In this document: positions 1-52,723 of the stretch, one piece after another | How positions within the stretch are numbered: position 1 is the stretch's first letter | How the letters are laid out: each line of letters starts with the position of its first letter | Source of the DNA: Bacillota bacterium | Lineage (GTDB): Bacteria; Bacillota; Clostridia; Oscillospirales; Acutalibacteraceae | Assembly: GCA_022706685.1 (NCBI GenBank) | Contig: JAKJCA010000013.1 | Coordinates: 1-52,723, forward strand | Direction of reading: 5' to 3' | Length of the DNA stretch: 52,723 bases | The notes under the pieces: generated by a model | The model's database searches: none | What the model was told of the DNA's origin: nothing | The model's input: only the letters and a program-made list of their open reading frames with translations | Program-made: the position numbers and the translations under genes

Positions 1-117
1 CCCCGCCGCAGCGAACGCATCCAAACGCGGGGTGACGTCCAGCGGCTGGCCGTAGCAGCCGAGGGTGTCCCAGCGCTGCTGGTCGGAGAACACAAACACG
101 ACGTTGGGCTTATCCAT
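1..117 (-). CDS. Sulfatase, N-terminal fragment (cut by window edge)
   Basis: Only the first 39 codons are in the window; the gene runs off the left end. The translation starts MDKPNVVFVFSDQQRWDTLG and continues with a CYG...TPRLDAFAAAG stretch. This is the N-terminal signature of the formylglycine sulfatase family: a hydrophobic strand ending in a metal-binding Asp (usually DDQ, here SDQQ), followed by the TPNLD-like helix. Such enzymes remove sulfate esters from glycans or aryl sulfates. The catalytic Cys/Ser-x-Pro-x-Arg motif lies outside the window, so the activating type cannot be read. A GGAGG sits just upstream of the ATG. No signal peptide is visible, so the enzyme is probably cytoplasmic. 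It lies downstream of the sialidase-like gene and a GPH carrier on the same strand, which fits a glycan-desulfation operon. Confidence 0.85.
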   Translation of the reverse strand, partial: MDKPNVVFVFSDQQRWDTLGCYGQPLDVTPRLDAFAAAG

Positions 118-224
118 ACCGCCGCCTCCATTTTTCATTTGATAGCCGTATCCGCTTCCCGTACGGTTCCGCCGCTTGGCCGGGGCGGGAGTGCGAAAAC
201 ACGAAACGGCCTGCCGGGAGCCGG

Positions 225-1298
225 TTAAGGCCGGGACGGGGCCGCTTCCCCGGGCCGGAAGACGGTCGCTTCGATATGCTGGACCGGACGTTCTTTCGTG
301 GCGATATAATACACGGCGACGCATCGGCCGTCTTTCCCCGCCGTAATCCTGGGGTACCCCATATCCTCGCCCAGCGCGTCGCCGCGCAGGACGGTGTGGT
401 TTTTGAAGGTGAAGCCGCCGTCGGAAGAAACGCAATAGCGGATCGACGATTGTCCCGGCGAACGGTACCCGTACGCCAATACGAGCGTCCCGTCGTCAAG
501 CAGACACATCGCGGGGGGATTGCCGTTCGAGCTCCCGGACTGCTGCGTGTCGCACGTATCGGCGGCGCGGACCGGCGTGTGCCAGGTGCGGCCGTTATCG
601 TCCGAGCGCCGGCATTCGATCCAGTTATCGTCGCACAAACCTTCCCCTCTGGAGCGCCTGCGCCGCATCGCCGCCACAAGCGTCGAGTTTTTCAGGCGGA
701 CAACCGAAGGCATGACCGAACGGGCGTCGTCGTCCGTCATGTCGCCGAGTTTTTCCCAGGCGAGGCCCCCGTTTGACGTCAGGGCCGCGAAAGCCCGGTC
801 GGTGAACGGGCCCGAACGGACCGTCCCTTGCGGCAGACTGTATGACATATAAATGCGCATCGTCTTTTCGCCTTCGATATGATAACTCGTCCGCGATGTT
901 AAGGGAAAGCCGAAATCGGGAAAGGCGTAGGGCCCGTCCCAGCTGTGTCCCCTGTCGTTGGATACAATGAACAAAGAACCGTCTATCGCCACGGCGGGCA
1001 CGCCCGCCCGCATGACAAAGCCGCCGCCGAAAACGAAGCCGTTTTCCGGCGGCTTTTTTACCGGGTGCGAATACAGCGCCTGGTCAAAGGCCGTTTCTTC
1101 CCAGGTGATGCCGCCGTCCAGGCTCCGCGCGAAAACATTCTGCTTCGGCCCCGGGGATATCCGGTGGAAGCCGCCGGAGGGATCGAAGGCGCCCCGGTTG
1201 AAAGATACCAGTATTTCGTCGCCCCAGCGCCACATGCCGCCGTTTGCGGGCCAGGCGGAATACGCCGTTTCACTGTAACAAACCACGCTATGCCGCAT
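225..1298 (-). CDS. Sialidase-like BNR/Asp-box beta-propeller protein
   Basis: A 357-residue protein with at least four Asp-box repeats of the S-x-D-x-G-x-T-W type: SLDGGITW, SNDRGHSW, SDDNGRTW and SSDGGFTF, plus a degenerate TSNGGLAW. These mark the six-bladed propeller of the sialidase superfamily. Exo-sialidases remove terminal sialic acids, but many single-domain members act on other sugars or are uncharacterised, so the substrate is not assigned. There is no signal peptide, lectin domain or membrane anchor, which suggests a cytoplasmic enzyme working on imported material. The ATG start is supported by GGAGGG six bases upstream. It lies 93 bases downstream of a GPH symporter and is followed by a sulfatase on the same strand, probably in one operon. 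Confidence 0.8.
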   Translation of the reverse strand: MRHSVVCYSETAYSAWPANGGMWRWGDEILVSFNRGAFDPSGGFHRISPGPKQNVFARSLDGGITWEETAFDQALYSHPVKKPPENGFVFGGGFVMRAGVPAVAIDGSLFIVSNDRGHSWDGPYAFPDFGFPLTSRTSYHIEGEKTMRIYMSYSLPQGTVRSGPFTDRAFAALTSNGGLAWEKLGDMTDDDARSVMPSVVRLKNSTLVAAMRRRRSRGEGLCDDNWIECRRSDDNGRTWHTPVRAADTCDTQQSGSSNGNPPAMCLLDDGTLVLAYGYRSPGQSSIRYCVSSDGGFTFKNHTVLRGDALGEDMGYPRITAGKDGRCVAVYYIATKERPVQHIEATVFRPGEAAPSRP

Positions 1299-1391
1299 CG
1301 CGAGCCCTCCGTTTCATTGACATCCCGTTAAAAAACCGTTCACGGCCGCCCGCCGGCGGCGGTATCCGCCGTGCCGGCGCGCCCGAAGCCC

Positions 1392-2885
1392 TTATTTCGG
1401 GGCGTGCGTTTCATATCCGGCCGCTTCTTCCAGCACGCCGGTTTCCTCGTAATCCCTGTTCAGGGCCGCCCGCCGCTCGTTGAGTTCGACATACATCCTT
1501 TCGCGGCAGTCGCGGTTGATGTTGTAAAAAAACTTGGGAATCATCGAGATCAGGCCCGTCAGCGACGGAACCAGGGTGCACATGGCGAACATCAGGTACT
1601 TGGTTTTGTCGGACTGTCCGCCGAAACCGGCGGTGATGTTGTAGCCGATTTTTTTGAGAATCAGCGTGGTGAAGGTGGAGTTGGTGTTGGTGACGATTTT
1701 GGTGATCATATTTTTTGCGGCGATGGACATGCCCTCGGTGCGGTAGCCGTATTCCCACTCGCAGTAGTCGAGCGCCTCGTTGAGGATTTCCCTGGGAAGG
1801 ATCTTTTTCATGCCGGAGGTCAGTTGCCAGAGCGTCTCCTTCACCATAAAAACCGGCACCATATATTTCATGCTGCGGAACCACCCGCCGGGGCCCCTTC
1901 CGCCGATGGAGCCGAACAGAAACACCAGCAGCGAAAGGATGTGCCCCAGGTGCTGGCCGAAAATCCACAGGCTTTTGGTCGCGAACCGCTTGCGCGACCA
2001 GGCCAGATAACTGTAACTGAGGTAATACGCCGGCGTGGACGGGATGCTGATGACCGTTTTGATCAGCAGGGAACCGAGCACGTCGAGATAGTAGTTGTCC
2101 ATCCCCGTCGAGACGGTCAGCGCGTTGAGCAGGTCGGAGATCATGATAATCCGCAGGGGCTTGCTCCTGATAATGGTCAGAAAACCCTGCTTGATGTCGG
2201 GGCGCTGGACGGACTGCTGCACGCGCTCTTTGGTGGTCAGGAAACACAGCATCGCGAACACGCCGCTGACAAGGGTGGTGAACACCCCGATGGAAACGAA
2301 TACCGTCCTGAGCGTCGTCTTGATCATATTGTGGTTGACCATGTCAATCAAGGCCGCCAGAACGAACTCGGGCACGTTTTCGTAGAACGAGGAGAAAACC
2401 TCCGATTTGGTGAGGATGCCCATGCGCTCGTCGGGGTTGGGCGTCACGGTGGAAATCAGGCCGCTTTCGGCGATGGAGCGGAAGGTGCCGCCGCCCTCGC
2501 GGAGCATGGCCAGCAGAAGCCAGTAGACGAACTTGCCCGCGTCGTAAGGGTCGCTGCCGAAGAACATCGGCGTCAGCCAGTAGAAAATGGTCCCGAACGT
2601 GCCCAGAATACCGAACACGATGAGGTAAGGCCTGAATTTGCCGAACCGGGTCCTGGTTTTGTCGACAATGGCGCCGATAAACGAGTCGTTGGCGATATCC
2701 CAGACGCTGTTGATGGCGTTAATGACGGTCTGCCAGCCGAGGTCGATTTTGACCACGTCCAGCAGAAACCGGGTGGTATATTGGTTGATGTTGAATGTTT
2801 TTGACGAATCAAAGAGGACGTAGCCGACGGTCTCCTTCGTGCTGACGTAACGGCGGGTCTGATTCATCGAGGCGTTGGAAGGCAT
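1392..2885 (-). CDS. GPH-family sugar:cation symporter (MFS)
   Basis: A 497-residue, multi-helix transporter of the glycoside-pentoside-hexuronide:cation symporter family. The diagnostic loop after helix 2 is present as WDIANDSFIGAIVDKTRTRF followed by GKFRPYLIV. It matches the WDxxxDPxxGxxxDxTxTxxGxxRP pattern, with Ser in place of the usual Pro after the Asp. Hydrophobic segments span the rest of the protein. An in-frame extension to 2990 exists but would overlap the upstream glycosylase gene; ATG at 2885 has GGAGAG seven bases before it and is preferred. The protein probably imports a sugar, oligosaccharide or glycoside using a Na+ or H+ gradient. It precedes the sialidase-like and sulfatase genes on the same strand, which suggests a sulfated or acidic sugar as cargo; this is inference. 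Confidence 0.88.
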   Translation of the reverse strand: MPSNASMNQTRRYVSTKETVGYVLFDSSKTFNINQYTTRFLLDVVKIDLGWQTVINAINSVWDIANDSFIGAIVDKTRTRFGKFRPYLIVFGILGTFGTIFYWLTPMFFGSDPYDAGKFVYWLLLAMLREGGGTFRSIAESGLISTVTPNPDERMGILTKSEVFSSFYENVPEFVLAALIDMVNHNMIKTTLRTVFVSIGVFTTLVSGVFAMLCFLTTKERVQQSVQRPDIKQGFLTIIRSKPLRIIMISDLLNALTVSTGMDNYYLDVLGSLLIKTVISIPSTPAYYLSYSYLAWSRKRFATKSLWIFGQHLGHILSLLVFLFGSIGGRGPGGWFRSMKYMVPVFMVKETLWQLTSGMKKILPREILNEALDYCEWEYGYRTEGMSIAAKNMITKIVTNTNSTFTTLILKKIGYNITAGFGGQSDKTKYLMFAMCTLVPSLTGLISMIPKFFYNINRDCRERMYVELNERRAALNRDYEETGVLEEAAGYETHAPK

Positions 2886-2934
2886 AGTGATTCTCTCCGT
2901 AACGAATTCGGCTGCCTGCCGGCGGGCTTGGGGC

Positions 2935-3783
2935 TTAAGGTCGGGGATGGCCGGCGCTTCTGCGCCAGTGGAAGAGGTACTGCTGGGCAACGCCGCCGCA
3001 GTCCCCCGCGCAAGCGGGCAGGCCGGCGGGGTACATTTCCCGGAGGACGCGGCGCATCCAGACGTCGACGGGAACCACCTCGAGGCGGCCGAAACCGTAC
3101 AGCAGCGTGCAGTCGGCGACTTTGCGCCCGACGCCCCTGACGGCCGTCAGCCGTACGCGCGCCTCGCAGGTTGAAAGGGATTCCAGTTCCCGCAAATCCA
3201 GTTCGCCCGAGGCGGCTTTCCGCGCGGCGTCGAGCAGGTAGCTGGCGCGGTAACCGGCGCGCAGCGGCTCGAGGGCCTCCGGCTCGAGGGCCGCCAGCCT
3301 TTCGGCCGCGGGGAAGGCGAAGTCGCCGTGCCCGAGCGGCTCGCCGAAACATTCGCAAAGGCGCCGGACGATGCCCGTGACGCGGGGAATGTTGTTGTTT
3401 TGGGACAGGATGAAAGAGCACAGCGTTTCCCAGGGCTCCTGCCGCAAAATCCGGATGCCCGGACTCGCTTCGACGGCCTGCCGCAGGCCGCCGTCGCGGC
3501 CGAGCCGGGCGCACAGCGCCGCGTAGTCGGTATCGAGGCCGAAATAGCGTTTCCAGACGCTTTCGTACTGCGCCTCGGCCGTGTTTTTCAGCAGGAGGCC
3601 TTCGCCGCTTTGCGATATATCCAGCGCGAGGCCGAAAGCGACGCCGTGCCAGGCGCCGACCCCGGTTTTCTGCCAGCGGAAGGCCTGCCCGCAGCCGAGC
3701 GTCAGGTCGAGATTGAAACATTCGAGGCCCGCCACAAGCGTGTCGGCGCCGGTTTGAACCGCCGTTGCCGGGATAGTGACCAC
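2935..3783 (-). CDS. ogg: 8-oxoguanine DNA N-glycosylase/lyase (OGG1 type)
   Basis: A 282-residue base-excision repair enzyme that removes 8-oxo-7,8-dihydroguanine and nicks the abasic site. The N-terminal OGG domain contains the CGQAFRW stretch at residues 31-37, and SFILSQNNNIPRV lies near 123-135. The helix-hairpin-helix/GPD segment RGVGRKVADC carries Lys221 and VPVDVW carries Asp240. The 19-residue Lys-Asp spacing equals that of human OGG1 (K249/D268). The start is a GTG at 3783 with AAGGCGG upstream. It lies between a GPH carrier (50 bases downstream) and nth (249 bases upstream), all on the minus strand. It pairs functionally with endonuclease III for oxidative base damage, useful for an anaerobe exposed to air. 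No truncation is seen. Confidence 0.93.
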   Translation of the reverse strand: MVTIPATAVQTGADTLVAGLECFNLDLTLGCGQAFRWQKTGVGAWHGVAFGLALDISQSGEGLLLKNTAEAQYESVWKRYFGLDTDYAALCARLGRDGGLRQAVEASPGIRILRQEPWETLCSFILSQNNNIPRVTGIVRRLCECFGEPLGHGDFAFPAAERLAALEPEALEPLRAGYRASYLLDAARKAASGELDLRELESLSTCEARVRLTAVRGVGRKVADCTLLYGFGRLEVVPVDVWMRRVLREMYPAGLPACAGDCGGVAQQYLFHWRRSAGHPRP

Positions 3784-3920
3784 CCGCCTTGCGCAGAAGA
3801 ATCCGAATCGGGAAAAAGACGAAAAAACGCGGCATCCGAAGGCCGGTTTCGTTCATATTTTTGCAAACGGTAAAGGCGATACAACGTCAAGTATATATTG
3901 AAATGAGAATAATAACGCCC

Positions 3921-3994
3921 TTTTTCACTGTTTTTCACCGCAAGAAAGCAAATAAAACACAAGGTTATTCACATTTTCCACCGACTTTTCCACA
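3921..3994. promoter_or_regulatory. Cluster of DnaA-box-like 9-mers in AT-rich gap
   Basis: Within the 249-base AT-rich gap between ogg and nth are TTATTCACA (3965-3973, fits TTATNCACA), TTTTCCACC (3974-3982) and TTTTCCACA (3986-3994), all in the same orientation. Two weaker relatives, TTTTTCACT (3921-3929) and TTTTTCACC (3931-3939), precede them. This resembles a DnaA-binding array. No dnaA, dnaN, rpmH or gyr genes are nearby, so a replication origin is unlikely; a DnaA-titration or regulatory site is possible. Binding is not shown. Confidence 0.4.
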
Positions 3995-4031
3995 ATGCGG
4001 CGGAACCGGCGGGATATTACAAGAAGTATAA

Positions 4032-4691
4032 TCAGCCCTTGGCGGCTTTGTCCTTCCCGCCGCCGGAAAGGGCGTAACGGCAGTATTCCGCCAGGCAGCA
4101 GGCCCGGCAGTCCGGGCGGCCGGCGACACAGACCGCCCGGCCGTGCCAGACGACGCGGTGGCAGAACGAGGCGCTCTCTTCCGGGGGGAGCAGTTCGCGC
4201 AGACGGTACTCGATTTTGACGGGGTCGCGCGTGTCGACCAGACCCAGAAGGTTCGAAATGCGGATAACGTGGGTGTCGACGACGACCGCCGGCTTGCCGT
4301 AGATGTCGCCGATAATCAGATTGGCGGTTTTCCGCCCGACGCCGGGCAGGGTGACCAGTTGATCGATGGTGTCGGGCACTTTGCCGCCGAAACGCTCGGT
4401 CAGCTGCCGCGCCATCGCGATCAAGTTGCGGGATTTCGTACGGAAAAACCCGCAGGAGCGGATGATTTCCTCCACGTCCCGAGCCTCGGCGAGCGCCATG
4501 GCCCGGGCGTCGGGGTACTTCTCAAACAGCGCAGGCGTGACCATGTTGACGCGCGCGTCGGTGCACTGAGCGGAGAGAATCGTCGCCGCGAGCAGTTCGA
4601 AAGCGTCCGAGGACTCGAGCGAACATACCGCCCCCGGATATTCTTTTTTGAGCGCCTCGACGCAGGCGAGGGCCCTTTGCGCGTCTGTCAA
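4032..4691 (-). CDS. nth: Endonuclease III
   Basis: A 219-residue DNA glycosylase/AP lyase that removes oxidised pyrimidines. The helix-hairpin-helix is LPGVGRKTAN with catalytic Lys121. The catalytic Asp139 lies in VVVDTHV, matching E. coli Nth K120/D138. Near the C terminus the 4Fe-4S loop reads CVAGRPDCRACCLAEYC, giving the expected C-x6-C-x2-C-x5-C spacing. Length is normal for the family. The start is TTG at 4691, with GGGAGG eight bases upstream and no competing ATG. It lies 42 bases downstream of a GPH transporter and is probably cotranscribed with it from the TTGACA/TATACT promoter at 6228-6257; ogg follows on the same strand. Confidence 0.97.
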   Translation of the reverse strand: MTDAQRALACVEALKKEYPGAVCSLESSDAFELLAATILSAQCTDARVNMVTPALFEKYPDARAMALAEARDVEEIIRSCGFFRTKSRNLIAMARQLTERFGGKVPDTIDQLVTLPGVGRKTANLIIGDIYGKPAVVVDTHVIRISNLLGLVDTRDPVKIEYRLRELLPPEESASFCHRVVWHGRAVCVAGRPDCRACCLAEYCRYALSGGGKDKAAKG

Positions 4692-4733
4692 AAGAAAAAC
4701 CTCCCGTCGAATTGCGACGTTCCGCCGCCCGGT

Positions 4734-6179
4734 TCAGGTCGCGCCGCCGTCTTTGCCTGCGGCCTCTTCGCGGCGGCGCAGGATGGCTTTGTGCGCTTCG
4801 ACATGCCGGGCGCCGATGAAATCGTAATAACGCATCGGGATCATGCTCAGCAGCCAGCCGGCCGCGGGAATGACCGTCATCATCATGATAAACCCGGTCA
4901 TGGTGAGTTTGTTCTGGGCCTGCACGACCAGTTCGCCCGCCTTCTCGACCGGTGGCTTGAACTGGAAGATGACCAGCGAAAGGGAAACCAGCGCCGACTG
5001 CAATGCGGTCATGGCCTTGTTCATCAGCGTCTGGAACGAGACCGTTACCCCCTCGGAGCGGCGGCCGGTTTTCCACTCGACGTAATCGACGGAATCCGCG
5101 ATCATGGAATAGTTGATATTGGCCGTCACCCCCGAAGGCAGGCCGACCAGAAGCATGGCGAAGAAAACCGTGTAGATGTTTTTGGGTACCGCCAGCAGCA
5201 GCAGGCTGACGGCGATGCCGGTGATGCCGGAGATATAATAGATTTGGCGGTAATTCAGGCGCGCGCAGATTTTCGGCGTCAGGAGCATGCCCAGGTAGCC
5301 CGTCACGGCCCAGCCGGCGATGAGCGCCGTGTTGAGCGCCGCGCCGCCCAGAACGATGTTTCGGCCGAATACGCGCAGCGTCTGCTCGCCGAGCACGTAG
5401 GTCGCGATATACATGCCCGCGACGAGGGGAACCGAACGCATGAAACCCAGCACGTTGGCGCCGACGACGCATTGCAGGGGCTTGTTGATTTTCAGGAAAC
5501 CGAGACACTCACGCAGCGTCGGCGCTTTATCCGTGGTTTTGCTGCGCTCCTCGGTGCCGAAAAACGCCAGCGTGAACAGCGCGCTGCCGAAGACGGCGAT
5601 GGCGACGCCCGCCGCCGTGTAGCCCCTTCTGTTGCCCAGCAGGCCGACGAACAACGGGCCGATGACCATGGGCAGGGCGCCGCCGATGGAATGCAGCAGC
5701 CGCGCGTTGGATATGAAGGCGATGCGCTCTTTGGGGTTGGGCGTCATCGCGGAGGCCAGCCCCCAGAAAGGCACGTCGCTGAGCGTGTAGATGATGCCCC
5801 AGAGGATGTAGGTGACGTAGGCGTAGGCGATCTTGCCGTTTTGACCGAGGCCCGGGATGATCAGGAACAGCGACGCCGTGCTGACGGCCAGCGGCAGGGC
5901 GGTGAAGATGATGTAGGGCCGCATCTTGCCCCATTTGGTTCTGGTTTTATCGACCAGGGTGCCCATGACGGGGTCGTCGACGGCGTCCCAGATGCGGGAG
6001 ATGATCATCAGCAGGCTCGCGGGCCCCGCGCCGAGCAGGAAAACATCGGTGTAGAAGAACAGGATGTACGAGTTGACAAAACCGATAATCAGGTTCTGGC
6101 CGAAGCCCGACACCGCGAACGACCAAATGTTGGTTTTGGTCAGGTATTTTTTTTCAAACACGCTCTCGAGCGCCGTCAT
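4734..6179 (-). CDS. GPH-family sugar:cation symporter (MFS)
   Basis: A 481-residue transporter with about 12 hydrophobic helices. The family motif is intact: WDAVDDPVMGTLVDKTRTKW followed by GKMRPYIIF. The second-half signature YVEWKTGRRSEG, typical of the central GPH loop, is also present. The cargo is unknown but should be a monosaccharide, glycoside or uronide imported with Na+ or H+. The reading frame stays open to 6257, but the ATG at 6179 has GGGAGG six bases upstream and removes a non-conserved N-terminal tail. Transcription probably starts from the divergent promoter at 6228-6257. No glycosidase is directly attached; nth is immediately downstream, so this carrier may have been placed in front of a repair gene by chance. 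Confidence 0.9.
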   Translation of the reverse strand: MTALESVFEKKYLTKTNIWSFAVSGFGQNLIIGFVNSYILFFYTDVFLLGAGPASLLMIISRIWDAVDDPVMGTLVDKTRTKWGKMRPYIIFTALPLAVSTASLFLIIPGLGQNGKIAYAYVTYILWGIIYTLSDVPFWGLASAMTPNPKERIAFISNARLLHSIGGALPMVIGPLFVGLLGNRRGYTAAGVAIAVFGSALFTLAFFGTEERSKTTDKAPTLRECLGFLKINKPLQCVVGANVLGFMRSVPLVAGMYIATYVLGEQTLRVFGRNIVLGGAALNTALIAGWAVTGYLGMLLTPKICARLNYRQIYYISGITGIAVSLLLLAVPKNIYTVFFAMLLVGLPSGVTANINYSMIADSVDYVEWKTGRRSEGVTVSFQTLMNKAMTALQSALVSLSLVIFQFKPPVEKAGELVVQAQNKLTMTGFIMMMTVIPAAGWLLSMIPMRYYDFIGARHVEAHKAILRRREEAAGKDGGAT

Positions 6180-6227
6180 AAAGGCCTCCCGCACCGTACT
6201 GCCGCCCGACGCCGGACAGTTGATGAG

Positions 6228-6257
6228 AGTATATCGTTTCGGCCGCCGCGGTGTCAA
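6228..6257 (-). promoter_or_regulatory. Sigma-A promoter for the GPH carrier/nth unit
   Basis: On the minus strand, TTGACA (6252-6257), an 18-base spacer and TATACT (6228-6233). It lies 48 bases upstream of the 6179 start codon and is back to back with the plus-strand promoter at 6275-6303. Confidence 0.75.
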
Positions 6258-6274
6258 ACGGCGCGCCGCTTATC

Positions 6275-6303
6275 TTGCCCGCGGCCGGCCGATATGGTAT
6301 GAT
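6275..6303 (+). promoter_or_regulatory. Sigma-A promoter for the FAD-protein operon
   Basis: TTGCCC (6275-6280), a 17-base spacer and TATGAT (6298-6303). It gives a leader of about 140 nt before the TTG start at 6449. The -35 boxes of this and the divergent promoter lie only 17 bases apart, so a shared regulator is possible. Confidence 0.65.
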
Positions 6304-6448
6304 AAGGGCGCTGTGCGATAAAATAATTGCCGTATGGCCGGGCGGCGTGGCCTGCCTGCAGCCGCGGCGTGCGGCGCCTTGAGGGGACAATCCGCACCGG
6401 CGCGCGAAAAGCGCGGCAGCCGCTGCCGGACGAAGGAGATGCTCAGTT

Positions 6449-7888
6449 TTGGAACACTACGACGTCATTATTATCGGAGCCGGCCCCGCCGGCATTTTTA
6501 CTGCCGTCGAACTTTACTCGAAGGCGGGCGGCAAACCGAAAGTCCTGATGGTGGACGAGGGGATTTCCATTGCCCGGCGGACCTGCCCGGCCCGGAGCCG
6601 GGGCAGCTGCGTCAACTGCCGGCCCTGCAACATCATGAGCGGCTGGGGCGGCGCGGGGGCTTTTTCAGACGGGAAGCTTTCGCTCTCCGAGGAAGTCGGC
6701 GGCAACCTGACCAGTTACCTGCCCCTCGACGAGGTGCGGGGCCTGATCAAATACGCCGACGGCATCTATACGCGGTTCGGCGCGCCGGGGGAGATCCACG
6801 GCCTCAACGACAGGAAGGTGGATGAGATTGCCTATGAATGCAGCAAATACAACATCCGCCTCATCCGCTGCCCGGTGCGCCACATGGGGACGGAAAACGC
6901 CTTCGACGTGCTCAAAGCGATGTATGACTTTCTTTTGAAGCAGGAGAACTTCCGTTTTCTCGAAAAAACGCACGCAGACCCGGTCATTGACAAGGGCAAA
7001 GCGACGGGCGTGACGCTGACGCTTGCCGACGGCAGCGTCAAACAGGCCGGGGCGGACGTTGTCGTCGCGGCGCCCGGGCGCGGCGGGGCCGGCTGGCTGA
7101 GCCGCATCGCGCGCGAAAACCATATCAAACTGGCCAACAACGAGGTCGACATCGGCGTGCGCGTCGAGGTGCCCAATTCCATTATGGACCCGCTGACGAA
7201 ACACCTGTACGAGGCGAAGATGGTCTATTTCTCCGACACGTTCGAGAACAAGGTGCGCTCGTTCTGCATGAACCCGGGCGGCATCGTCAGCGAGGAGCAT
7301 TACAACGCCGGTTTCAACAGCACCTTCGAAAAAAGCATCGCCGTCGTCAACGGCCACAGTTACGAGGACCACGGCAGCAAGACCGAAAACACCAACTTTG
7401 CGCTGCTGGTTTCCACCAAATTCACGGAACCCTTCGACCAGCCCATCGAATACGGGCGTTATATCGCGCAGCTGGGCAACATGCTCACCGGCGGCGGGAT
7501 TATCGTCCAGCGCCTGGGCGACCTGCTGATGGGCCGGCGCACGGACCTTTCGCGCCTGGCGAAATCCACCACCGTGCCGACGCTCAAAACGGCGGTGCCC
7601 GGCGACCTCTCCTTCGTCCTGCCGCACCGGCATTTGACGAGCATCATCGAAACGCTGCGCGCCTTCGACAAGGTGGCGCCGGGCCTGTATTCGAAAAACA
7701 CCCTGCTCTACGGCGTGGAGGTCAAGTTCTATTCCTCAAAGATTGATGTCGGCGAACGCTTCCAGACCAAAATCAAAGGATTTTACGCCATCGGCGACGG
7801 CGCGGGCATCACCAGGGGGCTGATGCAGGCCTCGGTGACCGGCATCGTCGTGGCGCGCGATATTTTAAAGGGGAAACCGGACGCGTAA
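6449..7888 (+). CDS. FAD-dependent oxidoreductase (COG2509-like)
   Basis: A 479-residue flavoprotein. The N terminus carries the dinucleotide-binding fold DVIIIGAGPAGI, ending in an acidic MVDEG. A cysteine-rich segment follows (CPARSRGSCVNCRPC) and then MSGWGGAGAFSDGKL, typical of the uncharacterised FAD-dependent dehydrogenase group COG2509. The C terminus has the second FAD contact YAIGDGAGITRGLMQASVTG. The reaction and electron partner are unknown. The start is TTG at 6449 with AAGGAG ten bases upstream; the ATG at 6439 is out of frame. It heads a same-strand run with an alkaline-phosphatase-superfamily protein (25-base gap), a six-helix membrane protein and a DUF4838 protein. There is no signal peptide, so it should be cytoplasmic. 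Confidence 0.88.
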   Translation: MEHYDVIIIGAGPAGIFTAVELYSKAGGKPKVLMVDEGISIARRTCPARSRGSCVNCRPCNIMSGWGGAGAFSDGKLSLSEEVGGNLTSYLPLDEVRGLIKYADGIYTRFGAPGEIHGLNDRKVDEIAYECSKYNIRLIRCPVRHMGTENAFDVLKAMYDFLLKQENFRFLEKTHADPVIDKGKATGVTLTLADGSVKQAGADVVVAAPGRGGAGWLSRIARENHIKLANNEVDIGVRVEVPNSIMDPLTKHLYEAKMVYFSDTFENKVRSFCMNPGGIVSEEHYNAGFNSTFEKSIAVVNGHSYEDHGSKTENTNFALLVSTKFTEPFDQPIEYGRYIAQLGNMLTGGGIIVQRLGDLLMGRRTDLSRLAKSTTVPTLKTAVPGDLSFVLPHRHLTSIIETLRAFDKVAPGLYSKNTLLYGVEVKFYSSKIDVGERFQTKIKGFYAIGDGAGITRGLMQASVTGIVVARDILKGKPDA

Positions 7889-7913
7889 GCGGCGGCAACC
7901 GCGGGGAGAAAAA

Positions 7914-8720
7914 ATGAACGCTTTTCATTCCCTGCCCATGACGTCGATCGCGGCGACGGTCGCCGATGTGCTGGGCATCGAACCGCCCCGGCAGGCCGAG
8001 CCGGCAATCGGCTGGCTGGCGGATTTGCTCAAAGACAAGGCAGACGGCAAGGCAAGCAGGGCGGTGATGTACAACCCCGACGCCGTCGCCATGTGGCTGG
8101 TGCAAAACTATACCGGGGAGTTCGCCCCCGTATTCCGGCACACGCAGGCCGCCGTGCCGCTGAAAACCGTGGCGCCGGCGGTGACGCCGGTCTGCTTCGC
8201 GTCCATGTACACCGGCACGCAGCCGTCCGTCCACGGGGTCAAAAAAGGCGAGAAACCCGTCGTGGCGACGGACTCGCTGTTTGACGCGCTCATCCGCGCG
8301 GGCAAACGGGCGGCGATTGTCGCCGTGGACGGCTCGAGCATGTCGAAAATCTACGCCGGCAAAGCGCTGGACTATTATTTCCCGCCGTATGACGAGGAGG
8401 TCGCGCAAAAAGCGCTGGAACTCATCGAACAGGACCGCTACGATTTCATCAGCGTCTATACGCAGAGTTACGACGACGCCATGCATTTGACCGGGACCGA
8501 GAGCGCCGTGGCGCTCGAAGCGATGAGAAGCCAAATCCGCATTTTCGAGCAGCTTGCGCTGGCGGCCGAAAAATATTACCGGGCGCACAGTACGCTGTTA
8601 TGTTTTTGCACCGACCACGGCGTACACACCAAAGAAACCGGCGGCGGCACCCACGGGGAGGAAATCCCCGAGGACATGAACATCATGCACTTTTTCGGCA
8701 TACAGCCGGCGGGCCTGTAA
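7914..8720 (+). CDS. Alkaline-phosphatase-superfamily phosphodiesterase-like protein
   Basis: A 268-residue protein resembling the nucleotide pyrophosphatase/phosphodiesterase branch of the alkaline phosphatase superfamily. The nucleophile region is VTPVCFASMYTGTQPSVHGV, with Thr91 the likely nucleophile, followed by the conserved TG..P..HG. The late metal-binding segment reads CTDHGVHTKETGGGTHG, with Asp-His and a second His. Family members hydrolyse phosphate mono- or diesters or move phosphate groups; the substrate here is not known. It is shorter than most relatives (350-450 residues). It has no signal peptide, so it is probably cytoplasmic. It begins 25 bases after the FAD protein with a GGGGAG ribosome site and is followed by a 99-base gap. 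Confidence 0.75.
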   Translation: MNAFHSLPMTSIAATVADVLGIEPPRQAEPAIGWLADLLKDKADGKASRAVMYNPDAVAMWLVQNYTGEFAPVFRHTQAAVPLKTVAPAVTPVCFASMYTGTQPSVHGVKKGEKPVVATDSLFDALIRAGKRAAIVAVDGSSMSKIYAGKALDYYFPPYDEEVAQKALELIEQDRYDFISVYTQSYDDAMHLTGTESAVALEAMRSQIRIFEQLALAAEKYYRAHSTLLCFCTDHGVHTKETGGGTHGEEIPEDMNIMHFFGIQPAGL

Positions 8721-8819
8721 GAACTGCCGGCAAGGCCTTGCGGCGGATACCCGTCCGCGAGGCCCATCTTAACTGGGGAGGGAGCCTTTTGCCGGCAGCG
8801 CGGCCGGAGGCGCGGAAAC

Positions 8820-9461
8820 ATGGAAAAAGTCAAAAGCGTTTTTTGGAAAATAGCCGACAACCGGATTTTCTGCATGGTCTGGCTGTTTCTCGGCGCAGGG
8901 TTTATCACCTGGTTCGGCGCGCTCAAAGTGACCTATCTGGGCGTGACCTACCCGAGGTTTGTCAAAACGGCGAGCGTCATCGCCATGTGCCACCCGAAGT
9001 TGTACTATTTATGGATTATTTTCATGATCGCCGCGCTGTGGCTCAACATCACCTATATGTACCGGCACAACGGTTACCGCGGCAAGGCGGGCAGGGTGAC
9101 GATGTACCTCGGCTTCGCGTGCATTATCATGACGAAGATTATCCCGCACGAAGACGAGTTCAACTGGCGCATGGTCGTCCATTGGACCTCCGCCCTCGCG
9201 TTCGGGGTGTTCTGCGCGGCGTCGATCGTCCTTTTCCTTGCCAATAAATCAAAAGAGAACCGCCGGTATTTCTACACGCTGCTCTCCTTTATTTTTGTGC
9301 TGGCGGCCATGATCGTGCTGCTGATTTTATTCAAGGAAAACGGCGCGATCGAAACCCTGCCCATCTGGAGCGCCTATGTGATTTTATATCTGGCGAATTT
9401 CACGGGCCTGTACAAAAGCAAAGCGGCTGTGCAAAAGGCGCCGGCCGGAAAAGAAACCTGA
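8820..9461 (+). CDS. Six-helix integral membrane protein, unknown function
   Basis: A 213-residue protein with about six hydrophobic segments (roughly residues 18-36, 58-80, 92-107, 119-140, 149-171 and 181-196) and a Lys-rich C-terminal tail. Between helices 3 and 4 is IIPHEDEFNWRMVVHWTSAL, containing His and acidic residues close to the membrane. The topology and the H..SA pattern recall small DUF998/Frag1-like membrane proteins, but I cannot assign a family firmly. The ATG at 8820 is preceded by a purine-rich GGAGGCGCGG. It sits between the phosphodiesterase-like gene and the membrane-anchored DUF4838 protein on the same strand, so it may act in the same envelope process. Confidence 0.7.
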   Translation: MEKVKSVFWKIADNRIFCMVWLFLGAGFITWFGALKVTYLGVTYPRFVKTASVIAMCHPKLYYLWIIFMIAALWLNITYMYRHNGYRGKAGRVTMYLGFACIIMTKIIPHEDEFNWRMVVHWTSALAFGVFCAASIVLFLANKSKENRRYFYTLLSFIFVLAAMIVLLILFKENGAIETLPIWSAYVILYLANFTGLYKSKAAVQKAPAGKET

Positions 9462-9511
9462 CCGCGGACAGCGGCGTATAGGCGGCCCGGATTGGACGCG
9501 GGAGGCGCGTT

Positions 9512-11416
9512 ATGGACTGGACGTTTCTTGAACAATATACGAAACAGGCGAAACTTCTGCTGAGGGTGCTCTCGCTGCTGCTTTGCGGCGTTACGTTTTT
9601 TACCGCCACGGTGCCGGGCTGGTTCGCGGAAAAATACGAGGGCCTGCCGGCGGACACCGCCGCGTTCAGCACCGTCCCCGTCGACGCCGACCCCGCCGCG
9701 CCGCGCATCACCCTTGCCGAAAACGGGGCGAGCGGATACGTCATCGTCGCAGGCAAAAACGCCTGCTTCTCCGAACGCACCGCGGCGGCGGAGATGGCGA
9801 AATACCTGAAAAAAATCAGCGGCGCGGACATTGAGGTCGTTACCGATGACATAAGCGAGTCGGCCAGGGAAATCGTCATCGGCAGAACCAACCGGGAAGG
9901 CAAAGGAACCTATACGGTTGACCGGGCCTTTCTGGGCGACGACGGTTTCGTCATCAAGGTCGCCGGCGAAAAACTGGTGATTGCGGGCGGTGAAAAGCGG
10001 GGCACGCTCTACGGGGTTTATACCTTCCTGGAAGAGTTCCTGGGCTGCCGCTGGTATTCCAAACAATTCGAAATCGTGCCGTCCGTCAATCCCGTCACGG
10101 TCAAACGGGCGACGGATGTCAGGCAGAAACCGTTTTTTACCCTGCGCGACTGCTACTGGGACTGCGCGCAGGATTCCGTATACCGGGCCAAGGTGAAACT
10201 CAACAGCATCCAGGCGGACAGCCCCGTCAAACCCATGGAGCCATACATCGACGTTATTGAGGGTGTGGGTTATTCCTTTGAAGGCATTATCAACGGCAGC
10301 CGGTATTTTCAGAAGCATCCCGAATATTTTTATGTCGACAGCACGGGGAAAAGAAACCCCGGCCAGCTGTGCCTGACAAACCCGGACGTCCAAAAAATCC
10401 TGAAAGAATATATTTGCGGGGACATCCTCAACCATCCGGATAAAGAACTGTTTACGCTTTATACCAACGACAGCGCCGACGTCTGCCTTTGCGACGCGTG
10501 CAGCGCCGTCAACAACGCCGAAGGCACCTGCGTCGGCACGCTGATGCGTTTGGTCGGCGATATTGCGGGGGAGGTGGCCCGCATCCGGCCGGACGCCACG
10601 TTCAGGACCCTCATCTGGGGCAACGCGCTCACGCCGCCGGCCCTGACCCCCATCCCCGCCAATGTTTCCGTTCAACTGTGCTCCATCGGCTGCAATATGG
10701 CCAAACCGTACGAGACGGATTCGCCGGCGTTCTGCGAATATGTCCGCAACTGGTCGGCGGCGGGCTGCGAATTGAACGTCTGGGATTACAGCACCAACTT
10801 CACCAACTACTCGATGCCCTGCCCCAACATCGGCAATATCGACGACAACATCCGTTTCATGGCCGCCAACAACATCACCGGTTATTTTATGCAGGGCAAC
10901 GCCTACGGCAACAGCGGCGAATTCGGAGAACTGCGCTCCTACCTGACCGCCAAGATGCTCTGGAATCCGGACTGCGACATCGAGGCGGTAAAGACCGAGT
11001 TCCTGCGGGCGTATTACGGCGCGGGGTACCGGAACATTCAGGCGTATATTGACTTCATCGCGCAGCACGCGAAGGAGCGTTTTGATATCATCTGCGACCC
11101 GGACCAAATGCTTGTGCTCAACGAGAAACAGGCGGCGCAGTGCGACGCCTGGTGGGACGCCGCCGAGGCGGCCGCGAACGGCGCCGGCGAACTGGCGAGG
11201 GTGCAGCGTTCGCGCATTCAGATGAGGTACTTAAAAAGCGAACTGCGCCTGGGCGAGTTCAGCCGGCGTCAATCCCTGTCCAGCCGGTGGGACGAGGGCG
11301 AAAAACTCTACGATGATATGCAGCGTTTCGGCGTGACCTATATCTGCCAGGGCAGGGCCCTGAAAGAACGCGACCGGCTGTTCTTTATCCAAAACGCGAA
11401 CGAGTGGAAACAATAA
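9512..11416 (+). CDS. Membrane-anchored DUF4838 glycosidase-like protein
   Basis: A 634-residue protein. An N-terminal hydrophobic segment (about residues 16-36) should act as an uncleaved signal anchor and place the rest outside the cell. Residues 65-190 resemble the alpha/beta domain that precedes catalytic barrels in GH20/GH67-type enzymes (AAAEMAKYLKKISGADIEVV, then VIAGGEKRGTLYGVYTFLEE). The following DUF4838 core shows CLTNPDVQKI and the cysteine-bearing TNDSADVCLCDACSAV. DUF4838 proteins are common in polysaccharide-degrading bacteria, but their activity is not established. A GGAGG lies upstream of the ATG. The gene ends before a bidirectional terminator (11450-11503). It is the last gene of the FAD-protein run, so a role in recognising or cutting glycans at the surface is inferred. 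Confidence 0.82.
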   Translation: MDWTFLEQYTKQAKLLLRVLSLLLCGVTFFTATVPGWFAEKYEGLPADTAAFSTVPVDADPAAPRITLAENGASGYVIVAGKNACFSERTAAAEMAKYLKKISGADIEVVTDDISESAREIVIGRTNREGKGTYTVDRAFLGDDGFVIKVAGEKLVIAGGEKRGTLYGVYTFLEEFLGCRWYSKQFEIVPSVNPVTVKRATDVRQKPFFTLRDCYWDCAQDSVYRAKVKLNSIQADSPVKPMEPYIDVIEGVGYSFEGIINGSRYFQKHPEYFYVDSTGKRNPGQLCLTNPDVQKILKEYICGDILNHPDKELFTLYTNDSADVCLCDACSAVNNAEGTCVGTLMRLVGDIAGEVARIRPDATFRTLIWGNALTPPALTPIPANVSVQLCSIGCNMAKPYETDSPAFCEYVRNWSAAGCELNVWDYSTNFTNYSMPCPNIGNIDDNIRFMAANNITGYFMQGNAYGNSGEFGELRSYLTAKMLWNPDCDIEAVKTEFLRAYYGAGYRNIQAYIDFIAQHAKERFDIICDPDQMLVLNEKQAAQCDAWWDAAEAAANGAGELARVQRSRIQMRYLKSELRLGEFSRRQSLSSRWDEGEKLYDDMQRFGVTYICQGRALKERDRLFFIQNANEWKQ

Positions 11417-11449
11417 AACGGCGCGGCCCTTCCGGGCGGCGACCGGTTG

Positions 11450-11503
11450 AAAAAAGCGGGATGCGGCTCTTGACAAGCGCGCATCCCGCCTTCTCGTTGT
11501 TTT
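11450..11503. terminator. Bidirectional intrinsic terminator
   Basis: A ten-pair stem GCGGGATGCG/CGCATCCCGC (11456-11465 with 11480-11489). On the minus strand it is followed by six U (11450-11455). On the plus strand it is followed by a U-rich tail ending in GUUUU. It separates the convergent DUF4838 and isomerase genes. Confidence 0.88.
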
Positions 11504-11512
11504 GCCTGCCCG

Positions 11513-12304
11513 CTACCGCGCCAGCGCCGCCGTATTTTTCAGCGCCTCGGCGTCGTCTATCGTCGGGCTGTATTCCAGGCCGACGACGCCTTTATAACCG
11601 AGGGCGTCGATAGCGGCGAATACGTTTTTATAGTTGATTTCCCCCGTGCCGGGCTCATGGCGGCCGGGATTGTCCGCCGCGTGGAAGTGGCCGATCAGGC
11701 CGATGTTGGCGCGGATGTTGGGGATGAGGTTGCCTTCGGTAATCTGCTGGTGGTAAATGTCGTACAGCAGCTTGACATACGGGCTGCCGACCTCGCGGAT
11801 GATGTCGAACGCCTCGTAGCCCGAGGACAGGAAATAGCCCTTGTGGTCGCACAGGATGTTCAGCGGCTCGAGCACCGCGACGATGCCCGATTGTTCAAAA
11901 AGCGGCGCCGCCCGGCGCAGGGCGTCGACGACATACCCATGCTGCTCTTGATGCGGCACATCGGCGCGCTTCTGCCCGGTGGTGATGATGAGCGCGGGCA
12001 CGCCGAGGTATTTTGCCGCTTCGATCGACTCTTCAACGACCTTGGCCAGCGTCCCGCCGCTGTCGGGCGAAAGCAGCGCCTTGCGGCCGTATTCGGCGGC
12101 GAGCGCCGGGTCTTTGGTGCCGACGCACATGCTGGTGATGCGCACCCCGGCTGCCTGCGCCGCCTCCCTGATTTCGGCCAGGTCGCGGTCCGCCCAGCCC
12201 CAGAACTCGGCGCAGTCGAGGCCGGCTTCTTTCACGGCGGCAAAACGGCCGCAGAAAGGCAGGGAGCGGAACATCATCTCAATGCAGGCGGAAAAGATCG
12301 GCAT
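11513..12304 (-). CDS. Hydroxypyruvate isomerase-like TIM-barrel protein
   Basis: A 263-residue member of the xylose-isomerase-like TIM barrel (AP-endonuclease 2) superfamily, closest in pattern to hydroxypyruvate isomerase Hyi. Diagnostic segments are VLEPLN (first metal-binding Glu), LLYDIYHQQITEGNLI, GHFHAADNPGRHEPGTGEIN and the closing Glu in VGLEYSP. Hyi interconverts hydroxypyruvate and tartronate semialdehyde, but close relatives isomerise or epimerise other small sugars, so the precise substrate is open. The cytoplasmic, normal-length protein starts at ATG 12304 with GGAGGTG six bases upstream. It is monocistronic, with its own TTGACC/TATATT promoter (12330-12358) and the 11450-11503 terminator downstream. 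It could channel sugar-acid carbon from the surrounding glycan genes. Confidence 0.85.
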   Translation of the reverse strand: MPIFSACIEMMFRSLPFCGRFAAVKEAGLDCAEFWGWADRDLAEIREAAQAAGVRITSMCVGTKDPALAAEYGRKALLSPDSGGTLAKVVEESIEAAKYLGVPALIITTGQKRADVPHQEQHGYVVDALRRAAPLFEQSGIVAVLEPLNILCDHKGYFLSSGYEAFDIIREVGSPYVKLLYDIYHQQITEGNLIPNIRANIGLIGHFHAADNPGRHEPGTGEINYKNVFAAIDALGYKGVVGLEYSPTIDDAEALKNTAALAR

Positions 12305-12329
12305 AAGGCACCTCCGTTATTTTTAACCC

Positions 12330-12358
12330 AATATATCACCCGGGGCGCGGCGGGTCAA
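12330..12358 (-). promoter_or_regulatory. Sigma-A promoter for the isomerase gene
   Basis: Minus strand: TTGACC (12353-12358), a 17-base spacer and TATATT (12330-12335). It lies 25 bases upstream of the 12304 start codon, giving a very short leader that contains the ribosome site. Confidence 0.78.
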
Positions 12359-12381
12359 CCTGCCGGGAAACAAAGTATTCC

Positions 12382-12410
12382 TTGTAATAAAGCCGGCGAT
12401 ACTGTATACT
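12382..12410 (+). promoter_or_regulatory. Sigma-A promoter for the large membrane protein
   Basis: TTGTAA (12382-12387), a 17-base spacer and TATACT (12405-12410), 60 bases before the ATG at 12471 and divergent from the isomerase promoter. Confidence 0.72.
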
Positions 12411-12470
12411 GATTACCACGCCTCAAACGGCTGAAACGCCGAATTTGCCTTTTCGCAAGGAGTTGAAACC

Positions 12471-14270
12471 ATGGACCCCATCAAAGTCGATTTTTCCAGA
12501 AAAAGCGGCGCAAAGAAAAAAGAAATCGTCATCCCGCCCGAGCGGGCCGTGCTGAAAATCATCCTCAGCCTGCTGGGCTCGGCGGCGACCGCCTTCATCG
12601 CCTACTATTTCATGCTGCCGGCGCTCAATTTTAAGGATACGCAGCTGTATCTTTATATCGGTATCGTCATCGTGAGCTTTGTGATTTTTATGGCGATGCT
12701 GACCAGGGTCACGGCCAAGCCGGAATACGCGCCCTATCTGAAAAAGGCTTCGCGCGTGCCGGGCATCCTCATCGGCCTGCTGCTGCTGACCGTCCTCATC
12801 GGCGGCATTTCTTCGTGGGTCGTCTTCAGGGCCGCCAGCTACAGCAACCTGATTACCGTCAACGACAAAGGCAACTTCCAGAAAGAAATCGAGAAACAGA
12901 GCGCCGAAACCTACGGCGGCATCCCGCGGCTCGACGAGGACGCGGCGGCCAGGCTTTCCACCCGCGCGCTGAGCAAACTCCAGGAGTTCGGCAAGGTGTC
13001 GCAGTACACCGTTTACCCGCAATATACGCAGATCAACTACAAAAACGAGCCCGTGCGCGTCGCGTCGCTGCAGTACGCCAGCATCATCAAGTGGTTCACC
13101 AACCGCAAAGACGGCTTCCCGGGCTATATCAAAATCAACATGGCGACGCAGAAAACCGACTTCGTCAAAACCGAAAAAGCCATCCGCTTTTCGCCGGCCG
13201 AGCATTTCGGCCACCTGCTGAAAAGGTACCTGCGTTTCAACTACCCCTCTTATCTGTTCGGCACACCGGTCTTCGAGCTCGACGAGGGCGGCAACCCCTA
13301 CTGGATCTGCCCGCGCATCGACAAAACCATCGGCCTGTTCGGCGGGACGGACGTCGTCGGCTTCGTGCTGATGGACCCGACCGATCCGGCGGGCAAGAGC
13401 GAGTATTATACGACCGAGCAGCTGAAAACCGACGCGAAGCTGAAATGGATCGACCGCCTGTATTCGTCGGAACTGCTCATCGAGCAGTACAATTACCGCG
13501 GCAAATATAACGGCGGGTTCTGGAACTCCATCCTCGGCCAGAAAAACGTGTACGTGACCACAAACGGGCATAGTTACGTCGCCAAAGACGACGACGTGTT
13601 CATGTACACGGGGGTGACCTCCGTCACCAGCGACCAGTCCATCATCGGCTTTGTGCTGGTCAACCAGCGCACCAAGGCGGCGACCTTCTACCAGGTGGCC
13701 GGCGCGACGGAAGCGACCGCGATGGAAACGGCGCAGGGCATGGTGCAGGACCTCGGCTACACCGCCTCGTTCCCGCTGCTGGTCAACGTCAGCGACCAGC
13801 CGACCTACTTTATGGCGCTGAAAGATTCCGAACAGGTCAACCAGAAATTCGCGATGATTCACGTTGAAAAATACAACACCATCAAGGTCGTGGGGGAAAG
13901 CCTGCCCAACTGCCTGGAACTGTATATCAAAGCGCTGGAAAACGCGGGCATCAAAACGGATATCGACCCCGAGGATATCAACGACAACGACAATACGCCC
14001 GACACGGATAAAATCGAAACGCTCACCGGCGTCATCGCCGATATCCGCACCGCCGTTATCGCGGGCGACAGCAACTACTACTTCCAACTTGCCGGAGGGC
14101 AAACCTATTATCAGATAGCCGCCTCTAAATCAAAGATCGCCATCATCCTGAGCAAAGGCGACAAAGTGACCCTTACCTTCAAAAAGCCGGACGACGCCAA
14201 TACGCTGATCGTTTCGCTGGAAACCCTCGCCTTCGCCGCGGCAGCCGAAACCACCACCGCGGCGCCCTGA
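12471..14270 (+). CDS. Large membrane-anchored protein, unknown function
   Basis: A 599-residue protein I do not recognise. A Lys/Arg-rich cytoplasmic N terminus (residues 1-25) is followed by three hydrophobic helices (about 27-52, 60-81 and 98-122). A large, soluble, probably extracytoplasmic region follows to residue 590. That region contains paired aromatic/Tyr-rich beta-like stretches, for example YTVYPQYTQINY near 181-192, and LFGTPVFELDEGGNPYWICP near 260-280. The tail has an acidic DPEDINDNDNTPDTDKIET linker and an Ala/Thr-rich end. No catalytic motif is visible. The ribosome site is AAGGAG and the promoter lies at 12382-12410. An intrinsic terminator follows at 14294-14323, so the gene is probably transcribed alone. 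A structural or sensory envelope role is possible but unsupported. Confidence 0.8.
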   Translation: MDPIKVDFSRKSGAKKKEIVIPPERAVLKIILSLLGSAATAFIAYYFMLPALNFKDTQLYLYIGIVIVSFVIFMAMLTRVTAKPEYAPYLKKASRVPGILIGLLLLTVLIGGISSWVVFRAASYSNLITVNDKGNFQKEIEKQSAETYGGIPRLDEDAAARLSTRALSKLQEFGKVSQYTVYPQYTQINYKNEPVRVASLQYASIIKWFTNRKDGFPGYIKINMATQKTDFVKTEKAIRFSPAEHFGHLLKRYLRFNYPSYLFGTPVFELDEGGNPYWICPRIDKTIGLFGGTDVVGFVLMDPTDPAGKSEYYTTEQLKTDAKLKWIDRLYSSELLIEQYNYRGKYNGGFWNSILGQKNVYVTTNGHSYVAKDDDVFMYTGVTSVTSDQSIIGFVLVNQRTKAATFYQVAGATEATAMETAQGMVQDLGYTASFPLLVNVSDQPTYFMALKDSEQVNQKFAMIHVEKYNTIKVVGESLPNCLELYIKALENAGIKTDIDPEDINDNDNTPDTDKIETLTGVIADIRTAVIAGDSNYYFQLAGGQTYYQIAASKSKIAIILSKGDKVTLTFKKPDDANTLIVSLETLAFAAAAETTTAAP

Positions 14271-14293
14271 CAGAAAATACCATTACGCGCGGC

Positions 14294-14323
14294 GGCGGGG
14301 CGGAGCAATCCGCCCCGCCTTTT
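14294..14323 (+). terminator. Intrinsic terminator
   Basis: An 11-pair perfect stem (14294-14304 with 14309-14319) closed by a GCAA tetraloop and followed by UUUU. It ends the membrane-protein transcript 20 bases before the GH38 start; with so short a tail, read-through is possible. Confidence 0.8.
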
Positions 14324-14343
14324 CCATAAGAGGAGTGTGAAGC

Positions 14344-17300
14344 ATGCGCCGGACAACGCCGAAGGCCGCCATATACACGGTGGCGACGACCCATCTGGAC
14401 ACGTCCTGGAACTGGGAACTGGAGACGACGCTTAAGGATTACCTGCCCAAAACGCTGACGGAGAACTTCGCGCTGTTTGAGAAGCACCCCGGATACGTCT
14501 TCAGTTTCGAGGGCGCCTGCCGCTACGAACTGATGGAGGAATATTATCCGGAGCTTTTTGAGAAACTCCGGGAATACATCGCAGCGGGCAGGTGGAACGT
14601 CGCCGGCAGCGCCTACGAGAACGGCGACGTCAACATCCCCTCGCCCGAGGCGCTCATCAGGAACATCCTCTACGGCCAGGCGTATTTCCGGGAAAAGTTC
14701 GGCAAAACCAGCGCGGACGTCTATCTGCCCGACTGTTTCGGTTTCGGCTGGGCTCTGCCTTCGGCGGCGGCGCACTGCGGGCTCAAGGGCTTTACGACGC
14801 AGAAGCTCGTCTGGAGTTCCGCGGCGGGCGTACCCTTCGATTTGGGGATCTGGCGGGGGCCCGACGGGGCGGAAATTTTCGCCTCGCTTGACGCGCGCGA
14901 CTACAACGCGACGCTGCGCAAGGTCAGGACCAACGGCAGAATCGTCCGAAAACTCAAAGCCAACATCCGGCAGTACGGCCTGCCGATGACCATGGTGCTG
15001 CACGGCGTCGGCGACCGCGGCGGGGCGCCGCGGGAAGCGTCGGTGCAAACGGTCCTGCGCGAGGCGGAGCAAAACGGCCGGGAAAAAATCGACGTCATCG
15101 CCGCGTCGACGGACCGGATTTTCAAAGATTTGGAACGCCTGCCGGCCGCGTTGAAACAGCGGCTGCCCGTGTATAACGGCGAACTGGTCATGACCGACCA
15201 CGGCGCCGGCGCTTACACCTCGCGCGCGCCGTCGAAACGCTTCAACCGCCGCGCCGAGCAGCTCGGCGCCGCCGCGGAGCAGGCGAGCGCGTTCGCCCGG
15301 CTGCTCGGAAGCGGCGAATACCCCTCCGGCCGCCTCGACGCCGCCTGGAAACGGGTCATCGCCCACCAGTTCCACGACGACATCACGGGCACCTCACTGG
15401 CGAAATGCTACCGACGCAACTGGAACGACCTGCTGATGTCGCTTAACGAGTTCGCGTCGATTTACGAGGAAGCGGCAGGGAACATCGCCGCCGCGATGGA
15501 CACCTCGTTTGCGGCGGGCCGGGCGCTGCTGGTCCACAACCCCGCGCAGCCGCCGCGCCGCTGCTGCGCCGAGGCGCTGGCGGATCCTCCCGCGCAGGGG
15601 AAATACCTGCGCGTTTACGACAGCGCCGGCAGCGAAGTCCCGTCACAGACGCACGACGCAGGCGGGGGGAAGGTCCGCCTGGTTTTTGAAGCCGAACTGC
15701 CCGGCTGCGGCTGCGCCGTGTACGACCTGCGGGAAGAATCGGCGCCCTGCGCGCTCGAAAGCGCCGTCCGCGCGGGCGAACGCTCGCTGGAAAACGGCCG
15801 TTACCGCGTTTCGCTCGACGGCAGCGGCGACATCGCCGAGATTTTCGACAAAAAAATCGGCCGTCAACTGCTCGGCGCCCCCCTGCGCATGGCGCTGTTC
15901 GATTACGACGGCTGCATGACCTACCCCGCGTGGGAACTCGAGTACCGCGAACTGAAAAAAAGGCCCGCGGCCTTCGCCGCGGACCCTGTGTTTACCGTCA
16001 GGGAAAACGGGCCCGCGAGGGCTGTGATTGAAACGCGCAGAACCGCGCGGGGCTCCGTATTCATACAGCGCGTATCGCTCGACGCGCAGGGTGACTGCGT
16101 TGAAGTGTTCAATGAAATCGAGTGGCGCAGCCCGCGCACGCTGCTCAAAGCGGTCTTCCCGCTCGCCGCGCGCTGCAAAACGGCCTCTTACGACCTCGGG
16201 CTGGGCGTCATCAAGCGGGGCAACAGCCGCAAAAAACTGTACGAGGTGCCCGCCCAGATGTGGGCGGACATCACCGACGAAGGCGGCGGTTTCGGCGTCA
16301 GCGTCATCAGCGACAGCAAATGCGGCTGGGACAAACCCGCCGACGGCACGCTGCGGCTGACGGTTATCCACTCGCCGCGCGCGCCCTACCGCGACGCGCA
16401 GCATCTGCTCGACTTCGGCCTCAACCGCTTCGGCTTCGCGCTCTACGGCCACGAGGGGGACTGGACCGGCGGCACGCAAACGCAAGCGGCCTGTTTCCAC
16501 AACAAGCCCGCCGTCTTCGAGGTGCCCAAAAGCGCGGGCGGACGGCCCCCCGTTTTTTCGATGCTGCAGGCCGGTGGGGAAGTCCTCGTCAGGGCCGTCA
16601 AGCAGTCGCTCGGCGGCGGCGAGACGATTGTGCGTGTCAACGAAGCCGCCGGCAGGGCGCATAAACGGACGGAACTGGCGTTTTTTGACCCCGTATCGCG
16701 CGCGCGCGAAGTAAGCGGAACGGAAAACGACAAAGGCCCGGCGGCGGTGGAAAACGGACGGCTCGTTTTTGCCCTGCGGCCTTTCGAGGTGAAGACCTTC
16801 GCGCTGACGTTCGTCGACGAAAAACAGGCGACCCCGCCGGCGAGCCGGCCGCTGGACCTGCCTTGCAACGTCCGCGTCGTTACCCCGAACGCGGAGCCGG
16901 GCGGCTTCACGCCCGGTTACGGGCCCGCGATACCCGCCGAACGCTTTCCGGCGGAAATCCGTCAAGCGGGCGCCGTGCTGAAAACCGCGCCGCCCGGCGA
17001 CGGGTTCAACGCCCTCGCCTGTTGCGGGCAGACGCTGCAAATCCCCGGCGGCGCCAAACGGCTCTGCCTGGTATGCGCCTCCTACGGCGGCGATAAAACC
17101 GCCGCCCTGCGAACGGACGGCGGCGAGATGGCCTTCGAGGCGCCCGGCGTGTTTGAAAGGCCCGGCGCCTGGGACCTTTACGGCGAAGGGGAGACCGGAC
17201 GCATCAAAAAGCAGCCGCTCGCCTTCCATACCACGCACGCGCACGGCGAAACGGGCGACGAGTTCGGCAGGCAGCTGTTCTGGTTCCTGGCCGACATCCC

Positions 17301-17568
17301 CCTGCCGGAAGGCTGCGCGCAGGCGGTTTTGCCCGACGATAAAAGCGTCGTACTGCTGGCCGCCTCGGCCGTTTTCGAGCCGAAAAGAGCCGTTTGCCTG
17401 AGCGAACTGTATGACTCGCTCGAAAAGCGCCCCTTCGACTTCGCCCTGACCCCCGAGCAGCAAGAGGCGGCGAAAGCGACAAAGTTCGGGCATTTCCGTT
17501 CAAGGGCTAAGTTCCTGCTCGCCTACGCGGGCAACCGGCTGCGCCGGGAGGCGGCCCAGCTGCGGTAG
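14344..17568 (+). CDS. GH38 alpha-mannosidase
   Basis: A 1074-residue glycoside hydrolase family 38 enzyme that removes alpha-linked mannose with retention and a divalent metal. The catalytic domain begins with the metal ligands in ATTHLDTSWNWE (His17, Asp19). The nucleophile is Asp130 in LPDCFGFGWALPS. A further His-rich metal/helical element is AHQFHDDITGTSL near residue 340. The C-terminal beta-sandwich domains fill the remaining roughly 650 residues. No signal peptide is visible, so it should act on imported oligosaccharides in the cytoplasm. The ATG follows GAGGAG. The 3-prime end overlaps the convergent DUF4130 gene by 69 bases. Linkage specificity (1,2/1,3/1,6) cannot be read from sequence. 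Confidence 0.93.
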   Translation: MRRTTPKAAIYTVATTHLDTSWNWELETTLKDYLPKTLTENFALFEKHPGYVFSFEGACRYELMEEYYPELFEKLREYIAAGRWNVAGSAYENGDVNIPSPEALIRNILYGQAYFREKFGKTSADVYLPDCFGFGWALPSAAAHCGLKGFTTQKLVWSSAAGVPFDLGIWRGPDGAEIFASLDARDYNATLRKVRTNGRIVRKLKANIRQYGLPMTMVLHGVGDRGGAPREASVQTVLREAEQNGREKIDVIAASTDRIFKDLERLPAALKQRLPVYNGELVMTDHGAGAYTSRAPSKRFNRRAEQLGAAAEQASAFARLLGSGEYPSGRLDAAWKRVIAHQFHDDITGTSLAKCYRRNWNDLLMSLNEFASIYEEAAGNIAAAMDTSFAAGRALLVHNPAQPPRRCCAEALADPPAQGKYLRVYDSAGSEVPSQTHDAGGGKVRLVFEAELPGCGCAVYDLREESAPCALESAVRAGERSLENGRYRVSLDGSGDIAEIFDKKIGRQLLGAPLRMALFDYDGCMTYPAWELEYRELKKRPAAFAADPVFTVRENGPARAVIETRRTARGSVFIQRVSLDAQGDCVEVFNEIEWRSPRTLLKAVFPLAARCKTASYDLGLGVIKRGNSRKKLYEVPAQMWADITDEGGGFGVSVISDSKCGWDKPADGTLRLTVIHSPRAPYRDAQHLLDFGLNRFGFALYGHEGDWTGGTQTQAACFHNKPAVFEVPKSAGGRPPVFSMLQAGGEVLVRAVKQSLGGGETIVRVNEAAGRAHKRTELAFFDPVSRAREVSGTENDKGPAAVENGRLVFALRPFEVKTFALTFVDEKQATPPASRPLDLPCNVRVVTPNAEPGGFTPGYGPAIPAERFPAEIRQAGAVLKTAPPGDGFNALACCGQTLQIPGGAKRLCLVCASYGGDKTAALRTDGGEMAFEAPGVFERPGAWDLYGEGETGRIKKQPLAFHTTHAHGETGDEFGRQLFWFLADIPLPEGCAQAVLPDDKSVVLLAASAVFEPKRAVCLSELYDSLEKRPFDFALTPEQQEAAKATKFGHFRSRAKFLLAYAGNRLRREAAQLR

Positions 17569-18333
17569 CGCGGGCTTTTCCGTTTCGTCCTGCATTTCCG
17601 TCAGGAGGCTCCAGAACCGCTTGGGCATCAGGGACATTCTGCAGCGCGGATTGTCCCTTTCTTCGATGGCGACGGTGTCATAGAACAGCTTCCACAGCCG
17701 CCTGGCTTCCCGTTCGTCCGCGTCCGCCGGCGGGGGCTCGAAACCCTGCGCCGCGACCAGGGCGCGGCAGCCCTTTGAATACAGCAGGGCAAGGCCGTGC
17801 GTTTTGTCGTAGATGATAAAATTCTCCCAGCTATAACGCCCGCAGAAATGGTCCGCGATGAGCGGCAGGACGGCGTGCTTCGGCTCGATGACGCAGGTCA
17901 TCACCCCGCCGCGCACCGAGAAGCGCACGAATCCCTTATAATGGTGGGCTTCCCGCAGGCAGGCGCGCGCCGCCTTCGTGACGGCGCAAACGGTATTGTC
18001 GGCGAGCATCGAGAGCGTTTTCGGGCCGTTGGCGATACAAAGGCGGATATAGTCGAGCAGCAGCAGTTCCTTTTCGGCCGCGTTTGAGAGGAAGCAACAT
18101 TCGATGTTGCCAAGCGCTTCCGCGCCGGCGGCCCGGACGATGCCTTTTCTTACCCGCTCCGAGCGCTCGATATCCGTTTCAACGAACACGACGGGAAAAA
18201 GAACGAGCTGCTCCCCGCCCTGCGGGAAAATCACCGAAGGCGTCTCTTTTTTACGCCAGCTTTCGAACACCAGGCTTAAAAAACCCTCGAAACTGCCGTC
18301 GTACACATAGGCTACAGCTGACCGGTCAGGCAT
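17500..18333 (-). CDS. DUF4130 / TIGR03915-type putative DNA repair protein
   Basis: A 277-residue protein of the family that is almost always encoded beside a DNA-repair radical-SAM protein. N-terminal VAYVYDGSFEGFLSLVFESW and the later KTHGLALLYSKG/LWKLFYDTVAIEERDNP and MPKRFW segments match the DUF4130 pattern. Its reaction is unknown; family context suggests work on modified or damaged DNA. It starts inside the end of the radical-SAM gene (22-base overlap, 18312-18333), so translation is probably coupled. The C-terminal 30 residues are Pro/Gln-rich, unlike the rest, and are encoded where the gene runs into the 3-prime end of the convergent GH38 gene (69-base overlap). Transcription should start at the LexA-controlled promoter at 19661-19689. 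Confidence 0.85.
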   Translation of the reverse strand: MPDRSAVAYVYDGSFEGFLSLVFESWRKKETPSVIFPQGGEQLVLFPVVFVETDIERSERVRKGIVRAAGAEALGNIECCFLSNAAEKELLLLDYIRLCIANGPKTLSMLADNTVCAVTKAARACLREAHHYKGFVRFSVRGGVMTCVIEPKHAVLPLIADHFCGRYSWENFIIYDKTHGLALLYSKGCRALVAAQGFEPPPADADEREARRLWKLFYDTVAIEERDNPRCRMSLMPKRFWSLLTEMQDETEKPALPQLGRLPAQPVARVGEQELSP

Positions 18334-19616
18334 TTGACGGTATCCTCTCTGTCGGGCCGGGGTGAAAAAAGGCTCAGCTGTTCGTACCCGCCCGACTCGT
18401 ACGCGGCGAGGCAGCTGTCGGACATCAGGGCGCGCAGGATGCTTTCGTGCTCGAACACCAGCCCCGGCGCCGCCTTCCCCGAGCAGGTGATGAAATACCG
18501 GGCACGCTTGAGCGTGACGCCGAGTTTTTTGAGGCCGTCGAAACTCAGTTTCCCCGCCCGCCGCGCCTGCAGGATGCGCCTGACCCCGGTGACGCCGAAA
18601 CCCGGCACGCGCAGGAGCATTTCCCTGTCGGCGGTGTTGACCTCGACGGGGAAGCGGTCGAGGTGGTTAAGCGCCCAGTTGCACTTCGGGTCGACATATT
18701 CGTTGAAGTTGCAGTGCGTCTCGTCAAGCAGTTCGTCCGCTTCAAAGCCGTAAAAGCGCAGCAGCCAGTCCGCCTGGTAGAGGCGGTGCTCGCGCAGCAG
18801 GGGCGGCTTGGCCGTGACCGCGGGCAGCAGGGGATTGTCGGCGACGGGGATATAGGCGGAATAAAACACGCGCTTGAGCGCGTACTTTTGATACATCGCG
18901 GCGGCGAGCGACAGAATGCGGTAGTCGCTTTCCGGCGTGGCGCCGACGATGAGCTGGGTGCTCTGCCCGGCGGGGGCGAAGCGCTGCGCGCGGCTGCGCA
19001 GCGCCGGGGAACGCGGGTTTTCGGCGATGCGCTCTTTGATCAAACCCATCGGTTTCAGGATGGATTCCCTGCTTTTATCCGGCGCGAGCAGGCGAAGGCT
19101 CTCGTGCGAGGGCAGTTCGATGTTGACGCTCATCCTGTCCGCCAGGCAGCCGAGCCGCTCAATCAGGCGGCTGTCCGCGCCGGGAATCGCCTTGGCGTGG
19201 ACGTAGCCCCCGAAGCCGTAGTCCTCGCGCAGGATACGCAGCGACTCGATCATGCGCTCGCAGGTGTAGTCGGGGTTTTTGACGACGCCCGAGCTGAGAA
19301 AAAGGCCTTCGATAAAATTGCGCTTGTAAAAACCGATGGTTAAATCCGCCAGCTCGCGCGGCGTGAACGTGGCCCGCTCGACGTCGTTGGAGACGCGGTT
19401 GACGCAGTACAGGCAGTCGTAGACGCAGGCGTTGCTCATGAGCACCTTCAGCAGCGAAACGCAGCGGCCGTCGGCGGCGAAGGTGTGACAGATGCCGCAG
19501 GAGACGGTATTGCCGATACGCGCGCCCGTGCCGCTTGACGACGAGCCGCTGCTGGTGCAGGCGACGTCGTATTTCGCCGAGTCCGTAAGGATGCGCAGTT
19601 TTTCATACAGGTCCAT
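18312..19616 (-). CDS. Putative DNA repair radical-SAM protein (TIGR03916 type)
   Basis: A 434-residue protein with a radical-SAM 4Fe-4S motif of C-x3-C-x2-C form at Cys64, Cys68 and Cys71 (NACVYDCLYCVNR). It is preceded by other cysteines in SCGICHTF, which could bind a second cluster. The central barrel follows, and a helix-hairpin-helix DNA-binding motif occurs near the C terminus (REMLLRVPGFGVTGVRRIL). The family is predicted to repair or modify DNA by radical chemistry; the substrate is not known. The ATG at 19616 has GGAGGG five bases upstream. A perfect LexA box lies in the leader, which supports SOS control seen here directly in sequence. It overlaps the DUF4130 gene by 22 bases, forming a two-gene operon. 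Confidence 0.9.
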   Translation of the reverse strand: MDLYEKLRILTDSAKYDVACTSSGSSSSGTGARIGNTVSCGICHTFAADGRCVSLLKVLMSNACVYDCLYCVNRVSNDVERATFTPRELADLTIGFYKRNFIEGLFLSSGVVKNPDYTCERMIESLRILREDYGFGGYVHAKAIPGADSRLIERLGCLADRMSVNIELPSHESLRLLAPDKSRESILKPMGLIKERIAENPRSPALRSRAQRFAPAGQSTQLIVGATPESDYRILSLAAAMYQKYALKRVFYSAYIPVADNPLLPAVTAKPPLLREHRLYQADWLLRFYGFEADELLDETHCNFNEYVDPKCNWALNHLDRFPVEVNTADREMLLRVPGFGVTGVRRILQARRAGKLSFDGLKKLGVTLKRARYFITCSGKAAPGLVFEHESILRALMSDSCLAAYESGGYEQLSLFSPRPDREDTVKCLTGQL

Positions 19617-19641
19617 GCCGCCCTCCGGGCCGAAACGGCTA

Positions 19642-19655
19642 CAAACATTTGTTCG
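19642..19655 (-). promoter_or_regulatory. LexA (SOS) box
   Basis: Read on the minus strand the 14-mer is CGAACAAATGTTTG, a full match to the Gram-positive LexA consensus CGAAC-RNRY-GTTYG. It sits 5 bases downstream of the -10 element, over the expected transcription start of the radical-SAM/DUF4130 operon, where LexA would block initiation. Confidence 0.85.
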
Positions 19656-19660
19656 TCCGT

Positions 19661-19689
19661 ATTGTAAGCCCGCGCGCGGGCTTTGTCAA
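19661..19689 (-). promoter_or_regulatory. Sigma-A promoter for the radical-SAM/DUF4130 operon
   Basis: Minus strand: TTGACA (19684-19689), a 17-base spacer and TACAAT (19661-19666). The spacer itself is almost entirely the 16-base perfect palindrome AGCCCGCGCGCGGGCT (19667-19682), which is unusual. The LexA box follows immediately. Confidence 0.85.
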
Positions 19690-19781
19690 GCCCCGAAACG
19701 CCGTTTCGGGCCGCCTGTCCCGAACATGGGACATATTTTGCGAACAGCGCGGAAAACCGGCCTCCCGCGCGGCAAAACCGG

Positions 19782-19822
19782 AAAAAACGGCGGCTGTTAT
19801 TGGATCCGGACCAATAACGGCC
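19782..19822 (-). terminator. Second intrinsic-terminator-like hairpin after the metallophosphoesterase
   Basis: Twelve-pair stem (19792-19803 with 19811-19822, one G-U) with a seven-base loop. On the minus strand it is followed within four bases by six U (19782-19787). It backs up the hairpin at 19881-19909 and insulates the SOS promoter downstream. A weaker ACGCCG/CGGCGT hairpin followed by a U-run lies between the two. These hairpins and the SOS promoter account for the 19617-19933 gene-free stretch. Confidence 0.7.
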
Positions 19823-19880
19823 GAAAAAAACAACAACGCCGACGGGAAACCCCTGCGGGAGGCCCGGCGTGAAACAAATC

Positions 19881-19909
19881 AAAAACCGGCCTCCTTTTCG
19901 GGCGGCCGG
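19881..19909 (-). terminator. Intrinsic terminator of the metallophosphoesterase gene
   Basis: Nine-pair stem with one mismatch (19886-19894 with 19901-19909), six-base loop and five U on the minus strand (19881-19885). It starts 25 bases past the stop codon of the phosphoesterase gene. Confidence 0.72.
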
Positions 19910-19933
19910 CGACTGCAGATCGGGATCCGCGTT

Positions 19934-20965
19934 TTACGGGGGACAGAGGCCTTCGAAACGGTTCGGGTCCCGGACGGCCTCTTGGCCGAGCAGTTCCATC
20001 AGTTTGACATGGCGCGTGTCGAAACTGCCGTCCTCGTGCAGTTCGATGACGCGGCCGCCGCGCAGGTCGTCGTGCGCCGACATATCGTAGCCGACGCAGG
20101 AATCGTAGGCCAGGGTAATGCCGCAGTAGCGGCCCTGAAAATCGTTGAGGTGCTCGTGCCCGCAGAAGATGCCCTTGACGTCCCCCCGCTGCAAGCAGGC
20201 CATGAAAAGGCCGGAGTTCATTTCGGAACTGAAAACCTCCTCGCGTTGGGAGCCGGCCATGCCGCATTCCTCCGGGTTGCGGGCCACCAGGCAGAACTCG
20301 ATAATCGGAACGTGCATGAACATCACGGCCGGGATTTTCCGCCCGTACCGTTTTTCCAGGCGCGCCGATTCGCCGTAATACCACATCACCTGGTCGAACA
20401 GGGGCGAGGCCTGGATTTTACCGTCGCCGAAGCAGCGCGGCAGGACAATTTTTTCACCGGGAGGGAGTGAAAACGCCTCGATGTAGTCGGTGATTTCGCG
20501 GCCGGAATCCAGCGCCCAGATGTGATAGGCGGCCGTGTCGCCGCCGGAGGACAGCACGGGCAGGCAGTAGTTGCCGACACCGCTGACCCGCGCGGGGCCC
20601 GCGGACGAAAGGCACAGCGGGAAGCGTTCGTAAACGGCCTGCTGGAGCGCGTTGCTCATCCCCGCCTCCCGGTCGTGGTTGCCGAACACATGCGCCCAGG
20701 GGATGCCCCTGGCGTGGACGGGCTCGAGTACCGCCGCCAGGTAATCGTACAGCGTCTGCCCGTCAAACACGTCAAAGCAGCGGCCCGCCGCCTGGTCGCC
20801 GCCCAGCAGCACCAGGTCGGGTTCGGCATATTCCGCGAGCGCGTCGATGCCCCGCACCAGTTTGGGGTTGAAATGCGTGCCGCCGTGGAAATCCGAAATC
20901 ATCAGGATGCGAAACGTGCCGTCGCGCCGGAAACGCAGCGCCCGCGCGTTATTATTGTTTTGCAT
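19934..20965 (-). CDS. Calcineurin-like metallophosphoesterase (cytoplasmic)
   Basis: A 343-residue two-metal phosphoesterase. The five family blocks are in order: ISDFHGG (D-x-H), LLGGDQ (GD), FGNHDRE (GNHD), FMHVPI (H) and FCGHEHLND (GHxH). Such enzymes cleave phosphomono- or diesters; the natural substrate is unknown. There is no signal peptide, so the protein should be cytoplasmic. It is a paralogue of the secreted phosphoesterase at 37982-39157: both have GVGNY followed by a P-[VI]-x-SS stretch and a DSG motif, in the same order. The ATG is preceded by AGGGAG. It has its own terminators downstream and lies alone between the SOS operon and the DUF4143 ATPase. Confidence 0.9.
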   Translation of the reverse strand: MQNNNNARALRFRRDGTFRILMISDFHGGTHFNPKLVRGIDALAEYAEPDLVLLGGDQAAGRCFDVFDGQTLYDYLAAVLEPVHARGIPWAHVFGNHDREAGMSNALQQAVYERFPLCLSSAGPARVSGVGNYCLPVLSSGGDTAAYHIWALDSGREITDYIEAFSLPPGEKIVLPRCFGDGKIQASPLFDQVMWYYGESARLEKRYGRKIPAVMFMHVPIIEFCLVARNPEECGMAGSQREEVFSSEMNSGLFMACLQRGDVKGIFCGHEHLNDFQGRYCGITLAYDSCVGYDMSAHDDLRGGRVIELHEDGSFDTRHVKLMELLGQEAVRDPNRFEGLCPP

Positions 20966-21119
20966 ACTGTAATCTCCCTGTTGCCGTGTACCTCACCGGA
21001 CAGACCGCGTCAACGGTTCTGCCGGGAAATATCATTGATATCTTAATCACACGCGATAGTTTTATCCGTACCTGCCGGCTCTCTTTTTTGTCTGCGTCGG
21101 TCAATTTCTAAATGTCGTG

Positions 21120-22343
21120 TCAAATCATCCAGATCGGTACAATATAATGATTGGCATTGATCATCGTCAACTCCGGCCGCATACATAAAACTGCGCCCGT
21201 TGAGACGGGGACAGAGGCTTTACTCAATACCGAAAACGTGCCGATGAGTTCGCTGCCGGGATTTACCGAACGCTTCACTTCTAATGGATGGAGCGCTCCG
21301 TCTTTCTCCATAACCATGTCGATTTCATTGTTCTGCTTATCGAGGTAGTACCATAACAGACATTCCCTTGCGTTGTTGTGATAGGTTTTAAGCAGTTCTG
21401 AAACCACATAATTTTCCAACAGCGCGCCGTTGAGGGCGCCGTTCGACAAAATTTCCGGCGACGAATAGCGGGTCAGATATGCCACAAGGCCGGTATCAAA
21501 AAAGTACAGCTTCGGTGTCTTGACCGTTCGCTTGAGCAGATTGTTGGAGTAAGGGCGCAGATAATAAATCACGCCGGACTTTTCGAGCACCGACAGCCAG
21601 CGTTTTGCCGTGTCATCGGATACGCCGACATCCTGGGCGATATTGTGGATGTTAAGCATCTGCCCGGTCCGGGCGGCGGCGGCTCGAATAAAATCGCCGA
21701 ACTGCAAGGGGTCCTCCAGCGCTATTTGATCCTGGACATCCCGTTCGATATAGGACTGCAGATAACTGCTGTAAAACACGTCACGGTCTTTGAATTTTCC
21801 GCTGACAAGCCCCGGCATGGAACCGTTCCAGATACGCCGGTAAATACCGTTCATATCGGTCGGCTCGCCGTTGCTTTTCCGGACTTTCAGCGCCTCCCAC
21901 TCAACCGCAAACTCGGCACAGTCGCCCTTGCCGTAGATTTCATGCTGGGAAAAAGCGGACATGCGTAAAATCGCGGTCCTCCCGGCCAAAGATTCCTGTG
22001 CCAGCGCCATTAATTTGAAGGTCTGCGAGCCCGTCAGCCAAAATGAGCCGGGCGCAGCGCCGTTATCCACAGCAATTTTTATGTAAGTAAAGAGTTCCGG
22101 CGCGTACTGCACCTCGTCGATGATCATCGGCGCCGAATGTGCCTGAAAGAACAGCGCGGGGTCGGTTTTCGCCAGTTTGCGTTCCTCAAAATCATCAAGT
22201 GATACATATTCTCGGCCGGGTTGCGACAGCTGCTTTAACATGGTGGTTTTGCCAATTTGGCGGGGACCGTTGAGAAGAAGACAGGAATATTCATTGGAAA
22301 GAGAAAGAAACTTGCTCTCCAAATCCCTCTTGATATAAGCCAT
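21120..22343 (-). CDS. AAA ATPase with DUF4143 (ATP-binding accessory protein)
   Basis: A 407-residue protein of the AAA_14/DUF4143 group. Walker A is NGPRQIGKTTML (residues 25-36), Walker B is PMIIDEVQ, and a sensor-like WLTGSQ follows. The middle section NIHNIAQDVGVSDDTAKRWL reads as a helix-turn-helix, followed by LEKSGVIYYL (winged-helix style). The C-terminal part has ENYVVSELLK...LWYYLDKQNNEIDMV...LEVK, which resembles a restriction-endonuclease-like fold. These proteins are widespread, often mobile, and of unknown role. Base composition is more AT-rich than its neighbours, suggesting transfer. It has its own promoter (22379-22407) covered by an 11-base inverted repeat, so it may regulate itself. 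It ends without an obvious terminator. Confidence 0.9.
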   Translation of the reverse strand: MAYIKRDLESKFLSLSNEYSCLLLNGPRQIGKTTMLKQLSQPGREYVSLDDFEERKLAKTDPALFFQAHSAPMIIDEVQYAPELFTYIKIAVDNGAAPGSFWLTGSQTFKLMALAQESLAGRTAILRMSAFSQHEIYGKGDCAEFAVEWEALKVRKSNGEPTDMNGIYRRIWNGSMPGLVSGKFKDRDVFYSSYLQSYIERDVQDQIALEDPLQFGDFIRAAAARTGQMLNIHNIAQDVGVSDDTAKRWLSVLEKSGVIYYLRPYSNNLLKRTVKTPKLYFFDTGLVAYLTRYSSPEILSNGALNGALLENYVVSELLKTYHNNARECLLWYYLDKQNNEIDMVMEKDGALHPLEVKRSVNPGSELIGTFSVLSKASVPVSTGAVLCMRPELTMINANHYIVPIWMI

Positions 22344-22355
22344 TTCCGAACCCCC

Positions 22356-22388
22356 TGACTAAAATACGATTGCATCTTATTTTAGTCA
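22356..22388 (-). promoter_or_regulatory. Inverted-repeat operator over the DUF4143 promoter
   Basis: A perfect 11-base inverted repeat, TGACTAAAATA/TATTTTAGTCA (22356-22366 and 22378-22388), spacer 11 bases. It includes the -10 element and the expected transcription start, 12 bases upstream of the start codon. The centre-to-centre distance of 22 bases (two helical turns) fits a dimeric or paired repressor. Confidence 0.65.
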
Positions 22389-22407
22389 TTCACTTCACAT
22401 TTGTCAA
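22379..22407 (-). promoter_or_regulatory. Sigma-A promoter for the DUF4143 ATPase
   Basis: Minus strand: TTGACA (22402-22407), a 17-base spacer and TAAAAT (22379-22384), directly upstream of the 22343 start codon and overlapped by the inverted repeat. Confidence 0.8.
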
Positions 22408-22520
22408 GAACGGCTTGCTAATCATTTTGAGATGCACGCCGAAGAACCTCTTTACTCATACGCATAGAATTATAATTTCGTTTGCCCGACGGCGGCGGTT
22501 GCAAACACATATTTGAGGGA

Positions 22521-22577
22521 TAAAAAATAAGGGGCTGTAATCTCTCGCTGATTTTCAGCGTCAAGATACAGCCCCTT
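22521..22577 (-). terminator. Intrinsic terminator of guaB
   Basis: Outer stem AAGGGGCTGTA/TACAGCCCCTT (22529-22539 with 22567-22577) enclosing a GCTGA/TCAGC inner hairpin. It is followed on the minus strand by UAUUUUUUA. It starts 12 bases past the guaB stop codon. Confidence 0.88.
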
Positions 22578-22588
22578 TATGCTGCCGG

Positions 22589-24133
<1,545 letters not shown>

Positions 24134-24186
24134 TCAATAGCACAGGTAAAGCGGCGCCCGCGGCGACAAGGCAACGCCGTGTCAAC

Positions 24187-24288
24187 TTCCTGCGCATCTA
24201 AAGACGCGCAGGAAATATCACTTTGCGGCTTGCCGCAAAATATCGCCATCCGCAAAGGCGAATGATATCACATCGCGCATAGCGCGAT
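24187..24288. repeat. Tandem-hairpin block, left of the CRISPR locus
   Basis: Four consecutive short hairpins separated by ATATCA-type linkers: 24187-24214 (TTCCTGCGC stem), 24222-24239 (TTTGCGGC/GCCGCAAA), 24247-24264 (CATCCGC/GCGAATG, one mismatch) and 24272-24288 (ATCGCGC/GCGCGAT). The second hairpin plus flank (TTTGCGGCTTGCCGCAAAAT) recurs exactly in the block at 35511-35616 on the other side of the CRISPR-Cas locus. The 24289-24405 remainder of this gene-free stretch shows nothing I can name. Confidence 0.7.
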
Positions 24289-24405
24289 ATATCACTAAGC
24301 CCCGGGCCGTTTGTTAAATACCAGAACGCTGACAAGTTGTGAGCGGCCTGGGTCGTCTTAGACACTTTTTCAATGTCCAAGACGCAGACTGCCACCGAAA
24401 CGGCG

Positions 24406-27400
24406 ATAACGATCCACGCTCCCCACGCGGGGAGCGACATCAACATGGGCAACGCCTGCGCTATGCTATCTTGCATTTCAATCCACGCTCCCCACGCGGG
24501 GAGCGACCCCGGGTCGGTTGCGTTATTATTCCGCCGGCGCTATTTCAATCCACGCTCCCCACGCGGGGAGCGACCAATACCGCGTGGTATCACAACTGGT
24601 GCCTGGCCGAATTTCAATCCACGCTCCCCACGCGGGGAGCGACACAGTAGGCCGCTACCGTACGCCAGTTCAAATCAATTTCAATCCACGCTCCCCACGC
24701 GGGGAGCGACTCCACGCACTCATTCTCGATGGGATAGTGCCGCAATTTCAATCCACGCTCCCCACGCGGGGAGCGACACAGTAGGCCGCTACCGTACGCC
24801 AGTTCAAATCAATTTCAATCCACGCTCCCCACGCGGGGAGCGACGCGATGGTGATGTTCTGCGGGTGTTCGGCATGCCTATTTCAATCCACGCTCCCCAC
24901 GCGGGGAGCGACTTATGCCGCTGTTAGGAGCCTGTCCCCTTGACCAATTTCAATCCACGCTCCCCACGCGGGGAGCGACCGCTGCCGCCCCAATTTAATG
25001 TAGGCTGATTGCTATTTCAATCCACGCTCCCCACGCGGGGAGCGACGCCCTATATGATAAGGACATTCACAGCACGATAATATTTCAATCCACGCTCCCC
25101 ACGCGGGGAGCGACAGACAACCCGCGGACCAGCCGCGGAGGAGGAGGAAACATTTCAATCCACGCTCCCCACGCGGGGAGCGACGGCATGGGCGACCGAC
25201 ACGCACCAGCTGTTCATCGATTTCAATCCACGCTCCCCACGCGGGGAGCGACTCCGTGGTCCAAGTATAAGAAAAGCTCGCCGGATTTCAATCCACGCTC
25301 CCCACGCGGGGAGCGACGGGAGGATTTAGGAGCAAATATCGGTACCCCCATAATTTCAATCCACGCTCCCCACGCGGGGAGCGACAGAGACCACAAACAG
25401 ACCGGCGACCAAAGAGGAGATTTCAATCCACGCTCCCCACGCGGGGAGCGACAGGTCAACGGCGAGGTTCATTATACCGGCCAAATAATTTCAATCCACG
25501 CTCCCCACGCGGGGAGCGACTCCGGGGCCGGCGCCGGGTCTCTTTTTTCTTTTTTATTTCAATCCACGCTCCCCACGCGGGGAGCGACAATCGTTGTTGA
25601 TGTTAAAGTATCACGAAGAATCAATTTCAATCCACGCTCCCCACGCGGGGAGCGACTTGATTATACTCTCTGTATAACTGTTCCCCACAATTTCAATCCA
25701 CGCTCCCCACGCGGGGAGCGACCTGCGCCGAAAAGGTTATCGGGGTTTATGAGATAATTTCAATCCACGCTCCCCACGCGGGGAGCGACCACGCGGCGAT
25801 AGATTGGTAGTACAGATGACCGATTTCAATCCACGCTCCCCACGCGGGGAGCGACATAATTGGGATGGTACAATTGCACCTTGAAAATCATTTCAATCCA
25901 CGCTCCCCACGCGGGGAGCGACGGCAGCCCGGCGGCGGGTAAAATTGGACGGAGGGATTTCAATCCACGCTCCCCACGCGGGGAGCGACACTTGTCCATC
26001 ATATCAATTAATGCCTAGCGGCATTTCAATCCACGCTCCCCACGCGGGGAGCGACGGGGAAAATTATGTATAAGTTTTTACGGCTCATCATTTCAATCCA
26101 CGCTCCCCACGCGGGGAGCGACATAGGCATAATAGCCAAACTTTGTTGCGCTATTGATTTCAATCCACGCTCCCCACGCGGGGAGCGACGGGGCCGCCTT
26201 TCGATGGTACAGTTGCACCTTGAATTTCAATCCACGCTCCCCACGCGGGGAGCGACCTTCGCTTGTCATTCCGCGATAGATTTCAGCGCCATTTCAATCC
26301 ACGCTCCCCACGCGGGGAGCGACTCGCCCGATGTCGAGCGTGATTTCAAAGCCGAAAATTTCAATCCACGCTCCCCACGCGGGGAGCGACTGACGCGGAT
26401 TACCTGTTGCAATATCAAACACCAATTTCAATCCACGCTCCCCACGCGGGGAGCGACATACTACCGGTATGTCTAATGCGGAAATCAAGATAATTTCAAT
26501 CCACGCTCCCCACGCGGGGAGCGACTCAGGAGGCAATCGACATCGCCCCTGCTGTCATCATTTCAATCCACGCTCCCCACGCGGGGAGCGACTATCGTAC
26601 ATGCCGTATTTGATGACCTTTTCCCAATTTCAATCCACGCTCCCCACGCGGGGAGCGACTTAATCCATCTTAAAATTAGCGTATAACCGTAATATTTCAA
26701 TCCACGCTCCCCACGCGGGGAGCGACCATACCGCAAGGGACGGTCGCTGCTTAATTCAGGCATTTCAATCCACGCTCCCCACGCGGGGAGCGACCAGGAC
26801 ACGATGGAAAAGTACCATCTTACCCCCGAAATTTCAATCCACGCTCCCCACGCGGGGAGCGACTTAGAAAAGCAATTGCAGGAGCATTTCAGCCACTTAT
26901 TTCAATCCACGCTCCCCACGCGGGGAGCGACCGATAGGCAAGGCAAGAAGGCAAAGCGGAAACCGTATTTCAATCCACGCTCCCCACGCGGGGAGCGACA
27001 TTTTTACGTCTCATCGACGGCAAAATCGTATCAATTTCAATCCACGCTCCCCACGCGGGGAGCGACACGACGCAATCGGTATGGGGCGGAACCGGACGGA
27101 ATTTCAATCCACGCTCCCCACGCGGGGAGCGACTGTGTGAGGATAAGTGGCCGAGCATAGGACTTCCATTTCAATCCACGCTCCCCACGCGGGGAGCGAC
27201 CTGATGCTCACAAAGTTTTGGCGTGTCTATGACATTTCAATCCACGCTCCCCACGCGGGGAGCGACGGATGGTTTGAGCGAGGCGGGCGTCAAGTTCTTT
27301 ATTTCAATCCACGCTCCCCACGCGGGGAGCGACCCGGTTAAGCTGTATCTTTTATCGCTTGCCCGTGATTTCAATCCACGCTCCCCACGCGGGGAGCGAC

Positions 27401-27466
27401 CGAGAAATCAGGAACTTGGGGAAGAATCGGCACATTTCAATCCACGCTCCCCACGCGGGGAGCGAC
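24406..27466 (-). CRISPR. Type I-C CRISPR array, 46 repeats and 45 spacers
   Basis: On the plus strand the 33-base repeat begins ATTTCAATCC and ends GGGGAGCGAC. Read in the transcribed (minus) sense it begins GTCGCTCCCC and ends GTGGATTGAAAT, the classic type I-C repeat with a hairpin and an ATTGAAAT handle. I counted 46 repeats: first start 24406, last 27434-27466. Spacers are 32-37 bases, mostly 34. The repeat farthest from the leader (24406-24438) has three changes within its first six plus-strand bases, the usual decay at the old end; the others appear identical. One spacer occurs twice (24644-24677 and 24778-24811), and two others share a near-identical 21-base core. The array is transcribed away from cas2. 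Confidence 0.98.
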
Positions 27467-27635
27467 TGCAAAATCGCACAAACAAATAATGAAACGGAAA
27501 TGATATTTGCACGAAATTGGCAAAAATAAACAACTGCAACAAAATAATTTGCGAAAACCGCTTTAAAAAACCTCGAAATAGTATTTTGATAGGTGCGAAA
27601 CGTCCCGGAAAATACTGTTTGCTTGCGATTCGCAC
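27467..27635 (-). promoter_or_regulatory. CRISPR leader
   Basis: A 169-base, strongly AT-rich, non-coding stretch between the cas2 stop codon and the newest repeat. By position and composition it is the leader that directs array transcription and spacer integration. No convincing -35/-10 pair was found; T-rich runs and TTGC/GTGCAAAT-like segments are present. Confidence 0.85.
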
Positions 27636-27926
27636 TTATACCATAAGAACACCCTCAATATCAAAAGAAGGTTTTGCTCCAATGTGTTCAACTTTGTTAT
27701 GATAATGATTGCCTAAATAATAAAAACGCAAACTATCTTTCTCTTTGTCGATAATCTTCTCTAACTTATTCTGCACCTCCCTGCATTTTGCCGAGTCCAT
27801 GACGCATTCAAATACCGAATTCTGTACCCTTCGGCCATAATTGACGCATTGCTTTGCAACTTGGCGCAAACGTCTCTTCCCACCGGCATCTTCGGTATTC
27901 ACATCATAAGTAATCACAACAAGCAT
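27636..27926 (-). CDS. cas2: CRISPR-associated endoribonuclease/adaptation protein Cas2
   Basis: A 96-residue protein of normal Cas2 length. The ferredoxin-like fold begins MLVVITYDVNTED, with the conserved metal-site Asp8 at the end of strand 1. RVQNSVFECVMD follows as strand 2. Cas2 dimers bridge two Cas1 dimers during spacer integration. It starts nine bases after the cas1 stop codon and is the last gene of the cas operon, directly next to the leader. Confidence 0.97.
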   Translation of the reverse strand: MLVVITYDVNTEDAGGKRRLRQVAKQCVNYGRRVQNSVFECVMDSAKCREVQNKLEKIIDKEKDSLRFYYLGNHYHNKVEHIGAKPSFDIEGVLMV

Positions 27927-27935
27927 TATCTCACT

Positions 27936-28967
27936 TCATTTCCATAAAAATGGAGGATAGGCGTCCAAATCGCCGCGGATATATCGTGCCAACAACATCG
28001 CTTGCGCATAAGGGAGCAAACCCCATTCCAGCGTTTCTTCAAGAAAAGGGTGTGTTAGTGTTTCTTGTTTCTTCGTTTGCCATGCGGACAGGATGGCTTT
28101 CCTTGTGCTGTCGTCCATGATAACGGCGCCATTTTCTTTACGTATAAACCCGCTTCGGTTAACAATACGTTTGTTGATGAGCGACAAAACAAATCTGTCG
28201 GCATAGACGCTTCGGAATTCTTCCATTAAATCAAGAGCCAGTGAAATTCGCCCCGGCCGTTCTTTATGCAAAAAACCGATATAAGGGTCCAGTCCGACTG
28301 CTTCCAACGCGGCGGCAGCATCGTGAGCTAAAAGTGTGTAAGTAAAAGAGAGCATAGCATTAACATTATCAAGAGGCGGCCGCTTGTTCCTGCCCGTAAA
28401 TGCGAAATCCTCTTTTTGCTGTAAAATGAGTTCATCGAACACACCGAAATATTGGTTGGCTGCTTCCCCCTCGAAACCTCTGAGCTCATCAGACGAAAAA
28501 CAATTTTCAACGCATTTCAGACTGTGGCTGAGTGCAGCAGAAGCATTTTTAAGTTTTTCAATATCCAACCGTAAAGCATAATCTCTAGTCGCCCGTTCTA
28601 TCACCCATTTAGAGTTAAAAATTTTGCCGATAATGAAATTTTTTGCAATAGCGGCACTTTGCTCGTCATTGTCTGCCAAGCGGTACTGGGCTTTTCTGAG
28701 CGTTACATTCCCCTTGACCTCGCCGACGGTCCTTGCGAGGAATCTGCCGCTGGCTGTCATGAATGACAGGGCGATATTCCTTTTAGCGCAAGCGCCCATC
28801 AGCGCAGGGCTTGCTCCGGTATAACCGAATGTGATAATGCTTTCCAGATTGTGCAAAGGGATCCTGGCGATTTCTTGATCGTTGTTTTTCACAACGACAT
28901 TTTCACCCTCTAAAGCAAGGTAACTGTCCGTTGAGGTGATATAAAGCGTGTTTAATAACCTTTTCAT
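27936..28967 (-). CDS. cas1: CRISPR adaptation integrase Cas1 (I-C type)
   Basis: A 343-residue integrase. The metal-binding residues expected of Cas1 are present: Glu166 in ELRGFEGEAANQYF, His234 in YIGFLHKERPGR and Asp246 in LALDLMEEFR. The N-terminal beta domain begins LLNTLYITSTDSYLALEGENV, as in subtype I-C proteins. It inserts new spacers with Cas2 and, in this subtype, works with Cas4 to choose PAM-proximal ends. Its ATG overlaps the cas4 stop codon (ATGA), so translation is coupled. All motifs are intact, so adaptation is probably functional. Confidence 0.97.
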   Translation of the reverse strand: MKRLLNTLYITSTDSYLALEGENVVVKNNDQEIARIPLHNLESIITFGYTGASPALMGACAKRNIALSFMTASGRFLARTVGEVKGNVTLRKAQYRLADNDEQSAAIAKNFIIGKIFNSKWVIERATRDYALRLDIEKLKNASAALSHSLKCVENCFSSDELRGFEGEAANQYFGVFDELILQQKEDFAFTGRNKRPPLDNVNAMLSFTYTLLAHDAAAALEAVGLDPYIGFLHKERPGRISLALDLMEEFRSVYADRFVLSLINKRIVNRSGFIRKENGAVIMDDSTRKAILSAWQTKKQETLTHPFLEETLEWGLLPYAQAMLLARYIRGDLDAYPPFLWK

Positions 28968-29626
28968 CGCTCCGCCTCGGCTAAATTGACACGGATATAG
29001 TTTGCGGCCGACTTATTTTTGCACAACTTAGGCAAGCAGATATCAGCCATCGAGCAAGCCCTGCAATGCTTTCCTGTTTTGACTTTTGGGGTATACCTCC
29101 TGTTATACACTTCATGCATTTCTGCAAAAGTTTCCACCACCTGCTTTCTAATCTTTTCATCAAAGTTCACTTGTACGCGGTGATTGATTTCGCCATAAAA
29201 CAGGTAACCGAGGGGGATATCGCACAGCAGCATTTCTTCGAGGCAGAGCGCTTGCGCCGTAAGTTGGAGAACATCCTCCTCGGTCTGTTTTGGTTTGCCC
29301 CGTTTGTATTCGACAGGTATAGGTTTGTAAAGGCCTTCCTTGCCGAAAATTCTTACGCCTTTTGGGTCTTTGTGAAGTTCAACGATATCGCATACGCCAT
29401 TAACACCCATCATTTTTGAGAACACCGGCATTCCGCGCGAAACGATAAGGTCGTTTCGTTTTTCTTTGGCATACGAGTCATGGGCTTTTTCGTGAAGGAT
29501 TTCACCTTCGACGGTGCGCAGGTTGTCCGCCCATTGTTGTTCGATATGGATCAAAGCCCATTGACGGCGGCAGAATACAAAATGCTGTATGCCGGAAAGT
29601 TGTAAATAATCTTCTTCCTCATACAT
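28964..29626 (-). CDS. cas4: CRISPR adaptation nuclease Cas4
   Basis: A 220-residue RecB-like nuclease with a 4Fe-4S cluster. It starts MYEEEDYLQLSGIQHFVFCR, giving the first cluster Cys at 19. The remaining cysteines are in KHCRACSMADIC near the C terminus. The nuclease core has a GVCDIV segment, VEYKRG and LQLTAQALCLEE (the Q-x3-x-Y/L helix). It trims prespacers and checks the PAM with Cas1-Cas2. An in-frame TTG at 29650 would extend the protein by eight residues and overlap cas7, but the ATG at 29626 matches the usual family start. No clear ribosome site precedes it, so translation probably reinitiates after cas7. Confidence 0.95.
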   Translation of the reverse strand: MYEEEDYLQLSGIQHFVFCRRQWALIHIEQQWADNLRTVEGEILHEKAHDSYAKEKRNDLIVSRGMPVFSKMMGVNGVCDIVELHKDPKGVRIFGKEGLYKPIPVEYKRGKPKQTEEDVLQLTAQALCLEEMLLCDIPLGYLFYGEINHRVQVNFDEKIRKQVVETFAEMHEVYNRRYTPKVKTGKHCRACSMADICLPKLCKNKSAANYIRVNLAEAER

Positions 29627-29628
29627 CG

Positions 29629-30519
29629 TTAAATCATTCGAAGCAGACAAACCCCTTCGGGTATGGCTTTTTCGTCCACGGTGACTTTATAGTCGCTGTA
29701 TTGACGTGCAGGCGTTCCGGGGTTTTTATTTTCAACTTTTATCGTCTCAAACAGTTTATGCGCCGGGGCGTTGCCAAAGATGCTCTCGTGCTTGAATACC
29801 ATCAATTCACGTACGGCCATTTTTCCCCTTGCGGCCGAATGGTCGTCTTCAAACATATTGATGATCGCATTCCAAAGCAGTGATAAATCATTCTCGTTAA
29901 AACCGGTGCTTTTTTGTGCGAGGTTGGCCGAAACAAAGCCTTCCGCTTTGTATAGAGCGTAGGGCACGATATGCTTGCGTCCCATTTCGGTTTTTTTCTT
30001 TTCGGCATCTGCTTCGGTAGTGATGGCAACCCGGGTAATCGTCACCTCTTGCTGTACAATGGGCTCGATGCTCCTGGCAAAACCGATTTGAACTGGCCCG
30101 CGTACCTGGCCACAGTTCAATGACGCTGATACAAAGGTGGTCATAACCGCGCCGAAGGTACGGATGTCATAGAAATTCTTGCACATAAAGTCACGGATTT
30201 TAGCGTCCAGGGCCGGATCTTTCTTTTTTGCGTCTTTGATATCTTTTTCTTCGATGCCAAAATAGGAAAACGCGGTTTTATCGCTGATGTTTAAAGGAAC
30301 GTTTTCTTTGATATAGATTTTGTAGCCTTCTTCATCGCCTTTGACCGTTTCGACATAATTGCGGATTTTCCGTTTCAGACAAACGTCCGTCACAATGCCG
30401 TAACCCGTTTCGGGGTCGATTCGCGGCATATTCCCGGCATCGGGGTCACCGTTGGGGTTGCCGTTCTCCACATCGAAAAGCACCACGAATTCATAACGAT
30501 TTTTGATAACATCTGACAT
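29629..30519 (-). CDS. cas7: Cascade backbone protein Cas7 (Csd2 type)
   Basis: A 296-residue backbone subunit that coats the crRNA guide. The N terminus MSDVIKNRYEFVVLFDVENG followed by NPNGDPDAGNMPR is the Csd2/Cas7c signature. The glycine-rich GQVRGPVQIGFARS follows mid-protein. The ATG at 30519 has GGAGGG upstream and lies one base after the cas8c stop codon; the frame stays open further upstream into cas8c but without a ribosome site. Several copies should assemble with Cas5c, Cas8c and Cas11c in the I-C effector complex. Confidence 0.97.
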   Translation of the reverse strand: MSDVIKNRYEFVVLFDVENGNPNGDPDAGNMPRIDPETGYGIVTDVCLKRKIRNYVETVKGDEEGYKIYIKENVPLNISDKTAFSYFGIEEKDIKDAKKKDPALDAKIRDFMCKNFYDIRTFGAVMTTFVSASLNCGQVRGPVQIGFARSIEPIVQQEVTITRVAITTEADAEKKKTEMGRKHIVPYALYKAEGFVSANLAQKSTGFNENDLSLLWNAIINMFEDDHSAARGKMAVRELMVFKHESIFGNAPAHKLFETIKVENKNPGTPARQYSDYKVTVDEKAIPEGVCLLRMI

Positions 30520-30520
30520 T

Positions 30521-30889
30521 TTATTGACCCTCCTTGTTTGTTTTTTCATAATTTGCCTGTTTCTGATGATAGTAGCCAAGTATAAAGACACCTTGTTCGT
30601 CCAGTGTCAAATGGGCGGGAAATGGTTTTTCATCCACGTCAAGTTTGTCCATCAGGTCTCTGATTTTGTTGTCAATTGACTTTCCGAAGTCCGACTTTGA
30701 GATATGGTGGTTGCTCAGTCGTAGAAGGACCGGAAACACGGAGGCGGGCGTAGCACAGGCGGATGTAAAATATCTGTCTTTTATGGTGGTGTTGATGCCC
30801 GGATTGGCATCCTGTTGGGCTTTTTCCAAAACGGAAAACAAGCGGCCCAAAACATAGGCGCGGTTTTCACTCTGTGCATTTAAGGACAC
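30521..30889 (-). CDS. cas11c: Cas11c small subunit from an internal start in cas8c
   Basis: Inside the 3-prime part of cas8c and in the same frame, a perfect AAGGAGG (30898-30904) lies eight bases before a GTG codon at 30889-30887. Starting there gives a 122-residue protein beginning (V/M)SLNAQSENRAYVLGRLF and ending at the cas8c stop codon. Type I-C systems are known to make Cas11 from an internal start in cas8c at about this length, so this is a strong match in position, size and signal. The small subunit stabilises the R-loop in the effector complex. No protein evidence is available here. Confidence 0.82.
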   Translation of the reverse strand: MSLNAQSENRAYVLGRLFSVLEKAQQDANPGINTTIKDRYFTSACATPASVFPVLLRLSNHHISKSDFGKSIDNKIRDLMDKLDVDEKPFPAHLTLDEQGVFILGYYHQKQANYEKTNKEGQ

Positions 30890-32296
30890 AGTCAATACCT
30901 CCTTATCCTTTGTGTTATTCCCTGAATATTTTTTGGTCAGATACGCCTTGATAATACCGGCCTTTGCGCTGTTAATCGCTTTCTCAGCCCGAATTCGGAC
31001 AATGACGCTGCCGTACAATGCGGCAGGGTAGGGGCTACCGGTCAAAATGGAACGGAGCACAGAACCGGATAACAAGGGGGATGAAGCCTTGTCTTTTGAT
31101 TTTGGTGAAACGGTTTCCTGCATCATTTGCCAAAGAGGCAGATATGGCTGCTCGGTAGGAGCCCTATTAATCTCCATATCCTTATAATGCCTTGCGATTC
31201 TTTCAATAAAGTTGCCAAAGGTATCTTGAATAAAGAATCGAACGGCAAGACGGGCCGCGTTCGGAGAAAGCCCTAAAATATAAAATGCTGTGCTTGGGTT
31301 AAACGCATCGTTGAGTTCGGCAACAGGCATGCCCGACGCTATTTTGTTAAAAACGTTGCCGATTAGAGAAGCGGCGCCTTTATCATCCGTTTTTTCGGTA
31401 GAATTCGTATCCGGGTTTAATGCGTAAGCAAATAAATCCCGATAGATAGATTTTGCGCTCTGCGCCCAAAAAACAACCGTTGTATCGCCCAAAGTTTGAC
31501 GGTGTTTGCTGTCGGCCAAAAGATAATTCAGCGTTGTCGTATAGGCGAAGGCGGCATATTCGCTCACCGGCGCGTTGAGGCCTTGTTGATCGTCGCGGCC
31601 GTGTGATTCGTAGGCGTTAGCGTTGAATGAAACCAGCGATGCACCCATCGATTGCGCGCCTTTCACGCCTTTAACGCTTGGGTGCAGGCGGGCGATGGGC
31701 AACCGTTCCCCTGTGACAAGGCACTGCATAACAACGGCATCCCTGCTTTGCTGATAATACTTTTCCCAGGCCTTCTTGATGGCGCCATTTTCATGGATAT
31801 AACCGGAGCCTTCTAACATGAATACCAGATTTGCCCCGCTTGTCAGCGCATCGAGATATTCGGCTAAAACCGGGTTTTTCTGACCCTGTTGGGGATCCCA
31901 CTGCTCTAAAAAAGCCAAAACCGCCCGTGCCTCGTCGCAATCCGCGCCCATCAGAACTTCTCTGTGTAATTCCTTGAAAGCCTCAAAGCATTCTCTCGAC
32001 CGTTCCGGTTTGCCTTTGTTGTCAATCCCGAGCATATAGCCTGAGTTCTCGCAAAGAAAGTTTGATGTTATTCCGACTGTTTTTTTTACTTGCTCTGGAA
32101 CTTCGAACGATTGAGGGATTTCCACCATCTTGTTGCCGCGCTGAACTGGATTTTTCAACGGAATAATACCTGCGAGTTTGCCCCCGGCGGTTATACTGAC
32201 CGCATAAGACACATTGGCTTTGCAATATCCGGGTTTTGAAATACCATTGGCTTTTGCAAGTATTTCATAATACTCGACTAAGGATTGAAGGATCAT
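30521..32296 (-). CDS. cas8c: Cascade large subunit Cas8c (Csd1)
   Basis: A 591-residue subtype-specific large subunit, responsible for PAM recognition and DNA unwinding in type I-C. The N terminus MILQSLVEYYEILAKANG is typical of Csd1. Mid-protein GANLVFMLEGSGYIHENGAI and FNANAYESHGRDDQQGLNAP are recognisable family segments, and the C-terminal helical region (YVLGRLFSVLEKAQQDANPG) equals Cas11c. The ATG overlaps the cas5c stop codon (ATGA). The gene also carries an internal ribosome site for Cas11c at 30898-30904. AT content is higher than in flanking chromosomal genes, as for the whole cas operon. Confidence 0.97.
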   Translation of the reverse strand: MILQSLVEYYEILAKANGISKPGYCKANVSYAVSITAGGKLAGIIPLKNPVQRGNKMVEIPQSFEVPEQVKKTVGITSNFLCENSGYMLGIDNKGKPERSRECFEAFKELHREVLMGADCDEARAVLAFLEQWDPQQGQKNPVLAEYLDALTSGANLVFMLEGSGYIHENGAIKKAWEKYYQQSRDAVVMQCLVTGERLPIARLHPSVKGVKGAQSMGASLVSFNANAYESHGRDDQQGLNAPVSEYAAFAYTTTLNYLLADSKHRQTLGDTTVVFWAQSAKSIYRDLFAYALNPDTNSTEKTDDKGAASLIGNVFNKIASGMPVAELNDAFNPSTAFYILGLSPNAARLAVRFFIQDTFGNFIERIARHYKDMEINRAPTEQPYLPLWQMMQETVSPKSKDKASSPLLSGSVLRSILTGSPYPAALYGSVIVRIRAEKAINSAKAGIIKAYLTKKYSGNNTKDKEVLTVSLNAQSENRAYVLGRLFSVLEKAQQDANPGINTTIKDRYFTSACATPASVFPVLLRLSNHHISKSDFGKSIDNKIRDLMDKLDVDEKPFPAHLTLDEQGVFILGYYHQKQANYEKTNKEGQ

Positions 32297-32949
32297 TGAA
32301 TCACCTCGCTTTCGGTTAAATCAATTACGCCATCACGCATCACAGCCCTGAAAAACATCGGTCGAATGTCGCCCAAATCGGAATAATTCATATCAAAGAG
32401 CATGTAGCCCAAATCTTTTTCGCCTGTATATGCGGTTTTAACGTTTTCTTCTTCGTAAAGCTCGAAATTCACCGGAAACTCCCGGCAGCCAAACGAAGGG
32501 CAATGGTAGCACTGGCCTTTTCGAAGTCTTCTCAACGCAATATTGTAATGCTTTTCAACACTGTCGTTTTCACCTGCTTCGTTGGTCAGTTCAAAATGCG
32601 CCTCGATGACGTATTGCACATTTTTCAAAACAAGCGAAGCCCTTTGTTGCCTGTCTTTCGAGGTATCGAGAAACAACGGCTCTTTCGAACCGTTCATGAC
32701 GGATTTTACATTGCTGGCAAGGAGTTTGGTTTTGACTTCGTTGCGCCGGAAATTGGTAAATTCAATGGGGTTGCAAACATAGATTTTATCGATGAACCAT
32801 TGAATTGACGGCTTCCAGTAAATTGCTTCGACGATACCTCTTGCGGCTGAAGGGGTGATGACGTCATAACTGACCCTTTCCACCTTCATCTCGGGCCGGG
32901 TAAAAAGCGCATAATCTCCCCATACTCTCAATTTGATACCGTATGCCAA
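32293..32949 (-). CDS. cas5c: Cas5c, crRNA-processing subunit
   Basis: A 218-residue Cas5 of subtype I-C, which replaces Cas6 and cuts the repeat hairpin of the pre-crRNA. The family segment TPSAARGIVEAIYWKP carries Tyr44, and VEKHYNIALRR carries Lys133-His134. These correspond to the Tyr-Lys-His catalytic set described for Cas5d (Y46/K116/H117 in B. halodurans). The start is TTG at 32949 with a strong AAGGAGGTGAT six bases upstream. It lies 16 bases after cas3. No cas6 is present, in line with subtype I-C. Confidence 0.97.
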   Translation of the reverse strand: MAYGIKLRVWGDYALFTRPEMKVERVSYDVITPSAARGIVEAIYWKPSIQWFIDKIYVCNPIEFTNFRRNEVKTKLLASNVKSVMNGSKEPLFLDTSKDRQQRASLVLKNVQYVIEAHFELTNEAGENDSVEKHYNIALRRLRKGQCYHCPSFGCREFPVNFELYEEENVKTAYTGEKDLGYMLFDMNYSDLGDIRPMFFRAVMRDGVIDLTESEVIQ

Positions 32950-32965
32950 AATATCACCTCCTTTA

Positions 32966-35137
32966 TTAAAAGAATAAACCCAATCCGCCTTTCGCGGGCA
33001 AGGTAAAACCGGTGTATTCGTGATAATAATCGCCGTCTTTTAACACGGCGATTTCCGTGTCGACCGGTTCAACGCAGCCTGTGCCGAGAAGTGCTTCATA
33101 TTCATCGGGATATACATTCACCGTATATTGCTGTATGTCTCGAAACAGCTTTTGATTCTTTTCCCCGCTTCTTAATTTCCTAATAAGATCGTCTGCTTCC
33201 TTGTCATAGGGAATAACAATGGGGCGGCTAGCCTGATCAATCAATTTGAATTCATCAGCGACAGACGCAAACGGAAAGCTGTAATCGCAGTCAACGGCAT
33301 CTTCGAATCTCTTCACGATTTCTTTTGCATCCAATCCTTGTCCGGTCATTTGATAAAGTTGCTCGAAATAGGAACGAATGGCCTCAGGCGCGGCAATATC
33401 TTGATATTGCCGTGATATGGACCTGGCGATTTCAATCGGCCTTTTCATCGCGGCAGGTTGATATTTTATGTATTTATCGGCCGGCTCAAATATGCTAACA
33501 ATACTATGTTCCATGCTCCGTTTTCCTTCGCGGTTACATCGCCCGGCTGCCTGTATCTGCGAATCCAAACCTGCGGTTGCACGGTATACCGTTGGAAAAT
33601 CCACATCGACGCCGGCCTCTATGAGGCTTGTGGAAACAACGCGGCACGGCAGAATGTGTTTTGACGTCAACCGCTCTTTTATTGCCTGTAGAACTATTTT
33701 TCGATGTTTCGGGCACATGAAAGTTGACAAATGATAACGCCCTTCCGGTTCAAGTTGAGAAAAAAGTTCTTGGGCGTGGCGTTTTGTATTGACGATACAT
33801 AGGCATTGTCCTTCGTTGTTTAAACGCTCAGCCAAAGCGTTGTCCTCTATTTTGCCTATATTGATGATTGTTGCCCGTTGAAAAAAACGATACGTTTCGA
33901 CTGTGTTGTTGTGAATCTCAATCGGTGTCAGCACTTTCGGAAATAGTTTGCTCAACGCCGGCTGTGTGGCGCTGCATAAAACCGCAGTACAACCGTAGTT
34001 ATGAACCAGCTCGGAAATGGCCCGAATGCAAGGCAGCAGATACTCCGTCGGGAACATTTGCGCCTCATCAAAGATAATGACGCTATTGGCGATATTATGC
34101 AGTTTCCTGCATTTTGAGGTTTTATTGGCGAAAAGAGATTCGAAAAACTGTACATTTGTTGTGACGACAACGGGCATATCCCAGTTTTCTGTTGCTAAAC
34201 GATACCGGGTCATCGTTTCATCATTATCGTTATAGTTAAAGTTGGAGTGATGCTCCAAAACATATTCTTCACCGAGTATCTGCTTAAAAACAGATGCGTT
34301 CTGTTCAATAATCGATGTATAAGGAATCACATAAATGACTCTTTTCATATCGTGCGTTTTCGCATGCCTTAAAGCAAAAGCCAGAGATGAAACTGTTTTG
34401 CCACCGCCTGTCGGTACGGTCAATGTAAACAATCCCTTCGGCAGTTTTGCTCTTTCAAGGCAACTTTGCAGAATTTCGTTCCGTTTTTCGTGCAAGGCGT
34501 TCTTCGGTTCATTAAACCGCCCGATATATGCTAACATTTTTTTATACAGATCTTCGATTGAATAAACAATAGTTCCACGCGCTCTTCCGCTTGTCATAAA
34601 CGCTTCGGTATCTAAAAAGTCAGCATCTACCAAACAAGAAAATAACATCCGGATGAAAAAGGAGTATGAGAACCCATATTTTTCCAAGGGTTGAATCGGC
34701 TGGCTGATTGGCGGTGTGAAAGTAGCGATGTCAAAATCGCGTTTGAATCCGGAATAATCAGGCAAATCTTTTCGTTTCAGACGGCCGTTCAGCGTAGTCT
34801 CAATACCGACATCCGCTTTGCTGCCGCCATCGGGCAAACCCGAATGATGCCCGGCAATACAATAAGAAAAAAGAAGGCCAATTTTGGGCAAAGCATTAAA
34901 GCTTTCCAAAGCGCCGGCTGTAGAATGATCCACCATATTGTTTGCGCCCCGGATGCGATTTTGAAACTCCCGCGAATACTTGCCGATGTCATGAAGCATG
35001 CCGCAAAAATAACCGTATCCTCCGCACCCAAAATTTTCCGCAAAAATACGCGTTTGTTCTGCGGTGTTAAGGCAATGCTGTAAAATTGTTTGGATTGCCC
35101 CGTCATCACGGATATGCGCAGCAGTGATCGAGTCCAA
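32966..35137 (-). CDS. cas3: CRISPR helicase-nuclease Cas3 (HD + DEAD)
   Basis: A 723-residue effector that unwinds and degrades target DNA recruited by Cascade. The N-terminal HD nuclease has His21 and MLHDIGKYSREFQ (His49, Asp50), then DHSTAG (His71) and GHHSG (His97-His98). The superfamily 2 helicase follows with Walker A TVPTGGGKT (about 240-248), IIFDEAQMFP (DEAQ 357-360) and CSATQ. Both catalytic parts are intact. The start is TTG at 35137 with AGGGG seven bases upstream; no ATG fits better. It is the first gene of the cas operon, with a possible promoter at 35155-35182. Confidence 0.97.
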   Translation of the reverse strand: MDSITAAHIRDDGAIQTILQHCLNTAEQTRIFAENFGCGGYGYFCGMLHDIGKYSREFQNRIRGANNMVDHSTAGALESFNALPKIGLLFSYCIAGHHSGLPDGGSKADVGIETTLNGRLKRKDLPDYSGFKRDFDIATFTPPISQPIQPLEKYGFSYSFFIRMLFSCLVDADFLDTEAFMTSGRARGTIVYSIEDLYKKMLAYIGRFNEPKNALHEKRNEILQSCLERAKLPKGLFTLTVPTGGGKTVSSLAFALRHAKTHDMKRVIYVIPYTSIIEQNASVFKQILGEEYVLEHHSNFNYNDNDETMTRYRLATENWDMPVVVTTNVQFFESLFANKTSKCRKLHNIANSVIIFDEAQMFPTEYLLPCIRAISELVHNYGCTAVLCSATQPALSKLFPKVLTPIEIHNNTVETYRFFQRATIINIGKIEDNALAERLNNEGQCLCIVNTKRHAQELFSQLEPEGRYHLSTFMCPKHRKIVLQAIKERLTSKHILPCRVVSTSLIEAGVDVDFPTVYRATAGLDSQIQAAGRCNREGKRSMEHSIVSIFEPADKYIKYQPAAMKRPIEIARSISRQYQDIAAPEAIRSYFEQLYQMTGQGLDAKEIVKRFEDAVDCDYSFPFASVADEFKLIDQASRPIVIPYDKEADDLIRKLRSGEKNQKLFRDIQQYTVNVYPDEYEALLGTGCVEPVDTEIAVLKDGDYYHEYTGFTLPAKGGLGLFF

Positions 35138-35154
35138 GCAAAACCCCTCACCTT

Positions 35155-35182
35155 TTTATACAAGGATAATCAGATTACACAA
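35155..35182 (-). promoter_or_regulatory. Possible cas operon promoter
   Basis: Minus strand: TTGTGT (35177-35182), a 16-base spacer and TATAAA (35155-35160). Transcription would begin only about 10 bases before the TTG start region, leaving a very short leader with the ribosome site. The match is moderate. Confidence 0.45.
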
Positions 35183-35510
35183 TATCCGGTATGTGCAACG
35201 AATGAATAAAATATAAAAACAATATTTATATTAGATGTATCAAATGGGAATTACAAGTACTCAAAAACGGAGAGTCCGATGAATGGGACATATATTTGCG
35301 ATTAAAATTATTCTTTGCTATTATTATACACTCGGAGGTGCCTTTAACCAAGGAAAAACTAAAAAAGAAGGCATAAAGGAGTTTTTTAGTTTCTTCTATG
35401 GGAGGGGCGGGAATGCGCTGGTAAGGGAAGTATCGCCCGGTGGGTGACCTGAAGGAGTTTGTCAGGGACAGGGCTTCAACACTTTCTCGCGCTTCCGAGT
35501 GTTTAATGAT
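35183..35510. other. Gene-free AT-rich stretch with one long hairpin
   Basis: About 330 bases between the cas3 promoter and the right hairpin block. It holds an AT-rich hairpin (AACTAAAAAA at 35357-35366 with TTTTTTAGTT at 35382-35391) and GC-richer unassigned sequence from about 35395. On the minus strand a short open stretch reads SLTNSFRSPTGRYFPYQRIP, without a ribosome site or clear start. I cannot tell whether this is a decayed gene, a small RNA or a repeat copy. Confidence 0.35.
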
Positions 35511-35616
35511 ATATCGGCTTTGCCGATATGATACCATCCGCCGTGGCGGATGATGATATTTTGCGGCTTGCCGCAAAATGATATACAACGCGCGCCTTGC
35601 GTCAGGCGCGCGTTGT
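35511..35616. repeat. Tandem-hairpin block, right of the CRISPR locus
   Basis: Four consecutive hairpins joined by GATA-type linkers: 35511-35529 (ATATCGGC/GCCGATAT), 35535-35552 (CATCCGCC/GGCGGATG), 35558-35579 (ATTTTGCGGC/GCCGCAAAAT) and 35585-35616 (ACAACGCGCGCC/GGCGCGCGTTGT). The third unit is the same as the second unit of the 24187-24288 block, and the second resembles that block's third. None carries a U-run, so these are not ordinary terminators. Confidence 0.72.
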
Positions 35617-35656
35617 ATTTGGAAACCATGGGACGCCGCGTGGTGAACGCCGCCGC

Positions 35657-36316
35657 TCAGACGGTGTTGATGAGCCGGTTGACGTCGTCCTTGTGGCCGA
35701 ACACGATGATGGTTTCGCCGGCATTGAACACATAATCGGCCTTGGGCATCGGCAGCAGGTCGGTGGTGCAGTCCTTTGCCTTGACGGCGAGGACGCTGAC
35801 GTTGTAGTTGGTGCGGACGCCGATTTCGCCGATGGATTTGCCGACCCATTTGCCCGGCACCGGAATCTCATAGATGGAGTAGTTGGGGGTCAGCTCGTAG
35901 TAATCGAGCACCGATTTGGAACTCAGCTGGACGGCCAGGCGGTTGGCCCGGTCCTTTTCGGGATAAACCGTCTCGTCCGCGCCGACGAGGCGCAGCAGTT
36001 TGGCGTGCGAATCGCTGTCCGCGCGGGAAATGACGTATTTCGCGCCGTGTTCTTTCAGCAGCGCCGTCGCCTCGAGCGAATTCTGAAAGTTGTCGCCGAT
36101 GGCGACGATACACACGTCAAAATTATTGACGCCCAGGGAGGCGATGTAGGCCTCGCTGGTGATATGCCCGATTTCCGCGTTGGCGACGTAAGGCAGGACT
36201 TCGTTGACCTTTTCCTCGTCCATGTCGATGGCCAGGATATCGTGGTCGTAGGTGCTGAGCATGCGCGCCAGGTGTTTGCCGAACCGGCCCAGCCCGATGA
36301 GCAGAATGGATTTCAC
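35657..36316 (-). CDS. ktrA: K+ uptake regulator KtrA (TrkA/RCK family)
   Basis: A 219-residue cytoplasmic gating ring subunit. An N-terminal RCK_N Rossmann domain starts with the nucleotide-binding ILLIGLGRFGKHLARML and an acidic DMDE at the end of strand 2. A C-terminal RCK_C domain (about 135-215) includes VPGKWVGKSIGEIGVRTNYN. It binds ATP/ADP and often c-di-AMP and opens the KtrB pore. It lies 30 bases downstream of ktrB on the same strand and is cotranscribed from the extended -10 promoter at 37744-37752. No terminator with a U-run follows; the next structure is the hairpin block. Confidence 0.95.
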   Translation of the reverse strand: MKSILLIGLGRFGKHLARMLSTYDHDILAIDMDEEKVNEVLPYVANAEIGHITSEAYIASLGVNNFDVCIVAIGDNFQNSLEATALLKEHGAKYVISRADSDSHAKLLRLVGADETVYPEKDRANRLAVQLSSKSVLDYYELTPNYSIYEIPVPGKWVGKSIGEIGVRTNYNVSVLAVKAKDCTTDLLPMPKADYVFNAGETIIVFGHKDDVNRLINTV

Positions 36317-36346
36317 GTCAATTCCTCCGTTATAAAATGATGACTG

Positions 36347-37717
36347 TCAGCCGACCGCTATTCTTTCGAGCGGCGATTTGGAAAGTTCCGCGCCGCTTTT
36401 CGTCCGGATGGCATACAGAATAGTCAGGCAGCCGACGCGCCCGAAATACATCAGAAAAGTCAGGATCAGTTTCGACAGGGTGCCGAGCCCGCCGGTGATG
36501 CCCATCGAAAGGCCGACGGTGCCGATGGCGGAAGCGGCCTCGAATAGGGATTTCAGGATCGGGAAGCCGTCGACGGCGGAGATCGTCATGGCCGCGAATA
36601 TGAACAGGAAGATGTAAATGCTGGTAATCGTCGCGGCGCTGCGCAGGACGCCGTCGTCGATGCGGCGGTGAAAAGCGTTCAGTGTGCGGCTTTTTTTCGA
36701 CACGGTCATGACATTGAGCACCAGCATGGCGAAGGTGGTGGTCTTCACGCCGCCGGCCGTGGAGCCCGGCGAACCGCCGATGAGCATCAGGATAATGGTC
36801 AGGAAAAGCGTGCTTTCCCTCAAAGCGGTTACATTGACAGAATTAAAGCCCGCCGTCCGCGGCGTGACCGCCTGGAAAAACGCGTTCATCAGCTTGGCAA
36901 AGAAACCCATGCCTTTGAAAGCCGGGGCGTTGTATTCGAAGACCAGGATCATCAGCGTGCCGGCGGCGATCAGGAAAGCCGTCGTCGTCAGCACGAGCTT
37001 GGAATGCAGCCGGTATTTGCGGAAACGCAGGCGGTTGGTTTTGATGTCGTCCCAGACGAAAAAGCCCAGTCCGCCGACGATAATCAGCAGCGCGACCGTC
37101 AACAACACGCGCGGGTCGCGGTTGAAATAGGTCAGCGACGACCGTTCCCCGCCGAACTGCGCCCGGCCCAAAACGTCGTAACCGGCGTTGCAGAAAGCGG
37201 AAACGCTGTGGAAAACCGCGTTGTAAACCCCCCGCGCAAAACCGAGATCGGGAATGAAACGCGTCGCGAGGATCAGGGCGCCCGCGGCCTCAAGGGCCAG
37301 GGAACCGCCGATGACGAGACGGGCCATGCGGACCATCCCGCCGACCTGGGGGGCTGCGATGGATTCCTGCATCAGCATACGCTGGCTGAAACCGACTTTT
37401 CTGCTGGTGAAGGTGATGATGACGATGGCCATCGACATAAAACCCAGGCCGCCGATTTCGATGAGCGTCAAAATCACCAGCTGCCCGAAAATCGACCAGT
37501 GGGTAAACGTGTCGTAAACGACCAGCCCGGTGACGCAGGTGGCGGAGGCGGAGGTGAAAAGCGTGTCGATGAAAGGCGTAAAGATGCGTTCCCGCGAGGA
37601 GATGGGCAGCATCAGCAGCAGCGCGCCGGTTAAAATGATGCCCATGTAGCCCAGAACGAGCATCCTCACCGGCCGTATTTTGTTGAGCCTTAAACGAAAT
37701 TTGGATCGGTCGAACAA
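36347..37717 (-). CDS. ktrB: K+ (Na+-coupled) transporter membrane subunit KtrB
   Basis: A 456-residue membrane protein with four pore repeats. Filter-like segments are visible in order: SATCVTGLVV, SAFCNAGYDVLG, TPRTAGFNSV and ASAIGTVGLSMG, each with the central filter glycine. It imports K+ and matters for osmotic balance. The start codon is TTG at 37717 with GGAGGG 11 bases upstream. The promoter is an extended -10 at 37744-37752. The gene pairs with ktrA downstream. Together they form a core-type operon directly to the right of the CRISPR island. Confidence 0.95.
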   Translation of the reverse strand: MFDRSKFRLRLNKIRPVRMLVLGYMGIILTGALLLMLPISSRERIFTPFIDTLFTSASATCVTGLVVYDTFTHWSIFGQLVILTLIEIGGLGFMSMAIVIITFTSRKVGFSQRMLMQESIAAPQVGGMVRMARLVIGGSLALEAAGALILATRFIPDLGFARGVYNAVFHSVSAFCNAGYDVLGRAQFGGERSSLTYFNRDPRVLLTVALLIIVGGLGFFVWDDIKTNRLRFRKYRLHSKLVLTTTAFLIAAGTLMILVFEYNAPAFKGMGFFAKLMNAFFQAVTPRTAGFNSVNVTALRESTLFLTIILMLIGGSPGSTAGGVKTTTFAMLVLNVMTVSKKSRTLNAFHRRIDDGVLRSAATITSIYIFLFIFAAMTISAVDGFPILKSLFEAASAIGTVGLSMGITGGLGTLSKLILTFLMYFGRVGCLTILYAIRTKSGAELSKSPLERIAVG

Positions 37718-37743
37718 GACGGCAACAACCCTCCGTTTGTTGT

Positions 37744-37752
37744 ATTATACCA
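37744..37752 (-). promoter_or_regulatory. ktrB promoter, extended -10
   Basis: Minus strand TGG-TATAAT, a perfect extended -10 with no good -35, about 27 bases upstream of the TTG start of ktrB. The same TGG-TATAAT occurs before the GH78 gene at 42138-42146. Confidence 0.65.
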
Positions 37753-37907
37753 CCTTTGCGCGCCGCGCGCACCTGATGCCCGAAAGCGGTTCAAACGGGC
37801 GCTTCGCTGCGCGCATAGAGCATAATATATACCTGTTTTTTCAGGTTTTCAAGACAAGGCGCAAATATTTTCGGGGCCTGGCGCGGGGCCCTTCGGTTTC
37901 TGCCGGA

Positions 37908-37936
37908 TTGAACCTTGCCGCGGAATATGCTACACT
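37908..37936 (+). promoter_or_regulatory. Promoter of the secreted metallophosphoesterase
   Basis: TTGAAC (37908-37913), a 17-base spacer and TGC-TACACT (-10 at 37931-37936), about 45 bases before the start codon. Confidence 0.72.
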
Positions 37937-37981
37937 TCTTTTTGGACAAAACCGGCGTTCGGGCCGGAAAAGGAGGCGTTG

Positions 37982-39157
37982 ATGATGAAAAAGTTTTGGA
38001 AAAAATCGGCCGCCGTATTTTTGGCGGCGGTATTGCTGCTGATGCCCGCGCTGGCGCAGGCGTCCGCGCTGACGCCGGCGGAGGCCGCCCATCTGCGTTT
38101 CGGCGCCGACGGCAAATTCACCATCCTGCAGTTTGCCGATATTCAGGACGGCCCCGGTCTTCTGCCGCCGACGGCGAAGTTCCTGAAAGCAGCCCTTGAA
38201 GACGTGCAGCCCGACCTCGTGGTGCTGACCGGCGACAACATCATGGGCAGCAACTCCAAGACCTATGACCAGACGAAAAAGGCCATCTCAAAGTTTATGG
38301 ACATCTTCCAGGAGGCGGGCGTTCCCGTCGCCGCCGTATTCGGCAACCACGACGACGAGGGAGGCATCACCAAAGAGCAGCAGATGGCCATCTATATGAC
38401 CTATGACTGCTTTATCGGGTATGACGAAGGCCCGGATATCTACGGCGTCGGCAACTACAATGTGCCGATCTATTCGTCGACGGATGCCGGCAAGGTCGCT
38501 TACAACCTCTGGATGATCGACTCGGGCACCTATGACGCCGAAAGCGGCGGTTACGACTATGTGCGCCCCAGCCAGATTGCCTGGTATCAAGCCAAGAGCG
38601 ATGAACTCAAAGCGGCCAACGGCGGGGTGCCCGTCGATTCGATGATGTTCCAGCATATCGTCATCCCCGAGGTCTACGAGTGCTTCAACGAGGTGGCTTT
38701 CGGCACCCCGGGCGCCGTCGCCATCAACGGCAAGTTCTATGTCCTCAACCCCGACCTGACGCATGCGGGCGTGTTGGGCGAAGGCGCTTACAGCGCGCAT
38801 GTCAACGGGGGCCTTTTTGACGCCGTGCTCGCGCAGGGCGACGTCAGAGCCATGATTTTCGGCCACGACCACGCAAACACCTATGAAGTCGACTGCCGCG
38901 GCGTCGACCTGATCTGTTCGCCGACGGCGGGCATGGCCTCCTACGGTACGCCGCAGCGCGGCGCCAGGGTCATTGAAATCGACGAAAACAACACCGCTGT
39001 CTACCAGACGCGCCTGGTCAAATATTCCAGCTATTTCACGTTCGGTTCGCTGCTGAACCCCGTCTACAACGTGATGTACGGTTTCTGGCAGATTGCCTTC
39101 CCCGTGATGAAAGTGTTTTATCTCATCGACTCGGTGACGGGGCTTTCCGTTTTTTAA
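37982..39157 (+). CDS. Secreted calcineurin-like metallophosphoesterase
   Basis: A protein of about 391 residues. The N terminus has a Lys-rich start and a hydrophobic core ending MPALAQASA, a typical signal peptide. Phosphoesterase blocks are FADIQDG (D-x-Q where D-x-H is usual), LTGDN, FGNHDDE, FQHIVIP and FGHDHANTYE. The Gln in the first block changes a metal ligand, as occurs in some family branches, so activity is likely but substrate preference may differ. A hydrophobic C-terminal stretch (FGSLLNPVYNVMYGFWQIAF) may hold it at the membrane. GGAGG lies upstream of tandem start codons; ATG 37982 or 37985 are equally plausible. It is paralogous to the cytoplasmic enzyme at 19934-20965. The YqxD-family gene follows after 31 bases. 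Confidence 0.88.
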   Translation: MMKKFWKKSAAVFLAAVLLLMPALAQASALTPAEAAHLRFGADGKFTILQFADIQDGPGLLPPTAKFLKAALEDVQPDLVVLTGDNIMGSNSKTYDQTKKAISKFMDIFQEAGVPVAAVFGNHDDEGGITKEQQMAIYMTYDCFIGYDEGPDIYGVGNYNVPIYSSTDAGKVAYNLWMIDSGTYDAESGGYDYVRPSQIAWYQAKSDELKAANGGVPVDSMMFQHIVIPEVYECFNEVAFGTPGAVAINGKFYVLNPDLTHAGVLGEGAYSAHVNGGLFDAVLAQGDVRAMIFGHDHANTYEVDCRGVDLICSPTAGMASYGTPQRGARVIEIDENNTAVYQTRLVKYSSYFTFGSLLNPVYNVMYGFWQIAFPVMKVFYLIDSVTGLSVF

Positions 39158-39188
39158 CCGGCCCCGCCCGGCGCGGCAAGGGAAAGAT

Positions 39189-39626
39189 ATGAGGGTACTC
39201 ATCGACGCCGACGGCTGCCCCGTGGTGGATATCGCGGTCAGGCTGGCCGCCGCGGCCGGAGCCGAATGCGTGATTCTTTGCGACACGTCGCACGTTTTTG
39301 AAAAGCAGGGCGCGCGCACCGTCACCGTATCGAAAGGCGCCGATTCCGTCGATTTCGCGCTGGTCAACATGATACGGCCGGGCGATATCGTCGTCACGCA
39401 GGATTACGGCCTGGCCGCGATGTGCCTGGCGCGCCGCGCGAGGGCGCTCAGCCAGGACGGCATGGTTTACGACGACGGCAACATCGGCGCCCTGCTGCTG
39501 CAGCGGCATCACGCCAAAAAGGTCCGCATGGCCGGCGGAAGGCTCAAAGGCAACGCAAAGCGCACCCCCGCGCAAAACAGCGTGTTCGAGGCGGCGCTTG
39601 GTCAAATACTCCTGGGAGGCGAATAA
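39189..39626 (+). CDS. YaiI/YqxD family protein (DUF188)
   Basis: A 145-residue cytoplasmic protein of the conserved YaiI/YqxD family. It begins MRVLIDADGCPVVDIAVRLA, with the DADGCP motif, and also has VTQDYGLAAMCL and RRARALSQDGMVYDD. These acidic motifs resemble a PIN-like nuclease fold, but no function is established for the family. The length is normal. The ATG is preceded by GGGAAAG. It lies 31 bases after the secreted phosphoesterase and 2 bases before the cysteine-rich miniprotein, so all three are probably on one transcript. Confidence 0.93.
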   Translation: MRVLIDADGCPVVDIAVRLAAAAGAECVILCDTSHVFEKQGARTVTVSKGADSVDFALVNMIRPGDIVVTQDYGLAAMCLARRARALSQDGMVYDDGNIGALLLQRHHAKKVRMAGGRLKGNAKRTPAQNSVFEAALGQILLGGE

Positions 39627-39628
39627 CC

Positions 39629-39817
39629 ATGGCTTGTGAAAACAATCCTTCCGTCGTGTGCACCTGCACGGCGGACTGCTCCCTGCACGGCAAATGCTGC
39701 GAATGCGTCGCAAACCATGCCGGCAAAGGGCAGTTCCCCGCCTGTTTCTTTTCAAAAGAGGCGGAAAAGACCTACGACCGCAGTTTCCGGATGCTGGTCA
39801 AGGACCGTCAGGGCTGA
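39629..39817 (+). CDS. Cysteine-rich miniprotein (DUF6485-like)
   Basis: A 62-residue protein starting MACENNPSVVCTCTADCSLH and continuing GKCCECVANHAGKGQFPACF. It holds eight cysteines and two histidines, arranged as a compact metal-binding or Fe-S type domain. It ends with a TYDRSFRMLVKDRQG tail. This agrees with the small DUF6485 proteins of Clostridia, whose role is unknown. Start at ATG 39629 with GGAGG (39614-39618) upstream. It is followed by a symmetrical terminator. Co-transcription with the YqxD-family gene is likely. Confidence 0.85.
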   Translation: MACENNPSVVCTCTADCSLHGKCCECVANHAGKGQFPACFFSKEAEKTYDRSFRMLVKDRQG

Positions 39818-39836
39818 CGGCCCGCCGGAACCGGTA

Positions 39837-39866
39837 CAAAAAGAAGGCCGCGCGGCCTTCTTTTTG
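39837..39866. terminator. Bidirectional intrinsic terminator
   Basis: A 30-base perfect palindrome (39837-39866): an A5 run, an 18-base GAAGGCCGC/GCGGCCTTC stem and a T5 run. It serves both the miniprotein transcript and the convergent GH78 gene, whose stop codon is 16 bases away. Confidence 0.92.
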
Positions 39867-39881
39867 CATATCGTCAAGGTC

Positions 39882-42074
39882 TTATTGCAGTTCGACGGCA
39901 AAGCTGTTCCCGCCCGCGCGAAGCGGACGGCCGGCCCCGCCGTACTCGAAAACGGCGCGTACCCCTTCGGGGATATCGATCGAGCAAAGCAGCGAACCGC
40001 CCTCTTTTTTCAGCGAGACGGAAACGCGCCCCGCCTGCGCGGCGATATGCCCTTTGGCAAAATCCAGCGCGCCCGCGGCGCGCGGGGAGATGATGATGTC
40101 TTGAAAGCCGCTTGAACCCTCCGTCTGCCGGATGCCTAAGATATCATAAAAAAGGTAACGCGCGGCGGCGCCGAACATCGGGTGGCTGTGCGATTTTTTG
40201 CCCGACCAGTATTCCCACAGCGTCGTGGCGCCCGAGCGCATCATGTGGTGGAAAGACACCTCTTTTTGATTGGCCAGCAGGCTCAGGGCCAGGCCGCCTT
40301 CGCCGCGTTCGAAAAGCACGCGCGTGAGGATATCGGTGCCGAAAATGCCCGTGTCGTACATGCCCAGCCGGCCGTATTTCGCGACGAGGTTCGCGAACGT
40401 CCGCGCGTCGCCCAAACCGATGTCGACGGCGAAGGCGTTGGCGCCCTGGATCCCGCGGTCGAAATCGCCGGTCGCGGGGTCGAAGTAACACCGGGTGATG
40501 GCCTTCTTGCGCGCTTCGGCGCGTTCGGCGAGGGGGAGGATCAACTCGTCCCTTCCGATTATTCCTGCGATTTCCGCGGCGCGCAGCAGCGACTTGACGG
40601 CAAAATAGGTGTTGACCAGCGGCGGCGCGATTTGGATATCGCCCGGGGTGCACCAGTCGCCCAGGCACCAGGCGCCCGGATAGTCGCTGACCACCAGGCC
40701 GTCTTCGCTGTGCGCGTCGAGGTAGTCGAAATAGCGCAGCATCCGCGGAAAGAACTCTTCGAGCACGGCCTTCTCACCGTAGTGGCGGTAGAAGACGTAC
40801 GGCACCTCGACCACGGCGCAGCCCCAGCCGCCCGGCCCGCCCCCAGAGGGGATATAGGGCGCGGTGTACTGGATATGGCCCGTCGCCTCGTCCTGGCAGT
40901 CCGCGATGTCGCCGAGCCATTTGCGGTAGAACTCTTTGGCGCCGAGCATCAGCATCGCCGCGTCGCAGGCGAGCTGGCCGTCGCCGGTATAGCCCCGGCC
41001 TTCGCGCTGCGGGCAGTCGGAGGGGATGCCGGCGTGCATATTGCACAGTTGCGTGCGCACGAAGGCGCCGTAATACCAGTTGAGCGTTTCGTCGGAACAT
41101 TCGAAGGCCGAGGTGACGGGCACGTCGGCGTGGACGACCTCCACCCGCAGCGGCACGGCGTTGTTGCTCAGCGAAAAATAGCGGAAAGCGTGCCACAGGA
41201 AGCGCGGATGCACCTCCCGCCGCTTTCCGTCGCTGAAGTACCAGTCGCGCTGTATTCTTTTCGGGTTGTGCCGGTAGGTGTAGGAGGAAGAGTCGAGGCG
41301 GCCGTTTTTGCCGAGTTCCTCGGTGTACTTCGCCTCGGTTTTCGCGCCGCGCCTGCCCCTGAGTTCGATCACGGCCCGGCCGGTGATGTTTTCCCCGGCG
41401 TCGTAAATCGTATGCCGGCGGTACCGCCGGACCGCTTTCGGCTCGATGCTGCGGATGACGCGGTCGGCCGGACATGTCTGCAGCAGGAAGTCGCTGACCG
41501 GGGCGGGTACGGTTTTGACGCTTTGCCAGCCGCCGGCGTCGAAATCGTTGAGCGCGAAGTCCGGGCGCTCGAGCCGCAGGTCGTGGACCTCGCCGAGCAG
41601 CATCCGGCTCGAAAGGACGGGGCCGGGCGCCCAAAGCAGCGAGGGGCCGGACAGGAAAACGTTTTCCGTCCCGTCTTTTTCGGTAACGGCCAGCCGGTAG
41701 CAGAGCTTCACGGTGCCGTAACCGACCTTTTCGTACCAGCCGGCGCCCAGCGCGAAAGCCGCCGTATTCGGCCCCGCTTTCACGAAAGGCGTGATATCGT
41801 AGCGCAGGCAGTAGACGCGGTGGGCGAAGCGGTCGGTGACCTCGCGCCCGCCGAGTTCAAAGCGGTGGTCCTCATAGTCCGACCAGGCCGGGACGAAATA
41901 ATCCTCGGCCGCGCGGACGCCGTTGACATACAGCTCGAAAAAGCCGAGCCCGCACACCGTGATGTGCGCCCGGACAGGTTCCGCGGCGAAAAACGCGCCG
42001 CGGACAAGCGGCTGGCTGCATTCCCCGGACGGCGCGACCCAGAGGGCGCCGCCGAACATTTCTTCGTGTGTCAT
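39882..42074 (-). CDS. GH78 alpha-L-rhamnosidase
   Basis: A 730-residue glycosidase removing terminal alpha-L-rhamnose with inversion. N-terminal beta domains include AHITVCGLGFFELYVNGVRA (the rhamnosidase N domain) and a second beta-sandwich. The (alpha/alpha)6 barrel carries SDCPQREGRGYTGDGQ (residues 352-367, acidic residues Glu358 and Asp365) and, late in the barrel, TTLWEYWSGKKSHSHPMFG with the general-base Glu in WEYW. A C-terminal beta domain closes the protein. There is no signal peptide, so it acts in the cytoplasm on imported rhamnosides such as plant flavonoid glycosides or pectin fragments (inference). The ATG lies behind GGAAGGATGG. The promoter is TGG-TATAAT at 42138-42146. Confidence 0.93.
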   Translation of the reverse strand: MTHEEMFGGALWVAPSGECSQPLVRGAFFAAEPVRAHITVCGLGFFELYVNGVRAAEDYFVPAWSDYEDHRFELGGREVTDRFAHRVYCLRYDITPFVKAGPNTAAFALGAGWYEKVGYGTVKLCYRLAVTEKDGTENVFLSGPSLLWAPGPVLSSRMLLGEVHDLRLERPDFALNDFDAGGWQSVKTVPAPVSDFLLQTCPADRVIRSIEPKAVRRYRRHTIYDAGENITGRAVIELRGRRGAKTEAKYTEELGKNGRLDSSSYTYRHNPKRIQRDWYFSDGKRREVHPRFLWHAFRYFSLSNNAVPLRVEVVHADVPVTSAFECSDETLNWYYGAFVRTQLCNMHAGIPSDCPQREGRGYTGDGQLACDAAMLMLGAKEFYRKWLGDIADCQDEATGHIQYTAPYIPSGGGPGGWGCAVVEVPYVFYRHYGEKAVLEEFFPRMLRYFDYLDAHSEDGLVVSDYPGAWCLGDWCTPGDIQIAPPLVNTYFAVKSLLRAAEIAGIIGRDELILPLAERAEARKKAITRCYFDPATGDFDRGIQGANAFAVDIGLGDARTFANLVAKYGRLGMYDTGIFGTDILTRVLFERGEGGLALSLLANQKEVSFHHMMRSGATTLWEYWSGKKSHSHPMFGAAARYLFYDILGIRQTEGSSGFQDIIISPRAAGALDFAKGHIAAQAGRVSVSLKKEGGSLLCSIDIPEGVRAVFEYGGAGRPLRAGGNSFAVELQ

Positions 42075-42137
42075 GCTTCCATCCTTCCTTTTAACGGGCG
42101 CCGCCCGCCCCTTTGACGCGCAAGGGCGGCAAACCCT

Positions 42138-42146
42138 ATTATACCA
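42138..42146 (-). promoter_or_regulatory. GH78 promoter, extended -10
   Basis: Minus strand TGG-TATAAT (42138-42146) with no clear -35, about 63 bases before the GH78 start codon and divergent from the plus-strand extended -10 at 42163-42171. Confidence 0.6.
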
Positions 42147-42162
42147 TCACGCGCGCGCGTTT

Positions 42163-42171
42163 CGTGCTATA
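42163..42171 (+). promoter_or_regulatory. Extended -10 that would transcribe the hairpin region
   Basis: TGC-TATAAT (42163-42171). It would place the hairpin series 42184-42371 inside the 5-prime leader (about 245 nt) of the propeller glycosidase gene. A second TATAAT occurs at 42386-42391, after the hairpins. Confidence 0.55.
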
Positions 42172-42183
42172 ATACTATTCTGT

Positions 42184-42371
42184 GATAAAAACATAGCGTT
42201 GTTTTTATCCTGCAAGCAACGCTTGCCGCTGCGGCGATAGCCGCAGAAAGAAAGTATTAAACGGCATTTCCGGCAGCTTAACTGCCTGTTGGCAGTCGGA
42301 CTGCCTACTGGCAGTTAAGCTGCCCCCGCTGTCTTTTAACAGCGGTTGTAAAGATAGACTTGTCTGTCTTT
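42184..42371 (+). promoter_or_regulatory. Hairpin-rich leader region upstream of the propeller glycosidase
   Basis: Six consecutive structures: 42184-42209 (GATAAAAAC/GTTTTTATC), 42212-42226 (GCAAGC/GCTTGC), 42229-42246 (CTGCGGC/GCCGCAG, GATA loop), 42272-42324 (GGCAGCTTAACTGCC against its complement, with an inner GGCAGT/ACTGCC hairpin), 42326-42345 (CCGCTGT/ACAGCGG) and 42350-42371 (AAAGATAGAC/GTCTGTCTTT). It fills the gap between GH78 and the propeller gene. I do not recognise a known riboswitch. Confidence 0.6.
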
Positions 42372-42426
42372 TCAATGGAGATTAGTATAATTTCCTTAAA
42401 AGAGCGGCGTAATCAGGAGGCGGGCG

Positions 42427-43788
42427 ATGGAAAAGAACACGCGGGCGGTCCCTTTCGGCGGACGGACGGAAATGTTTGTCGACGATTATCTCGCCGAGCG
42501 GCTCGAAAACGCCCGGTTTGAAATCAACCGGCCCGAGCGCAAGGAAGAGGTCCTCCGCTTCGAAAAAAAATGGGAAGGCCGCGGCTCTCTCGCCTGTTCC
42601 GTTTTCCGGCACGAAGGGCAGGTGTATCTGTATTACCGCGGATATCCGGACGGGGCGGACGACGCGAGCGAAATGCAGACGGCCTGCCTTGCGTTGAGCG
42701 GCGACGGGAAGAAGTTCCGCCGCGCGGCCGTCGACCGGATCCCTTACGGCGCAATCAGGCGCAACAACATCGTGTGGATGGGTCCCGAGGCGCATAATTT
42801 CCTGCCGTTTTACGACGACAACCCGGCCTGCCCGCAAGACGAACGCTTCAAGGCGGTCGCCGGCACGCTGGCGCTCGGCGGCCTGTTCGCTTTCTGCTCC
42901 GCTGACGGCGTCCGCTGGCGGAAAATGAGCGAAAAACCCGTCATCACCCGGGGGGCGTTCGATTCGCTGAACACCGCCTTTTACGACGCACGGGCGGGGC
43001 TGTACCGCTGCTATTCGCGTTACTGGCTGCAGGGCGGTTTTTCCGGCCTGCGGGCGATCCAGTCGTGCGTGTCGGAGAATTTCCTCGACTGGAGCGACCC
43101 GGCGCCCAACCGCTACGGCGGCGGCGACAACACCGAGCATTACTATACCAACGCCGCCGCGCCGGTGCCCGGAGCGGAGCATGTGCTGGCGATGTTCCCG
43201 ATGCGCTTCGTTCCCGACAGAAAAAAGGTGGAAAGCCACCCGTCCAAAGGCGTGTCCGACGCGGTCTTTCTGACCAGCCGCGACGGCGTGAACTGGAGCG
43301 ACCCGTTCAAGACGGCATGGATACCGCCCTCGCTCGACGAGCGGACCTGGACGCAGCGCAACTTCATCACCGCCTCCGGCATCGTCGAAACCGGCAACAG
43401 TTTCAGCCTCTATGTCGAGGAGCGTTATATGTGGGACGACTGCGCCGTCGTCCGCTACGAGGTGCCGGCGTTCCGCTTCGGCTGCGTCAGCGCGGACGCG
43501 CGCGGCGGGTTTCTGCTGACCGGGCCGCTGGTCCCCGAGGCGGCGGGGCTGACGGTCAACTACGCCACGTCCGCCGCGGGAGCCCTCAGCGCGGCGGCGA
43601 CAAACCCGGAGGGGGAGCCCCTCGACGGCTTCGGCTTTGAGGATTGCGGCGAACTGTACGGCAACGAAATTGAAAAAGAAATCCGCTGGGGCGGCAAGTC
43701 CCTTGACGCGCTGCGCGGCAGGGTAATCCGCCTGCGCTTCATGCTGCGCGACGCGCGCCTCTACGCCGCGGGCTCAACCGGCGGTTAA
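42427..43788 (+). CDS. Five-bladed beta-propeller glycosidase-like protein
   Basis: A 453-residue cytoplasmic protein resembling the GH32/43/62-type five-bladed propellers. Visible family features are the N-terminal EMFVDDYLAERLENARFEIN, CSVFRHEGQVYLYYRGY (blade start), CSADGVRWRKMSEKPVI, DSLNTAFYDARAGLYRCYSR and LTSRDGVNWSDPF. Similar proteins, often annotated as hypothetical glycosyl hydrolases, are frequent in polysaccharide-degrading bacteria. The substrate is unassigned, and I cannot name the catalytic acid and base. There is no signal peptide. The ATG follows AGGAGG. It is divergent from GH78 and lies behind the hairpin region at 42184-42371, so its expression may be leader-controlled. 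Confidence 0.8.
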   Translation: MEKNTRAVPFGGRTEMFVDDYLAERLENARFEINRPERKEEVLRFEKKWEGRGSLACSVFRHEGQVYLYYRGYPDGADDASEMQTACLALSGDGKKFRRAAVDRIPYGAIRRNNIVWMGPEAHNFLPFYDDNPACPQDERFKAVAGTLALGGLFAFCSADGVRWRKMSEKPVITRGAFDSLNTAFYDARAGLYRCYSRYWLQGGFSGLRAIQSCVSENFLDWSDPAPNRYGGGDNTEHYYTNAAAPVPGAEHVLAMFPMRFVPDRKKVESHPSKGVSDAVFLTSRDGVNWSDPFKTAWIPPSLDERTWTQRNFITASGIVETGNSFSLYVEERYMWDDCAVVRYEVPAFRFGCVSADARGGFLLTGPLVPEAAGLTVNYATSAAGALSAAATNPEGEPLDGFGFEDCGELYGNEIEKEIRWGGKSLDALRGRVIRLRFMLRDARLYAAGSTGG

Positions 43789-43823
43789 GAACCGGAAAAG
43801 CGGCGCTGCCGCCCGCCGAACGG

Positions 43824-44501
43824 TTATTTGACGGGCATCAAATGGTAGCCGATGCCCCGGATGGACCGTATCGTCACCCGGGAGCCGAGTTTGGCCAGTT
43901 TTTTTCTTAAAAAAGACATGTAGACCTCGATGTTGTTGTATTCGGCCGGGGAGTCGGAGCCCCAGACTTCGGAAACAAGCCGTTCCCTGCCGATAATCTG
44001 CCTGCCGTTGCCGATGAGCAGTTTCATGATTTGAAACTCTTTAAGCCCCAGGCGGACCACATGTTCGTTGCAGATGAGTTCGTTGGTTTTCAGGTCGAGA
44101 AAAATATCGCCGAACGACAGGGTATCGAACTCCAGCGCCTTGTCTTTGCGCCTGGACAAAGCCCGCACCCTCGCCAGAAACTCGTCGGCCGAAAACGGTT
44201 TGCACAGATAGTCGTCGGCGCCGAGGTCGAGGCCTTCGACCCTGTCGGCGACGGCGCGCTTGTCGCTGATGAGCAGGACGGGAAAGGCGATTTTGTTTTT
44301 GCGCAGCGATTTCAGCGCGCCGAAACCGTTGTCGGGCGTCAGGTTCGTGTCAAGCACGATCACGCCGTAGGCAGCGAATTCGGCGTAGCCGAGCAAATCC
44401 TCCGGGGTGCCGACTTCGTCGACGATATGATTGCTTTTCATCAGCAGCAGGGCGAGGCGCTGCGACAGCGCTTTTTCCCCGCAGGCCATCAGAATACGCA
44501 A
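43824..44501 (-). CDS. Orphan OmpR/PhoB-family response regulator
   Basis: A 225-residue two-domain regulator. The receiver domain has the phospho-acceptor Asp in VIVLDTNLTPDNG, a Ser in LLISDK at the switch position and Lys in DYLCKPFSADEF. The early acidic pair is missing: the start MRILMACGEKALSQ has only one Glu, which could weaken Mg2+ binding. The C-terminal winged helix ends NNIEVYMSFLRKKL and TIRSIRGIGYHL, as in PhoB/OmpR. The start is TTG at 44501 with GGGGGTG upstream; a frame extension to 44534 exists but lacks a ribosome site. There is no histidine kinase in the window. It is divergent from the GH31 operon and may control it. Confidence 0.9.
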   Translation of the reverse strand: MRILMACGEKALSQRLALLLMKSNHIVDEVGTPEDLLGYAEFAAYGVIVLDTNLTPDNGFGALKSLRKNKIAFPVLLISDKRAVADRVEGLDLGADDYLCKPFSADEFLARVRALSRRKDKALEFDTLSFGDIFLDLKTNELICNEHVVRLGLKEFQIMKLLIGNGRQIIGRERLVSEVWGSDSPAEYNNIEVYMSFLRKKLAKLGSRVTIRSIRGIGYHLMPVK

Positions 44502-44580
44502 CGTTTCACCCCCTGTTGCTATTGAATGTAACACAAATCGCCGCCGTTGAAAAGAAACAGAAAAAATTGCGGCGGATTCA

Positions 44581-44608
44581 ATACTATTTCAAGGTTCAAA
44601 AATTACAA
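44581..44608 (-). promoter_or_regulatory. Promoter of the response regulator
   Basis: Minus strand: TTGTAA (44603-44608), a 16-base spacer and TAGTAT (44581-44586), about 80 bases before the TTG start. Confidence 0.6.
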
Positions 44609-44695
44609 TAAGTCCATTGAACATCGGGAAAAACGGCTGAAAACCGCGCCGCCCGGGCCGCGGCTGCCGACATACGAGACACGGGAGGTGTCTTT

Positions 44696-46744
44696 GTGCC
44701 GGAAATTACCTGTTCCCGCGACGGGCTGAGCGTTTCGCTCGGCGGGCTGGAACTGTTCTCCCACAGCCCGTCGAGGCCGCTGATAGAACTGGGCACGGCC
44801 CGCTGCGATTTCCGCACGCACAAACGGAATATCGCCTCTTACAAAATCCGTATATCGAAAAAAAGAATGCGGCCGTTGAAAAACATCACCGGTTTTACCC
44901 GCGGGCCCGGTTCGGCGACGGTTTGCTTTGACAATCTTCTCGCCTTGAACATCACCGAGGACCGGGGCCTGCTGTGCGTGGAGATCGACGCGCCGGAGCA
45001 GATACGGCGCGGCTGCCTGTTCCGGCTGAATATCCCCGCGCGCAAAGGCGAAGCGGTTTACGGCATGGGCGAGCAGTTCAGTTACCTCAACCTTAAAGGC
45101 AGAAAGGTGCCCGTTTGGACGCAGGAACCCGGTTTCGCCAAAAACCGCTCCCTTTACCGGCTGGCCGGCGACCTGGTGATGGGGGCGGGCGGCGAATGGT
45201 GGACCAACTATTATCCCCAGCCGCTGATGGTGAGCTCCCGCCGCTGTTTTCTGGGCATCGACACTTATGCGTATTGCGAATTTGACTTCGGCCGGGACCC
45301 GTACCGCCTTTTATGCTGCGAAGTGCCGCGCCGGATCGTTTTCGGCCGGGCAGACAGGATGGAGGACCTTTTCCCGCTGATAGCCGAATACTGCGGCCGC
45401 CAGCGCAGGCTGCCGGAATGGGTTTACAGCGGCGTCCACCTCGGTATCGGAGGCGGAATGGACGCGGTGAAGGGGAAGCTGAAGTCGGCGCTTGACGGCG
45501 GCGTGCAGGTCAGCGGCGTCTGGGTCGAAGACTGGACGGGGCTGAAACACTTCGATTACCAGACAAGGCTGCTGTGGAACTGGGATTACCACCGGGAAAT
45601 GTATCCGGATTTGCCGGACTATATCCGGGAACTGCACGGGCAGGATATCCGCTTTCTGGGCTACAACAACTGTTTCCTGATGAAAGGCACCCCGATGTTC
45701 GAGCACTGCAAAGAAATGGGGTATCTGGTCAAAAACAAAGACGGCAAACCCTATCCGCTGACCATGTTTTCGTTTCAAGCGTATATGCTCGACCTGACCC
45801 ATCCCGGCTGCCGGGAATGGATCGGCTCCGTCATTAGGGATAATATGATCGGCATCGGCCTGGACGGCTGGATGTGCGATTTTGCGGAGTACCTGCCCGC
45901 GGACTGCGCGCTGCATGACGGAAGCGACCCCCGCCTCTGCCACAACGAGTATCCGGTGCGGTGGGCGCAGGTCAACGCCGACGCCGTCAAAGACGCCGGC
46001 CGGGAAAGGCCGGAGAACGCCGTCGTCTTTTTCAACCGTTCCGGCCATCTCGGCACCGCCGCGCAAAGCCCGCTGATATGGACGGGGGACCAGGTGATGA
46101 CCTTCTGGAAAAACAGCGGACTGCCCGCGAGCATCTGCGGCAGCGTTTCCCTGGGCTTTTGCGGCATCGGCCACGTGCACAGCGATATCGGCGGCGAATT
46201 CGGCATGCTCTGGTTCAAGCGGACCAAAGAACTGTTCATGCGCTGGACCGAATACGCCGCTTTTACCCCCGTGATGCGGGGGCATGAGGACAAGGGCAAC
46301 AGCGGCTGGACGTATGACAGCGACGGGGAAACGCTGGCCCACTTTGCGAAGTTCAGCCGTATTCACGGGGCGCTGGGGGAATATTTCCGTCTCTGCGAGG
46401 ACGAATACCAGACGAAAGGCCTGCCTTTCATGCGCCATTTATCCGTGCATTACGAAAACGAGAAGCGGACGCATACGAAACGGCAGTCTTACCTGCAATA
46501 CGAATATCTGCTCGGCAGGGATATCCTGGTCGCGCCGGTTTATCGAAAAGGCGCGCGGAGCAGAAAAGTCTTTCTTCCGGATGACCGCTGGATACACCTT
46601 TGGAGCGGCGCGGAATATACAAAGGGAAGTTTTCGGATTGACGCGCCGCTGGGGGAAATTCCGGTTTTTATCAGGAAAACCTCACCGGCGCTGGAATACC
46701 TGCCGCGGGCGATATCCCGGCCGCCGCGGCGCGAATCGGCTTGA
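44696..46744 (+). CDS. GH31 glycosidase of the sulfoquinovosidase (YihQ) clade with altered pocket
   Basis: A 682-residue GH31 retaining alpha-glycosidase. The beta domain has VYGMGEQFSYLNLKGRKVPV, a pattern characteristic of YihQ. The nucleophile is Asp395 in WMCDFAEYLP and the acid/base is Asp465 in IWTGDQ; HSDIGG follows. Compared from memory with the YihQ sulfonate-binding set Q-Q-R-W-Y (262/288/301/304/508), this protein has Gly252, Glu278, Arg291, Trp294 and Glu501, so only Arg and Trp are kept. It should therefore cleave an alpha-glycoside, but probably not plain sulfoquinovosides. There is no signal peptide, so it is cytoplasmic. The start is GTG at 44696 with GGGAGGTG upstream. It heads an operon continuing with an acetyltransferase 14 bases later. 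Confidence 0.88.
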   Translation: MPEITCSRDGLSVSLGGLELFSHSPSRPLIELGTARCDFRTHKRNIASYKIRISKKRMRPLKNITGFTRGPGSATVCFDNLLALNITEDRGLLCVEIDAPEQIRRGCLFRLNIPARKGEAVYGMGEQFSYLNLKGRKVPVWTQEPGFAKNRSLYRLAGDLVMGAGGEWWTNYYPQPLMVSSRRCFLGIDTYAYCEFDFGRDPYRLLCCEVPRRIVFGRADRMEDLFPLIAEYCGRQRRLPEWVYSGVHLGIGGGMDAVKGKLKSALDGGVQVSGVWVEDWTGLKHFDYQTRLLWNWDYHREMYPDLPDYIRELHGQDIRFLGYNNCFLMKGTPMFEHCKEMGYLVKNKDGKPYPLTMFSFQAYMLDLTHPGCREWIGSVIRDNMIGIGLDGWMCDFAEYLPADCALHDGSDPRLCHNEYPVRWAQVNADAVKDAGRERPENAVVFFNRSGHLGTAAQSPLIWTGDQVMTFWKNSGLPASICGSVSLGFCGIGHVHSDIGGEFGMLWFKRTKELFMRWTEYAAFTPVMRGHEDKGNSGWTYDSDGETLAHFAKFSRIHGALGEYFRLCEDEYQTKGLPFMRHLSVHYENEKRTHTKRQSYLQYEYLLGRDILVAPVYRKGARSRKVFLPDDRWIHLWSGAEYTKGSFRIDAPLGEIPVFIRKTSPALEYLPRAISRPPRRESA

Positions 46745-46758
46745 ACGGAGGCAGCAGG

Positions 46759-47757
46759 ATGTCGGATATCAAAACGCCGGCCGCCGGCGAACGGGTCAGG
46801 TCCATCGACGCCTTTCGCGGCATCACGATGGTGATGATGATTTTCGCCAACCACGCCGGCGGCGATTTCTACCCCTATTTCTCGCACGCGCGCACCATAC
46901 CGGGCTTCACGGCGGTCGACCTCATCGAACCGATGTTCTTTTTCGCCATCGCGCTGTCGTTCATGCTTTCCTTCAAGAGCAAGGAGGCGAAAAACGGCAC
47001 CAAAGACGCCGTCTGGGCCGTCATCGGCAGGTACCTGGCGCTCATCGGCCTCGGCTTTTTGATCAGCTGGAACGTCGGCGAAGGCGTTCGGTTCGGCACC
47101 GCCCTGGCCTGGGGCACCCTGCAGGGCATCGGCCTGGCCGGCTTGATTTCCCTGCCCTTCGTCAAGGCGAACCGCTTTGTCAAAATCGGCGGCGGGCTGG
47201 CGATTACGGCGGCGTTCTACCTGGTTTTTTGGCGCGGCGAACGCACCGCGGTCGATTTCTGGGGCGAAAAGTTCGTGCCGGCAGCCCTGGCCGGCATCTT
47301 CCCCGCGAACGACAACATGGTCGGCGCCATCGCGAAAGGCGGCTATCTGCTGCTCGCCATCGGCGTCATCGAGTGTATGCGAAAGAGCAGGAAGGAGTTT
47401 TTGCTCGTATCGTCGGGCATCACGGCGCTGGCCGCGGCGACGCTGTTGTTCCCCGGCCGGATGCCCATCGGTCCGTCGGTCATGACCCCGAGCTATGTTC
47501 TGGTTTCCCTGGCGCTTTGCATCTGGCTGTACGTCATCGCCGAGTGGCTGTTTGACAGAAAAAAACTGCCCTGCGCGCCTTTCCTCTGGTGGGGCAGAAA
47601 CTCCATGCTGATGTACGTGCTCAGTTCGGCCGGCGGCATGGAACTGACCTTCGGCAGCCGCGTGTCCGTCCGCTTCCTGTCCATTCTGCTGTACGTGCTG
47701 GCGATGACGGCAATCCTGTACTTTTTCGACAGGAAAAAATGGTATTTGAGGCTGTAG
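46759..47757 (+). CDS. HGSNAT-like transmembrane acetyltransferase (DUF5009 type)
   Basis: A 332-residue membrane protein with about 9-10 helices. The N terminus RVRSIDAFRGITMVMMIFAN continues HAGGDFYPYFSHA, then FTAVDLIEPMFFFAIALSF. This closely follows heparan-alpha-glucosaminide N-acetyltransferase, in which a membrane-facing His (in F-x-H-A) accepts acetyl from acetyl-CoA on the cytosolic side and passes it to a terminal glucosamine across the membrane. The equivalent residue here is His43. The C-terminal WWGRNSMLMYVLS and FDRKKWYLRL also fit. It is related to DUF5009/YeiB-like acyltransferases, so the acceptor is uncertain. The ATG follows GGAGGCAGCAGG. It sits between GH31 and a GPH carrier and upstream of GH84, in one operon. 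Confidence 0.85.
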   Translation: MSDIKTPAAGERVRSIDAFRGITMVMMIFANHAGGDFYPYFSHARTIPGFTAVDLIEPMFFFAIALSFMLSFKSKEAKNGTKDAVWAVIGRYLALIGLGFLISWNVGEGVRFGTALAWGTLQGIGLAGLISLPFVKANRFVKIGGGLAITAAFYLVFWRGERTAVDFWGEKFVPAALAGIFPANDNMVGAIAKGGYLLLAIGVIECMRKSRKEFLLVSSGITALAAATLLFPGRMPIGPSVMTPSYVLVSLALCIWLYVIAEWLFDRKKLPCAPFLWWGRNSMLMYVLSSAGGMELTFGSRVSVRFLSILLYVLAMTAILYFFDRKKWYLRL

Positions 47758-47804
47758 CCCTCGTTCACACAATCCGCTGAAAGGGGGACGGGAACATCCA
47801 GACC

Positions 47805-49352
47805 TTGTTCAAGAAAAAAGAGAAAAAAGAGCGGGCGGAGACGATGCTGACGCGCAGCGATATGCGCTTCTACATCGGCGGCACTTCCGCCGGGACGGTG
47901 GCCGGGGGCTTTTACGGCAAATTCACGCAGCTGTACCGCTACCGTATCGGGATTACGCCCTGGAAACTGGGTATCGTGGGGACCGTCAGCAATATCTGGG
48001 ACGCGGTCAACGACCCGATTATCGGCGCGTGGCTCGACCACCGCAAACCCGGCAAAAACGGCAAGTATGCCCCGATGGTCCGGTATATGGCCATACCGGT
48101 CGCGCTGGTCAGCATTGCCGGGATGCTGGTGCCGACGGGCCTGGGCGAGTTTTCCAAACTGGCGTGGGTGTTATTCTGGTCGATTTTCGGCGACTTGTTC
48201 GGCACGCTCTTCTCCGCAAGCAACAACGCCATCCTCGCGCGCGTTTCGCCGCTGTCGAACGACCGGACCAAAATCGTGTTCTGGAACCAGATTTTCAACG
48301 AGGCGGCCGGCCTGATTCCGCAGGGCATCTTCCTGCTCGCGGACGAAAAAAATATGCAAAGGGTTCAAAAAGCGACGGGCATCCGGTACACCTTCGAGAG
48401 CCTTGTCATCACCCTGACGCTTGTCATCGGGATACTGATTCATCCCTTTGTCGGCCTCGGCGGCTTTGTCAAAGAAAAGGTCGTGGTCGACGAGCCGGAG
48501 ATTTCCTTCATGCGGGAACTGACGCTTGTTCTCAAGAACAGGACGATGATGCTGTCGGTCATCGCCGCGCTGGCCGCCAACCTCACCGTGAAAATGGATG
48601 AATACTACTTCTTTCAATATATGGATGTCGGCTTCCACTGGTTCGGCAAAAACATCGACGGCCTCAACGCCCTGGCGATTTTCGGCATCCTGACCAGCAT
48701 CCCGGCGGCCATCGGGCTGCCCTTCACCAACAAGGTCATCAAGCGGTTCGGCCAGAAAAACGTGATCCAGTTCCTCCAATACTCCACCATCATATCCAAC
48801 ACCCTGGCGTTCTTAGTCGGCTACAAAGGGCAGCGCTTCTTTTTCTCGATGATTATTCTGGCGCTGTCGACCTTCTGCAGGTCCTGGCACGGACCCGCGT
48901 TCCAGACGATGATCCTCGACTCGATTGACGAAATCGAGTATAAAACCGGCAGCCGCAATGAGGCGTCCACCTTTGCCGTGCGGGGCGTTCTGCTCAAACT
49001 GGTCGGCGGCCTGGGCGCTTTGACCAACGGCGTTTCGCTCAGTTTGCTCCAGTTTGACCCCGAACCGGTCAACGGCAAGGTGATCATCACCGAAACCTTC
49101 AGGAAGCGCGCCTGGCCGTTTTATATGCTCGGGCCGGCGGTCGGCGCCCTGTGGCAGCTGATTACCTATTCTTTCATCGACTTCACCGGGGAAAAGAAGG
49201 CGCGCATTCAGGCCGAACTCAGGGAACGCCGCGCCCTGCAGGCCGCCCAGCGCGCGGAAGACGCCGACAGGAAAAACGAAGCAAGAGACGCGGACGCGGC
49301 GGCAAGCCCGCAGGCCGGCGATACGGACCCGAATTCAGACGGAAGGGAATGA
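47805..49352 (+). CDS. GPH-family sugar:cation symporter (MFS)
   Basis: A 515-residue transporter. The loop signature is present as IWDAVNDPIIGAWLDHRKPG, later followed by a MVRY in place of the usual RPY. The second-half IEYKTGSRNEAS corresponds to the YxEYKTGxRxEG motif with changes. The C-terminal roughly 50 residues are Ala/Asp/Arg-rich and charged, longer than in other carriers here. The start chosen is TTG at 47805 behind AAGGGGGACGGG; ATG at 47844 (GGAGACG upstream) is an alternative that removes only a Lys-rich tail. It lies 47 bases after the acetyltransferase and overlaps or abuts the GH84 start. The cargo is presumably the glycan handled by GH31/GH84. Confidence 0.87.
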   Translation: MFKKKEKKERAETMLTRSDMRFYIGGTSAGTVAGGFYGKFTQLYRYRIGITPWKLGIVGTVSNIWDAVNDPIIGAWLDHRKPGKNGKYAPMVRYMAIPVALVSIAGMLVPTGLGEFSKLAWVLFWSIFGDLFGTLFSASNNAILARVSPLSNDRTKIVFWNQIFNEAAGLIPQGIFLLADEKNMQRVQKATGIRYTFESLVITLTLVIGILIHPFVGLGGFVKEKVVVDEPEISFMRELTLVLKNRTMMLSVIAALAANLTVKMDEYYFFQYMDVGFHWFGKNIDGLNALAIFGILTSIPAAIGLPFTNKVIKRFGQKNVIQFLQYSTIISNTLAFLVGYKGQRFFFSMIILALSTFCRSWHGPAFQTMILDSIDEIEYKTGSRNEASTFAVRGVLLKLVGGLGALTNGVSLSLLQFDPEPVNGKVIITETFRKRAWPFYMLGPAVGALWQLITYSFIDFTGEKKARIQAELRERRALQAAQRAEDADRKNEARDADAAASPQAGDTDPNSDGRE

Positions 49353-49357
49353 GAAAT

Positions 49358-51031
49358 ATGATTTATCCGAAACCGCAGCAATACGGCCGGAATGACCTGT
49401 TCGGCGTTTCCGGCACCCCGAGGGCGGCGCTCGAGGGCGAGGCCGGCGGCTTGGAGGCGCTCGCCGCTTACGCCGGGCTGGACAATCTTGCCCCGGACGG
49501 GAATATCGTAATCCGCGTCAAACTGGAAAACGGCAGAGACACGTCATATATCGAAGAAACGCAGACGGTCACCGACGAGAAGTATCTGCTGCGTATCGAG
49601 CAAACCGAAAACGGCGCGGACATCCGGCTGACGTCGGCGGGCCGGCGCGGCGTTTTTTACGGGCTTTGCACCGTCGCCCGGATGATTGCGGACAACGAAT
49701 TTATCCGGGGAGAAACCACGGATTACCCGCTGTTCAAAACGCGCGGCTATATCGAAGGGTTTTACGGGAAGCCCTGGCGCTTCGACCAGCGCTGCGATAT
49801 GCTCAAACTGATGGCGAAAAACAAAATGAACACCGTCTACTACGCCCCGAAAGACGACGAATTCCACCGGGAACGCTGGCGCGACCTTTACCCGGAGAAC
49901 GAAATATCCGGCCTTACCGAACTGTTCCGCATATCGCGGGAAGCGCAGATGGATTTTTATTACTGCATCGCGCCGGGCCTTTCGATGAAATATTCCGACG
50001 ACGGCGAATTCGAAGCGCTGATGAACAAGACCAAACAGCTTTTCTCGCTGGGGATCCGCTGCTTCGGCCTGCTGCTGGACGATATCCCGGAAAAACTGAA
50101 GTTTCCGGAGGATGCCGAACGATACGGCGAGGTCGTCAACGCGCATATCGACCTTTGCGGGCGCTATTATTACGCCTTGAAGCAGCTCGACAGCGCAACC
50201 CGCCTGACGGTCTGCCCGATGCAGTACTTCGGCAAAGGCAACGAATATTTCATTTCAAAATTCGGCCGCGGCCTGCCGGCGGAGGTTTCGATTTTCTGGA
50301 CAGGGCGCGACGTCTGCTCGCGCGAACTGACGGTGCCGGAGGCGTTCACCTTCATTTCAAGCACGTATCACCGCCCGCTGTACTGGGACAATTATCCGGT
50401 CAACGACGGCGATATGTTCAACCGGATGCACCTCGGCCCGATTATCGGGCGCGACGCCGAGCTGTACCGTTATGCCGAAGGCCTCATCTCCAACTGCATG
50501 GAGTATGCGGAATGCTCCAAAATACCCCTGCTCACCGTCGCGGACTATCTGTGGAACCCGAAGGCATACGACGCGGACGAATCCTATCAAAACGCCATCG
50601 AGACGGTCATCGGCAAAGAGCACGCCCAAGCGTTCGCTTGCTTTGCGGACCACCTGCGGACGTCCTGTCTGCTGGACAGCAACTCCCCGATGCTGCACCG
50701 GCTTTTTTCCCAAGCCGAAAACGCGTTTGAAGCGGGCGACCTGGGCGCCGCGCTGGAATGCGTCGGCGCTTATATGGAAAAGATGAACGCCTGCAACGCC
50801 TTTTTGCAAAGCGGCGCGCTGCCGATTCTGGACGAGTTGAAAAAATGGTCCGGGAAATACGCGCTTTTCTGCGACATCATCAACGGCGTGTTTGAACTGA
50901 TTACCTCTTACGACGACGAAGCGCGCGACCATGTTTTCGAACTGGTCCGCCGGTACAACGCGGACCCGGCCGTGCTGACGACGTTTCATCTGGAAGACCT
51001 CATCAGGTCGGTCATGAATATCGAAATATAG
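49358..51031 (+). CDS. GH84 N-acetylhexosaminidase-type enzyme
   Basis: A 557-residue enzyme of glycoside hydrolase family 84, which removes beta-N-acetylglucosamine (and related sugars) using the substrate acetamido group as nucleophile. The barrel begins with the family signature KTRGYIEGFYGKPWRFDQR. NTVYYAPKDDEFHRERW follows. The catalytic Asp pair is Asp241-Asp242 in GLLLDDIPEKL, as in the NagJ-type DD motif. IFWTGRDVCSREL and YWDNYPVNDGDM form further subsite residues. An N-terminal GH20b-like beta domain precedes the barrel. There is no signal peptide or carbohydrate-binding module, unlike secreted GH84 toxins, so it is cytoplasmic. ATG 49358 is preferred; ATG 49349, overlapping the previous stop codon, is possible. 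Confidence 0.93.
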   Translation: MIYPKPQQYGRNDLFGVSGTPRAALEGEAGGLEALAAYAGLDNLAPDGNIVIRVKLENGRDTSYIEETQTVTDEKYLLRIEQTENGADIRLTSAGRRGVFYGLCTVARMIADNEFIRGETTDYPLFKTRGYIEGFYGKPWRFDQRCDMLKLMAKNKMNTVYYAPKDDEFHRERWRDLYPENEISGLTELFRISREAQMDFYYCIAPGLSMKYSDDGEFEALMNKTKQLFSLGIRCFGLLLDDIPEKLKFPEDAERYGEVVNAHIDLCGRYYYALKQLDSATRLTVCPMQYFGKGNEYFISKFGRGLPAEVSIFWTGRDVCSRELTVPEAFTFISSTYHRPLYWDNYPVNDGDMFNRMHLGPIIGRDAELYRYAEGLISNCMEYAECSKIPLLTVADYLWNPKAYDADESYQNAIETVIGKEHAQAFACFADHLRTSCLLDSNSPMLHRLFSQAENAFEAGDLGAALECVGAYMEKMNACNAFLQSGALPILDELKKWSGKYALFCDIINGVFELITSYDDEARDHVFELVRRYNADPAVLTTFHLEDLIRSVMNIEI

Positions 51032-51044
51032 AATCGGGTGCGCC

Positions 51045-52622
51045 ATGGGAAAAATCCGCAACGGCATTCAAAAATTCAAATACAACTGGCGCAGGCCTTC
51101 GACGGGCGACAACCTGTCTTACCGGGAAATCGCCGGATTTTCGGCGAGCGCGGCGGGTCAGGATATTTTCTGGGGCCTCCGCGGCCAGGTGAAAACCATC
51201 GTCATCGCCGTTTTCGGCATTGACCCGGTCCGCTTCGGCAAACTGGGCCTTTTCTCCGGCCTGTGGGACGCCGTCAACGACCCGATCATGGGGATTCTCA
51301 TCGACCGCACGGACACCAAATGGGGCAAACTGCGGCCCTACATGCTCATCACCGCTTTCCCGATCGCCCTGCTGACCATGCTGTCGTTTTTCAACATCCC
51401 CCTCGGGCCGGACGGCAAATTCGCGTTTGTCGCGGTGGTCTATATCCTGTGGGAAATGGCCTATACCATATCGGACGTACCGTTCGGCGCGCTGTCGTCC
51501 GTCATGACGTCGGACACCGTGCAGCGTACAAAACTCGTCACCGTTTCCCGTTACGGCAGCGAGGCGGCGATGGCGCTGCCCGGCATCATTTCGTTCGTCG
51601 TTTCCATCGTCGGCATCAAATATATGGGCCCCATTTTCTTTGCGGGCGCAATCGTGCTGTCGGCGCTGGGCGGGGTTCTGTTTTCCACCTCGTTTTTCAC
51701 CATCAAGGAAAGAGTGCCGCCGGCGCCCAACAAACAGTCGCTGAAGGAAATCTGGGGCGTGCTGAAAAACAGCCGTCCGATGCTGGTGCTGGTCGTCTCC
51801 GAACTGATGGGCGTCATCAACGCGGTGTCGGGCTACACCTCCTGGTACTATTTCCTCTTCGCGTTCAAAAAAGGCATCGGCTGGCGGATACTCAAACCCT
51901 TCAGCAGCGAGGCCGAGGGCGTCGCGCTGCAGAACTTCATGGCCATCATCCGGGGCGCGCCGACCTTTATCGCCATGGCTTTCACCCCGAAAATCGTCAA
52001 ACGTTTCGGACTCAAGGGCCTTGTGGTCATCGCGGGGCTTGCCAAGGCGTTCGCGTATTTTACCATCTACCTGCTGGGTTTCGACAGCACCCCGAAGCTC
52101 ATCTACATGATTTTTATCCTGACCGTCACGGGGATTCCCGACAACATGATGATGATTGTCAGGCGCACCCTCTCTTCGGACGCCCTCGATTATGTCGAAT
52201 ATAAAACAGGAGAGCGTTCGGAGGGCCTGCTGGGCTCCCTGATGGGTTTCGCGGTCAAACTCAAAGACGCCGTCGTGGTATTTCTGGGCGGTTACGCGCT
52301 GGCCTGGGTCGGCCTCGGGGGCGTGGAAGGCGTCGAAAGGACCATCGAGGACTTCCTTAAAATGTCGCCCGACACGCACAAACTGTTTATGCTGTTCGCC
52401 CTTTTCCCCGCCATCGGCGCCCTGATGCAGGTACTGCCTTATCTCTTTTACGATTTCACGGGCGAAAAGAAGCAGAGGATTTTGGAAGAACTGGAAAAAA
52501 GCAGAAAAGTCCGGCATGACGATCTTATCGAAAAAGGGTATGTGTTCGACAAAGATATTTCGGTCAAAGGCCTGCTGAACAAGCAAGACGCGGAAAACGA
52601 TTCGCAGCAGGGCGACCGGTGA
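51045..52622 (+). CDS. GPH-family sugar:cation symporter (MFS)
   Basis: A 525-residue transporter with about 12 helices. The loop signature is complete: LWDAVNDPIMGILIDRTDTK followed by WGKLRPYMLI. The second-half motif YVEYKTGERSEG is also complete. A charged cytoplasmic tail follows FYDFTGEKKQRILEELEKSR. It begins 13 bases after GH84 and ends 11 bases before the next gene, so it belongs to the GH31-acetyltransferase operon. Two GPH carriers in one operon suggest two related substrates, or import of substrate and handling of a product (inference). It is the fourth GPH carrier in this window. Confidence 0.92.
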   Translation: MGKIRNGIQKFKYNWRRPSTGDNLSYREIAGFSASAAGQDIFWGLRGQVKTIVIAVFGIDPVRFGKLGLFSGLWDAVNDPIMGILIDRTDTKWGKLRPYMLITAFPIALLTMLSFFNIPLGPDGKFAFVAVVYILWEMAYTISDVPFGALSSVMTSDTVQRTKLVTVSRYGSEAAMALPGIISFVVSIVGIKYMGPIFFAGAIVLSALGGVLFSTSFFTIKERVPPAPNKQSLKEIWGVLKNSRPMLVLVVSELMGVINAVSGYTSWYYFLFAFKKGIGWRILKPFSSEAEGVALQNFMAIIRGAPTFIAMAFTPKIVKRFGLKGLVVIAGLAKAFAYFTIYLLGFDSTPKLIYMIFILTVTGIPDNMMMIVRRTLSSDALDYVEYKTGERSEGLLGSLMGFAVKLKDAVVVFLGGYALAWVGLGGVEGVERTIEDFLKMSPDTHKLFMLFALFPAIGALMQVLPYLFYDFTGEKKQRILEELEKSRKVRHDDLIEKGYVFDKDISVKGLLNKQDAENDSQQGDR

Positions 52623-52633
52623 GGTGAACGGCG

Positions 52634-52723
52634 ATGAAAAAGGCGCATATTTTGAAATGGACCTGTTTGACGCTGATTTTTGCGGCGGTGTTTACCGTCC
52701 CCGCGGGCGCGTGGAACGCCGGG
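52634..52723 (+). CDS. Secreted or membrane-anchored protein, 5-prime fragment (cut by window edge)
   Basis: Thirty codons are visible, starting MKKAHILKWTCLTLIFAAVF and continuing TVPAGAWNAG. This is a typical signal peptide: Lys-rich start, hydrophobic core and a possible A-x-A-like cleavage at PAGAW. Cleavage may instead fail and leave an anchor. GAGGTG lies before the ATG, 11 bases after the GPH carrier, so this is the next gene in the same operon. The mature protein lies outside the window and cannot be identified. Confidence 0.75.
   Translation, partial: MKKAHILKWTCLTLIFAAVFTVPAGAWNAG

What the first reader, a model, noticed from the sequence alone, without database searches (positions are those of the whole stretch)
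44696..52723. Operon joining an HGSNAT-like acetyltransferase with GH84, an unusual GH31 and two symporters
Within 8 kb on one strand, with gaps of 5 to 47 bases, are a GH31 glycosidase, a transmembrane acetyltransferase with the His43 F-S-H-A motif of human lysosomal heparan glucosaminide acetyltransferase, a GH84 N-acetylhexosaminidase, two GPH carriers and a secreted protein. In lysosomes the acetyltransferase caps terminal glucosamine so that an N-acetylglucosaminidase can remove it. A bacterial acetylate-then-cleave module for non-acetylated amino sugars (de-N-acetylated host or cell-wall glycans) would be a new arrangement. GH84 needs the acetamido group for catalysis, so the chemistry is consistent. 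Linkage differs from heparan (GH84 acts on beta), so the acceptor must be another glycan.
Basis: partly seen in the sequence, partly recalled or inferred. Interest (0 to 1): 0.72.

Follow-up and report, generated by a model that had tools for sequence, protein, structure and literature searches.

The report
Sugar-acetylating enzyme in glycosidase operon
A bacterium carries, in one tight row of genes, a relative of the human lysosomal enzyme that acetylates glucosamine, a glycosidase of a family that depends on that acetyl group, and two predicted sugar importers, so the cell likely caps amino sugars outside before importing and cutting them; similar bacterial acetylating enzymes are already known, but this exact pairing turned up in none of the other loci examined.

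Summary
The gene order is confirmed: GH31, an HGSNAT-type transmembrane acetyltransferase (AcT), a GPH-type carrier, GH84 and a second carrier on the + strand, gaps 5-47 bases. A signal-peptide-like start follows and is cut by the contig end. AcT passes Pfam HGSNAT_cat, models on human HGSNAT (TM 0.74) and keeps its catalytic Asn, His and Asp. GH84 keeps its Asp-Asp pair. The GH31 passes the YihQ (sulfoquinovosidase) family cut-off, but has Glu at YihQ's sulfonate-site Tyr, so I do not call it a sulfoquinovosidase.

AcT-GH84 linkage did not recur: 0 of 14 other AcT genes in the family sample, 0 of 80 GTDB loci, 0 of 21 other GH84 neighbourhoods fetched. Genome-level co-occurrence is strong: 10 of 13 AcT genomes have GH84 against 35 of 385 others, and it holds among glycan generalists (10 of 11 against 24 of 113). 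Four of 15 AcT genes in the family, all of a distant subgroup, adjoin a YdjC-type protein. Acetylating glucosamine outside, then importing it, was already proposed for bacterial NagX in 2022. The operon reads as a new variant of that theme; the acceptor is unknown.

The parts
44696..46744 (+). GH31 glycosidase of the YihQ family, catalytic D395 and D465, Glu501 at the YihQ Tyr508 position
   Evidence: PRK10426 641.9 bits, cut-off 553; PDB relatives; residues in 122-row alignment
46759..47757 (+). AcT, HGSNAT-type transmembrane acetyltransferase, N31, H43, D54 at HGSNAT N286, H297, D307
   Evidence: PF07786 34.5 bits; HGSNAT alignments; model and fold match; start and numbering
47805..49352 (+). 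GPH1, MFS_2-type sugar carrier; TTG start as listed
   Evidence: PF13347 127.1 bits
49358..51031 (+). GH84 beta-N-acetylhexosaminidase family protein, no hydrophobic N-terminus, LLLDDIP catalytic Asp pair
   Evidence: PF07555 319.1 bits; alignment to NagJ; hydropathy
51045..52622 (+). GPH2, second MFS_2-type sugar carrier
   Evidence: PF13347 169 bits
52634..52723 (+). first 30 codons of a protein with a hydrophobic N-terminus, cut by the contig end

Best explanation
This row of genes likely forms an acetylate-outside, import, cut-inside module for an amino-sugar glycoside, in which the HGSNAT-type membrane enzyme is predicted to move the acetyl group of cytosolic acetyl-CoA onto a free sugar amine at the outer face, a GPH-type carrier would import the N-acetylated product, and the cytosolic GH84 would release N-acetylhexosamine. 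Shown: gene order, families, catalytic residues, fold match, and genome-level co-occurrence of AcT with GH84. Inferred: one transcript, enzyme orientation, the acceptor (a beta-linked glucosamine-type residue), and the order of steps. Released GlcNAc could enter the ordinary route through NagA, which the genome has. The GH31 would remove an alpha-linked neighbour sugar; its Glu501 argues against sulfoquinovose and might suit a hydroxyl or an amine at C6, which is speculation.
For: AcT: PF07786 (3), HGSNAT alignments with N286, H297 and D307 kept, model pTM 0.80 with human HGSNAT as PDB ranks 1-15. The roles of those residues and of the luminal acceptor site come from passages of PMC11199644. 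GH84: PF07555 (3) and Asp-Asp aligned to NagJ (17). Co-occurrence: 10 of 13 AcT genomes against 35 of 385 others have GH84; 10 of 11 against 24 of 113 within GH20+GH78 genomes. YdjC-type protein beside 4 of 15 AcT genes in the family. NagA (59), a second GH84 and a second AcT-like gene (9) in the same genome.
Against: No other AcT-GH84 linkage found: 0 of 14 other AcT genes in the family sample (21, 23; four contigs under 9 kb), 0 of 80 GTDB loci, 0 of 21 GH84 neighbourhoods. AcT genomes are also rich in GH20 and GH78, and only a genus count corrects for relatedness. HGSNAT Arg372 is Leu (47, 64). The fold match has rmsd near 6 A, and the model is weak around H43 (block 41-50 pLDDT 58; 49, 56). 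YdjC was near none of the 80 GTDB loci, and its four AcT neighbours are distant, with Gln for Asn286. The acceptor is untested.
Confidence: 0.38

Rival explanations
1. AcT is a NagX-like salvage enzyme: it acetylates free glucosamine outside, GlcNAc is imported and handled by NagA, and GH84 sits in the same amino-sugar operon without needing AcT's product.
For: NagX is involved in glucosamine use in five bacteria and is proposed to work this way (PMC9007349, section read); NagA is in the genome; same Pfam family.
Against: It does not explain why GH84 in particular co-occurs so strongly. AcT is only 23-26% identical to the three DUF5009/HGSNAT-type rows P0022-P0024, and no proven NagX was compared directly.
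Confidence: 0.3
2. AcT acetylates some other acceptor (its own cell-surface polymer or a non-glucosamine sugar), and its place between glycosidase genes is incidental or serves a different glycan.
For: The pairing is not conserved; relatives lie in varied neighbourhoods; the acceptor-site Arg372 is lost.
Against: Gaps of 14 and 47 bases on one strand; co-occurrence with GH84; carriers near several relatives.
Confidence: 0.2
3. The operon handles a sulfoquinovose or similar 6-modified alpha-glycoside through the YihQ-type GH31, with AcT and GH84 as accessories.
For: GH31 exceeds the YihQ equivalog cut-off; its best PDB matches are sulfoquinovosidases; the Arg301 and Trp304 positions are kept.
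Against: The Tyr508 position is Glu here and in all 13 rows at 51% identity or more, the window included. None of the 19 window proteins scanned against Pfam was named as sulfoglycolytic, a weak test. DUF4867 was not found in the genome, but nothing rang in the controls either.
Confidence: 0.07

Closest known systems
NagX, bacterial HGSNAT-like putative glucosamine acetyltransferase (Price et al. 2022, PMC9007349)
   Same: PF07786 domain, catalytic His, short single-domain membrane protein, proposed use of cytosolic acetyl-CoA on an outside amino sugar, NagA downstream
   Different: Here it sits with GH84, a YihQ-type GH31 and two GPH-type carriers; the Arg372 position is Leu; close relatives form a narrow clade (11 full-length proteins at 74-89%)
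Human lysosomal HGSNAT (PDB 8VKJ, 8JKV)
   Same: Fold (TM 0.74 on the query), N286, H297 and D307
   Different: No luminal domain, Arg372 replaced, and predicted cleavage in another compartment by a beta- rather than alpha-acting glycosidase
GH84 (NagJ, BT_4395)
   Same: Domain and Asp-Asp pair
   Different: No hydrophobic N-terminus here; placed beside an acetyltransferase
GH31 sulfoquinovosidases (YihQ, E. rectale SftG)
   Same: Family, both catalytic Asp, Arg301 and Trp304 positions
   Different: Glu at the Tyr508 position, shared by a coherent subclade (22 of 122 rows)

Membership tests
HGSNAT/NagX (PF07786) | Pfam HGSNAT_cat above its cut-off | tested here: met
   34.5 bits, cut-off 22
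HGSNAT/NagX (PF07786) | Catalytic Asn286, His297, Asp307 | tested here: met
   N31, H43, D54
HGSNAT/NagX (PF07786) | TmAT fold | tested here: met
   Model pTM 0.80, HGSNAT TMq 0.71-0.75, rmsd 5.7-7.5
HGSNAT | Arg372 that binds glucosamine 6'-OH | tested here: not met
   Leu116; Arg in 22 of 116 rows of bacterial relatives, window included
HGSNAT | Glu499 that binds glucosamine 3'-OH | tested here: inconclusive
   Asp by the profile alignment, Met by MAFFT
HGSNAT/NagX | Acetylates glucosamine | not testable with these tools
   needs an assay
GH84 | PF07555 and the catalytic Asp-Asp pair | tested here: met
   319.1 bits; LLLDDIP aligned to the NagJ pair
GH31 sulfoquinovosidase (YihQ) | NCBIfam PRK10426 cut-off and two catalytic Asp | tested here: met
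   641.9 bits, cut-off 553; D395, D465
GH31 sulfoquinovosidase (YihQ) | Arg301 and Trp304 of the sulfonate site (roles recalled) | tested here: met
   R291, W294
GH31 sulfoquinovosidase (YihQ) | Tyr508 of the sulfonate site (role recalled) | tested here: not met
   E501; Glu in 22 of 122 rows

The most novel reading that the evidence does not exclude
A bacterial counterpart of the Sanfilippo-C lysosomal step: a transmembrane acetyltransferase restores the acetyl group on a de-N-acetylated beta-linked glycan fragment at the cell surface, so that after import a dedicated cytosolic GH84 can use that very group as its catalytic nucleophile, with a GH31 of altered (Tyr to Glu) specificity for the neighbouring sugar.
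Probability: 0.22. Interest if true: 0.72.

Novelty: new variant of a known kind. Interest (0 to 1): 0.42.

Why it matters
If true, some bacteria reach partly deacetylated glycans (chitosan-like, or de-N-acetylated host or cell-wall material) by re-acetylating them first, and AcT together with GH84 would be a genome marker for that niche. It would also give HGSNAT, whose loss causes Sanfilippo syndrome type C, compact bacterial relatives with a testable partner glycosidase.

Tried and rejected
Close AcT relatives (11 full-length proteins at 74-89%) are listed from jgi, lgn and ena sources, none from ncbi. A GTDB scan with the single sequence confirmed no relative (records of or near this genome may be left out), and a viral-contig scan confirmed none. 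The three same-genus genomes had no AcT match and no close GH31. Contig-length matching was tried as indirect synteny: P0003 (AcT) and P0029 (GH31) both list a longest contig of 5108, hinting that the GH31-AcT pair recurs; I saw no length shared between the AcT list and the 120 listed GH84 relatives of 1756. This is weak either way.

The AcT paralog on contig C65 lies beside a PL8 lyase, but tail to tail, so it is not taken as an operon. Sulfoglycolysis was considered and set low (Glu501; the DUF4867 test is uninformative). Promoter- and terminator-like sites were at shuffle level (5 against 3.2, 12 against 13.4).

Dropped or partial: 3 loci with ORFs outside 250-600 aa (L067, L087, L105), P0001 (self) and P0015 (fragment); at least five of its rows are genes fetched twice (L024/L043, L025/L046, L026/L059, L027/L047, L028/L050), which also makes the family and GTDB sets overlap. 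One search used the 120 listed of 464 hits, plus the window and its paralog. One search saw the 80 loci kept of 128 confirmed. GH84 neighbourhoods were fetched for 21 of the 55 other matches listed. Thresholds differ: AcT and GH20 E 1e-3, GH84 E 1e-50, GH78 E 1e-30.

Full report
What is there. On the + strand of a contig that ends at 52723, five complete genes follow each other: GH31 (44696-46744), AcT (46759-47757), GPH1 (47805-49352), GH84 (49358-51031) and GPH2 (51045-52622), then 30 codons of a protein with a hydrophobic start. Gaps are 14, 47, 5, 13 and 11 bases. GH31 and GH84 have no strongly hydrophobic N-terminus. Promoter- and terminator-like sites are at shuffle level. The source genome has 2.78 Mb in 113 contigs.

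The acetyltransferase. AcT matches human HGSNAT by phmmer and, as an 18-row profile, at E 2e-46. Its model (mean pLDDT 76.9, pTM 0.80) has HGSNAT chains as PDB ranks 1-15, TM 0.71-0.75 on the query, rmsd 5.7-7.5. Passages of PMC11199644 report that mutation of N286, H297 or D307 reduces activity, and that R372 and E499 bind glucosamine 6'-OH and 3'-OH. In the alignment the first three are N31, H43 and D54, R372 is Leu116, and E499 is ambiguous. Passages of PMC11357348 agree on the Asn and His in other numbering. In 116 aligned rows His and Asp stand in 115 with one gap each, Asn in 89, Arg372 in 22. So the chemistry is kept and the acceptor site has drifted, as in many bacterial relatives.

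Precedent. PMC9007349 (NagX section read) reports from mutant fitness that NagX is involved in glucosamine use in five bacteria, and proposes acetylation of periplasmic glucosamine from cytoplasmic acetyl-CoA, then uptake and NagA. PMC12423673 (passages) says that no DUF5009 protein had been confirmed experimentally. Full-text searches of the held library for GH84 with HGSNAT, and for four of GH84, HGSNAT, NagX, acetylation and bacteria, found no paper.

Recurrence. In 398 genomes of the family, AcT-like genes occur in 13 genomes, 15 genes, some only distantly similar. The neighbourhoods of the other 14 hold no GH84; four of those contigs are under 9 kb. Nor do 80 GTDB loci, which hold no GH31 match either but a GPH-type match in 6. 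The 20 GH84 neighbourhoods and that of the genome's own second GH84 hold no AcT. So the physical pair is so far seen only in this window. At genome level, GH84 is in 45 of the same 398: 10 of 13 AcT genomes against 35 of 385 others (Fisher 2.9e-8; 2.0e-7 without this genome), and by genus 9 of 10 against 8 of 125 (7e-9; in two of those genera the AcT genome itself lacks GH84). Controls: GH20 in 12 of 13 against 192 of 385 (p 0.002) and GH78 in 12 of 13 against 159 of 385 (p 0.0003), so AcT genomes are glycan generalists. Among the 124 genomes with both, GH84 is in 10 of 11 with AcT and 24 of 113 without (7e-6; 2.4e-5 without this genome). Relatedness was handled only by the genus count.

Deacetylase neighbours. 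In four AcT loci (G070, G188, G102, G386; two genera) a YdjC-type protein lies directly upstream on the same strand: by Pfam in L031 and L033, by 83% and 71% similarity in L032 and L034. YdjC/ChbG proteins are carbohydrate deacetylases (recalled). In G070 the row continues with a GH30 and a GPH-type carrier. This supports amino-sugar acceptors for that subgroup, though these AcT have Gln at the Asn286 position, and the same query found no YdjC in the 80 GTDB loci or the window. The window's genome has three YdjC genes elsewhere, NagA, a second GH84 (53%) and a second AcT (31%) tail to tail with a PL8 lyase.

The GH31. It passes the YihQ equivalog cut-off and its best PDB relatives are sulfoquinovosidases (6PNR is E. 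rectale SftG in passages of PMC11968277). Both catalytic Asp and the Arg301 and Trp304 positions are kept, but the Tyr508 position is E501. Glu is found in 22 of 122 rows, and in all 13 rows at 51% identity or more. A Glu should disfavour a sulfonate (inference; the residue roles are recalled, since the structure paper is not held). The function of this subclade is open.

Mechanism and judgement. The best reading is outside acetylation, import, then cytosolic cleavage. Shown are genes, residues, fold and co-occurrence; transcript, orientation, acceptor and order are inferred. The lysosome analogy is apt for the chemistry, but the compartments differ and a bacterial precedent exists. The novelty lies in the pairing with GH84 and the altered GH31, seen together once.

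Noticed in passing
window 24385-35137: A CRISPR array of about 46 repeats (ATTTCAATCCACGCTCCCCACGCGGGGAGCGAC type, about 67-base spacing) beside Cas1, Cas4, Cas7, Csd1 and a Cas3-like helicase, the make-up of a type I-C system; one spacer appears twice (before the repeats at 24657 and 24791).
   Followed up: partly
L031 4991-10925; L032 1378-3551; L033 8011-10334; L034 about 9039-11098: HGSNAT-like genes directly downstream of YdjC-type genes in two genera, an acetyltransferase next to a likely deacetylase; in L031 a GH30 and a GPH-type carrier follow.
   Followed up: partly
window 44696-46744 and P0028-P0041: A subclade of YihQ-type GH31 proteins with Glu in place of the sulfonate-site Tyr, including proteins named from Lokiarchaeota and Sigynarchaeota MAGs (P0041, P0043); function unknown.
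   Followed up: partly
L029 924-4610 (G000 contig C65): A PL8 polysaccharide lyase tail to tail with a second HGSNAT-like gene in the same genome.
   Followed up: no
window 9512-11413 and 42427-43788: A DUF4838 protein with a GH67/GH20b-like N-terminal match, and a 453-aa ORF upstream of the operon with no Pfam or NCBIfam match.
   Followed up: no
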